Part shown: in pieces, positions 1-64,000 of the stretch
How the letters are laid out: each line of letters opens with the position of its first letter
Numbering within the stretch: the stretch's first letter is position 1
Assembly (NCBI RefSeq): GCF_964355755.1
Contig: NC_092676.1
Coordinates: 8,230,288 to 8,294,287 of the forward strand
DNA: 64,000 bases
Reading direction: 5' to 3'
Source of the DNA: Antedon mediterranea
Lineage: Eukaryota; Echinodermata; Crinoidea; Comatulida; Antedonidae
Notes under the pieces: generated by a model
The model's database searches: none
What the model was told of the DNA's origin: nothing
The model's input: only the letters and a program-made list of their open reading frames with translations
Program-made: the position numbers and the translations under genes

Positions 1-2520
1 AGAAATACAACTATCACAACTATCAAAATGATGAACAACATCAAAAATCATAAATTGAAAGGAGGAAAAAAAAAGGTATAAATTTATATAATTTTTGGAT
101 AATAGATTTAAAGTTAGTAGATATAAATTAAACAGAAATGCTAAAATTATAAAACTCAGTTAAATAATTAAGAAGAAATTAATCTTTTGAAATTGTTTAG
201 GGAACAAGCATTTTTTGTGTTTACAGTATACCAATTTCGTTCCAAATTATTCTGTATTTGGCTTTACTATACACAAACCTTGTATCAAATGAGAATTTAC
301 TTTGTGTAAATGTATTGGTGTTTATAGAATTCAAATGGTTGAGATATGTTACTGAATCTCGTGAGACAGTGTGAGCAATACATTTACAACATCTATGCAT
401 AGTCAACAATTAATATTAGATGAATACATGTAAATTTGACGTTTTGGCTTTTTCAATTTCATTAAATCTTAATAAACATAAAATAAGCCTACAATGAATG
501 ATTTATATATATCCATTTACTTCATCAAAGTTCATCGTTCTTGTTAATAAACCAAGAATTTAAATGACATTATGCTACCGAAATGCTTTGAAGTAGAGGC
601 TGATAACATCATAAACATTTCACACAGGTTATTTAAAGATATTTGTTGATTGAGCAGATTAACACACTCCTACATGTATTAATATGTAAAGGTTTTAAAA
701 ATTAAAGAGATCAACGTATTACAAACTGAAAATCACAATAACAAAAATAAATTGAATCAAACAAACAATCTAATGAAATTAATAAATAAATTATAAAAAT
801 AAATATTGATTTGATTCAAGCTACAGTTATCATAATATGAAATACTTGCAATTTAATTGAATGTTTGCCAATTCTAAAAGTGTTATAAATTAAAGATATG
901 TTGCTATAGTGTTTTCTCACTGTACAGTCATATTTATGTAAAGTATAAGCAATCCATTCAATAATTCAATTGTTATAGGAAATAAGCAATTCCAATTTCA
1001 AAAGTGGTATAAAATAAATTTAATTTGCAAAAGTGCTGTAATTCTATTATATAAATTTTCAATCGATTTAACTGAGTGAGTGGCCAGGCATTTAAGAAAG
1101 TGGTTCCTTGTAATCCATAGTCATAAAATTGGCATGAGTTTGAGTTGGTGGTAGTATGAAACTTCTCGAACTATATACTGTAGGTCCAGCGTACACAAAA
1201 TGATCGTGTGCACTAAGAACTTTACAGTACATCTTTCAAGACAAGTACAGGGATTACCAAGGTACCAAGTGGTACTTTACACACAGCCACTGTCGTGGAC
1301 AGAGCACCTGAATTTGTACCAATATGACGTGATCAACACAGAGGCCTGAGGCCCCTGGTTTAGGAACCCCAAGTGGCTTTCCAACACTGGCGGCCTAGGG
1401 CGTTTTTAGCCTTTTTCGACATATTTTAATGCCCGTTTTTTCCTCTGGACACTGCTCAGGGGCCCCTTTAAGCTCCGGGGCCCCTGGGTTTGGTCAGTGA
1501 GCGCTCATAACCGTTACGCCACTGGCCGTGATGTGGTAGAAAAGTGCAACATCCAAGTCCACAGCGCCATGAGCATATGATCTTTATTAGCATCACACTA
1601 TAGGTTTATTTTTATAGTAATGTGTTTTGTTTGTGGGTCCCTGCGAGACAAGTTTTAACTTCTAGAAGGGATTCATGATAATAATGACTTCCACTACTTT
1701 ATCTATGTTCACTTTAATATCTTTTTTTTATTTTTGTATATGTTCATTCATTATTATCTGAATAAATGTAATCTGAATCTGAATTTTACTCTAAAATTGG
1801 TTTTATATATTTATATACAGTATACTGTATAAATAGTAGGCATATCCTTTTAATCACATTCGTTTTAGATCCAATTTGATAAAAAATAAATTATATTTGC
1901 GATAGTTTTATTCACTAATTCATATCTTGAGTCATAGCAGCAAGTCATAAATTACAGAATCCATTTAATAACAGGTTACTTCAATACAAGATTAACAAGT
2001 ATACGATCTGAAAAGCGGCACAAAATAAATTAAACTCTGAGGTTTACATTTGCTAATTTGATGCGTCCATATGTATATGACTCACGTTGCACACTCCTAA
2101 AACAATGTTATGTATGGTACTGTATTGCATCTATTGAATAAACCTTGTTGGGAATACAAAGGTAAAACATATGGCAAATTCAGTGGTGGGCGTGGAGACA
2201 TTTTAAATATTTACAAAAAGTGGATAATGCACAGTATTTTCTTGAACAAATAAAGTTGGAAATATTTGATTATGGCGAGAGTTTGTGTTTTTTACCATCA
2301 TACCCATGAGAATCAATATCAAAAGGCTTCAATGAAAATGCAGACCGTCTTTTACGTGACATGTTTCGAGAATTCTATTCTCATCATCGGAACTGTAATC
2401 AACACCTAGAGTACATACCTACTAGCTACACAGTTGTATTTAAATGAGCCAATAATTAACATAATGAAGAATGAGGTAAAGCGGTTAACTTAACAATCAT
2501 ATTGCAAGCTTGATGCCTAA
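1..2520. other. No gene seen
   Basis: AT-rich DNA with many short stops in all frames. Only the GC-rich repeat at 1270-1545 and the tail of the Penelope-like fragment stand out. Cytoplasmic-tail exons of the mucin-like gene would be expected on the minus strand here or further left, but none could be supported. Confidence 0.5.
1270..1545. repeat. GC-rich interspersed repeat
   Basis: A 270-bp island with GGCCCCTGG, GGGGCCCCTTTAAGC and GGGGCCCCTGGG motifs, ending CGTTACGCCACTGGCCG. It stands out from the surrounding AT-rich DNA. No frame was recognised. Confidence 0.4.
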
Positions 2521-2521
2521 G

Positions 2522-2722
2522 TTATAGATTTGTTTGTTCGAGGAAGGTTTCTTCCACGTGATGGAAGGCCTTACACCGTTCTGAATCCTGCAGATGTTGA
2601 AAAATGTGAGAAGCCCCATTCCTGAGATGTTCACCCACCCTTATTGATAACCGTCTATTGTTTTCAACAATATACATGGAATTACATCCCATACATTTAA
2701 ATTGAACACAAGAGCGGAACAT
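2522..2722 (-). pseudogene. Penelope-like element fragment, GIY-YIG endonuclease
   Basis: The 66-codon frame has CMGCNSMYIVENNRRLSIR followed by VGEHLRN and IFQHLQDSERC. This follows the GIY-YIG pattern of Penelope-like retroelements (C-x-x-C-N-x-x-Y-I-G-x-T-x-R-x-L-x-x-R-x-x-E-H-L). The expected Gly-x-Thr is replaced by Val-Glu-Asn, so it is decayed. About 130 bp downstream on the same strand, a stretch at 2340-2400 could be its 3' end. The polymerase part was not found. Confidence 0.55.
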
Positions 2723-3169
2723 ATCCGGGAAAGGGTCGTTAGACTAAAAAAGTTTGAAATCTTAAATGATTTAAATGCTCATTTGCAACATTAACGTGTT
2801 ATTTTATCGATTCTTAGTTGTGCGAATTTAGCAAACTGTAAGGAAATTTAAAATAAAAAACATTATTTTGTTCATTAATCATTGCAATAACAGAAAATAT
2901 TATTTAGATATCTATTAATTTTTATTCTTAATCATTCTGAGGGGGAAACAGTTCTGGTGTAAAAAGTAAAATTAAGAATAGAAATGTCATTGCTAAAGCT
3001 AGACCAGAATTATTTAATTTGTAGTCATACTTAGTGGCGCCTAGTATTTGCTTGTTACAGAATATATTCATTGTTTTATATTGATTGCGTTTTGTATAGC
3101 GACACGACAGCATTCTATACCACAAAATAATAAACTTCAGCCGTATTCACCGAAGACATTCATTTATTT

Positions 3170-3437
3170 GTATTGTCCCACTGAAAAAATAATTAAACAA
3201 TTTTTGTCTGAATATGTCATTTTAATGCAACAAAATAGTTATTCATTTTGAGCAAAAACAGGATTGAAAAAAAAATTATTTACCTGAAAAAAATGTAATT
3301 AAAACAAAAAACAGTCAAATGGGTTTTTGGTTGAATTTAAACATTTATTTGTGATTAAGTGATTAACTTGATTAAAACTACAAAATTATTTTATTACTTC
3401 ATTTTTCATGTTTTTGGGGGACAATGCATCTTTATAT
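3170..3437. mobile_element. MITE family 2, copy 5 (opposite orientation)
   Basis: It starts at ATTGTCCCACTG and ends TTTTTGGGGGACAATGCATCTTTA, with the core AAAACAGTCAAATGGGTTTTTGG. The family is thus scattered through both the mucin-like and ACCS/LGR regions. Confidence 0.65.
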
Positions 3438-3640
3438 AAATTAAATATTTAAGGATTTCTCGTAAACTGGTATTCCTTTTGATACAAACAATTTTAAATT
3501 TTAGTGTACCACTTGGCCTGTTTAAATGGTGACTATAAATATCTACTGCCTATTTGACAGCTCTTATAAAAAAGAGGAAGGTTGTCATATGGTTTTATAA
3601 ACCAAATTCTTCATGTTTCTGTTGAGGCTTTCTTAAGCTC

Positions 3641-3771
3641 TTAAGCACTATCTACACTACCAAACTTGTAGTAACAAAATAATTTGGGCATGATGACATC
3701 AAATTACTACCATATTTGGGCACATCACATTTTTTTTTTCAAACTAATTTGATAGTGTAGACTGAGCTTTA
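3641..3771. mobile_element. MITE family 1, copy 1
   Basis: Inverted ends CACTATCTACACTACCAAAC and GATAGTGTAGACTGAGCTTT around a core with GGGCATGATGACATCA and GGGCACATCACAT. It lies beside the transmembrane exon of the mucin-like gene. Confidence 0.7.
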
Positions 3772-3845
3772 CTCTGTGGAAATAGATCAAAAGTATTTAG
3801 ATTTAAAGTTGGCACTAAATAAATATAGAAATAAGATTTGCTTAC

Positions 3846-3998
3846 CAGAGATGTTATTTCTGTTTTTCCTGTTCGTTTTTTGCAGTAAAAGTAAACTGCG
3901 ATTGCAATGAAGATGAGAATGAAAATAATAACAACAGCCAGAGCTATCCAGAAAGCAATGTAACTTGTTCCTTCTATAAGTAACTTTAACTCCAAGAC
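3846..3998 (-). CDS. Exon 9, transmembrane exon
   Basis: A third 153-nt phase 0/0 exon (TTTGCCAG|GTCTTG and TCTCTG|GTAAGC). It reads VLELKLLIEGTSYIAFW, then a hydrophobic run IALAVVIIFILIFIAIAVYF, then YCKKRTGKTEITSL. The hydrophobic stretch is about 25 residues and is followed by Cys-Lys-Lys-Arg. This is a classic single-pass type I anchor with a cysteine that may be palmitoylated and a basic stop-transfer. The tail continues past the donor into exons that could not be identified between 1 and 3845. Confidence 0.85.
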
Positions 3999-4137
3999 CT
4001 GGCAAATTTAAAAAGACATTTAATTAGTTTGATCCAACAATGACACAATATGTATTTTGGAGACAGATGTTAGTCCACCTTGAAGCTTTAGAAACAATTC
4101 CAACCGCTGTTAACTATGGATTATTTCATCAATATTT

Positions 4138-4480
4138 AGGTACCGTATTTATTTATAATAAACGCCCCGCTTTGAATAAATGCCCATCCCCATCTCTCCC
4201 AATAAAAAATCGTTTGGAAAAAAACGCCCCCACAACCCTCAATTAAACACCCCAGGACCTTTATTTTTTTCTCACAAATAAACGTCCCAACACATGCATA
4301 AACACACAATATATTGTATTACAACACATTTCAGTTTTTAGTAGAATTCGTTGACTTCCATTGACATTATTTGTGTAGTATTTTTTCATATCTAGGGAGT
4401 ATTTATTTTATTACACATGTTACCATATTACACGCAAAAATAGAAACGCCTCGAATAAAGGCCCCCTACAAACTCTCCTG
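4138..4480. repeat. Interspersed repeat with AATAAACGCCCC motifs
   Basis: TACCGTATTTATTTATAATA is followed by AAACGCCCCGC, AATAAATGCCCATCC, AAAACGCCCCC, AATAAACGTCCC and later GAATAAAGGCCCCC. The repeated (A/T)AAA(C/T)GCCC motif marks one dispersed element in the intron between exons 8 and 9. Confidence 0.5.
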
Positions 4481-5677
4481 TTAATTAAATAATGTAACTA
4501 AAATTATTAATAAAAGTATGATGCAGCAACAATGCAAATACAGCGGCAATTTTAGAAGTTTCTGTTAGTTGGTATGACATGTTGGGGTATACTTTATAGT
4601 TCATTTGATTAATATTCAGGGAACTTTTTGGGCTGAAAGTTAAAAATTAATGGAAATTACAGATGGGAGTAGGGGCATACTGTAAGACCAGTACGCACAT
4701 GTGAGGATCTAGACTTGTGTTTTCACGTAATTGAAGAGTAAAAATTGTCTTAAAAAGAATTTAGGAGCTGGACTAAAGTACTGTACATAAAAAAACTTGT
4801 TGAGATAATATAATTAATTGTGTAATATCACAAACTTGTGTAAAAACAATAAATGTTGATTGAACGAGTTGTGCTGTACATCAGTCCCGTGAATAAATAA
4901 AGTTTATATACGGTATAATTATAATCTATAAATCATACACAAATAATTATTGATGAAGTACGGTACACATTACAATTAAAATTCTTTTATATTCATTGTT
5001 TAAAATTTGTTTACAACATTTTTCTATTATGGCAAAAGATATTAATTTCAATATTTTGTTGAGTTTAAATAACTAATAATCATAAGATGTATTTAATCAG
5101 CTGTTTATTAAAAGACAAATATTACAGAATTTCTGGAATCCATTACAATAAAATCAATACAAAGTTCTTTAAACAAAAACAATTCAAAAAATTGTAAATG
5201 AAGATTAATAGCAAACAAACCACAATTTTGTCAATTCATCAGGTGATTAATAATGGCGTTGTCAATTAATTTTGTTTTATGACACGTTTATCAACTGATA
5301 CATAAACGTAATGCGAGAATATTTTAAAGAGAATCGCATTCAAAATGAAATGAAGAAATCATTGAACTAGTCTCTCCATAATGTGAGCACATTGTTAAAA
5401 AAGAAATCAATATGGAAACGTCCCTAAATACCACACTACATACTGTAAAGTACACTCTTATACTTAATAACTACACGCATATGTTTTAGAATACTAATGC
5501 ACTATAGTCTAGAAAAGAGTATTTAGACTAAGTTAAGATTATGTTAAGTTACATTTAGTAGTAACGTTCATTATATTTAGGGCTTATGTTAATACTAGCC
5601 TGTAGGGTTAGGTGCGTGTGGTACTATATACAGTATAGCATTGTGTAGTGTCATGTGGTGTTTAGTTTAGACTCTGT

Positions 5678-5822
5678 AAAGCTGTCTACACTATCAAACT
5701 TTATGTGATGTGCCCATATATGGACATGATGATATACCACTGCCATATGGCATATCATTACCATATTTGGTTTACATCACACATTTTTGTCACATAAAGT
5801 TTGATAGTGTAGACAGAGCTTA
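5678..5822. mobile_element. MITE family 1, copy 2
   Basis: Inverted ends AAGCTGTCTACACTATCAAA and TTTGATAGTGTAGACAGAGC are near-perfect. The internal ATATGG palindromes and the ATGTGATG...CATCACAC pair make the whole 145 bp a hairpin. It ends 22 bp from a coding exon's donor. Confidence 0.78.
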
Positions 5823-5843
5823 AAAGAACATAATAACATTTAC

Positions 5844-5996
5844 TTCATATCCCAGCTGTGCACTCATATCCTCTGTTGTAAGACGTTTGTAGGTGTCTAA
5901 AGCCGTTTCTCCATCAATGACTGCTTGGCTGGAGTAAACAAAGAACTGAATATACACTTCGTCAGAGGTTGAAGTTGTCCTGCGAGAATCAGTGAT
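5844..5996 (-). CDS. Exon 8, second half of juxtamembrane module B (51 residues)
   Basis: This is a 153-nt phase 0/0 exon between TTCTTGCAG and GAA|GTAAAT. It reads ITDSRRTTSTSDEVYIQFFV, then YSSQAVIDGETALDTYKRL, and ends AQLGYE. It has the same length, phases and ending as exon 7916-8068, so the two are paralogous exons inside one gene. It is followed directly by the transmembrane exon. Confidence 0.84.
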
Positions 5997-6090
5997 CTGC
6001 AAGAACAATTAAATTCAAAGAAGAAATGGAAATAAATATTCTCCATTTTCCTCAACATCTGTAAGTGTAACACAATTTAAACCAACTCAC

Positions 6091-6426
6091 ATAAATCTCA
6101 TCCGTTTCACTTGGATCATTTGTTGCTCTTTTCTTGCGAATAAAGATTTTCCCATGAGATAAGAATTTAGAAGAATATCGTTTCTCATTTAACATTTTAA
6201 CCGCATTTGATTGGCCAATAGCACGCTTCTTCCTCCTATCACGTCCTTCGGCTTCAATGTAAAGGATCTCCAGATTGTTCTCCAAATCTACAATAGCAGG
6301 TTCTTCTTCATCTCTGTCGACTCTAATCAGCATAACCAGTTGATCCTCGTGGGATGCATGAGGCTCTCTGGTTGGTGCTGAAGTCGTTGAAGGAAGAGAC
6401 ACTGCATAGCTTGGCATTGCCACAAC
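6091..6426 (-). CDS. Exon 7, first half of juxtamembrane module B
   Basis: The 336-nt exon is phase 0 at both ends (TTTATATAG|GTTGTG and ATTTAT|GTGAGT). It begins VVAMPSYAVSLPSTTSAPT, a short Ser/Thr/Pro linker, then DQLVMLIRVDRDEEEPAIVD and LENNLEILYIEAEG followed by the basic clusters DRRKKR and IRKKR. The LE-x-LYI-x-x-x-E plus basic cluster layout repeats that at the end of exon 5 (LEELYIKGVE then RRKRR). It is therefore the partner of module A in a tandem duplication. The basic clusters are plausible furin-type cleavage sites, which could leave a non-covalent heterodimer at the surface. Confidence 0.85.
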
Positions 6427-7915
6427 CTATATAAATAATTAAATTTGGATAACTGAATATTCCTTCTTATACAGTATTATTTTATAGTTAGTTTAGTAGC
6501 ATTCTTCAATAATCTATCTTGTTTAAAGGAAAGATTATTAGTACATAAAAAATGAAAATTAAAGTATTGAAAATAATGCACGTAAAAATAAAACTTTTCT
6601 CTGTAAGAGATATTTTTAATTACTAATAATCAAGAAAATGGTATAATTTACAATAGTGTATTGGCATGACATCATGACAGTGCCAAGTACAGTGGATTGA
6701 TAAGTTTCTATAAATAGGCCTACTATATGCCATACACAGCATTAAAAGCCTCATTAATCATAGCCATGTTTCATATAGTTTCACTTACCTTGTAAAAAGT
6801 TCTTTTTAAAAATGTATTTTAAATTAAAATTTTAAAGAAATAAACCAAAATGGAAAGTTTGTGCTCATTTAAAATAAACATTTGGTATCTCCCAACACTG
6901 GCCTGCATCCATGCCAGTAAAAAGGAAAAGGCATCATACAATATCGTAGATACTATTTTAGATCTGTATTCATCAAAATCAACATAACATGTCAACGGCA
7001 CCACAAGGTAAACATCATCATCACGTCAAGACTGGCGTAGTTTAAAGATTTTTAGTTTTAATTTAGCAACATTTTAGAGTGAATGAAAATATATAATAAA
7101 TATTTCAAAGAGTCAATTTCTCTAAAAGAAAATTTACTACACTCTGTTGCCTAATATAACAATTTTAAATGTTGAAAATGCATGATTTATGTTCACTGTG
7201 AAGCGGCAATTACAAATGTTTTCAATGTTTAAATATAGATATTACTGCTTTTAGCTGAATTTACTACTCATGAAAGCGAAACAAGATAATGTATGTTGTC
7301 GCCGAAGGACACTGCCTTTCCATTCAACACATCCTGTGTTGGCTTATAAATAATAGATAAGAAATATTTACTGTTAAAAAGGGTATCTGAAAAAAACTCC
7401 GGAACTTTGACATTTCTGCTACTTTGATCCCCATTAGACCACTGGGGCATACTGTATGACTGATTGGACAACGAACATCTTTCACCCTCAACAAGATAGA
7501 GTAGGTTTGTATGCATTATAGACAATTCAATCCATCATTTATTTCAATATAAGAATAATTAATTGGTAAATGGAAAAACGTCTATTTCATGAATTTAGGA
7601 TGTTACAAGGGCGAGTGGGGGCTAGGGAAGGGAGGGAAAGGATGTTGTAATGCTGTATGGTTGATTGTTGTCCATCGTTGTGCTACTCACAGAGGGGTGT
7701 TTACATTTATACTTTTCTAGTTATGTATGATTCCGCATCAGAGAGGAAATGGTCTATGTCGGTTTATCCAGGTAAGCTTGGCACAAAATATACTTTTTAT
7801 CCATGTAATCTTAAACGCTGATATTGTTTAATGATGACAAAATAAGTGTTACCTATAAAATGTGTTATTTTCTTACATAAGGTAACAATAATGCTTATAA
7901 AAATAATTAATTTAC
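6427..7915. other. Intron between modules A and B
   Basis: AT-rich intron with a possible DIRS-like end at 7715-7795. Frames around 6819-7004 and 7268-7525 have no splice context or protein character, and were not taken as exons. Both flanking exons are phase 0, so none is needed. Confidence 0.55.
7715..7795 (+). repeat. Solo DIRS-like terminal repeat fragment
   Basis: The sequence CGGTTTATCCAGGTAAGCTTGGCAC matches the terminal repeat of the 22659-23867 element (GGTTTATCCAGGTAAGCTAGGCAC). It lies in an intron of the mucin-like gene, with a GAGAGAGG-type stretch just before it. Confidence 0.5.
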
Positions 7916-8068
7916 CTCATATGGTAATATATCTGTATAATCACTTTGGTTTAACTGATTATATGCATTTAGTACAGTATCTGCTGGAACAATAGCATTG
8001 TCTTCAACGACATAATAGTTGGCAGTAGTTAGAGTTGCATCATCATCTGCTCTTGTTACACCAGTTAC
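7916..8068 (-). CDS. Exon 6, second half of juxtamembrane module A (51 residues)
   Basis: The exon is exactly 153 nt, phase 0 at both ends, between GTTTATTCAG and a GAG|GTAAAT donor. It reads VTGVTRADDDATLTTANYYV and continues VEDNAIVPADTVLNAYNQL up to ILPYE. It aligns end to end with the 51-residue exon 5844-5996: both have a YxVxxxxxxI stretch, then a D/E-T-x-L-x-x-Y-x-x-L helix-like stretch, and both finish in xxYE. The two exons are therefore duplicates. An ectodomain fold of the KIAA1549/UPF0606 juxtamembrane region is possible but not proven. Confidence 0.82.
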
Positions 8069-8256
8069 CTGAATAAACATGTTTTGAAGTTATTATTAAT
8101 CTTTATTATTCTCAGGTAGTTTCTATTTTTCACTTTGTACATATTTGTGGATAATTTTACAAGTTGCATCCTTAATTATAAGATGCAGGTACAAACATCA
8201 GACATTATGAAGACATGTACAAGTATACAGAGTTAAATGATTAGTATGGTACTCAC

Positions 8257-11010
8257 AACAACTTCAATATCAGAATTAGGGTCTGACTGCCTAACTTTCC
8301 TTCTGTGTGTTTTCCTAGAGTTGTCTATGTTTCTTTTTACTCTGTCTCTATCACCCACTAGTCCATGAAAAATAAACTCTTGGTTGTTTGCACCACCTAC
8401 ATAATCATGTCGGTGTATAGATCGTCTCTTTCTCCGTGTTTTAACCTCAACTCCTTTAATATATAACTCTTCGAGGTCATAGCTAAGCTCCAGTTTAAAT
8501 GATTCGGACTGTACATCAACGTTCACATCAACACTTAAAGTTATCTTAACTTGGTTTTCTAGTGGTATAGTTGTTTGATCCGGTGTAGTTGGTGGTGAGG
8601 TTTGATCCAGAAGCAGTGTAGTTGGTGGTGAGGTTTGATCCAGAAGCAGTGTAGTGGGTGATAATGTTTGGTTCTGTGGTGTAGTAGGCTGGGATGTTTG
8701 ATTCTGTTGTGGTGTAGTAGGCTGGGATGTTTGATTCTGTTGTGGTGTAGTAGGCTGGGATGTTTGATTCTGTTGTGGTGTAGTAGGCTGGGATGTTTGA
8801 TTCTGTGATGGTGTAATTGTAGACAACTGTGGTGTAGGGGTTGGCATCAATGTTGATAATGATAGAAATACTGAACTGGTCATTTCAGAAGAAGTCAAAT
8901 CAGAAGATGGCAATTCTGTCATACTTAATAATGAATAAACTGATGATTCCATAATGTCCTCTGTAAGAGTAACATATGAAATTGGTAACGATGTGAAGAG
9001 TGAATCTGTTAACTCAGAATTTAAGGATTTGGTTGGTTGTACAGAAGTTGAATACAACATTTGACTATCTGTGCTTATGTCGAATATTGTTGAATAATCA
9101 AAATATTCTGTGGTTTCCAAAATTTGAGTAATAATTGATTTACTTGATTTTGATGCAGAAACTGAGACAGCTATTGATGATTGAAGTCTTGAAACTTGAG
9201 ACATTTCTGTAGATGGTGTTATATCAATATTTTCAGAAGACAACTCTGGTATACTTGATATTGAATACATTGAAGCAGTATCTGGTATGGAACTGCTTAA
9301 TGATTTGGTAGGTTGTATATAACTTATCATTTCACTGTTAGTGTCTAAAATTGTTGAATAATCAAGTATTGATTCTGTGGCTGTCACAATGTCAGTAAAA
9401 ATTGACTCTGGTGAATCAATTAATTCAGTTAATAAATTGAAATCTGGAGTATGTGTCATTGCAAAAGCTTCTGTTGATGAAACATCATTCGATTGACTCA
9501 TTTCTGATGACAACAAAAGAAATGAGGATACACCAGATGTTTCCAGAGATACTGACGTCACAAGATTTTCAATAACTGTGGACTCAATTATCTCTGTGTA
9601 ATATGATTCAAACTCATACAGTGATTCTGAAGGTGGAATAATAAATAATGATTGAGTTGGAGAAATATTATTTGAAAAATTGGAAGCCCCACTTTCAGTT
9701 GCACTACTTTGGAAAACTTCTCCAACTGTCTCTAAATACTCTACAGTACTTGTAAGTTCAACATAGTCTGTTTCCCCAACTGTTTCAGTAAAAACTGATT
9801 GCATATAAGATTCTAGATCCGTAGTAAAGCTTTCAATTAGTGATGGGGTAGCTGTACGAGGTAAAGAGACATCTATAGATTCTGTCATAAAAATAGTTTC
9901 AACCAACATGGTGAATTCTGATGAATCAACTTCAGTTAATGTTTGGTACGAATTCTGTAGATTACTCGTAACTGTTTCCATCAATTGTGGTATTGAAGTA
10001 CTAGATACCTCCATAGATTCTGTCATAAAAAGTGTTTGTATTTCAACCAATATAGTGCTGAATTCTGATGAATCTATTTCAGTTAATGTTTGATATTCAT
10101 AAGAATTATCTTCTGTTGGAATAATACTAGTAACTGTTTCCATTAATTGCGGTGTAAGTTGAGTACTAGATAACGATACATCCACAGATTCTGTCATAAA
10201 AAGCGTTTGTGTTTCAACCAATATAGTGCTGAATTCTGATGAATCTATTGCAGTTAATGTTTGATATTCATAAGAATTATCTTCTGTTGGAATAATACTA
10301 GTAACTGTTTCCATTAATTGGGGTGTAAGTTGAGTACTAGATAACGATACATCCACAGATTCTGTCATAAAAAGCGTTTGTGTTTCAACCAATATAGTGC
10401 TGAATTCTGATGAATCTATTGCAGTTAATGTTTGATATTCATAAGAATTATCTTCTGTTGGAATAATACTAGTAACTATTTCCATTAATTGTGGTGTAGG
10501 TTGAGTACTAGATAATGATACATCCACAGATTCTGTCATAAAAAGCGTTTGTGTTTCAACCAATATAGTGCTGAATTCTGATGAATCTATTTCAGTTAAT
10601 GTTTGATATTCATAAGAATTATCTTCTGTTGGAATAATACTAGTAACTGTTTCCATTAATTGCAGTGTAGGTTGAGTACTAGATAACGATACATCCACAG
10701 ATTCTGTCATAAAAAGCGTTTGTATTTCAACCAATTCTGTTGAATCAATTTCTGTTTCAGTAGGGTGAAGATAACTAGTTACAAATACTGTACTCCATTC
10801 AGGAAAATATGATTCTGATATTGTTTCATAAAAATATGAGCTTTCTTCTGTAACTGTTGACCACATGTTGTTATCAGAGGCTGCAACTTCTTGTGTTTCA
10901 AAAACAGTACTCCACAAAGATTCAATATCTGAAGTTAGTGATGTGTAGGTTTCCAATTTGTCAGTAGAAGATGTTAGTTGAAAGTCTGTGTTGTATTTTT
11001 CTGAAGACAC
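8257..11010 (-). CDS. Exon 5, second repeat exon with juxtamembrane module A start
   Basis: The 2754-nt exon enters and leaves in phase 0 (TTTCAG|GTGTCT and GTTGTT|GTGAGT). Its first third has 57-residue repeats built on LFMTESVDVSLSSTQ and NSYEYQTLT. The middle is Ser/Thr-rich with repeated S-T-L/I-F-x-T motifs. Then comes an 11-residue repeat NQTSQPTTPQQ and a related LLLDQTSPPTT pair, adding Asn-X-Thr sequons. The last 100 residues change character: VKITLSVDVNVDV, a YDLEELYIKGVEVKT strand-like stretch, then clusters RRKRRS, RVKR and HRRKVR that look like proprotein-convertase sites. This end is the first half of juxtamembrane module A, completed by exon 7916-8068. Confidence 0.88.
8675..8812 (-). 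repeat. Coding tandem repeat, 33-bp unit (NQTSQPTTPQQ)
   Basis: Four copies of a 33-bp unit encode NQTSQPTTPQQ-like 11-mers, followed towards the C-terminus by two copies of a related LLLDQTSPPTT unit at about 8590-8660. The repeats add Pro/Thr-rich mucin-like stalk and N-glycosylation sequons just before the juxtamembrane module. Confidence 0.85.
10020..10740 (-). repeat. Coding tandem repeat, 171-bp unit, four near-identical copies
   Basis: The landmark TGTTTGATATTCATAAG recurs at about 10089, 10260, 10431 and 10602, a period of 171 bp (57 residues). A more diverged fifth copy lies below 10020. Copies differ by only a few substitutions, so the expansion is recent and independent of the 114/120-bp repeat in exon 3. 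Confidence 0.85.
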
Positions 11011-11417
11011 CTGAAAGACAAAAATAAGTATAATAATATTTGTTCCTAACTTAAGAAAGATCTTAATCTTAAAAAAACATCTATAAACCAGCTAATAGAA
11101 TTTTTCATGGAAAACATACAGAGTATATCAATAAACTCTATTACTTCAGAAACAGTTGTCGCATAACCACCAAAATGTCAAGAATTTCTCAACTTTTCTT
11201 TATTACCTTTCGGAAAAATATGATGTACTACAAACAAACCTGATTTAAACACCATTTCAAGGGTTGTTGTTCATCAAACGTGTAAGTATTTTTAATAAAA
11301 CATCAATGCAATACAATATTCATGCCAAAACTCATGCAATATACAAAATTAAAAACAATATCTACATTCAACAAGCCAAAACAAATTAAAAGCTATTTAC
11401 CCTTTGTATAATCTTAC

Positions 11418-11530
11418 CTTCTGTATTACCAAAGAGGCTGCTGGTGTGACTGATGTCATTTCAATTGTGGATGTGAATGTAATGTATTCAGTCATGAAGT
11501 CAAATGAATCAACACCTGAAGATACCGTTT
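11418..11530 (-). CDS. Exon 4, 113-nt linker exon
   Basis: The acceptor is ...CATACCGACAG and the donor is CAGAAG|GTAAGATT. Joined to exon 3 it reads E-TVSSGVDSFDFMTEYITF and ends SLVIQK at phase 0, with no stop, exactly as the next exon needs. The FMTEYITFTSTIEMTS stretch has the same acidic and hydroxyl-rich style as its neighbours. It is too short to be noticed without the flanking phases. Confidence 0.78.
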
Positions 11531-11744
11531 CTGTCGGTATGGAAATGATAACCAGAGATGAAGTACCAAATGTAGTATAATGTTGTGTGTTGAGTTAATA
11601 GATGTTAGGATGGAGAGAAAACAAATTAGCTTGATGATATGAAATTAAACATCTTCGATAGATAGTGACATATATTACTAAAGATTTTTGGTTAGGAGTA
11701 TAGATAGTAACAGATGTTTAAGATTGTGTGCAAGAACGGCTCAC

Positions 11745-14700
11745 CTGTTTCTTGTATTCTTGTGACGTTTATAAAATCTTCCGTAGTTTTAATAGGTGAA
11801 ATTACTGAAGAGTCCATTATAGTTATAAACTCGGTTATAAATTCGGTTTCTGTCATTAGTAGGTTGGTAAATGGTGTAGTAGAGTATGATGATGTTTGAG
11901 GAAAGATCACTAAAGAATGAGTGTCTGTTGTTTGTGGTAGAAAACGATTAGTATTTATACTGAAAGAGGATGACGGAGAAGGTGATGGAAAAGTTTCAAA
12001 CTCTAAAGAAGAAAGGGTCTCAATGACAATTTCATTTCCAACTATTTCAGTTGTCATTAGATCAATGTCACCAGTGGACAGTACAGGAGCCGATGAAGGT
12101 GATGGTTGAACTGTTTCAAACTCAATAGAGGATACAATCTCTGTGACAAATTCAGTTTCATATATTTCAGTTGTCATTAGATTAATGTCACCAGATGATA
12201 TAACAAGAGCAGATGTTATTTGATAAATGCTACCAGATGACATAATGGGAGCAGATGAAGGTGATGGTTGAACAGTCTCAAACTCTATAGAGGAAACAAT
12301 CTCTGTGACAAATTCAGTTTCAAATACTTCAGATTTCATTAGATTACTGTCACCAGTTGACATAGCAGGAGGTGACGAAGGCGATGGTTGAACTGTCTGA
12401 AACTCTATAGAGGAAACAATCTCTGTGACAAATTCAGTTTCAAATACTTCAGATGTCATTACATTAATGTCACCAGCTGACATAACAGGAGCAGATGAAG
12501 GTGATGGTTGAACTGTCTCAAACTCTATAGAGGAAACAATCTCAGTGACAAATTCAGTTTCAAATACTTCAGATGTCATTAGATTAATGTCACCAGATGT
12601 CATAATGGGAGCAGATGAAGGTGATGGTTGAACTGTCTCAAACTCTATAGAGGAAACAATCTCTGTGACAAATTCAGTTTCAAATACTTCAGATGTCATT
12701 AGATTACTGTCACCAGTTGACATAACAGGAGGTGACGAAGGTGATGGTTGAACTGTTTCAAACTCTATAGAGGAAACAATCTCTGTGACAAATTCAGTTT
12801 CAAATACTTCAGATGTCATTATATTAATGTCACCAGTTGACATAACAGGAGCAGATGAAGGTGATGGTTGAACTGTCTCAAACTCTATAGAGGAAACAAA
12901 CTCTGTGACAAATTCAGTTTCATATACTTCAGATGTCATTATATTAATGTCACCAGATGACATACTGGGAGCAGATGAAGGTGATGGTTGAACTGTCTCA
13001 AACTCTATAGAGGAAACAATCTCTGTGACAAATTCAGTTTCAAATACTTCAGATGTCATTATATTAATGTCACCAGTTGACATAACAGGAGGTGACGAAG
13101 GCGATGGTTGAACTGTTTCAATAGAAGAAACAATCTCTGTGACAAATTCAGTTTCAAATAATTCAGATGTCATTGGATTAATGTCACCAGTTAACATAAC
13201 GGGAGCAGATGAAGGTGATGGTTGAACTGTCTCAAACGCAATAGAGGAAACAAACTCTGTGACAAATTCAGTTTCAAATACTTCAGATGTCATTGGATTA
13301 ATGTCACCAGTTAACATAACGGGAGCAGATGAAGGTGATGGTTGAACTGTCTCAAACTCTATAGAGGAAACAATTTCTGTGACAAATTCAGTTTCAAATA
13401 CTTCAGATGTCATTAGATTAATGTCACCAGATGTCATAATGGGAGCAGATGTAGGTGATGGTTGAACTGTCTCAAACTCTATAGAGGAAACAATCTCTGT
13501 TACAAATTCAGTTTCAAATACTTCAGATGTCATTAGATTACTGTCACCAGTTGACATAACAGGAGGTGACGAAGGCGATGGTTGAACTGTTTCAATAGAG
13601 GAAACAATCTCTGTGACAAATTCAGTTTCAAATAATTCAGATGTCATTGGATTAATGTCACCAGTTAACATAACGGGAGCAGATGAAGGTGATGGTTGAA
13701 CTGTCTCAAACGCAATAGAGGAAACAAACTCTGTGACAAATTCAGTTTCAAATACTTCAGATGTCATTATATTAATGTCACCAGATGACATAATGGGAGC
13801 AGATGAAGGTGATGGTTGAACTGTCTCAAACTCTATAGAGGAAACAAACTCTGTGACAAATTCAGTTTCAAATACTTCAGATGTCATTATATTAATGTCA
13901 CCAGATGTCATAATGGGAGCAGATGAAGGTGATGGTTGAACTGTCTCAAACTCTATAGAGGAAACAATCTCTGTGACAAATTCAGTTTCAAATACTTCAG
14001 ATGTTATTAGATTACTGTCAACAGTTGACATAACAGGAGGTGACGAAGGCGATGGTTGAACAGTTTCAATAGAGGAAACAATCTCTGTGACAAATTTTGT
14101 TTCAAATACTTCAGATGTCATTGGATTAATGTCACCAGTTAACATAACGGGAGCAGATGAAGGTGATGGTTGAACTGTCTCAAACGCAATAGAGGATACA
14201 ATCTCTGTGACAAATTCAGTTTCAAATACTTCAGATGTCATTATATTAATGTCACCAGTTGAAATAACAGGAGCATATGAAGGTGATGGTTGAACTGTCT
14301 CAAATTCTATAGAGGAAACAAACTCTGTGACAAATTCAGTTTCAAATACTTCAGATGTCATTATATTAATGTCACCAGATGACATAATGGGAGCAGATGA
14401 AGGTGATGGTTGAACTGTCTCAAACTCTATAGAGGAAACAATCTCTGTGACAAATTCAGTTTCAAATACTTTAGATGTCATTATATTAATGTCACCAGTT
14501 GACATAACAGGAGCAGATGAAGGTGATGGTTGAACTGTCTCAAACTCTATAGAGGAAACAAACTCTGTGACAAATTCAGTTTCAAATACTTCAGATGTCA
14601 TTATATTAATGTCATCAGATGTCATAATGGGAGCAGATGAAGGTGATGGTTGAACTGTCTCAAACTCTATAGAGGAAACAATCTCTGTGACAAATTCAGT

Positions 14701-17103
14701 TTCAAATACTTCAGATGTCATTAGATTACTATCACTAGATGACATAATGGGAGCAGATGAAGGTGATGGTTGAACTGTCTCAAACTCTATAGAGGAAACA
14801 ATCTCTGTGACAAATTCAGTTTCAAATACTTCAGATGTCATTAGATTACTGTCACCAGTTGTTATAATGGGAGCAGATGAAGGTGATGGTTGAACTGTCT
14901 CAAACTCTATAGAGGAAACAATCTCTGTGACAAATTCAGTTTCAAATACTTCAGATGTCATTAGATTACTGTCACCAGTTGACATAACAGGAGGTGACGA
15001 AGGCGATGGTTGAACTGTTTCAATAGAGGAAACAATCTCTGTGACAAATTCAGTTTCAAATACTTCAGATGTCATTGGATTAATGTCACCAGTCGACATA
15101 ACAGGATCAGATGAAGGTGATGGTTGAACTGTGTCAATAGAGGAAACGATCTCTGTGACAAATTCAGTTTCATATACTTCAGATGTCATTAGATTAATGT
15201 CACCAGTTAACATAACAGGAGCAGATGAAGGTGATGGTTGAACTGTTTCAATAGAGGTAACAATCTCTGTGACAAATTTAGTTTCAAATACTTCAGATGT
15301 CATTAGATTAATATCACCAGATGTTATAATGGGAGCAGATGAAGGTGATGGTTGAACTGTCTCAAACTCTATAGAGGAAACAATCTCTGTGACAAATTCA
15401 GTTTCAAATACTTCAGATGTCATTAGATTACTGTCACCAGTTGACATAACAGGAGGTGACGAAGGCGATGGTTGAACTGTTTCAATAGAGGAAACAATCT
15501 CTGTGACAAATTCAGTTTCAAATACTTCAGATGTCATTGAATTAATTTCACCAGTTAACATAACGGGAGCAGATGAAGGTGATGGTTGAACTGTCTCAAA
15601 CGCAATAGAGGATACAATCTCTGTGACAAATTCAGTTTCAAATACTTCAGATGTCATTATATTAATGTCACCAGTTGAAATAACAGGAGCATATGAAGGT
15701 GATGGTTGAACTGTCTCAAACTCTATAGAGGAAACAAACTCTGTGACAAATTCAGTTTCAAATACTTCAGATGTCATTATATTAATGTCATCAGATGACA
15801 TACTGGGAGCAGATGAAGGTGATGGTTGAACTGTCTCAAACTCTATAGAGGAAACAATCTCTGTGACAAATTCAGTTTCAAATACTTCAGATGTCATTAT
15901 ATTAATGTCACCAGTTGACATAACAGGATCAGATGAAGGTGATGGTTGAACTGTGTCAATAGAGGAAACGATCTCTGTGACAAATTCAGTTTCATATACT
16001 TCAGATGTCATTAGATTAATGTCACCAGTTAACATAACAGGAGCAGATGAAGGTGATGGTTGAACTGTTTCAATAGAGGTAACAATCTGTGTGACAAATG
16101 CAGTTTCAAATAATTCAGATGTCATTAGATTAATGTCACCAGTTGACATAACGGGAGCAGATGAAGGTGATGGTTGAACTGTCTCTATAGAAGAAACAAT
16201 CTCTGTGACAAATTCAGTTTCATATACCTCAGATGTCATTAGACTTAAGTCACCAGTTGACATAACAGGAGCAGATGAAGGTGATGGTTGAACTGTTTCA
16301 ATAGCGGAAACAATCTCTGTGACAAATTCAGTTTCAAATAATTCAGATGTCATTAGATTAATGTCACCAGTTGACATAACAGGAGCAGATGAAGGTGATT
16401 GTTGAACTGTGTCAATAGAGGAAACGATCTCTGTGACAAATTCAGTTTCAAATATTTCAGATGTCATTAGATTAATGTCACCAGTTGACATAACAGGAAC
16501 AGATGAAGGTGATGGTTGAACTGTGTCAATAGAGGAAACGTTTTCTGTGACAAATTCAGTTTCAAATAATTCAGATGTCATTGGATTAATGTCACCAGTT
16601 GACATAACAGGAGCAGATGAAGGTGATGGTTGAACTGTCTCGATAGAGGAAACGATCTCTGTGACAAATTCAGTTTCAAATACTTCAGATGTCATTAGAT
16701 TAATTTCACCAGTTGACAGAACAGGAGCAGATGAAGATGATGGTTGAACTGTTTCAAACTCAATAGAGAAAACAGTCTCTGTGATGAATTTAGTTTCAAA
16801 TATTTCAGATGTCATTAAATTAGTTGACGTAACAAAAGGTGATTGTAAAAGCGTTTTTAATTTTGAAAGTGAAATTTCGTTGCTATTTGGTGTTGGTGCA
16901 GTATAAAACATAGTATCAAAAACTTCAGAAGTGATGTATTCAGTCTTTACAATAACTTCTTCCTTTTTTAAGTGTAACGGTGACATTTTTTCATCGTCAA
17001 GTGAGTGTGCGTGATTGAGGTTAGCATGACTAGCAATTGAAGAGTGAATGTTAAAAGCAATGTTACCATTTGTGACAGAAAGTGAGTGTGAAGCTGACAA
17101 CAC
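11745..17103 (-). CDS. Giant repeat exon 3, about 41 tandem 38/40-residue units
   Basis: The 5359-nt exon is open throughout; borders are TTCACAG|GTGTTG and ACAG|GTGAGC. It enters in phase 0 and leaves in phase 1. After a unique lead of about 110 residues it encodes about 41 head-to-tail units with the shape MTSEVFETEFVTEIVSS, then IEFETVQPSPSSAP, then VMSTGDIN. Units come in a 40-residue form (with FE before TVQ) and a 38-residue form without it, so 120- and 114-bp DNA repeats are mixed. The sequence is rich in Ser, Thr, Pro and Glu, with no cysteine and few Lys or Arg, as in heavily O-glycosylated, extended ectodomains. The first and last units are the most diverged (for example MTTEIVGNEIVIETLSS). 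Copy number may be affected by assembly. Confidence 0.88.
12100..16815 (-). repeat. Coding minisatellite, 114/120-bp units, about 41 copies
   Basis: These are the tandem units inside the giant exon. Neighbouring units are about 90 percent alike at the DNA level. A higher order is visible: sets of units in the same order recur, for example the YAPVIS unit followed by the SSIAFETVQ unit and then the short PPVMST unit. This suggests expansion by unequal exchange of multi-unit blocks. Both unit lengths are multiples of three, so the reading frame is never lost. Confidence 0.9.
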
Positions 17104-17909
17104 CTGTGAACATTAATGTGAATACATTTACTACACCACAACAAGCATTTCACAACACAGATGCACTGTAAATTGACAATACAAATACAGATCTCTCTAA
17201 AACAGTTATAGCTGGTTTATTAAATTTATGCTAATTTTCAGGTGTCAATATGAATTTCAAATGTACAAACACAGAGATCTATAAACGGATTGTGCAAACA
17301 TATTAAATCTATATATAAAACAATTAGATACTAAAGAATTATTTGGTTGGTTATAACACAAATAGGTTTGTTATTAATAGCGGTAGGAATATTTTTTAAT
17401 TTAAGCTTAAGTATATTAATATTATAATGGCTCAAATAATATTGAAATATGTTATATTAAACTGAACACACATTTTGACTAACAAACATTATTAAAATAA
17501 TAGCATGTACATCAATACAATGTTAACAACAACCATGCATTAACACAACATATAAGTAATTGTAAAGTTACATAAAACATGCACATTTAACAAAGTTAAG
17601 GGTACAAAATGTTCTAAAAAACTGTCATGCATCAATAATACAGTAATATCTCCCTATTACAAATGCTAATTTACGTATGGCTATATTGTGGCTACAGTAG
17701 TTAAATTTGTATGGACAAGATAAAGATGTCCTTTTATGATATGTCACCATTATTCCTGATCTAACGCTTTTGAACTTTTTTCAATTAGAGAAGAAAAACA
17801 CTATTCAGAAAGAGTGTGTAAAATACTGGTATGTAAATAGAAGATGCTACTGTATGCAAATTAAAATACAGTATTATGATACAGAACCAAATAGGTAAAC
17901 AAAATGTAC

Positions 17910-18052
17910 CTCAGCTGATAGGCTTGGGGTTGCTATGGTGGAAAGATAATGTTCTGTTGTTTCCATTGATGACAATACTTCTATCTCGGTGACATATACT
18001 GTTGACAACAATTCAGTAGTGTTCATGGATAGACTGTCACTTAATTGGGAAC
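17910..18052 (-). CDS. Exon 2, start of the Ser/Thr-rich ectodomain
   Basis: The 143-nt exon has a strong acceptor (TTTTTCTCTGTAG) at its upper end and a donor GAG|GTACAT at its lower end. It is read in phase 1 and leaves in phase 0. The product begins SQLSDSLSMNTTELLS and contains VYVTEIEVLSS, which resembles the VTEIVSS motif of the next exon. This supports membership of the same gene. It has a possible N-glycosylation site (NTT). No known domain was recognised. Confidence 0.72.
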
Positions 18053-18149
18053 CTACAGAGAAAAATAAATGTTTACTCATGCCATTCTAAATAATTGTTT
18101 ATCTATCATAACATACTGAAGTTCTCCTTGGCTATTGTTAGTCGCGTGG

Positions 18150-18265
18150 AAGCGACTCTATAGTTCACTATGTCGGTCGGTCGGTCTGTCTGTCTGTCTG
18201 TCTGTCGGTCTGTCTGTCGGTCTGTCTGTCGGTCTGTCTGTCTGTCTGTCTGTCGGTCCGGTATC
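18150..18265. repeat. (GTCT)n/(GTCG)n microsatellite with GTCGCGTGGAAGCGAC hairpin
   Basis: The motif GTCGCGTGGAAGCGACTCTA is a small hairpin, followed by TATAGTTCACTATG and about 80 bp of GTCG/GTCT repeats, then GGTCCGGTATCACTATGC. A second copy with the same flanks lies at 18840-18915. Confidence 0.8.
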
Positions 18266-18839
18266 ACTATGCGTTTTATCGCTTTATGACCTTATCTTGA
18301 TATCAGTTTAATCTAGCTAAGTCAATTTTTCACAGAATATTCCTTATGGCCAGGAATCGATGTGGTTATGTTTTCACGGTGCGCAATAAAAAATTACGCG
18401 GTCTACGCACGATTTAACGAAATCACGTTTGTAATCATATCTTAAAAACCATGAATCACAATTAAATAAAATTTGGTACTCATAAATTTCAGGGCATAAA
18501 TCATCATATGGCAATACAATTACGTGCGTAGCGCATGTAACGCATGCGTACGCGCGCTTAAAATTTTCAAAATTTATTTTCGATGAAATAAGAGTACGTT
18601 TCAGGCAATTTTAAGCGTTTACAAAATTGCCATGAGTGCGCAGATTTTTGCGCGCGCACTGCGCGTTAAATGTTATTGCGCACTCTTTTTACCCGATTTC
18701 TGTTTTCTTGACTTACTTTTCAACTCGAAATTACGTTATACGAGCACGTCAAAAGTGACAGGCTACGCACGTGTAAATTAAAAAAATATATATGTTTTTA
18801 AACATTTCAACATTTTTAAACATGTTCAGTAATTTCGGT

Positions 18840-18915
18840 CAGTATAGTTCACTATGTCGGTCGGTCCGTCTGTCTGTCGGTCTGTCTGTCTGTCGGTCCG
18901 GTATCACTATGCATT
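18840..18915. repeat. Second GTCT/GTCG repeat block
   Basis: TATAGTTCACTATGTCGGTC, a shorter GTCT/GTCG tract and GGTCCGGTATCACTATGC repeat the block at 18170-18270. The 570 bp between them is rich in GCGCGC-type motifs, unusual for this AT-rich region. Confidence 0.75.
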
Positions 18916-18939
18916 GTAGCACGCGACTTAATGGCTGTT

Positions 18940-19000
18940 GGCCTTGTTGGTTTATCCAGGTAAGCCTGACAGAGACAACTTGGCACATGGACCAAGAGTG
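18940..19000 (+). repeat. Solo DIRS-like terminal repeat fragment
   Basis: TTGGTTTATCCAGGTAAGCCTGACAG matches the same terminal repeat found at 23832-23857. No recombinase frame is nearby. Confidence 0.45.
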
Positions 19001-20451
19001 GCAGTGCTGTAGCCATGAAAAATAAAGTGGTACAGTGATCGCAAGGAAAGGGAACAATCTCTGTGCAGGCCACATGGTTATCAAACGACTCTGTGAAAAA
19101 GTCAGATGGTACCTTTACCAATCGTACTGTGATTGGCCCATTTAGGCTTAGTTTTTACCCGTTAAGTTGGTTCCTACCTACTAAGTTAGCAATAACTGTG
19201 TCTTATACAGCTTTACCTGGATAGGCCTAAACAAGTCAATCGCCTATTCTCCTCAAAGCGCAACTTAAAACTCAAAAAAAAAAACAAGAATAAAAAATTA
19301 AAACGCCTCAAATGGAGCACCCCACAGCCCACTTTTCAAGACATGGAAAAGTATATATGTCTGACGTACAACTCGCTCTTTGATGAGAACATGATATTGT
19401 AGGTAATCTGCACGAAAAAGACATTCACTACTGATGTCTACTGACGTCATAATTGGCTTATAAAAACAAATATTTATCATGCGTATTGTCAAGCTAGAAA
19501 TATTCAATGTATTGATTTTTCACTCCTTCCGTTTAATTCAGCCACTTCAACAGTAATATCAATTACCGTCTTCATTAAGCAAAGCCGAGTTACGAATTAG
19601 CGAATCATAAAGCAATACCAATAGGAAGGTGTATTCAGGCTGTTAATTAACAGTATGACATGATGATTAAATCTTTCTGAAGAATCAATCAATTTTTCTT
19701 TAGATCTATTATATAAGATTGTATCATATCAAAATATCAGTAATATCAATATCAAATTTAATAGTATATTATGGTTTTGATTGAGATTAAAAAAAATGTT
19801 ATTTGTATCTTTATTGAAATCCAGCCATTGTTGCAAAACGATGTGTTTAAAAGTCACTCTCGAAAATTATGGTATACAAATGCCAACGTTATGTCAATGG
19901 CTACCAAATGGCTCTCTAAAGACAGTTACTTGAACCAGTACCATTGATACCCACAGCACTGTCATTTTTTTTCCTGTAATTTTCTTTCAGATTCAATACA
20001 AAAAATTATCTTATAAGAAATTTATTATTGAACTTTTACATTGCCGACTTAAATTAATTTCTGTATGTGGATGCAGAAACAAATTTTTTTCGGAATTTCG
20101 GCACAAGCTGTGAACTTTCGTAATGCCAACAACCAGAGAATACAGGTAGAATTTTCTCTAAATGTATGTGATGCTTAGTTTTGCTTGTAATTGTCACACT
20201 GTTTTGGTGAATAGCTTTGTTTTCTATTTCAACAAGCAATAGCTCTCACAATAGCAAACATGATGTTATTATCACAACAGCTGCTGTAGTAAGCAATGTT
20301 GTGTCGAAAAAAAAATAAGGTGCAGGCTAAGTACACCGGGGTAACCCCTAGTTGTGCACACAAGCAATGTGTGTACACTAGACCTACGATTTATAGTTAC
20401 AAGAAAAACAAAATTTAAAAAAAAAAATTTATCTGAGAAGAATTGTTCTAC

Positions 20452-20546
20452 CACCATGAAACGAATGAGCCTTCAACCCTTGCTGATGTTGTAGCTGGAT
20501 AACAGTTCCACTGTCTAAACCGCTCGGCCACTGACTCTAGTCATGA
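20452..20546 (-). repeat. tRNA-derived SINE head
   Basis: On the minus strand the sequence AGTGGCCGAGCGGTTTAGAC fits the pol III A box (TGGCCGAGCGG), and about 45 bp later GGGTTGAAGGC approximates the B box. The GTGGCCGAGCGGTTTA start is that of Ser/Leu-type tRNAs. It is followed by an AT-rich tail (TTTTTTTTTTTAAATTTTG). The tRNA fold itself is incomplete, so this is a SINE rather than a tRNA gene. Confidence 0.6.
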
Positions 20547-21588
20547 AACAGACACAGAAACTTCAATGCGCGTCATTCACGACATCAACAATAGGGTGCG
20601 CATTGGTACTACACACAATTTTGCAGGCCCAACCTATGCCCTTATCAATCAGAAACCGTGCGAGAAATATCACTTCATGTATAATAACTTCCCGCCGGGC
20701 AATACAAAATATGAATTGAATGCAAAGCCAAAATACTGTACATCCAAATATCAACAGAAATGTTCGGGTTTGCTGGATAAAGCCAATATTAATGAAATGG
20801 TACCCATCCCAATTGTCACTCATATTATTTCATGCTAAAAGAACAAATTAGACTAAATAACAGTGTACATTTTTAATTCATGACAAGTTAAATCTCGCTC
20901 ATCTTGAGCTAACACCTGGTGTGTTCTATATGTCAACAATACACTATACACTTTACTGTACAGTAGTTGGATAGAATGCCAAAGACTTCTTAATATCTTT
21001 ATGTGCTCTAAAATATTGATTACTATACAAACTATATATTATTATTTATGATGTATCAAGTTTGTTTGATGTCATAGTAACAAAATCACAATAATCCTCA
21101 AGGTTTAATTACTACACTTTTCAATTTATTAAATTCTATTTAAATATATGAAAAAAAATGTTACTATATTATTAGTATTTGATGATTAATTGACTGACAC
21201 GTAGTACAGTAGTAGTAATGTAGTTATTCAGCATATTCTTAATTTTTCAATAATTGATATTCTGAAATATTTCTGCTGGTAATGGTATTGTGATTCTACT
21301 GTTTTGTATATCTATTCCTTTGTATTTGCCTTACGTAAATTGTCAACTATTATTTATAAATTAATATTTTTAAGTTTTAATTAATACAGACAAAAAAATC
21401 TGGAAAACGTGTATTTGTTTTGGTATGTACTATTTATATTTATATAACACCTATATAAATTCCTGTCATTTGATTGGACGAATGTGGGTCACATGGCGTG
21501 CAATAGTACGCACTATTCAACGATCGTTAAATAGTACTTTTTGAAACATTTTTGTGTACGAAAAAAAAACGTCTAGATGTTATATAAA

Positions 21589-21751
21589 ACAAATAATGAA
21601 TGTTTTGTATTCGTGTAATGGTACAAATAATGGCACTTGGTGAATGATGAAAGGTTATATCAACTCGGCTTTGCCTCGTTGATATAACCTTTCATCATTC
21701 ACCTCGTGCCATTATTTGTACCATTGCACTCATAAACATTCATTATTTGTA
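21589..21751. repeat. Long perfect-type hairpin, about 75-bp arms
   Basis: The left arm (AAATAATGAATGTTTTGTAT, then GGTACAAATAATGGCAC, then GAATGATGAAAGGTTATATC) is complementary to the right arm up to AACATTCATTATTTG with few mismatches. The loop is only TCGGCTTTGCCTC, itself self-complementary (GGC/GCC). It lies in the first intron of the mucin-like gene. Confidence 0.8.
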
Positions 21752-22323
21752 TAATATACTATATTACATTTTAATATATAACAGATTTTTTAATACTATC
21801 TGACTGTGGCCATCATTTTTTTCATAATTTATAGAACAAAATGAAACTTGTGTGTGTGATCACCTCTTGAAACACAAAGTAACTTTTAATATTTTCTTTG
21901 TTATAATAGATTCCTTTAAAGAAATTGTACTTGATACATTTTACTTATTAAAACTAATCACATGTGTGATGTTCATAGCCGTAGAAATGAAACATTGAAT
22001 ATACAGTACATAACATTTAATGTTGATAAAAACCTTTTAACACTACTTTATCTGCTATGTTCTATAGTCTAGTGGAAAAAATGTATTTGGTTTTTTTAAT
22101 ATACGGCTAAATTTTGAAAAAAACCAACTAATATCATTTTTTTTTAACTGAGTGAAGAAAAATATGTTCTATGATTCTGTTGTAAAATGCAATTCATTTT
22201 TTTAAATACTATACTTTAAAAAGACAGTATGTAATTCTAAAAATAACTTGTATCCTTAAAAAAAGGAACCACACTCTATGCAACATATTATTGAATAAAA
22301 TTGGCAAATTTAATTTATGGTGT

Positions 22324-22621
22324 TAAAGATATATTGTCCGCCCAAAACATGAAAAATGAAGATTAATAAAATCTGACGTTGAATAGGTTATTTTATAGTT
22401 TTAACAAAGTTAAATGTTTTCACATGTAAAAAGACAAAATAAACAGTTAAATTCAACAACAAAAACCTATTGGCAGCCAATTTGACTATTTTTTTCCTTT
22501 TGATTATTGTTTTTTTTTCAGGTAAATTATGTGTTTTTAGAATAAATATTATGTGACATTAAAATGGCATATTCAACGAAAAAATGTTTAAAAATTATTT
22601 TTTGTGGGTAACAATACTTTA
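22324..22621. mobile_element. MITE family 2, copy 2
   Basis: It has the left end TAAAGATATATTGTCCGCCC, the same inner block (GGCAGCCAATTTGACTATTTTTTTCC), and a decayed right end GTAACAATACTTTA. Confidence 0.7.
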
Positions 22622-22658
22622 ATTATTATAATTTACAGTAAATTCTGAAACATAAATT

Positions 22659-23867
22659 ACACAAACCAACAGTGGTGTTGGTAGTCTATGAGTGCCGCTT
22701 ACCTGGATAAACCAACATAAGCCTCTCTCTCCGACGAGAGGTAAACATTACGAAAAGAAGAACATTAATAACATTAATTTTTCCCCACCCCCGTCGGATA
22801 ATGGATCAGTCCGCCACCAGTACGCCCTCAAGTGAGACACACCCACTTATCATCGTCATCATTTCTCAAGACCACCTGCCTGAGGGGACGGTAGGGAGGG
22901 CGTTTATCCAGGTAAGCGGCACTCATAGACTACCAACACCACTGTTGGTTTGTGTAGTCTATATCGTGCCTAGCTTACCTGGATAAACCAACATAAGCCA
23001 GTGTAGCACCGGACTAGAGTCTAGTCGGAGGCGGGAGGCAAGGTAAACATTGTCATACGTACCTAGTGCCTGGGCTTCAAGATTGAAGCTGCCACCGTAG
23101 ACTGGTTTGCGGAGGTATCCGACAGGTAGTGGGATGTGAAGGTGGACTGTGATCGCCACCATGCCGCTTGCAAGATGTCTGGAAGGGGCACCCCAGCAAA
23201 CAGCGCCCATGAAGCGGCTATGCCACGCACTTGGTGCATATGTGCCGGAGGAGGCGTATTTGTGGAGTCGTAACCAGCCCGGATGGCTGCCACGACCCAG
23301 TTTGCCAGCGTCGACCGAGCAGCCGGTCGGAAGGGTGCAACAGTCGATACGAACAGATGTGACGCTGAGACCCGAATGGACTCTGTGCGTTTGATGTAAA
23401 ACTTTAGTGCCCGCACTGGGCACCAAAATCTGTCTTCCTCAACCCCTGAACATGCAGCAATGGTGGGAATGAACGCATTCGTTGGAACCACTTTGTGTAG
23501 AGAGTCTGATCTTGGGCGGTATGCTGCCAGAAGGTGCAGATGTAGAGGCCGCATCCTTAACCGGCAGAACGGAACGAGGGCGACGAAGCTGGCCAGTGAC
23601 CCCAAGGTGCGTAGCCAGTCGTACGCCGTCGGAGCCTGAGCATTGATAAGATGTAGCACTGCAGTTCTTGCCTTGGCCACACGCTCGATGGATGGGCACG
23701 CACGGCCCGTAACCAAATTTATTTGGGCTCCGAGATACAGAGGGTTCTGAGAAGGGAGAAGAATAGAGCAAGAAAACGAAGCTAAGTGTAGTAGATCGTA
23801 ATGTTTACCTCTCGTCGGAGAGAGAGGCTTATGTTGGTTTATCCAGGTAAGCTAGGCACGATATAGA
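22659..23867 (-). mobile_element. Internally deleted DIRS-type element (tyrosine recombinase only)
   Basis: The left and right ends share an inverted repeat of about 55 bp (CTTACCTGGATAAACCAACATAAGCC, then CTCTCTCTCCGACGAGAGGTAAACATTACG, against its complement at 23800-23855). Around 22890-22995 lies an internal complementary region: one half is the complement of the left outer end (GGCACTCATAGACTACCAAC) and the other of the right outer end (GTCTATATCGTGCC). This layout defines DIRS elements. Between it and the right end lies a tyrosine recombinase frame. The gag and reverse transcriptase parts are absent. Confidence 0.78.
23063..23755 (-). CDS. DIRS tyrosine recombinase, fragment with RNase H tail
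   Basis: The frame is open from about 23755 down to a TAG at 23063. It enters as NPLYLGAQINLVTGRACPS, which resembles the end of a DIRS RNase H domain, and runs into a recombinase domain. Visible family features are CPVRALKFYIKRT, LFVST, then HQVRGIAASWALFAGVPLPD with the H-x-x-R pair, and FTSHYLSD with the presumed nucleophile Tyr. The order is as in DIRS/Pat-type elements. There is no ATG at the start, as expected for a deletion remnant. It ends near the internal complementary region. Intact within the recombinase part, so perhaps recently active or mobilised in trans. Confidence 0.75.
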   Translation of the reverse strand, partial: PSQNPLYLGAQINLVTGRACPSIERVAKARTAVLHLINAQAPTAYDWLRTLGSLASFVALVPFCRLRMRPLHLHLLAAYRPRSDSLHKVVPTNAFIPTIAACSGVEEDRFWCPVRALKFYIKRTESIRVSASHLFVSTVAPFRPAARSTLANWVVAAIRAGYDSTNTPPPAHMHQVRGIAASWALFAGVPLPDILQAAWWRSQSTFTSHYLSDTSANQSTVAASILKPRH

Positions 23868-25141
23868 CTTTAGTATTGTGAAGGTATTTATGTGTGTGTA
23901 GTTCCATGCCAGTTCAGATATATCATTTTGTTATTGAACCTCCATGGTTGCTTAGTGAGTTGCTATGGAAATTAACAGTTGCTTGAACTTTGGTCAAAAT
24001 CAATTACTCATGTGGGTATATTATACAACCAACAGTTATCTCAGTTACGTTGAGTGTATATTTAATAAACTCTACATGAATATCACACTTTGAATACAGT
24101 TAATTGTTTACAAAATACTATTATTCTATTTACAGTACTTTTGTTTTGGCAACAATCACTTAGTTTTTCTATGGGTTGAACCAAAAGATAGCTTAACGGC
24201 ATTTAAATTTAAATCATTTGTTTTACTGAATATTTTATAGTTTTGCTGGTCTAAATGAATTCCTATCTTTCAGTGCTTTACATCCATTTATGTTTTCAAA
24301 CCAAATTTGAACAAATGCCAAATATTCCAGTTCTGAATTTTTAATTTAAAATTAATATCACAATTATAATTTTGGACTTAAGACAACAAAATAGACAATT
24401 AATGATAATGAAATATTCACCATTCAGTATTCACCAAAAAGTACAAAACAAGTTAACTGGTTGAAGGTTGAAAATCTTCATTAAAAATATTCTGCCTAAA
24501 ATCCTTTGCCATTTTACTTGATCTCTGTTCTACAGTAATTCTCATGAATTCTTCTACTCTCATTGATGTCATCCACCATCATCAAAGCTTTGCGTAGCCT
24601 GTACGCCTTGCGCAGCCTACGCCTTGCGTGTGAACTAGACAGTGGCGTTATTAACGCAACTCACTACGTCACGTCCTTGGCGTTATTAATGACAGCTATA
24701 TACCCATCTTAACTAACGCCACGGACCTAACTCCAGTGATGCTTGAATAATTTTTACCTTAAGATAGTTACCTAAACTTGTTTGTGTTATATGTATTTTA
24801 CTATATGTATTTTTAAACGATACTTGGACAGTTTCGTTTTTTAAAGCCATTTATTAATATACGAAAACACCGTACGTGTGAACAACTTGGCATTTTAATC
24901 CATGGCTTAGCATTGGCATAAGTCATGCCAGTCTTATTATGCCGTACATGTGAACGTACCCTTAATCTTTTTTTCTCTTGGAACCTTCCCTTCCATTCAT
25001 CATTCCAATACTTTAAGTAAAACACACATGTCTCAGAATATATCTATGCCATTAGTTTCTTTTCTTGGTTACAATTAATGGCTTTTTTGTTCAATTGATG
25101 ACGTTCAAAGAGCTCCACATTGGTCAACTTATCTGTTTATT

Positions 25142-25263
25142 TTAAGTTCTGTCTACACTTTCAAACTTGATGTGCTCATAATAATATGGAACTGATGTCA
25201 TATCATTACCTAATTTGGGCATACATATTTTTTGTCAAATTTGATAGTGCAGATAGAGCTTTA
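25142..25263. mobile_element. MITE family 1, copy 3
   Basis: Ends AAGTTCTGTCTACACTTTCAAA and TTTGATAGTGCAGATAGAGC. It is shorter and more diverged than copy 2. Confidence 0.68.
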
Positions 25264-26572
25264 CAATAGACAGCGTTAGTTATACTGTTGCTACAATATA
25301 CAGTACTACACTATAACTACTACAAATAAGTGTGATATTTATAATTATATTAGTTTAGTATTAAACAATTACCTGACAAACTGTAATCAAGTTAACAGAA
25401 ACATTATTTTTTTAATTTACTGGTTAAATTTAACAGTTTTAAAATTTTCTTTTTTTTTTACAACACAATCCCCTTTTTCAGGAAAACTGAATAACTTTGA
25501 TAATAAATCTACAAAATGACCTACAGTATTCAAAGTTTGATTTTATTATTAAAGCTCATGTACAAGCATGAATTTTAAATATAATATCTGGTTAATTGTA
25601 TATAAATCAAATATTTGTAACTGAAATCAAGACGAAAAAACATGAATTTCTCTTAATTTGGTCAAATACAAAATTTGGCAAAATTCTGCCATAAAAACCA
25701 GGAAGACTTTTTTTCAGTAGTTAGGTAGTTTAACCTAATGTAATAACATGTCTGGTGACTCCCTAGAAGGTGAAAAAAGATGGTGGATATACGGTGGATA
25801 ATTTTTGCTATAGCATGTAAATAAAAATCTGAATTTGAAAAAAAAGGCCGCACCTAGCCTTTAAATCTTTATTTTTCATGTTTTAGGGAACAAAAATAAT
25901 CATTCTTTCTTATTAATAAGAACATAAATAAGAAAGAAATATAAGATTTATTACATTAACATAGAATTAATTACATTGCTTAACAAATCCTGTTACACTT
26001 TCAACAGATACTAAATTGATATTAATTATCCTATTAAAATAATGCAATATACATGTAACATAAGGACGCTATTGAAGTTGAAACAGACGATGATACGACC
26101 TAATGAAGCAGATGATTCCTAAAACACAAAAGGTGCTTTATAATGAAGAGAGTTGTGTAATGCAGTAAAATCAATACATATTGTACAGCATAACTAAGAA
26201 AATATTGAACTTCTCCATAGACAGAATTAAATGAGCAAATAGTTGTATTCTTAAATAATTACCTGCATGATTTACTACCTTAATGACAGCTTACTGTATG
26301 TAAGTCAATTTGGTATTTTAGGGAAAACATGAAATTATAGTAACTAAGGTTTCTATGTTGTCTATAGTATAGTATAGTATATATAGTACAGCCATCAAAA
26401 AATCTGTCGTATAGTATACGAGAGCTTTTTAGATGGCTGGTGCTAAATATAATTAAAATTAAAAATAACTTTCTAAGCATGGAGTAAGATATATTTTTAG
26501 ATACAGAGTATATATATATATGATTAGTAAAACTAAATATTTAAGGAGAAAATGTTGTAATGTATATTACAG

Positions 26573-26835
26573 TAAAGATGTATTGTCCCCACAAAAACAT
26601 GAAAAATGAAGTATTAATACCCATCAGATTTTTTAACAAAGAAAGAAAAAACAGTGTCTTCACTTATAAAATTCAACAGAAATTCATTCTATTTTTTTGC
26701 ATTAAATTTCATTTCCTCAGGTAAATAATTTTTTTGTTATGTTGAATTTTTTTTATCAAAGTGAATAATTTAATATTATGGAACATCAAAATGGCCTATT
26801 AAAAATAAAATGTGAAAAACTTTTATATATGGAAC
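26573..26835. mobile_element. MITE family 2, copy 3 (right end decayed)
   Basis: TAAAGATGTATTGTCCCC is followed by AAAAACATGAAAAATGAAG, as in copy 1. The right terminus is not clear. Confidence 0.62.
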
Positions 26836-26888
26836 CATGGTTTCTGCAGCCAAACAACAATAACTGTTGATTAAGTTTTTGATAAACT

Positions 26889-27125
26889 TACATTAGATGT
26901 ATTGTCCCCTAAACAAATTCTTAACAAAATATTGTTGTTGAATATGCCATTTTAATTACATAAAATAATAGTTATCCACTTTGACCAAAAATTGGATCAA
27001 ACAAAATGTATTTACCCAAAAAACTGCAATTTAAAGCAAAAAATAGTCAAATTGGCTGCCAGCCATGGGTTTTTGGTTGAATTTAACTGTTTATTTTGTC
27101 GTTTTATTTCCTTTTCATCATTCAT
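26889..27125. mobile_element. MITE family 2, copy 4 (opposite orientation)
   Basis: It begins AGATGTATTGTCCCCT and then has the complement of the family core (AATAGTCAAATTGGCTGCCAGCC). The far end is missing. Confidence 0.62.
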
Positions 27126-28200
27126 AGAAACAAATTTAAAAACCTTCATATTATACAATTGTCTTAAATGAATGTTATCCCGACCCTGGACTGTACCATA
27201 CAGTAATTGCATTCTACAATTTTGATGCGAAAAGTAAATGCTATAATAAATCCAAAATCAAAAGATTTATTTATAATATAAAAAGCAGCATACAATTTTT
27301 TAAATATCATCGATTTCTTTTCTATTTATAACAATTTTTTTTAAAAAAATGTTGAAAAATCAAATTGGTAAACTGAATTCGTTTTCAATCAATACTTATT
27401 CAGTTGCCATGTAAACCACAAATGTTCCCTGTGTAACATCTGTTGAGCACAGTATCTCATACAATATTGGATTTAGTTATTAGTTTTGTGTTCTCTCTCC
27501 TGTATGTGAATAGTGATATTTACAAAAGAGTCCAGCACAGCTTTTGCATAATCAAAAATCACTATCTGGCCTTTTATGTTATTTATTATACCCTAAAGCC
27601 ATGTATTAATAGTCAAATGGCCTTCCTCTTTTTTCAATGCTTTGCAGTAACTATATTGCGTGCTGTACTATAACCATTGAACATTATGTATGATAAAGCA
27701 ATTCCACATTGTATACAGTTGATTTCTGTACTATTAAATATTCCTAATATATTTTTTATATAGAATAACTTTAAAACAAATCAAGGCTATCTCCAAATAC
27801 ATACTGTATATATATAGAGATGTTATTTATCAATTCAATATATTATTTGAGTACACTAACAAGTTTATCCTATAAAATATTCAGATTTTAACAACTTACA
27901 ATTTAATAACTTAATAATAATACTAATAATAAAATTACAAGACACGTCCCGACATGAAAGCAAAATTAAAAATAAGTACACTGTAATGTTTTTCTATTAA
28001 CCATTTCATCTGTTATAACATGTATTGGCTAGAATGGCAATTTATAACCGACCATTGTTATGAAAAGTTGGGAAATATTTCTATATAGTTTTATCTCATA
28101 TTCAAAAATGAAATGATTACAAAATCTCTAAAGAACCATATGAAAATTTAATCTACAGAATACAAATATGCATACATTTTTTAATATGTAAAAGGGATTC

Positions 28201-28374
28201 TTAAGCTCTGTCTTACACACTATCAAACATTACTGTATGTGACAAAAAATGTGATGTGCCCATATATGGACATGATGATGTCACCACTATCCTATTTAAG
28301 CATTTAATTTACTACTTGGGCACATCACATTGTTTTTGTCATATACACTTTGATAGTGTATAGACAGAGCTTTA
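28201..28374. mobile_element. MITE family 1, copy 4
   Basis: Ends TTAAGCTCTGTC and GACAGAGCTTTA, with the same GATGTGCCCATATATGGACATGATG core as copy 2. It lies 100 bp downstream of the signal-peptide exon. Confidence 0.72.
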
Positions 28375-28473
28375 ATATACATATACATTTTCTTTGTAGT
28401 TTACACACACACAATGATAAAATAATATGAAACTAAAACAACAAGCTATTATAGAAAATAAACAGCAACTTAC

Positions 28474-28564
28474 CACAACATGGTATCAACCTTCCAATTG
28501 TCACCAAGACGAAAAAATAGGAAAGGAGCGATTTGGATTGGGACATTGTTCGGTGAACAGTCAT
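28474..28564 (-). CDS. Signal-peptide exon of the mucin-like gene (exon 1)
   Basis: On the minus strand an ATG at 28564 opens a frame starting MTVHRT, followed by a second in-frame ATG at 28546 (MSQSKS). A hydrophobic run LLSYFFVLVTIGRLIP follows and ends in CCG, where a clean donor (G|GTAAGTT) interrupts the third codon. This is a typical secretory signal peptide. Either ATG is possible; the second gives the more usual signal-peptide length. The exon ends with one base of a glycine codon, and exon 17910-18052 begins with the two bases that complete it. That match is the main reason for joining them. Coding length is 91 or 73 nt. The exon lies about 750 bp from the divergent ACCS-like gene. 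Confidence 0.62.
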
Positions 28565-29316
28565 TATGAGTGATTCAATGAAGTTCCTTTTTCACTAATA
28601 AGAAAATATCTAGGCCCAGCATAGTACATAGTTTTTGACAAGCAGTGATAGGCTTGTGAATTCTAGGCCTAAGCTTGCTCGTGTTATGAAATTCCACATC
28701 TGTTTTCACCCAGTGTCAAGTGACAAAAGGACACAGGTAAGTCCCGTTCTTATCTGTTTTTCGGACTGTGCTTCCGCTCCGGCATCATCTTCTGTCAGGA
28801 ATGACCAAAAACGTTTTATTACGTAACATTAAAACGGCCTTTCAACGTGACTTCTGAGAATAGTAACTTCATAAAATAAACAACCAAATGGTGATTTTAT
28901 GTAACTTTATCTTTTAAAATATTTTTAAACGTTTCACCGCATCAGTCGTGTCTAAACTGTCAAAGCGTGACACCGTGTGAATTTTTACTCTCTGGTGGTG
29001 GTTGGTTGTTGCTTGTTGTTGCTACATAAAGAGGGCGGAATTTATAATACGCCGACAAAAATAAAATAATATCATTATTTGTTTATTTTAATGAACATAA
29101 ATAGTTAGAGGTATATTTTTTTTCTTTTTCAAAGAACGGAATTTCTCTGAAAAAAAAAGTGAGAAGAGGGGACAAATTGTGTTTAGTAGAATGCAAACAG
29201 ACTTAATCAATGAAGTAAATTCTATTTTACGCTAATGGCGTTCCATACCAACATACACGTGATGAAAATAAAGAAATAAGAACTTCTCCTGGAAAACCCC
29301 AAACAACATCATCATC
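28565..29316. promoter_or_regulatory. Probable shared promoter region between two divergent genes
   Basis: This 752-bp interval separates the start codons of the minus-strand mucin-like gene and the plus-strand ACCS-like gene. It must hold both 5' untranslated regions and probably both promoters, unless untranslated first exons lie elsewhere. I see no clear TATA box or CpG island and no open frame of note. Confidence 0.4.
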
Positions 29317-29433
29317 ATGTCTGTTTTATCAAAAAGTGGTTTGTACATTCAGGAAATAGCAGACAAGGATTTTTTGGTTAAGGGTTTTCAAGAAGTAGCG
29401 AAAAACCCCTACCATAAAGATAATAACCCAAAG
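29317..29433 (+). CDS. ACCS: ACC-synthase-like protein, coding exon 1
   Basis: The ATG at 29317 opens a 39-codon exon reading MSVLSKSGLYIQEIADKDF, then LVKGFQEVAKNPYHKDNNPK, ending at AAG|GTAAATA in phase 0. The NPYHxxxNPxGIINLG sequence formed with exon 2 is the N-terminal signature of ACC synthases and their animal relatives (1-aminocyclopropane-1-carboxylate synthase-like protein). These are fold-type I PLP enzymes. Animal members have no established ACC synthase activity. An ATG two bases after a CATCATC run is the only suitable start. Confidence 0.82.
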
Positions 29434-29733
29434 GTAAATATTTTTAGTTAGGCCTAGGCTAGAGCCTACTGTCGACCCTCTGCTCTGTATGGCACCGACC
29501 GCGGCTCTCTATACTTCTGCCCGGTGACGTTTCAGTCCGGGACGTTTCGACCCATACAACTCAGTTGGTATTTTAGCGTCTATTAGGCCAAAACTAAAAA
29601 ATATAAAATTTACATTTCTCAATAAAAAATGAGGTTCAAGTTTCTTCAAATAAATGTTTATTAATGATGAGAAAACAAATTGATGCAATGTGACAAACAA
29701 AATCCCTATTATTATAAAATAAAAAGGTTCCAG

Positions 29734-30246
29734 CAGGACGATTCGGCCCTAAAAATTAAGACGATTCAGCCCGGGACTATTCGGCCCACTTTGTGGCCCA
29801 AAACGTCTCACTTTAGACCAAATTCATATTCATTTTTTTTGGTATTTATCAAGTTTTTAAAGGTGTTTAACAATCCGTATTTTATTGATATTGACAATGT
29901 TGATATAATATATATAATAAATTACTAAAAAAACGTCATTTTATATTGAATTTATTACTTCAAAAACCTTGTTTATTTCGTGCATTCACCAAGCGGCCAA
30001 CAGAGTGCCGGGCGTAACTTGTTTACATCGTTCGTGTGACTAAAAAATTATCATTTTCGACAATGTTTTCAAAATGTTTGCTTTATTGCATCTTTATCTC
30101 TAGTAGTACTGCCTCATAGTCTCTCTGAAAATAAAGTTTGTGGAAAAAAGCTTATTTTATGCTTATAAAATGCATATCAAAGCCGATAAATTTAAGTGTG
30201 CTGAATTATCTCAGGGCCAAATTGTCTCGGGGCCGAATCGTCCCGC
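29734..30246. mobile_element. MITE with GGGACGATTCGGCCC termini
   Basis: The left end reads CAGGACGATTCGGCCCTA and the right end reads GGGGCCGAATCGTCCCGC, an inverted pair. A further internal copy (GACGATTCAGCCCGGGAC) follows the left end. About 510 bp, AT-rich core, no coding capacity. A related GC-rich fragment with GGGACGTTTCGACCC lies just upstream near 29540. Confidence 0.6.
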
Positions 30247-30258
30247 TACCATTATAAA

Positions 30259-32497
30259 AGGGCAATTTACACAGACGAGCAGAAAAACATGAAGGTTGTC
30301 CCACACCACGTAGAAATGTCACTTTTCTCAGCGGAAACCGCCTCTCCATTTCAAACTTTGTGTAAAAGGGCATAAGGAATATAAACATAGATTCTATTTT
30401 TGTATGAGTGTTGGCAAGCGAGGCATGTGCGGCACGCCAAATATTTGTGCGAGGCATCATTTTATCATTTTCAAAAGTGCGAGGCATGCGAGGCATGCGG
30501 GACATATATTTAACAATTTCAAAAAGGTGCGAGGCATATCTTAACGTACTATTATGCTATATTATAGGCATAATAATCAATTATTTATATTTGTATAAAA
30601 ATAATAGGCCTAGCGTATCTAAATAGATTCAATACACTCAACATGTTTATTTTTATGTAACTATTGTTTTTTTCATTCAAGTCATATCGTGTCAAATTTT
30701 ACTTTTACAAAAGTGCCAAAACTGTTCAAAAGTTGTGCATCTGTAATTCGGTATGCATTGCACAGTCTTCAACTTTCGATAAACAATAATTGTTATAGCG
30801 ACACTTATCATCAAGTGACTGCCATGTTTGTTGGCATTTCGAGCGTGTTCACTTAACAATTAATTTAACATGTCTCTCGAACATAGCAGAGAGAAAATAA
30901 TATTTTGTCACACCCCCGTGCCTTGATCCGGTAGACCCGAGAGATGGAAAATCCCTCTTTACTATTTAGCAAGTAGCGGCGGAGTGATTCTGCCCTGAGA
31001 GGATTTGGCCTTGTGGCGATTCCCCTCCTATGTAGCACATGGTTTCAGCAGCAACGCACAGACTTCTCTCTGAGCGGCGTGCCAAAGACATTTTTGACAT
31101 TCAATTCTCTAGGAAATCAACACGTGTACCTCTCTCGCAAATAAAATGAACAGCGATGGCCAGGACAAGTACAATAACTGGCGGTGAATAAAAGGTAACT
31201 GATATGCCGATCAAATAACATGCCGCAAAGAAAAAAAATTGTGAGAGAATTCTAGAGCGCGTGTGAGAAAGACTTACGTCCGACAATCGTAATGCTAGGC
31301 CTAAAATTAAACTTTAGCTAATAATATGCTTAGCCCTAACCTAGAGGCCTATGCAGAAAATAATTTAATCAATTTTTATATAATAATAATAATTGGTGTA
31401 ATATTTTAATGATACACTATTCCTGTTTTAGTAGGCTAGGTATATTACGATTTTTATTTATTGTTGTCCATGTACGTACTAATAAACCTGGCGCTAGTTT
31501 CCTTCGCTTGTATTTTGTACTCCAAATTTGATAACTAGCTTTATCGTGTGAATACCACACCTTAGAAGTATACCTCATGAGTACTTTAATGAAAGAATCA
31601 CATAAAAAGTAACAAATAAATCCTTAAATTAATGATTTTACCAGCGTGTTCCTCGCACACTGTTCGCGAATTTCACGTATGTTCAATATTTTTGTTTCTA
31701 CGATAATAGAGGACTAAAACTCAGTGGAATCCGTCAATTTCTCATGCATTTATTGGTGAAAAACACGTTTTATTTCAATATATTTGTTAATCTGTCAATA
31801 AAAATACTGTAATAATTAATGTTACTGCTGATAGGCCTACTGTTCTGTTTTCAAAGAATAATAATCGATCCTAAATCAACATCACTACCTAGCCTAGACC
31901 TAGGACATCCTACTAAGGATATTATGATGAATTGTTCTATTTTATTCTTTAAAAGGTTAACGAAACCGTGTACAGTATCAACAGTAACATTTTTCCTTAC
32001 TGACTGACAAAATCTTCACCAAATAATGCGTTAAATATATAGATTCCACAGAGTTTTTAGCCCTCTAATTAATTTTGCTCTTTTGACGTTCCATAGAAAC
32101 CAAAATATTGAACATTGAGTGTGTGCAAAATTCGCGAACAGTATGCGAGAAAAACGTCTGTAAAATCACCAATTTAACGGATTTATTCTTCATTAAAGTA
32201 GGCTTACTAATTCTAAGGTGTGGTATTCACGATAAAGCATGGTTAACAAATTTCGAGTTGAAATACAAGGCAGGTGCAAAAGGGAACTAGCCTACTAGCG
32301 GGCCTAGGCTACTTCAATTTTGGTAATTTCATGCCTCGCAATTTGGAGAAATGATAAAATGATGCCTCACATTTTTTGATGATGGTAAAACGATGCCTCG
32401 CATAAATTTGTGACTTGCTGCACATACCTCGCTTCCTCGCACTTTGTTTCTACCCTTTTTTTATTTCTGTTTATTACTGCTTTTCTGTGTAAATTGG
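30259..32497. mobile_element. Foldback-type inverted-repeat element, about 2.2 kb
   Basis: The outer ends AGGGCAATTTACACAGACGAGC and, in reverse, CCAATTTACACAGAAAAGCAG are inverted. Just inside, the left arm has repeated GCGAGGCATG(C/T)G motifs (30415-30540), while the right arm has repeated GATGCCTCGCA motifs (32325-32450) on the opposite strand. Such subrepeat-rich arms are typical of foldback elements. The core has no recognisable transposase. Confidence 0.55.
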
Positions 32498-33292
32498 TCT
32501 TAACTTTAGTAACATCCTTTTGTAAACACCTTTCTTGATACAGTATCTATACTAGCAATTATAACCGCTCAATGGCGGGTTTAAATTTTAATATTAAACC
32601 TTCTCGATGCAATTCCGATTAATTTGATGTACTTCATAACCCCTGGACGTCAGTATCTCCCCATACTCACCAACCTCCACCCCACACTCGGACGATTTAA
32701 AAAAAATAAATTCTTTCCAGTACAAATTTCAATTCAACAACTACTTTTAGCTTCTTAATGAGAAGGTGTTACATAGCTATGATAGGCCTATGGTTTAAGT
32801 ACTTTGCAAACTGTGTTAATGGATAGGTGTCATATTGGATGATTAAAATATCTAATTTTGATACTGCTGAATTACCTCTACTGTAGACTTCTTTCTCCTC
32901 TCCCCATCACAGCGGCCATTAACATACCTTATATCTCCTCCCCAGACAGACTTTCCTATTACAATTCTGGTCAATTTGATAGTCTACTACCCTTATCCCA
33001 AGCAAAAATCCTCACCATCCACTCAACCCAGCTCCCCTCCCAAACCCCCGGACTCAAGGAATTTTTAAAATGTAGTCTAAAACCTTTCCGTTACAATTGC
33101 GGTCATTTTGATAACCATTATGTATGGTTACGTGCAGAAACAGAAATTTGTATAACGAACAAACATCGAAAGTGGGGAAAAGTGGGGAATTTTGACCCCA
33201 TTTTGGCCCCTAACATGGATCCAAAATGGTGGATGATGTTAAAATATAGTTGAACCTTCCCAGTACTATTGCGCTCTTTTGTTATTTTTTAG

Positions 33293-33352
33293 GGAATCAT
33301 CAATCTTGGGACAGCGGAAAATAAACTTATGTATGATGTGTTATCGAAAAAG
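33293..33352 (+). CDS. ACCS: ACC-synthase-like protein, coding exon 2
   Basis: The 60-nt exon reads GIINLGTAENKLMYDVLSKK, phase 0 to phase 0, between TTTTTTAG and AAG|GTAGGG. GIINLG(T/S)AENKL is a hallmark of the ACCS family near the start of the aminotransferase fold. The 3.9 kb intron before it is full of mobile elements. Confidence 0.85.
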
Positions 33353-33587
33353 GTAGGGAACTTCAGTTTCATTTTTCATTTTTAAAATAGATCAGTGAGA
33401 TTTCTGTCACAATACAATCTCTCGTGTGATGTATGAAAAATCCCACCTCTCCCTCATTTGGTCAGTAACCCCGTACCTGATATGTTCACGGATAATGGTA
33501 TTTACATCTTCCCTGATTATACTACCTACTGTCATTATAACCTAGTATAGTAGTAATATTTAAAATTTTAACTGCTTTGTTTTTTAG

Positions 33588-33728
33588 TTGGCTGAACCAG
33601 ATTTACATATATGGAGAAAAGACATGTTGATGTATTCTAATATAGCTGGTTATTATGAGTTTCGAGAAACTATTGCTGAATTTTTAACGAAAAGAACCAA
33701 TGCAGTCACTCCCCTTGATCCTAATAAG
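33588..33728 (+). CDS. ACCS: ACC-synthase-like protein, coding exon 3
   Basis: The 141-nt, 47-codon exon reads LAEPDLHIWRKDMLMYSNIA, then GYYEFRETIAEFLTKRTNAV, and ends TPLDPNK before GTTTGTG. Tyr in YSNIAGYYEFRETIAEFL corresponds to the conserved Y-x-x-x-x-G-x-x-x-x-R segment in ACC synthases and related aminotransferases. Phase 0 at both ends. Confidence 0.85.
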
Positions 33729-34259
33729 GTTTGTGTTATTAACTACAGATATATTTAGGCGTTTTTTGCAACCAACACTAGTTCAGAAAAAAAATACATG
33801 GCACAAAATGTTTGAACCCACCACTCAACTCCAATCCAAATCATTATTTAGCTAACAGGTTTTAGCTCGCGCTACCGCAAATGAAAACAAACACTGTCGA
33901 CTGTTTGAAGAACAAACAATCAACGGTTCCCACATAGAAAATGCGCATTGCAAAAAAAATGTTATGTCGCTGTGTATATCAGCAGAAAAAGTATGCTCCT
34001 TTTGCTGATTTCTGCACAATACATAGGAGTGTCATTCCCGGGCCACCTTAATATAGTGGGAGGTGCCACCTTAATATAGTGGGAGGTGCCATTTATCATG
34101 AATTTTATGTGCAAGAGTACCATTCTGACCATCTAAGGGGGCCTGTGTTTCAAATACTTAGTGTCTTGGCCCCCTATTTCAAAATCTTGGATCCGCCCCT
34201 GAAAACATGAATGTAATAATTAAAAGATGAATTCATTTTACAAAGTAATTTTATTTTAG

Positions 34260-34326
34260 ATGGCTGTTATGAATGGATGTGGATCCGTCATCGAAACAAT
34301 TGCATTTGCTGTTTCAGATGCTGGAG
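34260..34326 (+). CDS. ACCS: ACC-synthase-like protein, coding exon 4 (last one found)
   Basis: The 67-nt exon starts after TTTATTTTAG and reads MAVMNGCGSVIETIAFAVSD-AG, leaving in phase 1 at GGAG|GTTAGT. NGCGSVIE matches the NGC-x-x-(V/L)-x-x-x segment that contacts PLP phosphate in the animal ACCS group. The next exon should encode E-x-F-L-I-P-T-P-Y-Y, but no such exon was found in the plus strand up to 64000. About two thirds of the enzyme, with the PLP lysine, is therefore missing from this window. A MITE starts 35 bp after this exon. Confidence 0.83.
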
Positions 34327-34360
34327 GTTAGTTTTATTATTAGCAATTTTTTTTTAGACA

Positions 34361-35173
34361 TACCGTATATTTCGGTGTATAAGTCGCACCTGTGTATAAG
34401 ACGCACCCCTAACTGAGAGTAAAATATCGGTATTTTTTATATCGTCGGTGTATAAGACGCGCCTTATATTTCATCAAAACAATGTTTTTTTAAATTGTAA
34501 TCAATATTATTGTAATAATATATTTTGTTATATCTGCAACGGCGTCCTTTATTTAGGTTTTTTCTTACCTAGGCTCGGCCGCGCCAAGCCTCAACAGCCG
34601 CAACATCGAGTGCATGACCGTGAGTGTAACACGTACGACGTGTGGGCTAGCCTCGCTCGATCATTTCGAGAGGGCGCACGTTTTCACGGACAATCGTATT
34701 CGATTAGTATCTATGTATCCGAGAAGTGTGTACGCTAGGTCCATGCTATAATCACCTGGAGAATATACTAGTCGAATACCGTACACCATGTGGCCGCCAA
34801 GAAGGGCTTGCGCTGGGGGTACGGCGATCGTGCGTATAACTACTGTATAAATAAATACTATTCCAATCGTACGTAAACGTTTACAAATGAAATTTTATCG
34901 CCATAATGAACAAATCTTTTCATCATATTTAGTATAACATCATGCTAAAATGCCTTGAAAACTAGGCAGAAGCAGGTTGCCGTTACGTTAATTAGTTACT
35001 GTAGCTAGGCCTAGCCTGCTCAGGCCTAGCAAACGAGGTGACGATAGCCTAGGCCTAGGCCTATGTACAATCTGTGTGGTGAGGCATTTATGTTCGGTGT
35101 ATAAGACGCACCCTTAATTTAGAGGTCAAATTTGCGTGTCAAAAGTGCGACTTATACACCGAAATATACGGTA
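34361..35173. mobile_element. TIR element, 813 bp, copy 1 (CCGTATATTTCGGTGTATAAG termini)
   Basis: The left end TACCGTATATTTCGGTGTAT and the right end ATACACCGAAATATACGGTA are near-perfect inverted repeats, extending inward through AAGTCGCAC / GTGCGACTT. Inner copies of GTGTATAAGACGC flank a GC-richer core of about 400 bp. No transposase. A second copy with the same core is nested at 50178-50961. Confidence 0.75.
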
Positions 35174-35220
35174 GAGTAAGATGCTTACAGTAGCAAAGTT
35201 ATTTTATTTTCTTCATTTAT

Positions 35221-35533
35221 TAAAGATGTATTGTCCCCAAAAAACATGAAAAATGAAGAATAATTAAATCAGAATTTATTTTTTTTTGTAGTTTAAAAAA
35301 AACTTTTGTAGAAAAAAAAAATGGAAAAAAAATAATTTTTTCACTTATAAAATGACAAAATAAAGGGTTAAATTCAACCCGAAATCCATTGGCTGTCAGC
35401 CAATTTGACTATTTTGCTTTAAATTACAGTTTTTTTCAGGTAAATAATTTTACCAATTGCTGTCAAAGTGGATAATTATTATGTGACATTAAAATAGCAT
35501 ATTATTTTTTCAGGGGGACAATACATCTTTAAT
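35221..35533. mobile_element. MITE family 2 (TAAAGATGTATTGTCCCC ends), copy 1
   Basis: The left end TAAAGATGTATTGTCCCC and the right end GGGGACAATACATCTTTA are perfect inverted repeats. Inside are AACATGAAAAATGAAG and a GCTGTCAGCCAATTTGACTATTTT block. Sits beside the 7TM pseudogene copy 1. Confidence 0.78.
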
Positions 35534-35779
35534 ATAATAATAATATTTGTTCTTATATAGCACTTATTTCACAATGACCATTATTACCCCGGTCATTTTT
35601 TGGATCAAGCAATTATGGAAACATACCATAATGCAGCTATTAATCAGCACAAAGTTGTGTCTTGATCTACCCAGGTACCCATTTATACATCTGGGGTGGA
35701 GAGAGGCAAACGTACAGTAAGTAATTAAGTAATGCTGCGAGAGTCCAAATGTAGAGTTTGCGCAATGAATAATTAAATC

Positions 35780-36711
35780 ACATTGTTTTAAATGGAATCT
35801 GTACAACTGCCGGTTGACGCATCTTGCACTTAAACATATAGACAATTGTGTAAGATAAGAATTGGCTGATGAGTTTATAGGGATGATGAATGTCCAAACA
35901 TATATTTCATCAGGAATCGTCATCCAACCCATCGTAGAACTAATTGCCATTACTATTATCGAGCTCAGTGAAAACGATCAACCCTAGTTTTTTTGCCATT
36001 TTTAATTGTTCTATTCTTCTCTGTGTTCTGTTGACAGAACGGACAAGAAGATTACAAGGTACCTCACTGTAATTGCAATGAACCCAATGTCGTTAAGTAC
36101 AATAAATATGGCGAATGCATACTCTCAGCCTTGCCAATGACTTTTGCCAGAGGTAGTGCAAGGTACACTCTCTTTGCCATAGTTATTATTCCTAAAATAT
36201 GAAATATTGATAAAGTTTTAGTTCATTTGCTGCTAATGGTGGACAACTCAGCACAATCCATCATAGTAGCCATGCAAAGCCGATAATGATTCTACATTTT
36301 GCACAATTGAAGCGTTTGGTACTAAATGGATTAATAATGTTAATAGCTCGATCAACATTCAGAAAAAATGAACACTGAGCACTGTCCAGAGAGAGTAGAA
36401 ATAGTCCCTGCAAAACTGCAAAGGAAACTGCTTTTCCAATCTCTTGCCATTTTTGCGTACTGTCCATGATAATGTATAACTGCATTCTGCAAGATTAGTA
36501 ATGATTGTGGTTTGGACCTTATTGACATTGTTACCTTTTTAAACTTTTGTGATATGATGACAATCAAATTGCCAATGACATGCCAATGATCATCATTAAT
36601 ACACGGAGAACTTTGCTTTTTAGCAAGTCTTCACATGATGCAAAGGCATCAACGGGTTCGCAGTTCGCAATGACACCAACAACGCAACAGAGACAAGAGA
36701 AATCGGAGTAC
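35780..36711 (-). pseudogene. RXFP/GRL101-like 7TM exon, copy 1 (degenerate)
   Basis: After an acceptor at 36712 (CTCATAG|G, phase 2) it reads YSDFSCLCCVVGVIANCEPV, then CEDLLKSKVLRVLMMIIGM at the start of TM1. A frameshift precedes GNLIVIISQKFKK. Next comes RSKPQSLLILQ, where most of TM2 is deleted, then YHGQYAKMARDWKSSFLC and STLSGQCSVFIF (TM3). A second frameshift leads to VDRAINIINPF, the DRY-like motif, and IIIGFAWLL (TM4), followed by a stop. TM5 appears as YAFAIFIVLNDIGFIAITV after another stop. TM6 starts MAKKLGLIVFTEL, and TM7 is WTFIIPINSSANSYL. This order and wording fit relaxin-receptor-type LGRs (RXFP, GRL101). At least four disabling lesions make it a pseudogene. Confidence 0.82.
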
Positions 36712-37152
36712 CTATGAGAGTAAAGTAAATGAATATGAATAGTTTTTTTTTTTTCGGAGGCCCAAATTGTTAACTATCGATCCCAAAAAGAATGAGTAAA
36801 AGTTTAGAATATTCAATGATTTTGAAGTACATTTATTTGATGCTTTCGCATAAATTATGAATACTAAACTACTATCTGTGTAGTATTGTAGCATAATTAC
36901 ACAGAGAGTATAAACATGCCATAGAATGTAACATAGCGGAATTATTATTATACTATTTATTTTAATATAACTATTTAAATTGAACATAATAAAAACATTT
37001 ACCATATTCAAATTATGACATGTAATTTACTTAAGTAAAACTCCGACATGTGTGACATTCAATAAAATGGCTTACTGTACATACAGCAATAAGAATAAAA
37101 CAGTAGCTGCATAATTTTGTATGAACATCTATCATACTTATATCATACTTAC

Positions 37153-37227
37153 AATTCTTTTAAATGTGTCAGTTGTTCAAAAGTTTTATCTCTGTATTTC
37201 CATAAGTTGTTGTTCTCGTTTAACCAT
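37153..37227 (-). CDS. LRR exon linked to 7TM copy 1
   Basis: The 75-nt exon, phase 2 to phase 2, between CCTTTAG and a GTAAGT donor. It reads WLNENNNLWKYRDKTFEQLT, then HLKEL across the junction. It is paralogous to the exon at 42456-42527 (both have KTFEQLT), as expected from duplication of the locus. Given the state of the 7TM exon it is probably relict. Confidence 0.72.
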
Positions 37228-40200
37228 CTAAAGGATAACATATTAGAAGTACCTATTAAGCATAGGCTTATGACAATGACAATTGTTGAGTGCATTTTGA
37301 ATTTTGCTGGTCCATTTTTAGAGATAAATACCCTGATCGTGTAATTTATTTAGCAACATAATTTTTGACAATTTGCTTTGTTTGCTACTTATGATGCGTA
37401 CACAAAACTGTAACATTCTTTTATCAATTACAATTAATACTTCCTCTACCGACTTTACCATAAACCATGCAATTTGCAGTGGATTTATTAAGTTTGAGAA
37501 TAAGCTTTAAAAATTTCCTGTAAAAGACCTCGATCTAAAGGAGTTCTTAAGTCAGATCTTGGTCTTTTTTTTTTGACAGGAGGTCCAACACCCCCTCCTC
37601 TCTCAAGGACTTGTGTCCCAGAGTGAGGGACTCAGATTTGTTGCCGAGGACATGCGACAGGTTGGATTACATGTCACCAGTGGCAGGGTAGATCTCTCCT
37701 GAGATCCTCGCCCTGACCTGATCCTCGACCAGACAGTAGTATGATTCTGAGTTTACCAATGACAAGTGACAGTTTGAATAATCAAACGGTCAATGTCTTG
37801 CGTTGTGCTTACATCTTTCTGATTGCGTCCTAGTGGGAACCACGCTTTAACGACTGGAGTGTTGAATCTAACCCAAGTAATAAACTGTACAGCATTTTTA
37901 TCGCAAATAATAATACAATATCATCTTGATAACTTGAAAAGGTCATTATAGAGTACGCTTATATGAATGGCTGTCAAATTCTGTGGAAAAGGGCTTGGTT
38001 ATTTTTTGTATAGTTTGTAGTAGTTTGTATAAACACAAGTGGATAAATGCAAGGTGATTTTCCTGTGTCTAGATTGAATCTGAAAGTATTGGAACAATAA
38101 ACAAATAATAACAATTCCTATATGACAATTGTACTGAACGTTTTATCTATTTTTATAACTTATTTTATATTTATAATTTTAAAAAACCCGTTTTCTGAGT
38201 AAAATAGAGAAGTGATTAAGATTAAAAAATACAAAACTGGTTGATAGGATGAACCTCAAAACTTTAATAAAAAGTATTAAACAGAAGAAAGACGAATTCA
38301 ATATAGTAATATAAAAGTTGATGCAGGATTAATAAATATACGTTTATTTCTAATACTGTAGTATTAGAAATAAATGTATTATCAATTATGCACATATCAT
38401 AGTGGCTTTGAAGCAGCAATGGTCGTTGTACAGGAAGTTCAAAATACGCAAGTGGAACGACATTGCCAAGTCAGCCTATCAACAACTCACAACAGTTACC
38501 AAAGATTCAGCCAATCAAATCTAAGTCGAATCTTGTTAATTTTTTAAAGCATTCATTATCAAAGCCATTATGTTATATACATAATTGAAAGCAATACACT
38601 TTACATTATTATTTTCCTGTGTCACTTCAAACTTCAAATCGATATATTAAATTAAGGCTGTTCGTCTTTTAAAGGGTTTTTCACACCTGCAAATAAACCG
38701 GAGCCAGACCAAAGCAAGTGTGAAAGAGGCTTTAGATAATATGAGCTTTTTTAGGGAAATTTTGCAGATTTGTGTACTATTAAATTGTATTAAATATCTT
38801 TTCTATTATTTTCTTACTACAAGAACTTTCTTATATATTCCTCTTTAAGAGCAGGCTGGTTGCCTCCTGGACACTCCCTTTATACTTGATGATATTCCGA
38901 TCCTTTTGGAAATAAGTCCTTACTGTACTTTGATAAGTTCAGTCAATGTCCCACTTTTATTTCATCATCTTTTAAAATATTGAAATACATTGCACATAAT
39001 AAATAAAATAAATAAATATTAGCGTTCAGCTTGATATGATATAAGTGAGTATACAATCTTTGGTAATTGCAGGGAAGAGTGATATTTCCCTCTTCCCTGG
39101 TAATGGTTACAACAAGCTGTATGTTAAAGCAACCGATAGAAAACATCTTGATATACCGTATGGAACAATAGTGTGTGATCCTCTAAAAGCAGATGGTACC
39201 ATTGACGAAACAGGAACAATCAAGCTCACGATAAAGCTTTATTTTAAAATTACTTTTTGTTTGACGAACTGTGTTGTGATGTTTTGTTTGAATTCTCAAA
39301 TTATAACACACTGCCCTCTAATTTATTTTCTTAATGCTGCTTTTAATAGTAATAATAAATATTAATGACAATCAAATACGAATATAATATAATAATGGAA
39401 CTTTGATTAAATACTCCTCAAGTTTTTTGCATTTAAGTTTGGTACTCCTTAAGTTGTTCAAATTCAAAACATCTTATGAAATGAGTACGTCATAACATTA
39501 CCAAACAACATCAATCAATTCTTTCTTTAAATCTACGAAATCGTCAAATAAAATAATAATATTACTAAAATTGATGATTTTAATCTTCACATGAATCTAT
39601 GTAAATTAACTTCTCAAGTCTTTACTCAATGTTGTAGACAATTAATACAACATACTTCAGTACCAATTTTTACCAAGTAACTAAATTCAGGTTTCTTTAG
39701 ATTTGAGTTAAATAATTAGTTATTTGAAGTTAAAACAACTTCATCAAAAAATGTTACGTTTTTAGACACATTTAAAAAAACTAAAATATTCACAAATCTA
39801 CTTATACTGTATATAATACAATTAAGGAATGAAATTCAAAACCTTGTAATCAGATATTAGTCATTATTAAGAATGTAACATGTTTTATTTTCTAACTTAA
39901 ATTTCGGCGTTTTATGACATTTGACTTTCCATACCTCTAGCATACAATGTAATCATATCCATATCTGGTTAAACTTAAATGTTTCTAGTATACTAGGTAA
40001 AGTGGTAAATAAATGGATTGAGAAACAACCAAATAATATTAATTGATACTTCCATAATATTATTTGATACTTTTATGATATACGTATTTAAACGTTAGGC
40101 CTATAAATATCATTTGTACAGATGTCAAACAACTCGTGAGGTCGAGAAATTAAAAGACCTTGAATAATTTATAAAGCGTATTAATATAAACCAGTGAATG

Positions 40201-40395
40201 ATAAAATCGTAAAATATAAACAATTAGTGTTTGCCAACTTTAAACGTGCAGTATAATATTTTAAAAGGATTACAATTAAAGATAATCCATTGTTATCAGA
40301 TATCTATATAATATTTTTAAATGCTAAAGATTACATGAATACAATAGATGAAAATTTTGTAAGCGAAAACAAGACCAAATTGCGCAATAAATAAT
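37228..40395. other. Interval between the two 7TM copies
   Basis: AT-rich. A GC-richer stretch at 37575-37745 (AGGTCCAACACCCCCTCCTC...) and an open stretch at 39074-39239 are the only unusual parts. No LRR exon was found here, so copy 1 has lost its upstream LRR exons except 37153-37227. Confidence 0.5.
39074..39239 (+). CDS. Possible isolated exon, unknown
   Basis: After TTTGGTAATTGCAG the plus strand reads KSDISLFPGNGYNKLYVKAT, then DRKHLDIPYGTIVCDPLKAD and GTIDETGTIKLTIK. The composition is protein-like (balanced, beta-rich) in an AT-rich setting, unlike the random frames nearby. It does not fit the ACCS continuation I would expect. No clear donor follows, and I recognise no family. Confidence 0.25.
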
Positions 40396-40399
40396 TAAA

Positions 40400-41727
40400 T
40401 CACATTGTATTAAGTGGAATCTGTTCAACTGCCAGTTGACGCACTTTGCACTTAAACATATCGACAATTGTGTAAAGATAAGTATTGTCTGAGAGGTTCA
40501 TAGAAATGATCGATGTCGCTGCCCAAACATATCATCAGGAATCCTCATCCAATCCATCTCAGAACCAATTACCATTACAATTATCCGGAACCAGCATCAT
40601 CATCATCTTCATCATCCACCCTGGTTTTCTTTTTATATTTATTTGATCTTGTCGTTTCATATTCCGTTGAGAGTTGTCCATCATTTCTTATTGGACACGA
40701 ATGCTTTGAGGTAACACACTGCAATTACAATAAACCCAATGCTGTTAAATACAATAGAAATTACAATAAAATCATCCTTTTCAGGGACTTCAGAGGCAGT
40801 GCAATCTTTATATTGCCTAGTCATAATAATTATCTCCAAAATATTATGTGTACAGATTCTCTTAATATTTTTTTTTTTAATTAATTAATTCATTTTTTTG
40901 AATATTGTGTTTACTTTTATGTACGGTATGTTTTGGACTTTTGAAAATATTAAATAGGTCAAGTGTTATAATGTTCTTAAAGCTATAGTTAATTATTTGC
41001 CGTAGATGCAAACAAATGTTTGTGGAACTAGGGTGGTAAATTAGGTCAATGGTCATCGATCCATACCAAAATATTGAGGAAAAACCTCCTACAAGCCACA
41101 TTTTAAACCAAATCTCCACCATCAACTAGAGGTTTGGATTTCTGTATACATTTCATTTTAAGATAGTATTCATACATTTTAACGTTAAAATTGGACACCA
41201 TATCGACTCAATTTATCAACTACTATGAGAAGTACAGTAGTTATTAAAGTAAGCTTCGGCTAATTTTAATCGTCATAACACAACTCCAAGTAACAAAACC
41301 CGTTAATTGTGTGTGTTAATAGGCATTTGTGTGTGTTATATAGGCCAAAATTTAAAAGTGGCATAAACATTTTGGTGGGGGGGGGGGGGATTTTTTTTCT
41401 AACATTGTATATGGTATACTCTATCAGAAAAACCAAAATAAAATTTTCCTATACTTTCTTTCCGCAAATGTGTATATTAACTGTTCTGAACCCAGGCTAC
41501 TAGGTTAATTATGTCTTGCCCATTTTCACTCCACCATGGGTGAGCCACTTGATGGGGATTCTTTGCTTTTTACTAAAACCGTTGTGTGGATTTTGTTTTT
41601 CCTGGACAAAATAAATAAAATGAAAAGAATAAAAATCTATACTTCTCTTGTTTGTTCATCTTTACATGATGGTTGACAGTAATCAATAACGCCTACGAGG
41701 CAACACAGTCTTGAACAATCTGAAGAC
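40400..41727 (-). pseudogene. RXFP/GRL101-like 7TM exon, copy 2 (degenerate, rearranged)
   Basis: It starts at an acceptor at 41728 in the same phase as copy 1, with SSDCSRLCCLVGVIDYCQPS matching copy 1's start. TM1 to TM4 are not recognisable: about 800 bp of unrelated AT-rich DNA lies there, including a run of more than ten G residues near 41380. Sequence similarity resumes with TM5 at about 40790-40700 (DDFIVISIVFNSIGFIVIAV, then CYLKAF), followed by stops. TM7-like WAATSIISMNLSDNTYLYTI lies at about 40535-40475. DNA similarity to copy 1 continues into the tail. Confidence 0.75.
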
Positions 41728-42455
41728 CTATGAGAGCAAAAGTAAAGACATAGCAAATGAATGTGAATGATTTTTAGTTTCATTTTAACAGTATAAAACT
41801 TGAAGAAAATTTACTATTGTTTGCATACTTGTCGATCATAAAGATGGTGTAGAATATTCAAAGATTTTGAAGGTACATTTAATTGATAACTATTCTGAAT
41901 ATCAAAATATTATGTGTAGTGTTATATATAATATAAATACACAAAGAATAAGAACATACTATCATGAACTATAACATTTAATCGGAATTACTTATTAATT
42001 TTAATATGTTTATTTTAAATTGAACATAATCTAACATTCAAATTATTAATGTAGATTATTTGACATGATTACTGATAACAGCATGCTAAAAATAAAAACT
42101 GACAAATTCAATGACAAAATTGAAACTGGTTAAACAACAGTGCCAACATTGTTTTAAAAAAGGTTTTTAAACCTATTAAAATAGCTGAAAGTTTTTAATG
42201 CAAGTTGCCACTGACGTTTTAGACATAAATTGACAAATTATTATATGATAGAACACCAATAAACATACATGAATTAATTTAATTAACGGACCAATCAAAA
42301 GTGTCATGAGGTGTACTACAGTTGAAAATTGACCTCCTGAATGCAGTTGTACGAATTAAATGAAATTCAAATTCTTTTAAGAATTTAAAAATATTGATTT
42401 TCCTTGAAATAATAGGAAGAGTAACATTGTGTATGCACACCTGTCATATACTTAC

Positions 42456-42527
42456 AAATGTGTTAAGTTGGTTAATTGTTCAAAAGTTTTATCTTCGTAA
42501 TAAAGTAAGCTGTTCCCATCTAAATCT
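42456..42527 (-). CDS. LRR exon linked to 7TM copy 2
   Basis: The 72-nt phase 2/2 exon between CATTATTTAG and a GTAAGT donor reads DLDGNSLLYYEDKTFEQLTN, then LTHL across the junction. It follows the leucine-rich pattern LxxNxL-x(5)-F-x-x-L-x-x-L. One LRR per exon with phase 2 borders is known from LGR-family receptor genes. Confidence 0.75.
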
Positions 42528-42964
42528 CTAAATAATGACAATGATTAACTATAGTAAATTTTGAAACTATTAACATATCAAAATGAAGGGTTGTACAGGA
42601 TGTTAATAACCAAGAGGCTTTTGTACTATAGGATATCATCCTTGTGAAATAATGGGTGAAGCCAGAAGGAAAATTGGAATGAATATAATCAATGACAAAA
42701 GTACATTGTTGAATGTGTTTTCATTTATAAACTATTTAAACGTACCATTCTAGCGTTGCAATAAATTAAGTTAAGAATCTTGATGAAAACCTAATACATG
42801 TTTACACTTGTTTCTCGTTCAATTCTAGTTGCATTTACATTTCAGAGTAAATAACTAGCTTTGTAATCCTAATGACAACCTGCAGTTTAAATTATTCCTT
42901 AAATAGCTACTTCATGGCATGAGTTATTTAAATTATAAATCATATATTAATATTATGAACTTAC

Positions 42965-43039
42965 AAACGTGAAAGTGATGAAGCAAAAGAAGAAAATGCA
43001 CCTGGTTCTATGGTAGTTATACCGTTTTCCTGTAAAAAC
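42965..43039 (-). CDS. LRR exon, older diverged member
   Basis: The 75-nt phase 2/2 exon between TTCCAACAG and a GTAAGT donor reads FLQENGITTIEPGAFSSFAS, then SLSRL across the junction. It matches the LRR consensus LxxNxIxxIxPGAFxxFxxL. It is clearly different from the amplified family upstream and probably represents the ancestral next repeat. Confidence 0.72.
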
Positions 43040-43953
43040 CTGTTGGAAGATAAACGGTTTGTTTTTTAATCCTACAAAATTAATATATAATTATTATTCA
43101 ATTGATTTTAAACAAATCTGTGAAAACAGAGATTTACTATTAGACTGGTTATAATACAACAAACAGTGACGTCATTGGACATGAATTAAACAGTACACAT
43201 TGGATCATATAAGATAAAAAATAACTAAATTTGTAAAATCAATCAATAAGAATAATTATTATGTAAGCCAAATATTGAATGCTTTCACACCACAACTATT
43301 TTAACTGGAAATGTATACTTTTTAACTCACCATCAATTACACTATCTAATTTGTTTAATGTCATAATCAAAGTATTGAATTAAACCTTTGTATGATTCCA
43401 CTGTAAAACTACGCCAATTAAAACATGGAGTTATTGATAGCGTTAATATTTTACAAAATTATTGGTGCTTGTTCAATATTTTATTAAGTTATTTTCTTTA
43501 TATTATTTATAATCAATCAAACTATAATAATTTATATTAGATGACTACATTTATTTTTTAATTTAATTGTTATTTGTATATGTTGTAAATTCAATATGCT
43601 AACCTATTTGCAAGAAAGAAAGTTTAATGAGTAAAATGTAAACAACAATGTACAATAGAAAGTAGCTATTTGATAATATAATAATAATATGTCAAATTTA
43701 GTTTTTTTATAGCAAATTCTATTTATGTTTTGTTATATTATCATCATTATGTTTTTAATATTATTATTAAAGATATATTGTCCCTCTGAAAAATATTCAG
43801 AGGGACAATTCAGATATTAATAATAAATAATTGATTGATTTTACTACTGCAAAGTGGTTTTAAAATGTTTACTGTATATATTGATTACAATATGAAATGA
43901 TAACATTTTAAAAACAAATTAAACAAGGAAATTAATATGATAAAGATACATAC

Positions 43954-44205
43954 AGGGATATCAGTGCTGTCAAACTATCAAATACATTGGCTGGTCAGGG
44001 AACATTTTCGCCAGTGTAGCATAGCAAAAAGGTATACAAAACAACCTTATTGCTACACATTTTGAAAATTGTGTAGCAAAAAATACTATACAAAACTATG
44101 TTTTCCGACTTAAAAATCAGTTTGATTAGCAATATTGCTAAACAAAATTTTTAAATGAAAATTTTCCCTGCTGGTAATGTACTTATTTGGTTATAGCCCA
44201 AATGC
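43954..44205 (-). pseudogene. LRR array exon A1, interrupted by a MITE
   Basis: Without the 175-bp insertion at 43996-44170 and one target copy, the exon is exactly 72 nt with phase 2 borders, like its paralogs. The upper part encodes HLGYNQISTLPA and the lower part NVFDSLTALISL. The insertion breaks the exon. Confidence 0.8.
43996..44170. mobile_element. 175-bp MITE inside an LRR exon, CTGGT target duplication
   Basis: It starts CAGGGAACATTTTCG and ends GAAAATTTTCCCTG, imperfect inverted repeats. CTGGT is found directly on both sides (43991-43995 and 44171-44175). Removing the element plus one CTGGT restores the length and frame of the paralogous exons, so the borders are exact. The internal sequence has repeated TTGCTA(C/A)ACA-like motifs and no coding potential. 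Confidence 0.85.
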
Positions 44206-45425
44206 CTTAAAAGTAAAAACAATGTACAGTAACAATTACATGCAAGCTGTATACAACTTTTATGTTTTACTTTCAGCCAATGAGACATTCTACATAGTAA
44301 ATGCTGATGAGTATACTTTAATTAGTATAAATAAACTATGTTAAAATAAGTAAAGTATTATTCTCATTTAAACACAATTTGTATAACAAATTCTAAATAT
44401 TTGTTATTTTAATATATCTCTTTAAATGAAGACCAATTTTCAATTATTTATATCTTAAAAAAGTGCATAATTTATTGATAATTGTTAAATATTTTACTAA
44501 AGGTTAGAGTCCAAATACCTTCAAAGTAAAAACAATATACCTTCAATTCAACAATGTACATTAAAAATTACAGTTTTCAAGCTGTTTAGAATCTCAACTT
44601 TTATTTTTCATACACATTTTGAATTATTTGTATAGTCTTTCAGTCAATGATAGGGACATTATCTACATAGTAAATGCTATTGAGTATACTTTAATTAAGG
44701 CTAAAATAAACTGTTAAAATAAGAAAGTGTTATTCTCATGAATGAACTCAATTTGTATGACAAATTATTTGTTATCTTAATGTATTTAATATAATAATTA
44801 AATCCCTTTAAATGAAGACCCAATATTATCAATAATATATTTGTATATTGTATGTATTGATCACATTATCTACATAGTAAATGCTATTGAGTATACTTTA
44901 ATTAAGCAAAAATAAACTATGTTAAGATAATTAGAATGTGTTATTGAACATAATTTGTATAACAAATAATAATGATAATTAATGCATATAACCTAATCAT
45001 AAACATTTATTTTTCATATACACTTTGATTTTTGTTATAGTCTTTCAGGGACACGATCTAAATAGTAAATGCTTATGAGCTTACATTAATTAGGCAAAAA
45101 TAAACTGTTAAAATATGAAAAATGTTATTCTCATAAACACAATTTCTTAATGTATTTAATAATTTAATAGTTAAATCTTTTTAAATGAATGTTAAAATAA
45201 TAAAGTGTTATTTTCATGAACACCATTTCTATAGCAAATTCTAAATATTTGTTTTCATTTAAACATATTTATTATTGATATTAATTAAATCTCTTTAATT
45301 AATGACCAATTAACGCTTATTACATTATAAAATTATAAAATGCATAATGTTTATTTTTATAAATGATATTTGTATTTATTTTGAAAAAAAAATTAAACAT
45401 AGAAATAAATAATTGCAAAATACTT

Positions 45426-45466
45426 AGGCCTACAGCTTTGTCAGTGTTGTCAAACTATCAAATACA
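45426..45466 (-). pseudogene. Degenerate LRR exon remnant
   Basis: The 3' half (VFDSLTTLTKL) is present but the donor GTAAGT has become GTAGGC, and the 5' half is missing. A copy occurs in the duplicated segment at 48428-48468. Confidence 0.65.
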
Positions 45467-45511
45467 TAAAATTAAAAAAATTAAAGAAATTGACATGTTC
45501 AAAATACTTAC

Positions 45512-45583
45512 AGGTATTTCAGTGCTGTCAATCTATCAAATACATTGGCTGGCAATGTACTTATTTGGTTACCATCCAAACTC
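45512..45583 (-). CDS. LRR array exon A2 (72 nt)
   Basis: Between CTTTTAAG and CT|GTAAGTATTTTG, phase 2/2. It reads SLDGNQISTLPANVFD, then RLTALKY plus Leu at the junction. Exposed strand residues are S, D-G and K-Y. Splice sites are intact. Confidence 0.82.
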
Positions 45584-46528
45584 CTTAAAAGTAAAAACAA
45601 TGTACAGTAACAATTACATGCAAGCTGTATATAACTTTTATGTTTTACTTTCAGCCAATGAGACATTATCTACATAGTAAATGCTGATGAGTATACTTTA
45701 ATTAGTATAAATAAACTATGTTAAAATAAGTAAAGTATTATTCTCATTAACACAATTTGTATAACAAATTCTAAATATTTGTTATTTTAATATATCTCTT
45801 TAAATCTCTTTAAATCTCTTTGAAGACCAATTTTCAATTATTTATATCTTAAAAAATTGAATAATTTATTGATAATTGTTAAATATTTTACTAAAGGTTA
45901 GAGTCCAAATACCTTCAATTCAACAATGTTCATTAAAAATTACACCATTCAAGCTGTTCAGAATCTCAACTTTTATTTTTCATACACCTTTTGAATTATT
46001 TGTATAGTTAAAAGTGAATTTTCATTTTTATGGACAAATAAAATTTCTTGAATCTTATTGGTGCTGGTTCAATATTTTATTAATTTATTTTCTTTATATT
46101 ATTTATAATTAATCAAACTATAATAATTTATATTAGATGACTACATTTATTTTTTAATTTAATTGTTATTTTTATATGTTGTAAATTCAACAATGCTAAC
46201 CTATTTGCAAGAAAGAAAGTTTAATGAGTAAAATGTAAACAACAATGTACAATAGAAAGTAGCTATTTGATGTCAAATTTACTTTTTTATAGTAAATTCT
46301 ATTTATTTGTTATATTATCATCATAATGTTTTTAATTATTATAATTATATAGGTATTATAACTCTGGACAATTCAGATATTAATAATGAATAATTTATTG
46401 ATAATGTTAAACATTTTACTACTGCCAAGTGGTTTTAAAATGTATACTGTATATATTGATTACATTATGAAATGATAACATTTTAAAAACAAATTAAACA
46501 AGGAAATTAATATGAGAAAGATACTTAC

Positions 46529-46562
46529 AGGGATATCAGTGCTGTCAAACTATCAAATACAT
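46529..46562 (-). pseudogene. Truncated LRR exon, 3' part only
   Basis: The donor and the last 34 nt (VFDSLTALISL) remain; the 5' half is replaced by TAGTTTAGTTA. The same breakpoint recurs at 46862, 58058 and 59221. Confidence 0.75.
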
Positions 46563-46828
46563 AGTTTAGTTAAGAGATAGGGACATTATATAAATAGTAA
46601 ATGCTGATGATACTTTAATTAGGCAAAAATAAACTAATTATTATAATTAAAGGTATTGTAACCCTGGACAATTCAGATATTAATAATGAATAATTTATTG
46701 ATAATGTTAAACATTTTACTACTGCCAAGTGGTTTTAAAATGTATACTGTATATATTGATTACATTATGAAATGATAACATTTTAAAAACAAATTAAACA
46801 AGGAAATTAATATGAGAAAGATACTTAC

Positions 46829-46862
46829 AGGGATATCAGTGCTGTCAAACTATCAAATACGT
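46829..46862 (-). pseudogene. Truncated LRR exon, same breakpoint
   Basis: This is a near-identical 300-bp tandem copy of the truncated exon at 46529. It retains only VFDSLTALISL and the donor. Confidence 0.75.
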
Positions 46863-47245
46863 AGTTTAGTTAAGGGATAGGGACATTATATAAATATTAA
46901 ATGCTGATGATACTTTAATTAGGCAAAAATAAACTGTTAAATTAAGAAAATGTTATTCTCATTAATACAATTGTTTTAGCAAATTCGAAAAATTTGTTAT
47001 CTTCTTTATTAATAAAATAATAATTATATATCTTTAAATAATGACCAATTAACAATTAAAATCTTTAAAAAATGAATAATTAATATTGATGGTTAATATT
47101 TTATTAAACCTAAGTTTAAAACAAGTATATACTGTATGTATTGATCACATTATGAAATTATACAATTAGGCAGTAATATGAATTATTTTATTATGTATTT
47201 TTACAAAAAATTAAACAAAGAAATTGATATGAGCAAAATACTTAC

Positions 47246-47317
47246 AGCCATGCCAGTGCTGTCAAACTATCAAATACATTGGCTGGTAATGTACTTATTT
47301 GGTTACCACCCAAACTC
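47246..47317 (-). CDS. LRR array exon A3 (72 nt)
   Basis: Same borders and phase as A2. It reads SLGGNQISTLPANVFD, then SLTALAW plus Leu. Exposed strand residues are S, G-G and A-W. Splice sites are intact. Confidence 0.82.
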
Positions 47318-48427
47318 CTTAAAAGTAAAAACAATGTACAGTAACAATTACAATATGCAAGCTGTATATAACTTTTATGTTTTACTTTCAGCCAATGAGA
47401 CATTATCTAAATAGTAAATGCTGATGAGTATACTTTAATTAGTATAAATAAACTATGTTAAAATTAGTAAAGTGTTATTCTCAATATCTTAAAAAATTGC
47501 ATAATTTATTGATAATTGTTAAATATTTTACTAAAGGTCCAAATACCTTCAATTCAACAATGTACATAAAAAATTACAGTATTCAAGCTGTTCAGAATCT
47601 CAACTTTTATTTTTCATACACATTTTGAATTATTTGTATAGTCTTTCAGTCAATGATAGGGACATTATCTACATAGTAAATGCTATTGAGTATACTTTAT
47701 TAAGGCTAAAATAAACTGTTAAATTAAGAAAATGTTATTCTCATGAATGAACACAATTTGTATGACAAATTATTTGTTATCTTAATGTATTAATATAATA
47801 ATTAAATCCCTTTAAATGAAGACCCATTATCAATAATATCTTTGTATATTGTATATATTGATCACATTATCTACATAGTAAATGCTATTGAGTATACTTT
47901 AATTAAGCAAAAATAAACTATATTAAAATAATTAGAATGTGTTATTGAACATAATATGTATAAAAAATAATAATGACAATTAATGCATATAACCTAATCA
48001 TAAACATTTATTTTTCATATACATTTTGATTTTTTTTATAGTCTTTCAGGGACACTATCTAAATAGTAAATGCTGATGAGCTTACATTAATTAGGCAAAA
48101 ATAAACTGTTAAAATATGAAAAATGTTATTCTCATAAACACAATTTCTTAATGTATTTAATAATTTAATAGTTAAATCTTTTTAAATGAATGTTAAAATA
48201 ATAAAGTGTTATTTTCATGAACACCATTTCTATAGCAAATTCTAAATATTTGTTTTCATTTAAATGTATTTATTATTGATATTAATTAAATCTCTTTAAT
48301 TAATGACCAATTAACGCTTATTACATTATAAAATTATAAAATGCATAATGTTTATTTTTATAAATGATATTTGTATTTATTTTGAAAAAAAAATTAAACA
48401 TAGAAATAAATAGTTGCAAAATACTTA

Positions 48428-48468
48428 GGCCTACAGCTTTGTCAGTGTTGTCAAACTATCAAATACGT
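48428..48468 (-). pseudogene. Degenerate LRR exon remnant, duplicate
   Basis: Same remnant as 45426-45466, in the 3-kb-offset duplicate segment. Confidence 0.65.
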
Positions 48469-48512
48469 AAAATTAAAAAAATTAAAGAAATTGACATGTT
48501 CAAAATACTTAC

Positions 48513-48584
48513 AGGTATGTCAGTGCTGTCAATCTATCAAATACATTGGCTGGCAATGTACTTATTTGGTTACCACCCAAATCC
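48513..48584 (-). CDS. LRR array exon A4 (72 nt)
   Basis: It reads DLGGNQISTLPANVFD, then RLTALTY plus Leu. It lies in a segment nearly identical to the one around A2 at an offset of about 3.0 kb, yet differs from A2 at the first, third, and penultimate codons. Splice sites are intact. Confidence 0.82.
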
Positions 48585-48726
48585 CTTAAAAGTAAAAACA
48601 ATGTACAGTAACAATTACAATATACAAGCTGTATACAACTTTGTTTTACTTTTAGCCAATGAGACATTATCTACATAGTAAATGCTGATGAGTATACTTT
48701 AATTAGTATAAATAAACTATGTTTAA

Positions 48727-49268
48727 GGGCCCATATATTTACCTACCGTATGTGTTAAACCAAGGGCTCATAAATTTACCTACAGTACTTGTGTTAAACC
48801 AAACTCTGGCAGACTGAGAGATTGGGATGTTTCATTCATCGCAAATCAATAGATTTGTATAATCGTATATTAAATCTATCAAAATAGTATTTTTTAAAGA
48901 AAATCGGCCTGTCTTCAACATTATGATGGTGTACTCTAGCTGTTCAACCGGTTTTCAGCTATTAAAAACAATTATCGTAGGAGGAGATAGGAAAATGCGA
49001 AGCCTCCTCGCATTTTTGTGGCGGGTATTTTTCAAGATGGACCATCCATTAGACAGTGTATACCAGGGTCGGAAAACACCCCTATTTGGGGCAAATCGTT
49101 GAACCTAAATTCGTTTTAATCGTCAATAACTAATTATCTAACTTAATTTAATTAGTAAATAGGGTTACATCAGGTGGTTAAAATCGGTACCGAAAGTACG
49201 AACCAACTTTATATACCATCGAGTAAAAATTATAGAAGTAAGGCGCGATTTACCGAATTTTGCCCTTA
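48727..49268. repeat. About 540-bp insertion in the LRR array
   Basis: The array sequence AAACTATGTT...AAAATAAG is broken here: the left side goes into AAGGGCCCATATATTTACC and the right side comes out of TACGTAAATTTATATATAG, then resumes with AAACTATGTTAAAATAAG. The left part has a 50-bp imperfect direct repeat (TTTACCTAC...GTGTTAAACCAA twice). The ends are only weakly inverted (AAGGGC/GCCCTT). Confidence 0.6.
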
Positions 49269-49857
49269 CGTAAATTTATATATAGATAAACTATGTTAAA
49301 ATAAGTAAAGTATTATTCTCATTAACACAATTTGTATAACAAATTCTAAATATTTGTTATTTTAATATATCTCTTTAAATCTCTTTGAAGACCAATTTTC
49401 AATTATTTATATCTTAAAAAATTGAATAATTTATTGATAATTGTTAAATATTTTACTAAAGGTTAGAGTCCAAATACCTTCAATTCAACAATGTACATTA
49501 AAAATTACACCATTCAAGCTGTTCAGAATCTCAACTTTTATTTTTCATACACCTTTTGAATTATTTGTATAGTTAAAAGTGAATTTTCATTTTTATGGAC
49601 AAATAAAATTTCTTGAATCTTGAATCTTGAATCTTATTGGTGCTGGTTCAATTTTCTTTATATTATTTATAATTAATCAAACTATAATAATTTATATTAG
49701 ATGACTACATTTTTTTAAAATTTAACTGTTATTTGTATATGTTGCAAGAAAGAAAGTTTAATGAGTAAAATGTAAACAACAATGTACAATAGAAAGTAGC
49801 TATTTGATGTCAAATTTACTTTTTTATAGCAAATTCTATTTATTTGTTATATTATCA

Positions 49858-49926
49858 GGCCTAAAAAAAAAAATTGTTTGTTTGCTGTTAAGTTTTTTTT
49901 TTTGGTAGGGGGGGCGGGTGGAAAAA

Positions 49927-49960
<34 letters not shown>

Positions 49961-51158
49961 GTTAATTTCTCTGTTATTTGCTCGCGAATTTGAGAGTAAC
50001 AAAACACACTGAATAAAACTACGAGCTCAAACATCTATTCATAATTTGTTTCACATTTTAATTCTGTTTTGGGCGCGTTAGGCCCCGTGTCTAAACTAGC
50101 CTAGGCTAGTCCTACTACTACACAGTAGGTCGTTGTTAGCAGGCCTCTAATTAAAAGAAGTTAGTTAGAAGTTAGTGTACCGTATATTTCGGTGTATAAG
50201 TCGCACCTGTGTATAATAAGACGCACCCGACCCCTAACTGAGAGTAAAATATCGGTATTTTGTATATCGTCGATGTATAAGACGGCCGCGCCCAGCCTCA
50301 ACAAGAAGGGAAGTCCCCCATTCCGTCAGTTCTTTCTAACTTGTTATGAATGAGTTTCGCACCCGCAACATCGAGTGCATGACCGCACGTGTGTGTGGGC
50401 TAGCCTCGCTCGATCCTTTTATCGAGAGGCGCACGTTTTCACGGACAATCGTATTCGATTAGTATCTATGTATCCTAGAAGTGTACTGTGTACGCTAGGT
50501 CTATGCTATAATCAACTGGAGAATATACTAGTCGAATACTGTGTACACAATGTGGTTGCCAAGAAGGGCTCGCTCGCGCTGGGGGTACGACGGTCGTGCG
50601 TATAACTATAATACTATTCCAATATCGTAAACGTCGTTTTCAAATGAAATTTTATCGGAGCGCCTAAAACAGCTCCATAATGAACAAATCTTTTCATCAT
50701 ATTTAGTACAAAATCACGCTAAAATGCCTTGAAAACTAGCAGGTTGCTGTTACGCTAGTACACTGTAGCTAGGCTAGGCCTACTCTTTAGACTTTATTAA
50801 TACTAATAGGCCTATCTAGGCCTTACCTTAAAAAGCCCAGGCCTAGCCAACGAGGTGGCGATATCTGTGTTGAGGCATTTATGTTCGGTGTATAAGACGC
50901 ACCCTTAATTTAGAGGTTAAATTTGCGTGTCAAAAGTGCGATTATACACCGAAATATACGCTACGTTATTATTTTTATTGTTTCATCCTCGCACACTCGA
51001 TTTTTACACCTTTTCGGCCCAAAAAAATCATTAAAAAAACTTTTTTTTTTAAAGCGCCCTCAACGTAAAAAAAAAACTTTTTCTTATTTCCGCCCCAAAT
51101 TTTTGGCGAAATTAGGGGCGGCGGATGACAGCAAACAAACTATTTTTTTTTTTTGGCC
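49858..51158. mobile_element. 1.3 kb inverted-repeat element with TCA duplication, host of a nested element
   Basis: The left terminus begins GGCCTAAAAAAAAAAATTG followed by TTTGTTTGCTGT. The right terminus is its near-perfect inverse (ACAGCAAACAAAC, then an A/T-run and GGCC). The flanks read ATTATCA and TCATCATAATG, while uninterrupted paralogous array copies read TTATATTATCATCATAATG near 46312-46330. The insertion therefore duplicated TCA. It has lost its coding part or never had one, and it carries the nested element 50178-50961. Confidence 0.72.
50178..50961. mobile_element. TIR element copy 2, nested in a larger element
   Basis: It has the same TACCGTATATTTCGGTGTAT terminus and the same core (CAACATCGAGTGCATGACCG) as the copy at 34361-35173. 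Its right end is slightly damaged (GATTATACACCGAAATATACG). It sits entirely inside the 49858-51158 element. Confidence 0.72.
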
Positions 51159-51321
51159 TCATCATAATGTTTTTAATATTATATTATAATTAAAGGTATA
51201 TTGTACCTCTGGATAATTCAGATATTAATAATGAATAATGTATTGATAATGTTAAACATTTTACTAATGCCAGGTGGTTTTAAAATGTATACTGTATATA
51301 TTGATTACATTATGAAATGAT

Positions 51322-51338
51322 GGTTACCCCACAAATAC
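51322..51338 (-). pseudogene. LRR exon remnant, 5' part only
   Basis: Acceptor plus the codons for YLWGN remain, then the exon is cut off and joins intron sequence. It carries yet another exposed-residue combination (Y, W-G). Confidence 0.6.
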
Positions 51339-52534
51339 CTTTAAAATGAAAACAATGTACAGTAGCAATTACATGCAAGCTGTATATAACTTTTATGTTT
51401 TACTTTCACAGCCAATGAGACATTATCTACATAGTAAATGCTGATGAGTATACTTTAATTCGTATAAATAAACTATGTTAAAATAAGTAAAGTATAATTC
51501 TCATTAACACAATTTGTATAACAAATTCTAAATATTTGTTATTTTAATATATCTCTTTAAATCTCTTTAAATGAAGACCAATTTTCAATTATTTATATCT
51601 TAAAAAATTGAATAATTTATTGATAATTGTTAAATATTTTACTAAAGATTAGAATCCAAATACCTTCAAAATAAAAATGTACATTAAAAATTACACCATT
51701 CAAGCTGTTTAGAATCTCAACTTTTATTTTTCATACACATTTTGAATTATTTGTATAGTCTTTCAGTCAATGATAGGAACATTATCTACATAGTAAATGC
51801 TATTTAGTATACTTTATTAAGGCTAAAATAAACTGTTAAATTAAGAAAATGTTATTCTCATGAATGAACACAATTTGTATGACAAATTATTTGTTATCTT
51901 AATGTATTTGATATAATAATTAAATTCCTTTAAATGAAGACCCAATATTATCAATAATATATTTGTATATAGTATGTATTGATCACATTATCTACATAGT
52001 AAATGCTATTGAGTATACTTTAATTAAGGCAAAAATAAACTGTTAAAATAATTAGAATGTGTTATTGAACATAATTTGTATAACAAATAATAATAATGCA
52101 TATAACCTAATCATAAACATTTATTTTTCATATACATTTTGATTTTTTTTATAGTCTTTCAGGGACACGATCTAAATAGTAAATGCTGATGAGCTTACAT
52201 TAATTAGGCAAAAATAAACTGTTAAAATATGAAAAATGTTATTCTCATAAACACAATTTCTTAATGTATTTAATAATTTAATAGTTAAATCTTTTTAAAT
52301 GAATGTTAAAATAATAAAGTGTTATTCTCATGAACACCATTTCTATAGCAAATTCTAAATATTTGTATTCATTTGAACGTATTTAATAATTATATTAATT
52401 AAATCTCTTTAATTAATGACCAATTAACACTTATTACATTATGAAATGATAAAATGCATAATGTTCAAAATTATATTTTTATTTATAAAAAAAAAAAAAT
52501 TAAACATAGAAATAAATAATTGCAAAATACTTAG

Positions 52535-52600
52535 GCCTACAGCTTTGTCAGTGTTGAAAAACTATCAAATACCATGGGCTGGCAATGCACTTTTTTTATG
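52535..52600 (-). pseudogene. Degenerate LRR exon
   Basis: Similar to 45426-45466 in its lost donor (GTAGGCC), but with most of the exon length kept up to CATTGCCAGCCCATGG. It has a frameshift-type difference in the VFD...LT stretch and a poor acceptor. Confidence 0.55.
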
Positions 52601-52703
52601 TTCATACAGGAATAACAGTGATATAGTAGTTGGGGTTAAGGTATAGAAAGTGTTAAAATGAGAAAGGGTCATAAGCAAATTGTAAATATTTGTTACATAT
52701 TAA

Positions 52704-55700
52704 GAGCCATTGTCTGTAAAAATCAAAGATTTGGTGGCAGATGTAAAAAAATGGATTTCTCTCAAATTTTTACCATGAATAGACATTTCAATAAAAAGCA
52801 TATCTACAACATTCATTTTAATTTTTAGCCTCCGTTGCCATGACAACGGTCAATTATCCAAATTTTGATGTTTTTGCCATTTTTCACAGATTTTCTATAG
52901 TGAAAAAGTACAAACTTGTATACTTATTTTAACCAAAAATACTTACAGTATACAGTTTTTGTTTATAGCAGTGTAAACAACATGTATTGAGTTCCATTTA
53001 ATGTAGAAAAAAAATAAATTACAAAATGGAGTTTGGTTGATACCATTATTTCAAAAAGGTGTGTTTTTGAAAAATATTTTTTTTATAAAAGTATACCTCA
53101 TAAACGTACCTATAACTTCCAAAGTGGTGTTTTTAAATCAATGAGGTTTTTTAATTTGATAGTCAATAGGTTTGTCAACAATAATCACAAAAAAAATACT
53201 GGGGTAAATTTTGTACATAGGTTTTGTGTTGCCAGGAAAATACAAAAAATACAAAAAATATAACAAAATATCAACAAACAAAACACATGAAACACAATTT
53301 AAATATGGCTAATCCAATAATAAAATGTATATGTGGCTTGTCATAATGCAACTAGAGTCATACGAATAGTTTAGATAAAATAGGAGAATGTGTTGCCAGG
53401 TTTATTTCAATTAATTGCCAGAAAAACAGTATTTTGCATTGAAATATTTAGTTGATGGAAAACAATGTTAAACTTGGAAATAATTGCGTCAATGGTTTTT
53501 ATAAATTTTTAAATCTATTTTGTGTAAAGAGATACAGAAAGACCTCCCAAAAATCTGACCTTGTAAATAGGTCATTTGAGGTCAAAAGGGGTCAGAATGC
53601 AAAACAGGACAGGTCCCCACTTTACTACAACTACAGTATTAATGTTTGATCAAAATTTACAAGATAGTTCATAACAATTTTCATAATTTACCTACAGTGT
53701 TACCTTAGCAACCATTTCTATGTGTAACTAAGGAAAGTAATTTTTTTTTAAACGTAAAAAATGGCGTTTTTATAAATACAAAGAATTGATTGCATTTGTA
53801 ATTTTTCTCAATTTTACTTCTACTGCATTCCATTAATGACAAACTTGACCTTGTAAATTCATTCATTTTGAGGTCAACATTTTACCATAGTAACTGTTTC
53901 TATGCGAAAATTTCAAAAAAATAAGGCGTTTTTCATAAATACAAAACATTTTTTCTACATAGTTTTACGTTTCTACTTTTTGCCAAATTTACTTTAAATA
54001 CTGAATCCTAATAATCTCAGAAAGAAAGTCTTGACGAATCTGAATAAAGGTTAAAAAAAATGACCTTTAGTGTTATCTTAAACCTGTTTATGTAACAAAT
54101 GATATTAAAAAAAAAAAAATTAAATATGGAGTTTCATGAAAAAAAAAAAATTACATATTGAGGTCAAATGACATCAACATTTTACCTATAGTGTATTGTA
54201 GCAACTGTTTCTATACGTAACTAAGTACAATATTTTTAATATGGGGTTTCATGACTACAAACAATTGATTACATAGCTTTACTACCTTTTCCCAAATTTA
54301 CTTATCTACTGTGAATCCCAGAAAATGTCTGACCTTGTGAAAGGGTCATTTGTTGGGTCAAGTTATGTCAAAATGTATTATTTATGTTATCTTAGAACCT
54401 GTTTCTATGCATAACTAAGGATAATTGTTTTTTTAAATACAATTGAACCTCCCGTAAGTGACCTGGAAAAGTGGCGGCTTACGGGCGGTGACCCCTTACG
54501 GGAGGTTCTGCCGGTAAAGGGCCAAAATCACTTATTATGGCTATATACGATATTCTTAACGAAACGAGCCTCTCAATTTTCCAGCTAATTGTAGGCCTAT
54601 TATTATTTATAATCAGGTGGTTTAGTATTTTTTAGCATTTTCAGACAAATTAAAAAAAATGTTATCATATGAAAAATGGTCGGTCGAAATCTGTGTAGTT
54701 TTCTCATCTCTTCATAGTAATGTTTTTAAAACCTCTTCAAAATAAAGCTAATATATAAAGAAATACAATAAACATGCACCTCTAATTCATAAGTCCATGC
54801 AATAAGTATCACTTTTTCGATTGGCCGCTTACAAAAAATCTCATTTTTAGTATAAAAAGGTGCCCGCAGCTGCTTACGGTAAGCACCAAATGCACTAATT
54901 AGATAGGAAGAACAAACAGGCTTTTCAAAGTGCGTCCATTAAGGGAGGTGGCCGCTGTAAATAAAATATGGGGTTTTCATGAATAAAAATAATCACAGAA
55001 GAAAGTGCTTACGAATATGACCTTGTGAAACGGTAATTTGAAAATGCAAATAAGGCATGCCTGCTAATAATCTACAAATTTAAATTTGTATGAGATAAAT
55101 ATGCAAAATCTAAAGAATATCTCATTTTTAGTTACCATAGTAACTGTTGCTATGCATAACTAAGGGAAATTTAATAATTATCAGATAATTATTAATTAAT
55201 AATTAATACTGAATCAAACCATCACAGTAAAAAAAATATAGAATTTAAAACCAATATTTAATAATAAAGTGTGATATTTTACATGCTGACCTTAAATGAA
55301 ATGAAATTTCAAACCAGGGCTTCAATATTTGTTATGTAGCATTAACATACCTGAGTATATCATTGACTTTTGATTGGCTCTATTTTGGGGAGGGGAAAGT
55401 GGTGGATCCAGGACTTTTAAATAGTTAGGGGGTTGAAGGCGAGGGTCTAAAAACTTAACTTTATGTCCTATCTTTTGCATTGCAATTTTTAACTTGGGTT
55501 GGGTGGGGGCTTGGAGAAAGGGGAGGGGGTGGGATGGAGGTGTTTGAATCCGTTTATTCATTGGGGCGATAGTAGCGGCAGTGTGGGTGGTGCTTGAATG
55601 CATGCATTTGACACTCTATAGTGGATGATCGACCAAAGTGTTGCAGTTTATCTTTCTGTGGTTATAGTCGGGATGGGGGGGGGGAGGGAGGGGTGGTAGT

Positions 55701-56592
55701 TGAAAGTGGTGGTGGATGGGCATGTGGGATCTGCTTAGGTTAGCAAATAAAAGAAGTAAACAAATGAAAGAGGAGCTTCAAAATAAGAGAGGAGTAATCT
55801 GTTGCAAAGACTAAAATTCACAACGATCTGATAATTTATTCAAATTTCCAGAGGATATAACCTATAAAATGACATTAAAACTGGAAATTACAGAATCTAT
55901 AATTAAAAATTAATTTTTTTTCTCACAACACAACTAGAACTATATAAAACATTAAGAATTTTTCTGACCAATGAGTTTCAAATCAAATAATCAAAGAAAA
56001 TAAAATGTTTTTACTAATATACCATGTTTTTTTTAATAAAAATGCCTATGTTTCTCGCAACACTGCTTGTAGATTTTAAATTTACCCCAGTATTTTATTT
56101 TAGAAATCAATTATTAAACATTAGAACTACCTATTTGTAATAAATCAGCTAATAAAATACACCACTTTGGGCGTTATGGTGAAGTAAAGTTTAGTTGCAT
56201 TGAACAATTAAAAAAAAGTGAAAAACACCCCTTTTTAAATAAATGGTATCTCCCAAAGTATGAAATAAAAAAAAATAAAAAAATTTGAAACAGGTACACA
56301 ATGCATTGTTATTATGCATACACTAATTATTTTTTATAATTAAATGAACATCACAAAAATATCGTTCATCAAAGTAGTACCAATATCCATTTTTAAAAAC
56401 CTTAAAAAAGGACAAAATTTGTCAAAAACACAAATTTTGCCGTTGCCATGGAAATATACGTGTGAAATAAAGAATACTTCATATTTGATTTCTCTCAACA
56501 CATATATAGCCATGTGCAAAATTTGAAAGAAATCCATTTTTTGAGTCTGCCACTCTTTTTGATATTTCTTTGATTCTTACAGACAATGGCTC
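52704..56592. mobile_element. TTAA-flanked 3.9 kb inverted-repeat element
   Basis: It begins GAGCCATTGTCTGTAA and ends TTACAGACAATGGCTC, flanked on both sides by TTAA. The inverted similarity runs on for about 100 bp (AATCAAAGA, then GGCAGA, then AAAATGGATTTCT). TTAA targets are used by piggyBac and Kolobok-type transposons. The interior has recurring GTTACCATAGTAACTG-like palindromic motifs and a GC-richer insertion at 54440-54960, but no long frame, so it is non-autonomous. The empty site is preserved in a paralogous array copy near 61040 (ACATATTAAGTATTGAATAATA). Confidence 0.78.
54440..54960. repeat. GC-richer inverted-repeat insertion inside the TTAA element
   Basis: The left end reads TTGAACCTCCCGTAAGTGACC and the right end CCATTAAGGGAGGTGGCCGC, an imperfect inverted pair around CCTCCCxTAA. 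About 520 bp. It differs in composition from the surrounding AT-rich DNA, suggesting a separate nested MITE. Confidence 0.5.
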
Positions 56593-56853
56593 TTAAGTAT
56601 TTAATAATAATAATTAAATTTCTTTAAATGAAGACCAATTTTCAATTATTTTTATCTTTCAAAATTGAATAATTTATTGATAATTGTTAAATATTTTACT
56701 AATGCTAAGTGATTTTTAAAATATATACTGTATACTGTATGTTGATTAGATTATGAAATGATACAATGCATAATATGCATTGTTATCAATTATTTTATTA
56801 TCAATTTAAAAAAAAAAATTAAACAAAAAAATTGATGTGATCAAAATACTTAC

Positions 56854-56925
56854 AGTGTTGTCAGTGCTGTCAAACTATCAAATACATTGGCTGGCAATGT
56901 ACTTATTTGGTTATAGTGCAAACGC
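56854..56925 (-). CDS. LRR array exon A5 (72 nt)
   Basis: It reads RLHYNQISTLPANVFD, then SLTALTT plus Leu. Exposed strand residues are R, H-Y and T-T. Splice sites are intact (acceptor CACTTTTAAG, donor GTAAGT). Confidence 0.82.
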
Positions 56926-58024
56926 CTTAAAAGTGAAAACAATGTACAGTAAAAATTACAATATGCAAGCTTTATACAACTTTGTTTTACTTTTAGCCAA
57001 TGAGACATTATCTACATAGTAAATGCTGATGAGTATACTTTAATTAGTATAAATAAACTATGTTAAAATAAGTAAAGTATTATTCTCATTAACACAATTT
57101 GTATAACAAATTCTAAATATTTGTTATTTTAATATATCTCTTTAAATCTCTTTAAATGAAGACCAATTTTCAATTATTTATATCTTAAAAAATTGCATAA
57201 TTTATTGATAATTGTTAAATATTTTACTAAAGGTTAGAGTCCAAATACCTTCAATTCAACAATGTACATTAAAAATTACAGTATTCAAGCTGTTCAGAAT
57301 CTCAACTTTTATTTTTCATACACATTTTGAATTATTTGTATAGTCTTTCAGTCAATGATAGGGACATTATCTACATAGTAAATGCTATTGAGTATACTTT
57401 AATTAAGCAAAAATAAACTATGTTAAAATAATTAGAATGTGTTATTGAACATAATTTGTATAACAAATAATAATGATAATGAATATAACCTAATCATAAA
57501 CATTTATTTTTCATATACATTTTGATTTTTTTTATAGTCTTTCAGGGACATTATCTAAATAGTAAATGCTGATGAGCTTACATTAATTAGGCAAAAATAA
57601 ACTGTTAAAATATGAAAAATGTTATTCTCATACACACAATTTCTTAATGTATTTAATAATTTAATAGTTAAATCTTTTTAAAGGAATGTTAAAATATTAA
57701 TAAAGTGTTATTCTCATGAACACCATTACTATAGCAAATTGTAAATATTTGTTACATATTAAAAAAAAGTATTTAATAATAATAATTAAATTTCTTTAAA
57801 TGAAGACCAATTTTCAATTATTTTTATCTTTCAAAATTGAATAATTTATTGATAATTGTTAAATATTTTACTAATGCTAAGTGATTTTTAAAATATATAC
57901 TGTATACTGTATGTTGATTACATTATGAAATGATACAATGCATATATTCATTGTTATCAATTATGTTATTATCAATTAAAAAAAAAAAATTAAACAAAGA
58001 AATTGATATGATCAAAATACTTAC

Positions 58025-58058
58025 AGGGATATCAGTGCTGTCAAACTATCAAATACAT
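58025..58058 (-). pseudogene. Truncated LRR exon, same breakpoint
   Basis: The same 3' half and the same junction TACATAGTTTAGTTA as at 46529 and 46829. It lies 390 bp from complete exon A6. Confidence 0.75.
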
Positions 58059-58446
58059 AGTTTAGTTACGAGATAGGGACATTATATAAATAGTAAATGC
58101 TGATGATACTTTAATTAGGCAAAAATAAACTGTTAAATTAAGAAAATGTTATTCTCATTAATACAATTGTTTTAGCAAATTCTAAAAATGTGTTATCTTC
58201 TTTAATATATTAATAAAATAATAATTATATATCTTTAAATAATGACCAATTAACAATTAAAATCTTTAAAAAATGAATAATTAATATTGATGGTTAATAT
58301 TTTATTAAACCTAAGTTTTAAAAAAGTATATACTGTATGTATTGATCACATTATGAAATTATACAATTAGGAAGTAATATGAATTATTTTATTATGTATT
58401 TTTACAACAAATTAAACAAAGAAATTGATAAGAGCAAAATACTTAC

Positions 58447-58518
58447 AGATGTGTCAGTGCTGTCAATCTATCAAATACATTGGCTGGCAATGTTCTTATT
58501 TGGTTATTGTACAAATAC
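58447..58518 (-). CDS. LRR array exon A6 (72 nt)
   Basis: It reads YLYNNQIRTLPANVFD, then RLTALTH plus Leu. Exposed strand residues are Y, Y-N and T-H. Splice sites are intact. Confidence 0.82.
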
Positions 58519-59187
58519 CTTAAAAGTGAAAACAATGTACAGTAAAAATTACAATATGCAAGCTGTATACAACTTTGTTTTACTTTTAGCCAATGAGACA
58601 TTATCTACATAGTAAATGCTGATGAGTATACTTTAATTAGTATAAATAAACTATGTTAAAATAAGTAAAGTATTATTCTCATTAACACAATTTGTATAAA
58701 AAATTCTAAATATTTGTTATTTTAATATATCTCTTTAAATCTCTTTAAATGAAGACCAATTTTCAATTATTTATATCTTAAAAAATTGCATAATTTATTG
58801 GTAATTGTTAAATATTTTACTAAAGATTAGAATCCAAATACCTTCAAAGTAAAAACAATGTACATTAAAAATTACACCATTCAAGCTGTTTAGAATCTCA
58901 ACTTTTATTTTCGATATAGATTTTTGAATTATTTGTATAGTCTTTGATAGGGACATTATCTACATAGTAAATGCTGATGAGCATACTTTAATTAAAGATA
59001 TATTTTCCCTCTGAAAAATATTCAGAGGGACAATTCAGATATTAATAATGAATAATTTATTTATAATGTTAAACACTTTACCAATGCCAGGTGGTTTTAA
59101 CATTTGTACTTTATATATTGATTAAATTATGAAATAACATTTTTAAAACAAATTAAACAAGGAAATTAATATGATAAAGATACATAC

Positions 59188-59221
59188 AGGGATATCAGTG
59201 CTGTCGAACTATCAAATACAT
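59188..59221 (-). pseudogene. Truncated LRR exon, same breakpoint
   Basis: The same truncated form with donor GTATGT, next to complete exon A7 at a spacing similar to that at 58025/58447. The truncated plus complete pair was therefore duplicated as a unit. Confidence 0.75.
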
Positions 59222-59609
59222 AGTTTAGTTAAGGGATAGGGACATTATATAAATAGTAAATGCTGATGATACTTTAATTAGGCAAAAATAAACTGTTAAA
59301 TTAAGAAAATGTTATTCTCATTAATACAATTGTTTTAGCAAATTCTAAAAATGTGTTATCTTCTTTAATATATTAATAAAATAATAATTATATATCTTTA
59401 AATAATGACCAATTAACAATTAAAATCTTTAAAAAATGAATAATTAATATTGATGGTTTATATTTCATTAAACCTAAGTTTTTAAAAAGTATATACTGTA
59501 TGTATTGATCACATTATGAAATTATACAATTAGGCAGTAATATGAATTATTTTATTATGTATTTTTACAAAAAATTAAACAAAGAAATTGATATGATCAA
59601 AATACTTAC

Positions 59610-59681
59610 AGCTTTGTCAGTGCTGTCAAACTATCAAATACATTGGCTGGCAATGTACTTATTTGGTTACCACCCAAACTC
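59610..59681 (-). CDS. LRR array exon A7 (72 nt)
   Basis: It reads SLGGNQISTLPANVFD, then SLTALTK plus Leu. The 5' half equals A3, while the 3' end differs (T-K in place of A-W). This is a mosaic look. Splice sites are intact. Confidence 0.82.
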
Positions 59682-60874
59682 CTTAAAAGTAAAAACAATG
59701 TACAGTAACAATTACATGCAAGCTGTATATAACTTTTATGTTTTACTTTTAGCCAATGAGACATTATCTACATAGTAAATGCTGATGAGTATACTTTAAT
59801 TAGTATAAATAAACTATGTTAAAATAAGTAAAGTATTATTCTCATTAACACAATTTGTATAACAAATTCTAAATATTTGTTATTTTAATATATCTCTTTA
59901 AATCTCTTTAAATGAAGACCAATTTTCAATTATTTATATCTTAAAAAATTGCATAATTTATTGATAATTGTTAAATATTTTACTAAAGGTGTTAGAGTCC
60001 AAATACCTTCAATTCAACAATGTTCATCAAAAATTACAGTATTCAAGCTGTTCAGAATCTCAACTTTTATTTTTCATACACATTTTGAATTATTTGTATA
60101 GTCTTTCAGTCAATGATAGGGACATTATCTACATAGTAAATGCTATTGAGTATACTTTATTAAGGCTAAAATAAACTGTTAAATTAAGAAAATGTTATTC
60201 TCATGGATGAACACAATTTGTATGACAAATTATTTGTTATCTTAATGTATTAATATAATAATTAAATCCAAATGAAGACCCAATATTATCAATAATATAT
60301 TTGTATATTGTATGTATTGGTCACATTATCTACATAGTAAATGCTATTGAGTATACTTTAATTAAGGCTAAAATAAACTATGTTAAAATAATTAGAATGT
60401 GTTATTGAACATAATTTGTATAACAAATAATAATGATAATGCATATAACCTAATCATAAACATTTATTTTTTATACACATTTTGATTTTTTTTATAGTCT
60501 TTCAGGGACACGATCTAACTAGTAAATGCTGATGAGCTTACATTAATTAGGCAAAAATAAACTGTTAAAATATGAAAAATGTTATTCTCATGAACACAAT
60601 TTCTTACTGTATTTAATAATTTAATATTTAAATCTTTTCAAATGAATGTTAAAATAATAAAGTGTTATTCTCATGAACACCATTTCTATAGCAAATTCTA
60701 ATATTTGTTTTCATATAATAATTATATTAATTAAATCTCTTTAATTAATGACCAATTAACACTTATTACATTATAAAATGATAAAATGCATAATGTTTAT
60801 TTTTATAAAAATATATTGTTATTTATTTTGAAAAAAATAATTAAACATAGAAATAAATAATTGCAAAATACTTT

Positions 60875-60945
60875 AGGCCTACAGCTAATGTCAGTGTTGT
60901 CAAACTATCAAATACCATGGGCTGGCAATGCACTTATTTGTTGAT
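60875..60945 (-). pseudogene. Degenerate LRR exon
   Basis: A sister of the copy at 52535: lost donor (GTAGGCC), CCATGG in place of CAATGTATT surroundings, and a changed 5' end (ACATCAACAAATAAG). Confidence 0.55.
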
Positions 60946-61304
60946 GTTCATAAAGGAATAACAGTGATATAGTGGTTGGGGTTAAGGTATAAAAAGTGTT
61001 AAAATAAGAAAGGGTCATGAGAAAATTGTAAATATTTGTTACATATTAAGTATTGAATAATAATACTTAAATTTCTTGAAATGGAGACCAATTTTCAATT
61101 ATTTTCATCTCTCAAAATTGAATAATTTATTGATAATTGTTAAATATTTTACTATATTATGCTAAAGTGATTTTTAAAATATAAACTGTATACTGTATGT
61201 TGATTACATTATGAAATGATACAATGATTAATATTCATTGTTTTAAATTATTTTATTTTCAACTTAAAACAAATTAAACAAAGAAATTATTATGAGCAAA
61301 ATAC

Positions 61305-61376
61305 AGTATTGTCAGTTTTGTCAATCTATCAAATACATTGGCTGGCAATGTTCTTATTTGGTTATTCCACAAAGAC
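61305..61376 (-). CDS. LRR array exon A8 (72 nt) with weakened donor
   Basis: It reads SLWNNQIRTLPANVFD, then RLTKLTI plus Leu. The donor is GTATTTTG where the paralogs have GTAAGTATTTTG, a 4-bp loss, so splicing may be weak. It is the most upstream complete array copy seen (the gene runs right to left). Confidence 0.7.
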
Positions 61377-61802
61377 CTTAAAAGTAAAAACAATGTACAG
61401 TAACAATTACAATAATCAAGCTGTTTGATATGTCAACATTTATTTTTCATATACATTTTAATTTTTGTTATAGCCTTTCAATGACATTATCTACATAGTA
61501 AATGCTGATGAGCTTATAATATGAAAAATCTTGTACAATTTCTTTATAAAATCAAAATATTTGTTATCATCTTAATGTATTTAATAATGTAATATTTAAA
61601 TCTCTTTAAATGAATGTTAAAATAATAAAGTGTTATTCTCATGAACACCATTTCTATAGCAAATTGTAAATATTTTAATAATTATATTAATTAAATCTCT
61701 TTAATTAATGACCAATTAACACTTATTACATTATGAAATGATAAAATGCATAATGTTTATTTTTATTTAATAAAAATATATATATAAATATAAATATATT
61801 TT

Positions 61803-62570
61803 ATTCATTTTTTGTATAAAAATAATCAAAATATGCACATTTTCCATACAATTAGCTTCATAATTAAAAATGTTCAATACAAGTTGGGTAGCAATGGGTA
61901 GCATATTGTGTATGCTTTCATTTGATACCATACAGTTTGTCCATTGGCATTTTAAAGAATAATTTAACACAAAAATGTTTTTTTGGTTGTCATTTTTAGG
62001 TCAAAGGTCAGTAAAAGCATTTCCGGTCATTTTTTCGCTAAAAGTTGTGTTAGACGGAATATAAATATGTATATTCTGAACAATTTGACACAAAAAGAAC
62101 ACTTGAATTATTTAATATTATAAATAAACCAAAATAAATTTACACTATTTAAAATACTCATTTTAATAAAAATAATAAAATATGCACATTTTTAACAAAA
62201 TTAATATAATATTTACAGATTTTTAATACAAGTTGGGTATCAATGGATAGAATATTTTATGGGCTTTCATTTGATACCAAATATTTTTTCCAAACACTTA
62301 AATTATTTAATATTATATAAATAAACATAACAATTACACTCCCAAATATTCATTTTTTGTATAAAAATAATCAAAATATGTACATTTTCCATACAATTAG
62401 CTTCATAATTAAAAATGTTCAATACAAGTTGGGTAGCAATAGGTAGCATATTGTGTATGCTTTCATTTGATACCATTCAGTTTGTCCATTGGCATTTTAA
62501 AGAATAATTTAACCTGAAAATGTGTTTTTTGGGTCAAAGGTCAGTAAAAGCATTTTCAGTCATTTTTTTT
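61803..62570. repeat. Diverged tandem copies of a 150-200-bp unit
   Basis: TTTTTGTATAAAAATAATCAAAATATG through GTTGGGTAGCAAT(G/A)GGTAGCATATTG and CTTTCATTTGATACCAT occurs at 61805-61990 and again at 62353-62540, nearly identical. A more diverged copy lies at 62160-62290. The downstream text GGTCAAAGGTCAGTAAAAGCATTT is also duplicated. Confidence 0.75.
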
Positions 62571-62724
62571 GTGTTAGACCGAATATAAATATGTATAAAT
62601 CTGTACGACAAGTGGTTGTCGAGATATAAGAAGCACATATTTTTAACCTTTGACCCTGATTTTGGGCATGTTCGTCCCGGATAGCGAATTTGGCACACAT
62701 TCCATGTTGTTCGTTGGGGTCAAA

Positions 62725-64000
62725 TTATCCTATAACAGTTGAGATATTCTCTCCTAAATTAAATGCATACAAATCTGACCCAGGTCCTAGACTATGTGGA
62801 ACACCTTTGAGGTTGCGGACTTTCGGGCAAAATAGCAAGCATTTGGATTTGGTTTCATTAAAAGTAATATCATGGTCACTAGCAAAACCTTCACAGAGTC
62901 CAATTGGGCTTTGTAAGCCAGTCACTGACGGAGCCAAAAGGACCAAGTCATCGGCAAAGCTTAGGCAATTCAGTTTAAGACTGTTAATTTCACAACCTTC
63001 TTTTGACTTAGTCAGTTCAACAGTTAACGGATCAGTGTACACATTGTAAAGTAGAGGGGACATAACGCCTCCCTGGCGAACCCCATTACGAACAGTGAAA
63101 GAATCGGAAACGGAACTTCCCCACCTGACAACAAATTCCTGATTCCTATACCATGACCTCAGTATCTTAACTACAGTTGAAGGGGTACCCCTGTCAATTA
63201 GGGTCTTGAAAAGTGTCCAGTGGTTCACTTTATCAAAGGCTTTGCTAGCGTCCAAGAAACAGCAATAAACTGGGCTACCATGATTGCTGTAATGCTCGAT
63301 AATCTGTTTAAGAGCAAATATACACAATTCGGTTGAGTGACCAGATTTGAAGGCAAACTGGTTGTCATGGGAGTCCAGTGAATTACCACAATGTTGTATC
63401 ATTACAGACTCTAGAAGTTTAGAAGCTACACATGCCAAAGCTATTGGCCGATAATTCCCTTTATCAGTGATATTCCCTGATTTAGATTTAATTACCGGCA
63501 CAAGCGTGACTTTTGTGAGATTACTTGGAACAAACCTGTGAACAAACATAGCCTTAAAACATACACTTAAAATAATACTAAGTCGCTCAGAAGCGAATTT
63601 GAAATGCTCATTGCATAGACCATCATATCCCGCTGCTTTAGCATTGGGCAATTTATCAATTAATAGCTTAATATTATGGGGTGAAACATCAATTTCACCG
63701 TCTGTTCAGTTTTCAAGAGTTTCATTAACAACAGTCTTATGCTCAGATGAGTCAATACTATTAAATAAATCGGAGAAATGTTGACGCCATAGGTCACAAA
63801 TGTCATTTTCCCCCTTAGCACTACCAATAATGTTAGACTGGGAATTGGCGTAGCTGGATTTCTTAACCTTACCCCAGAAACTATTATAGTCCTTATCATC
63901 AAAAGACTTGGCCATCGAGTCCGCCCTTAGCATTTCTTCGTTAGATTTATACTTTCTGAGGGCATTTTTTAAATTATATCTAGTGATTTTCATGTGTTCA
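62725..64000 (-). pseudogene. LINE reverse transcriptase, runs off the right edge
   Basis: Minus-strand frame in two pieces separated by a single in-frame TGA near 63705. The upstream piece (63993-63706) has SFWGKVKKS and LWRQHFSDLFNS, typical of the linker before the reverse transcriptase. The downstream piece (to 62725) has NAKAAGYDGLCNEHFKF, NYRPIALACVASKLLESVM, the motif A FLDASKAFDKVNH, motif B GVRQGGVMSPLLYNVY, and the catalytic FADDLVLLAPS. These are non-LTR retrotransposon signatures; the clade was not assigned. It terminates soon after the thumb region, so the 3' end is truncated. Confidence 0.85.

What the first reader, a model, noticed from the sequence alone, without database searches (positions are those of the whole stretch)
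43954..61376. Amplified single-LRR exon cassettes whose differences sit on the ligand-facing strand
Eight complete copies of one 72-nt, phase-2 LRR exon (43954 interrupted, 45512, 47246, 48513, 56854, 58447, 59610, 61305) share nearly identical introns and the core NQI(S/R)TLPANVFD(S/R)LT. Most differences fall on x residues of LxxLxLxxN: start SLDG, SLGG, DLGG, RLHY, YLYN, SLGG, SLWN, HLGY; end KYL, AWL, TYL, TTL, THL, TKL, TIL, ISL. The exceptions are S/R pairs and one A to K change. Since all borders are phase 2, any copy could be spliced to any other. Core conserved and concave face varied resembles VLR cassette diversity, here in a GPCR-type LRR gene. I know of no description of this.
Basis: partly seen in the sequence, partly recalled or inferred. 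Interest (0 to 1): 0.88.

Follow-up and report, generated by a model that had tools for sequence, protein, structure and literature searches.

The report
Shuffled LRR exons of secreted receptors
In what is very probably a feather star genome, single repeat-encoding exons have been copied many times and differ mostly where the protein would touch its target, next to a complete gene predicted to release such a protein from the cell, which looks like an animal way of evolving new recognition proteins quickly.

Summary
The minus strand carries seven intact 72-nt phase-2 LRR exons and an eighth split by a 175-bp insertion. In close pairs the adjoining introns differ by about 2%, the ligand-facing codons by about 35%. 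Codon models put x3, x5 and x7 under positive selection on all three trees, x8 on two, and all four with twelve exons. Dead copies do not vary at x2 and x3, intact ones do.

The GPCR reading needs correction. Both seven-helix relics in the window are broken. Just upstream lies a sister gene that reads through as signal peptide, LRRNT, five cassettes, cap exons and a stop before helix 1: a predicted secreted 275-residue protein. The window's array shares that stop, but no second copy of the 5' exons was found in 344 kb. Several cassettes look recombinant within the exon.

Brown-algal ROCO genes share the exon design and selected face, so this is a new variant of a known kind; ten paper searches listed no animal case of it. 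Expression, function and genome-wide copy number are untested.

The parts
61305..61376 (-). LRR cassette E61 (SLWN..TI); donor weakened (GTATTTTGC)
59610..59681 (-). LRR cassette E59 (SLGG..TK)
58447..58518 (-). LRR cassette E58 (YLYN..TH); donor side shared with the sister gene's SLGG..TH cassette
56854..56925 (-). LRR cassette E56 (RLHY..TT); 5' block codon-identical to a sister-gene cassette
48513..48584 (-). LRR cassette E48 (DLGG..TY)
47246..47317 (-). LRR cassette E47 (SLGG..AW)
45512..45583 (-). LRR cassette E45 (SLDG..KY); acceptor side as E59, donor side as E48
43954..44206 (-). eighth cassette (HLGY..IS), interrupted
43996..44170 (.). 175-bp inverted-repeat insertion in the eighth cassette, CTGGT on both sides
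   Evidence: sequence
42965..43039 (-). 75-nt phase-2 LRR exon e43 (FLQENGITTIEPGAFSSFASSLSR)
42456..42527 (-). 72-nt phase-2 LRR exon e42 (DLDGNSLLYYEDKTFEQLTNLTH)
41637..41727 (-). Cys-rich C-terminal cap exon ending ...CLVGVIDYCQPSCKDEQTREV-stop, where helix 1 begins in GRL101-like proteins
40403..40755 (-). broken seven-helix relic A (helices 5-7 only, many stops)
37156..37227 (-). e42-like LRR exon belonging to relic B
35781..36710 (-). broken seven-helix relic B (frameshifts and stops)
58032..58058 (-). dead half-exon of ISL type; others at 59195, 46836, 46536
45434..45467 (-). dead half-exon of TKL type; another at 48435
60889..60940 (-). degenerate cassette; another at 52541-52596

Best explanation
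The window holds the cassette array of a young family of secreted LRR proteins derived from a GRL101-like LRR receptor that lost its seven helices. Each cassette exon gives one 24-residue repeat; because the intron cuts the beta strand at L4, an exon supplies x5, x7, x8 of one strand and x2, x3 of the next. Shown by computation: concave codons change many times faster than the adjoining introns; spliceable copies vary at x2 and x3 while dead copies do not; variable 5' and 3' blocks recur in new pairs, with some cassettes following one relative upstream and another downstream; a sister gene upstream reads through as signal peptide, LRRNT, five cassettes, two further LRR exons and a Cys-rich cap with a stop where helix 1 should begin; the window's array shares that stop, and its two following LRR exons differ from the sister's mostly at concave residues although both units have lost the helices. 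Inferred: the proteins are made and secreted; they bind varied non-self (or rival self) ligands; selection for new binding sites drives the changes, acting in the germline through unequal crossing-over or gene conversion plus point mutation. The window's array, for which no 5' exons were found, is used either through alternative splicing from the sister gene's 5' exons or as a stock of variants exchanged with it.
For: Codon models: M2a over M1a by 42.9-50.5 on three trees (seven exons); 0 of 100 null simulations on the star tree reach it; 92.1 with twelve exons on a star tree. Acceptor-side intron 1.8% against 34% in x5/x7/x8 for the 26 of 66 pairs with closest introns (4 of the 26 have identical blocks); donor side 1.6% against 37% in x2/x3 for 5 of 66 (1 of the 5 identical). 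x2/x3 differences: dead-type copies 0 of 60 and 0 of 18, intact copies 60 of 126. Third bases of x5, x8 and x2 codons are constant in twelve copies and 0 of 8 structural residues vary. Sister gene: CDS of 828 nt, one terminal stop. e43 and e42 between the two units: 12 of 30 concave nt differ, 0.64 expected at the intron rate, P 6e-12. Recombinant pattern, upstream:downstream informative sites within 250 nt: sister SLGG..TH 4:0 then 1:6, with the exon's 5' half 8:0 and 3' half 1:2; E58 5:1 then 0:44; sister NLGG..TW 5:0 then 2:93.
Against: No transcript, protein or ligand data. The array has no recognised signal-peptide or LRRNT exon, one cassette is interrupted, another has a weak donor, and 8 of 16 exon-like 3' ends are dead, all as in a decaying array. 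In the close pairs the core changes at 3.7%, not below the intron's 1.8%. Third bases of x3 and x7 do vary, and the first 24 donor-side intron bases vary in 8 columns among eleven copies. Three of 21 pairs are not significant in the flank test (P 0.28, 0.18, 0.072). Site models assume no recombination. x8 is not selected on one of three trees. The five triples tested for recombination were picked from nearest neighbours, and one of them (RLHY..IS) is mixed.
Confidence: 0.6

Rival explanations
1. The window's array is a non-functional partial duplicate of the sister gene. Its concave diversity arose while it or its parents were functional and is now only decaying.
For: No 5' exons recognised; one cassette interrupted and one donor weakened; broken helices; eight dead exon-like copies.
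Against: Seven cassettes, e43, e42 and the cap keep open frames, and all but one (61305) keep full donors; the e43/e42 differences from the sister unit are mostly concave although the introns between them are only about 2% apart.
Confidence: 0.25
2. One large gene with alternative cassettes: the sister gene's signal-peptide and LRRNT exons are spliced either to their own five cassettes or to the window's array, each with its own cap and stop, as brown-algal ROCO genes splice LRR exons alternatively.
For: Single copy of the LRRNT and signal exons, on the same strand upstream; all intact cassettes have phase-2 borders and the LRRNT exon also ends in phase 2; precedent.
Against: A complete terminal exon with stop lies between the two sets; no RNA evidence.
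Confidence: 0.2
3. A GPCR with a variable LRR ectodomain.
For: The exon order array, e43, e42, cap, helices matches GRL101-like proteins named from Antedon mediterranea.
Against: Helices broken in all three copies found in the cluster and a shared stop where helix 1 should begin.
Confidence: 0.05
4. Mutation targeted to the exon ends rather than selection.
For: Variable codons lie near both exon ends; third bases of x3 and x7 vary too; 8 of the first 24 donor-side intron columns vary among eleven copies.
Against: L6 between them never changes and third bases of x5, x8 and x2 never change in twelve copies; the last 30 acceptor-side intron bases vary in 2 columns (seven copies) and the first 12 donor-side bases in none (six copies, E61 left out); dead copies do not vary at x2 and x3.
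Confidence: 0.03

Closest known systems
Brown-algal ROCO genes (PMC11378527, passages read; Zambounis 2012 known here only from its citation there, not held)
   Same: One LRR per 72-bp phase-2 exon, exon shuffling, four positively selected sites on the concave face, alternative splicing proposed as a source of receptor diversity.
   Different: LRR-ROC-COR proteins of algae; here a predicted secreted animal protein with signal peptide and LRRNT, from a former GPCR, with apparent recombination within the exon.
Variable lymphocyte receptors of lamprey and hagfish
   Same: 24-residue LRRs with alike cores and varied concave residues, LRRNT, similar size; VLRs are among the protein and solved-structure hits.
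   Different: Cassettes here are exons with splice sites inside genes; no Thr-rich stalk; no evidence of somatic assembly; ancestry through GRL101-like receptors.
Mosquito APL1 genes (PMC9222773, passages)
   Same: LRR immune proteins of an animal whose diversity is attributed to gene conversion between paralogues.
   Different: Two-exon genes; no single-LRR exon cassettes described in the passages seen.
GRL101-like LRR GPCRs; Biomphalaria sudanica SudRes2 cluster (PMC12297450, passages)
   Same: Exon order and sequence of LRR, cap and helix relics (Antedon proteins); gene clusters with high variation linked to schistosome resistance in a snail.
   Different: Helices lost here; variation focused on single-LRR cassettes.
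Tetrahymena 90-bp-exon LRR genes (PMC6564038, passages)
   Same: Tandem phase-2 LRR exons spread by ectopic recombination.
   Different: 90-bp exons in a ciliate; 'positive selection' does not occur in its main text.

Membership tests
GRL101-like LRR GPCR | LRR ectodomain followed by the family's e43, e42 and Cys-rich cap exons | tested here: met
GRL101-like LRR GPCR | intact seven-helix domain | tested here: not met
   three relics found in the cluster, all with stops or frameshifts; stop where helix 1 should begin in both units
Brown-algal-type LRR exon cassette gene | 72-nt phase-2 exon per LRR | tested here: met
   (12 intact cassettes in two units; e43 is 75 nt)
Brown-algal-type LRR exon cassette gene | positive selection confined to concave sites | tested here: met
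   x8 on two of three trees with seven exons
Brown-algal-type LRR exon cassette gene | ROC-COR domain | tested here: not met
   Pfam finds only LRR families in the sister protein
Brown-algal-type LRR exon cassette gene | alternative splicing of LRR exons | not testable with these tools
   no RNA data
Variable lymphocyte receptor | LRRNT, variable LRRs, C-terminal Cys cap | tested here: inconclusive
   Architecture present in the sister gene by reading, but Pfam reports no LRRNT or LRRCT model
Variable lymphocyte receptor | incomplete germline gene completed by somatic copying of cassettes without splice sites (recalled) | tested here: not met
   cassettes carry splice sites and the sister gene reads complete in the assembly; somatic change itself not testable
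Variable lymphocyte receptor | Thr-rich stalk (recalled) | tested here: not met
   conceptual protein ends ...SCKDEQTREV

The most novel reading that the evidence does not exclude
An echinoderm has its own VLR-like anticipatory recognition system: a complete secreted LRR gene whose cassettes are renewed from, or replaced in RNA or DNA by, a neighbouring stock of cassettes without 5' exons, so that individuals (or cells) differ in the set of concave faces they display.
Probability: 0.12. Interest if true: 0.97.

Novelty: new variant of a known kind. Interest (0 to 1): 0.8.

Why it matters
In the papers found, diversification of LRR surfaces by exon cassettes is described in algae and ciliates, by somatic copying in jawless vertebrates, and by gene conversion between whole paralogues in mosquitoes. 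A cassette system in an early-branching echinoderm, in a secreted protein derived from a hormone-type receptor, would be an independent animal route to diverse recognition proteins, and one that is directly testable by long-read RNA and by comparing individuals.

Tried and rejected
Own-genome count of cassettes: not obtained. The tool answered once with a pattern whose letters I had guessed wrongly, so its zero says nothing. Only 8,170,288-8,514,287 of the contig was read (344 kb). There the full core (38 nt, up to 9 mismatches) occurs 14 times, all at 8,275,857-8,310,224 on the minus strand; the interrupted copy is not counted by that test. The 3' anchor occurs 28 times, one of them outside the cluster at 8,327,952.

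Protein search for other full-length carriers of this cassette: 931 proteins passed the cut-off, 120 were listed, none of these is named Antedon; this does not exclude them. Scallop P0091 has a run of like repeats, but its two youngest copies are identical at all concave sites.

A scan for signal-like first exons ending in phase 2 before the two arrays printed none; the sister gene's first exon ends in phase 1 and was found by eye, so an unrelated 5' exon for the window's array is not excluded.

My first recombination counts used 500-nt flanks; for E45 most upstream sites there come from a foreign stretch beside E48, so I repeated the test with 120 and 250 nt and cite those.

Targeted hypermutation, even spread of changes and chance were disfavoured. 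An intact GPCR in the window was rejected. No structure was predicted, because the spliced protein is not a contiguous read of the window or of a fetched locus; that the x residues face the concave side is established LRR geometry (recalled, and stated for ROCO).

Literature: ten searches. Their listings showed no animal gene with single-LRR exon cassettes selected on the concave face; two near cases were looked at in passages, amphioxus FrLRR (exon shuffling of a Slit2-N-like LRR region into another gene) and mosquito APL1. 'GRL101' with 'positive selection' gave 0 papers. Most papers of subscription journals are not held.
Full report
What is there. On the minus strand between 43.9 and 61.4 kb lie seven intact 72-nt exons and one interrupted copy, each a single leucine-rich repeat in phase 2. 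Three kinds of dead copy lie among them: four half-exons ending ISL, two ending TKL, and two degenerate longer ones. With the interrupted copy and the seven intact ones this makes 16 exon-like 3' ends.

Where it is. The query built from the helix relics gave 18 proteins, and the best 12 are named 'GRL101-like' from the feather star Antedon mediterranea, at 46-59% identity. The window's own assembly has 354,431,138 bases in 18 contigs; the window lies at 8,230,288-8,294,287 of a contig of 30,548,870 bases, while three of those Antedon proteins (P0065, P0072, P0073) are listed on a contig of 30,557,870. The source is therefore very probably A. mediterranea; this is inference.

Rate test. In one search (seven copies, E61 left out of the intron alignment, the interrupted copy included), acceptor-side introns differ by 6.1% on average (0.6-6.0% without E48), concave codons (x2, x3, x5, x7, x8) by 48% and the other codons by 2.5%. 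Nei-Gojobori over eight copies (28 pairs) gives pN 0.58 and pS 0.26 in concave codons, 0.036 and 0.034 in the rest. With 400-nt flanks (the donor flank was left out for 4 of 21 pairs whose alignment did not begin at the exon, and flanks of unrelated intron families inflate the 11.5% overall flank figure), concave codons exceed flanks in 21 of 21 pairs and other codons are below flanks in 19 of 21. In the cleanest trio (E47, E58, E59) flanks differ by 2.3-3.9% and concave codons by 3, 9 and 11 of 15 bases. Three of 21 pairs are individually not significant at 0.05 (P 0.28, 0.18, 0.072; the first two with E48).

Codon models (own script). M2a against M1a gives 2dlnL of 50.5, 44.7 and 42.9 on a star tree, an exon-based and a flank-based tree, with omega 31-39. 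x3, x5 and x7 have posterior near 1 on all three trees; x8 has 1.00, 0.04 and 0.99. The largest of 100 null simulations on the star tree was 8.0. With twelve cassettes, five of them from the sister gene, the star-tree value is 92.1 and the sites are x3, x5, x7 and x8 only. The models assume no recombination, which is doubtful here; the intron comparison does not depend on a branching order.

Selection, not mutation. Codons x5, x8 and x2 never change in the third base and L6 never changes in twelve copies, though third bases of x3 and x7 do vary. The last 30 acceptor-side intron bases vary in 2 columns (seven copies) and the first 12 donor-side bases in none (six copies, E61 left out); over the first 24 donor-side bases 8 columns vary among eleven copies. 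Copies that cannot be spliced are an internal control for x2 and x3: five ISL copies (one of them the interrupted exon) and three TKL-type copies show 0 of 60 and 0 of 18 differences at donor-side intron divergences of 9.6% and 5.0%, where seven intact copies show 60 of 126 at 13.6%. Pairs share history and are not independent, and dead copies of one type may be recent duplicates of one another.

The wider locus. Reading 344 kb of the contig (and the window) shows one sister unit just upstream: cassettes HLGS..KE, RLHY..IS, YLNY..SR, SLGG..TH and NLGG..TW at 8,309,595-8,302,825, then e43', e42' and the cap. Upstream of them are a signal-peptide exon at 8,311,160 and an LRRNT exon (ECPAYCTC...) at 8,310,610. 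Joined at predicted sites these ten exons give 828 nt, 275 residues, one terminal stop. The splice between exons 1 and 2 is my choice of the best-looking sites. Blast found one copy of the LRRNT and signal exons in the 344 kb, apart from short chance-like matches, so the window's array seems to have no 5' exons of this kind of its own.

Loss of the helices. In both units the cap reads CLVGVIDYCQPSCKDEQTREV and stops where GRL101-like proteins begin helix 1; the helices behind are broken in both, and a further broken copy lies at 35.8-36.7 kb. Between the units the two introns differ by 1.6 and 2.5%, the stretch before e43 by 4.6%, two stretches after the stop by 5.1 and 3.4%, and the helix relic by 2.2%; e43 differs by 14.7%, e42 by 8.3% and the cap by 4.4%. 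Of eight amino-acid changes in e43 and e42, seven are at x3, x5, x7 or x8 and one at x10; four codons changed silently across the two exons; the cap differs in its first two residues, which I take to continue the strand. In concave codons 12 of 30 bases differ where 0.64 are expected; in the other 117 exon bases 5 differ where 2.5 are expected. Change at the binding face therefore went on after the shared loss of the helices, or was brought in by exchange with other copies; a soluble ectodomain fits this better than a receptor.

Shuffling. 5' blocks and 3' blocks recur in new pairs with identical codons: RLHY with IS and TT, SLGG with TH, TK and AW, TH with SLGG and YLYN. Five triples, picked from nearest neighbours, were examined site by site (figures for 250-nt flanks unless stated). 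The sister SLGG..TH follows E59 upstream (4:0) and in its 5' half (8:0), then mostly E58 in its 3' half (2 of 3) and downstream (6 of 7). E58 follows E56 upstream (5:1), then the sister SLGG..TH in its 3' half (3:0) and downstream (44:0). NLGG..TW follows E45 upstream (5:0) and in its 5' half (6:1), then E58 downstream (93:2). E45 follows E59 in the nearest 120 upstream bases (2:0) and 5' half (2:0), then E48 in its 3' half (3:0) and downstream (46:0, one site neither); wider upstream counts for E45 are swollen by a foreign stretch beside E48. RLHY..IS is mixed. Upstream counts are small, so four of five triples suggest, and do not prove, exchange with the switch in the exon.

How it probably works. 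The intron lies in the codon of L4, so each exon carries parts of two strands. Joining exons, and recombination in the alike core, both make new concave faces without harming the fold. Selection then keeps residues that differ. What the proteins bind is unknown; defence or allorecognition is a usual setting for such a pattern (general knowledge), and a GRL101-like cluster is linked to schistosome resistance in a snail (passages). Against this, GRL101 in crown-of-thorns starfish has been discussed in chemosensation, growth and reproduction (passages), and an earlier survey found a single GRL101 ortholog in each ambulacrarian species studied (passages), so the automatic name 'GRL101-like' of the Antedon proteins may not mean orthology.

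Compared with what is known. Brown-algal ROCO genes share the exon length, phase, shuffling and selected face (passages). Mosquito APL1 genes are animal LRR immune genes diversified by gene conversion (passages). VLRs share the protein pattern but not, so far as tested, the genetics. The new elements are single-LRR cassettes in an animal, the predicted secreted product of a former GPCR, and apparent recombination within the exon.

Limits. No expression, no second individual, no genome-wide count, no structure model. The window's array could be a decaying stock.

Noticed in passing
window 46536-46562, 46836-46860, 58032-58058, 59195-59221, 45434-45467, 48435-48466: Two kinds of dead half-exon begin at the same exon base (before GTATTTGATAG) although what precedes them differs; two degenerate copies carry an extra base at the same point. 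A shared break site is unexplained.
   Followed up: partly
window 11692-17112 and 8233-11091, minus strand: Stop-free frames of 1806 and 952 residues, Ser/Thr-rich and repetitive; the two Pfam hits of the first (DUF374, DUF5389) look like composition matches and the second has none.
   Followed up: no
window 62725-63705, minus strand: Reverse transcriptase frame (PF00078) between the array and the sister gene.
   Followed up: no
window 23063-23851, minus strand: 262-residue frame that resembles, from recall only, the tyrosine recombinase of a DIRS-type element; no Pfam hit.
   Followed up: no
C7:8327952 in G000 (L005), minus strand: A single cassette-like 3' anchor 17 kb upstream of the sister gene, outside the cluster.
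   Followed up: no
P0091 (Pecten maximus, named relaxin receptor 2-like): Run of alike 24-residue LRRs in a scallop receptor, two of them identical even at concave sites: recent repeat gain without this diversification.
   Followed up: partly
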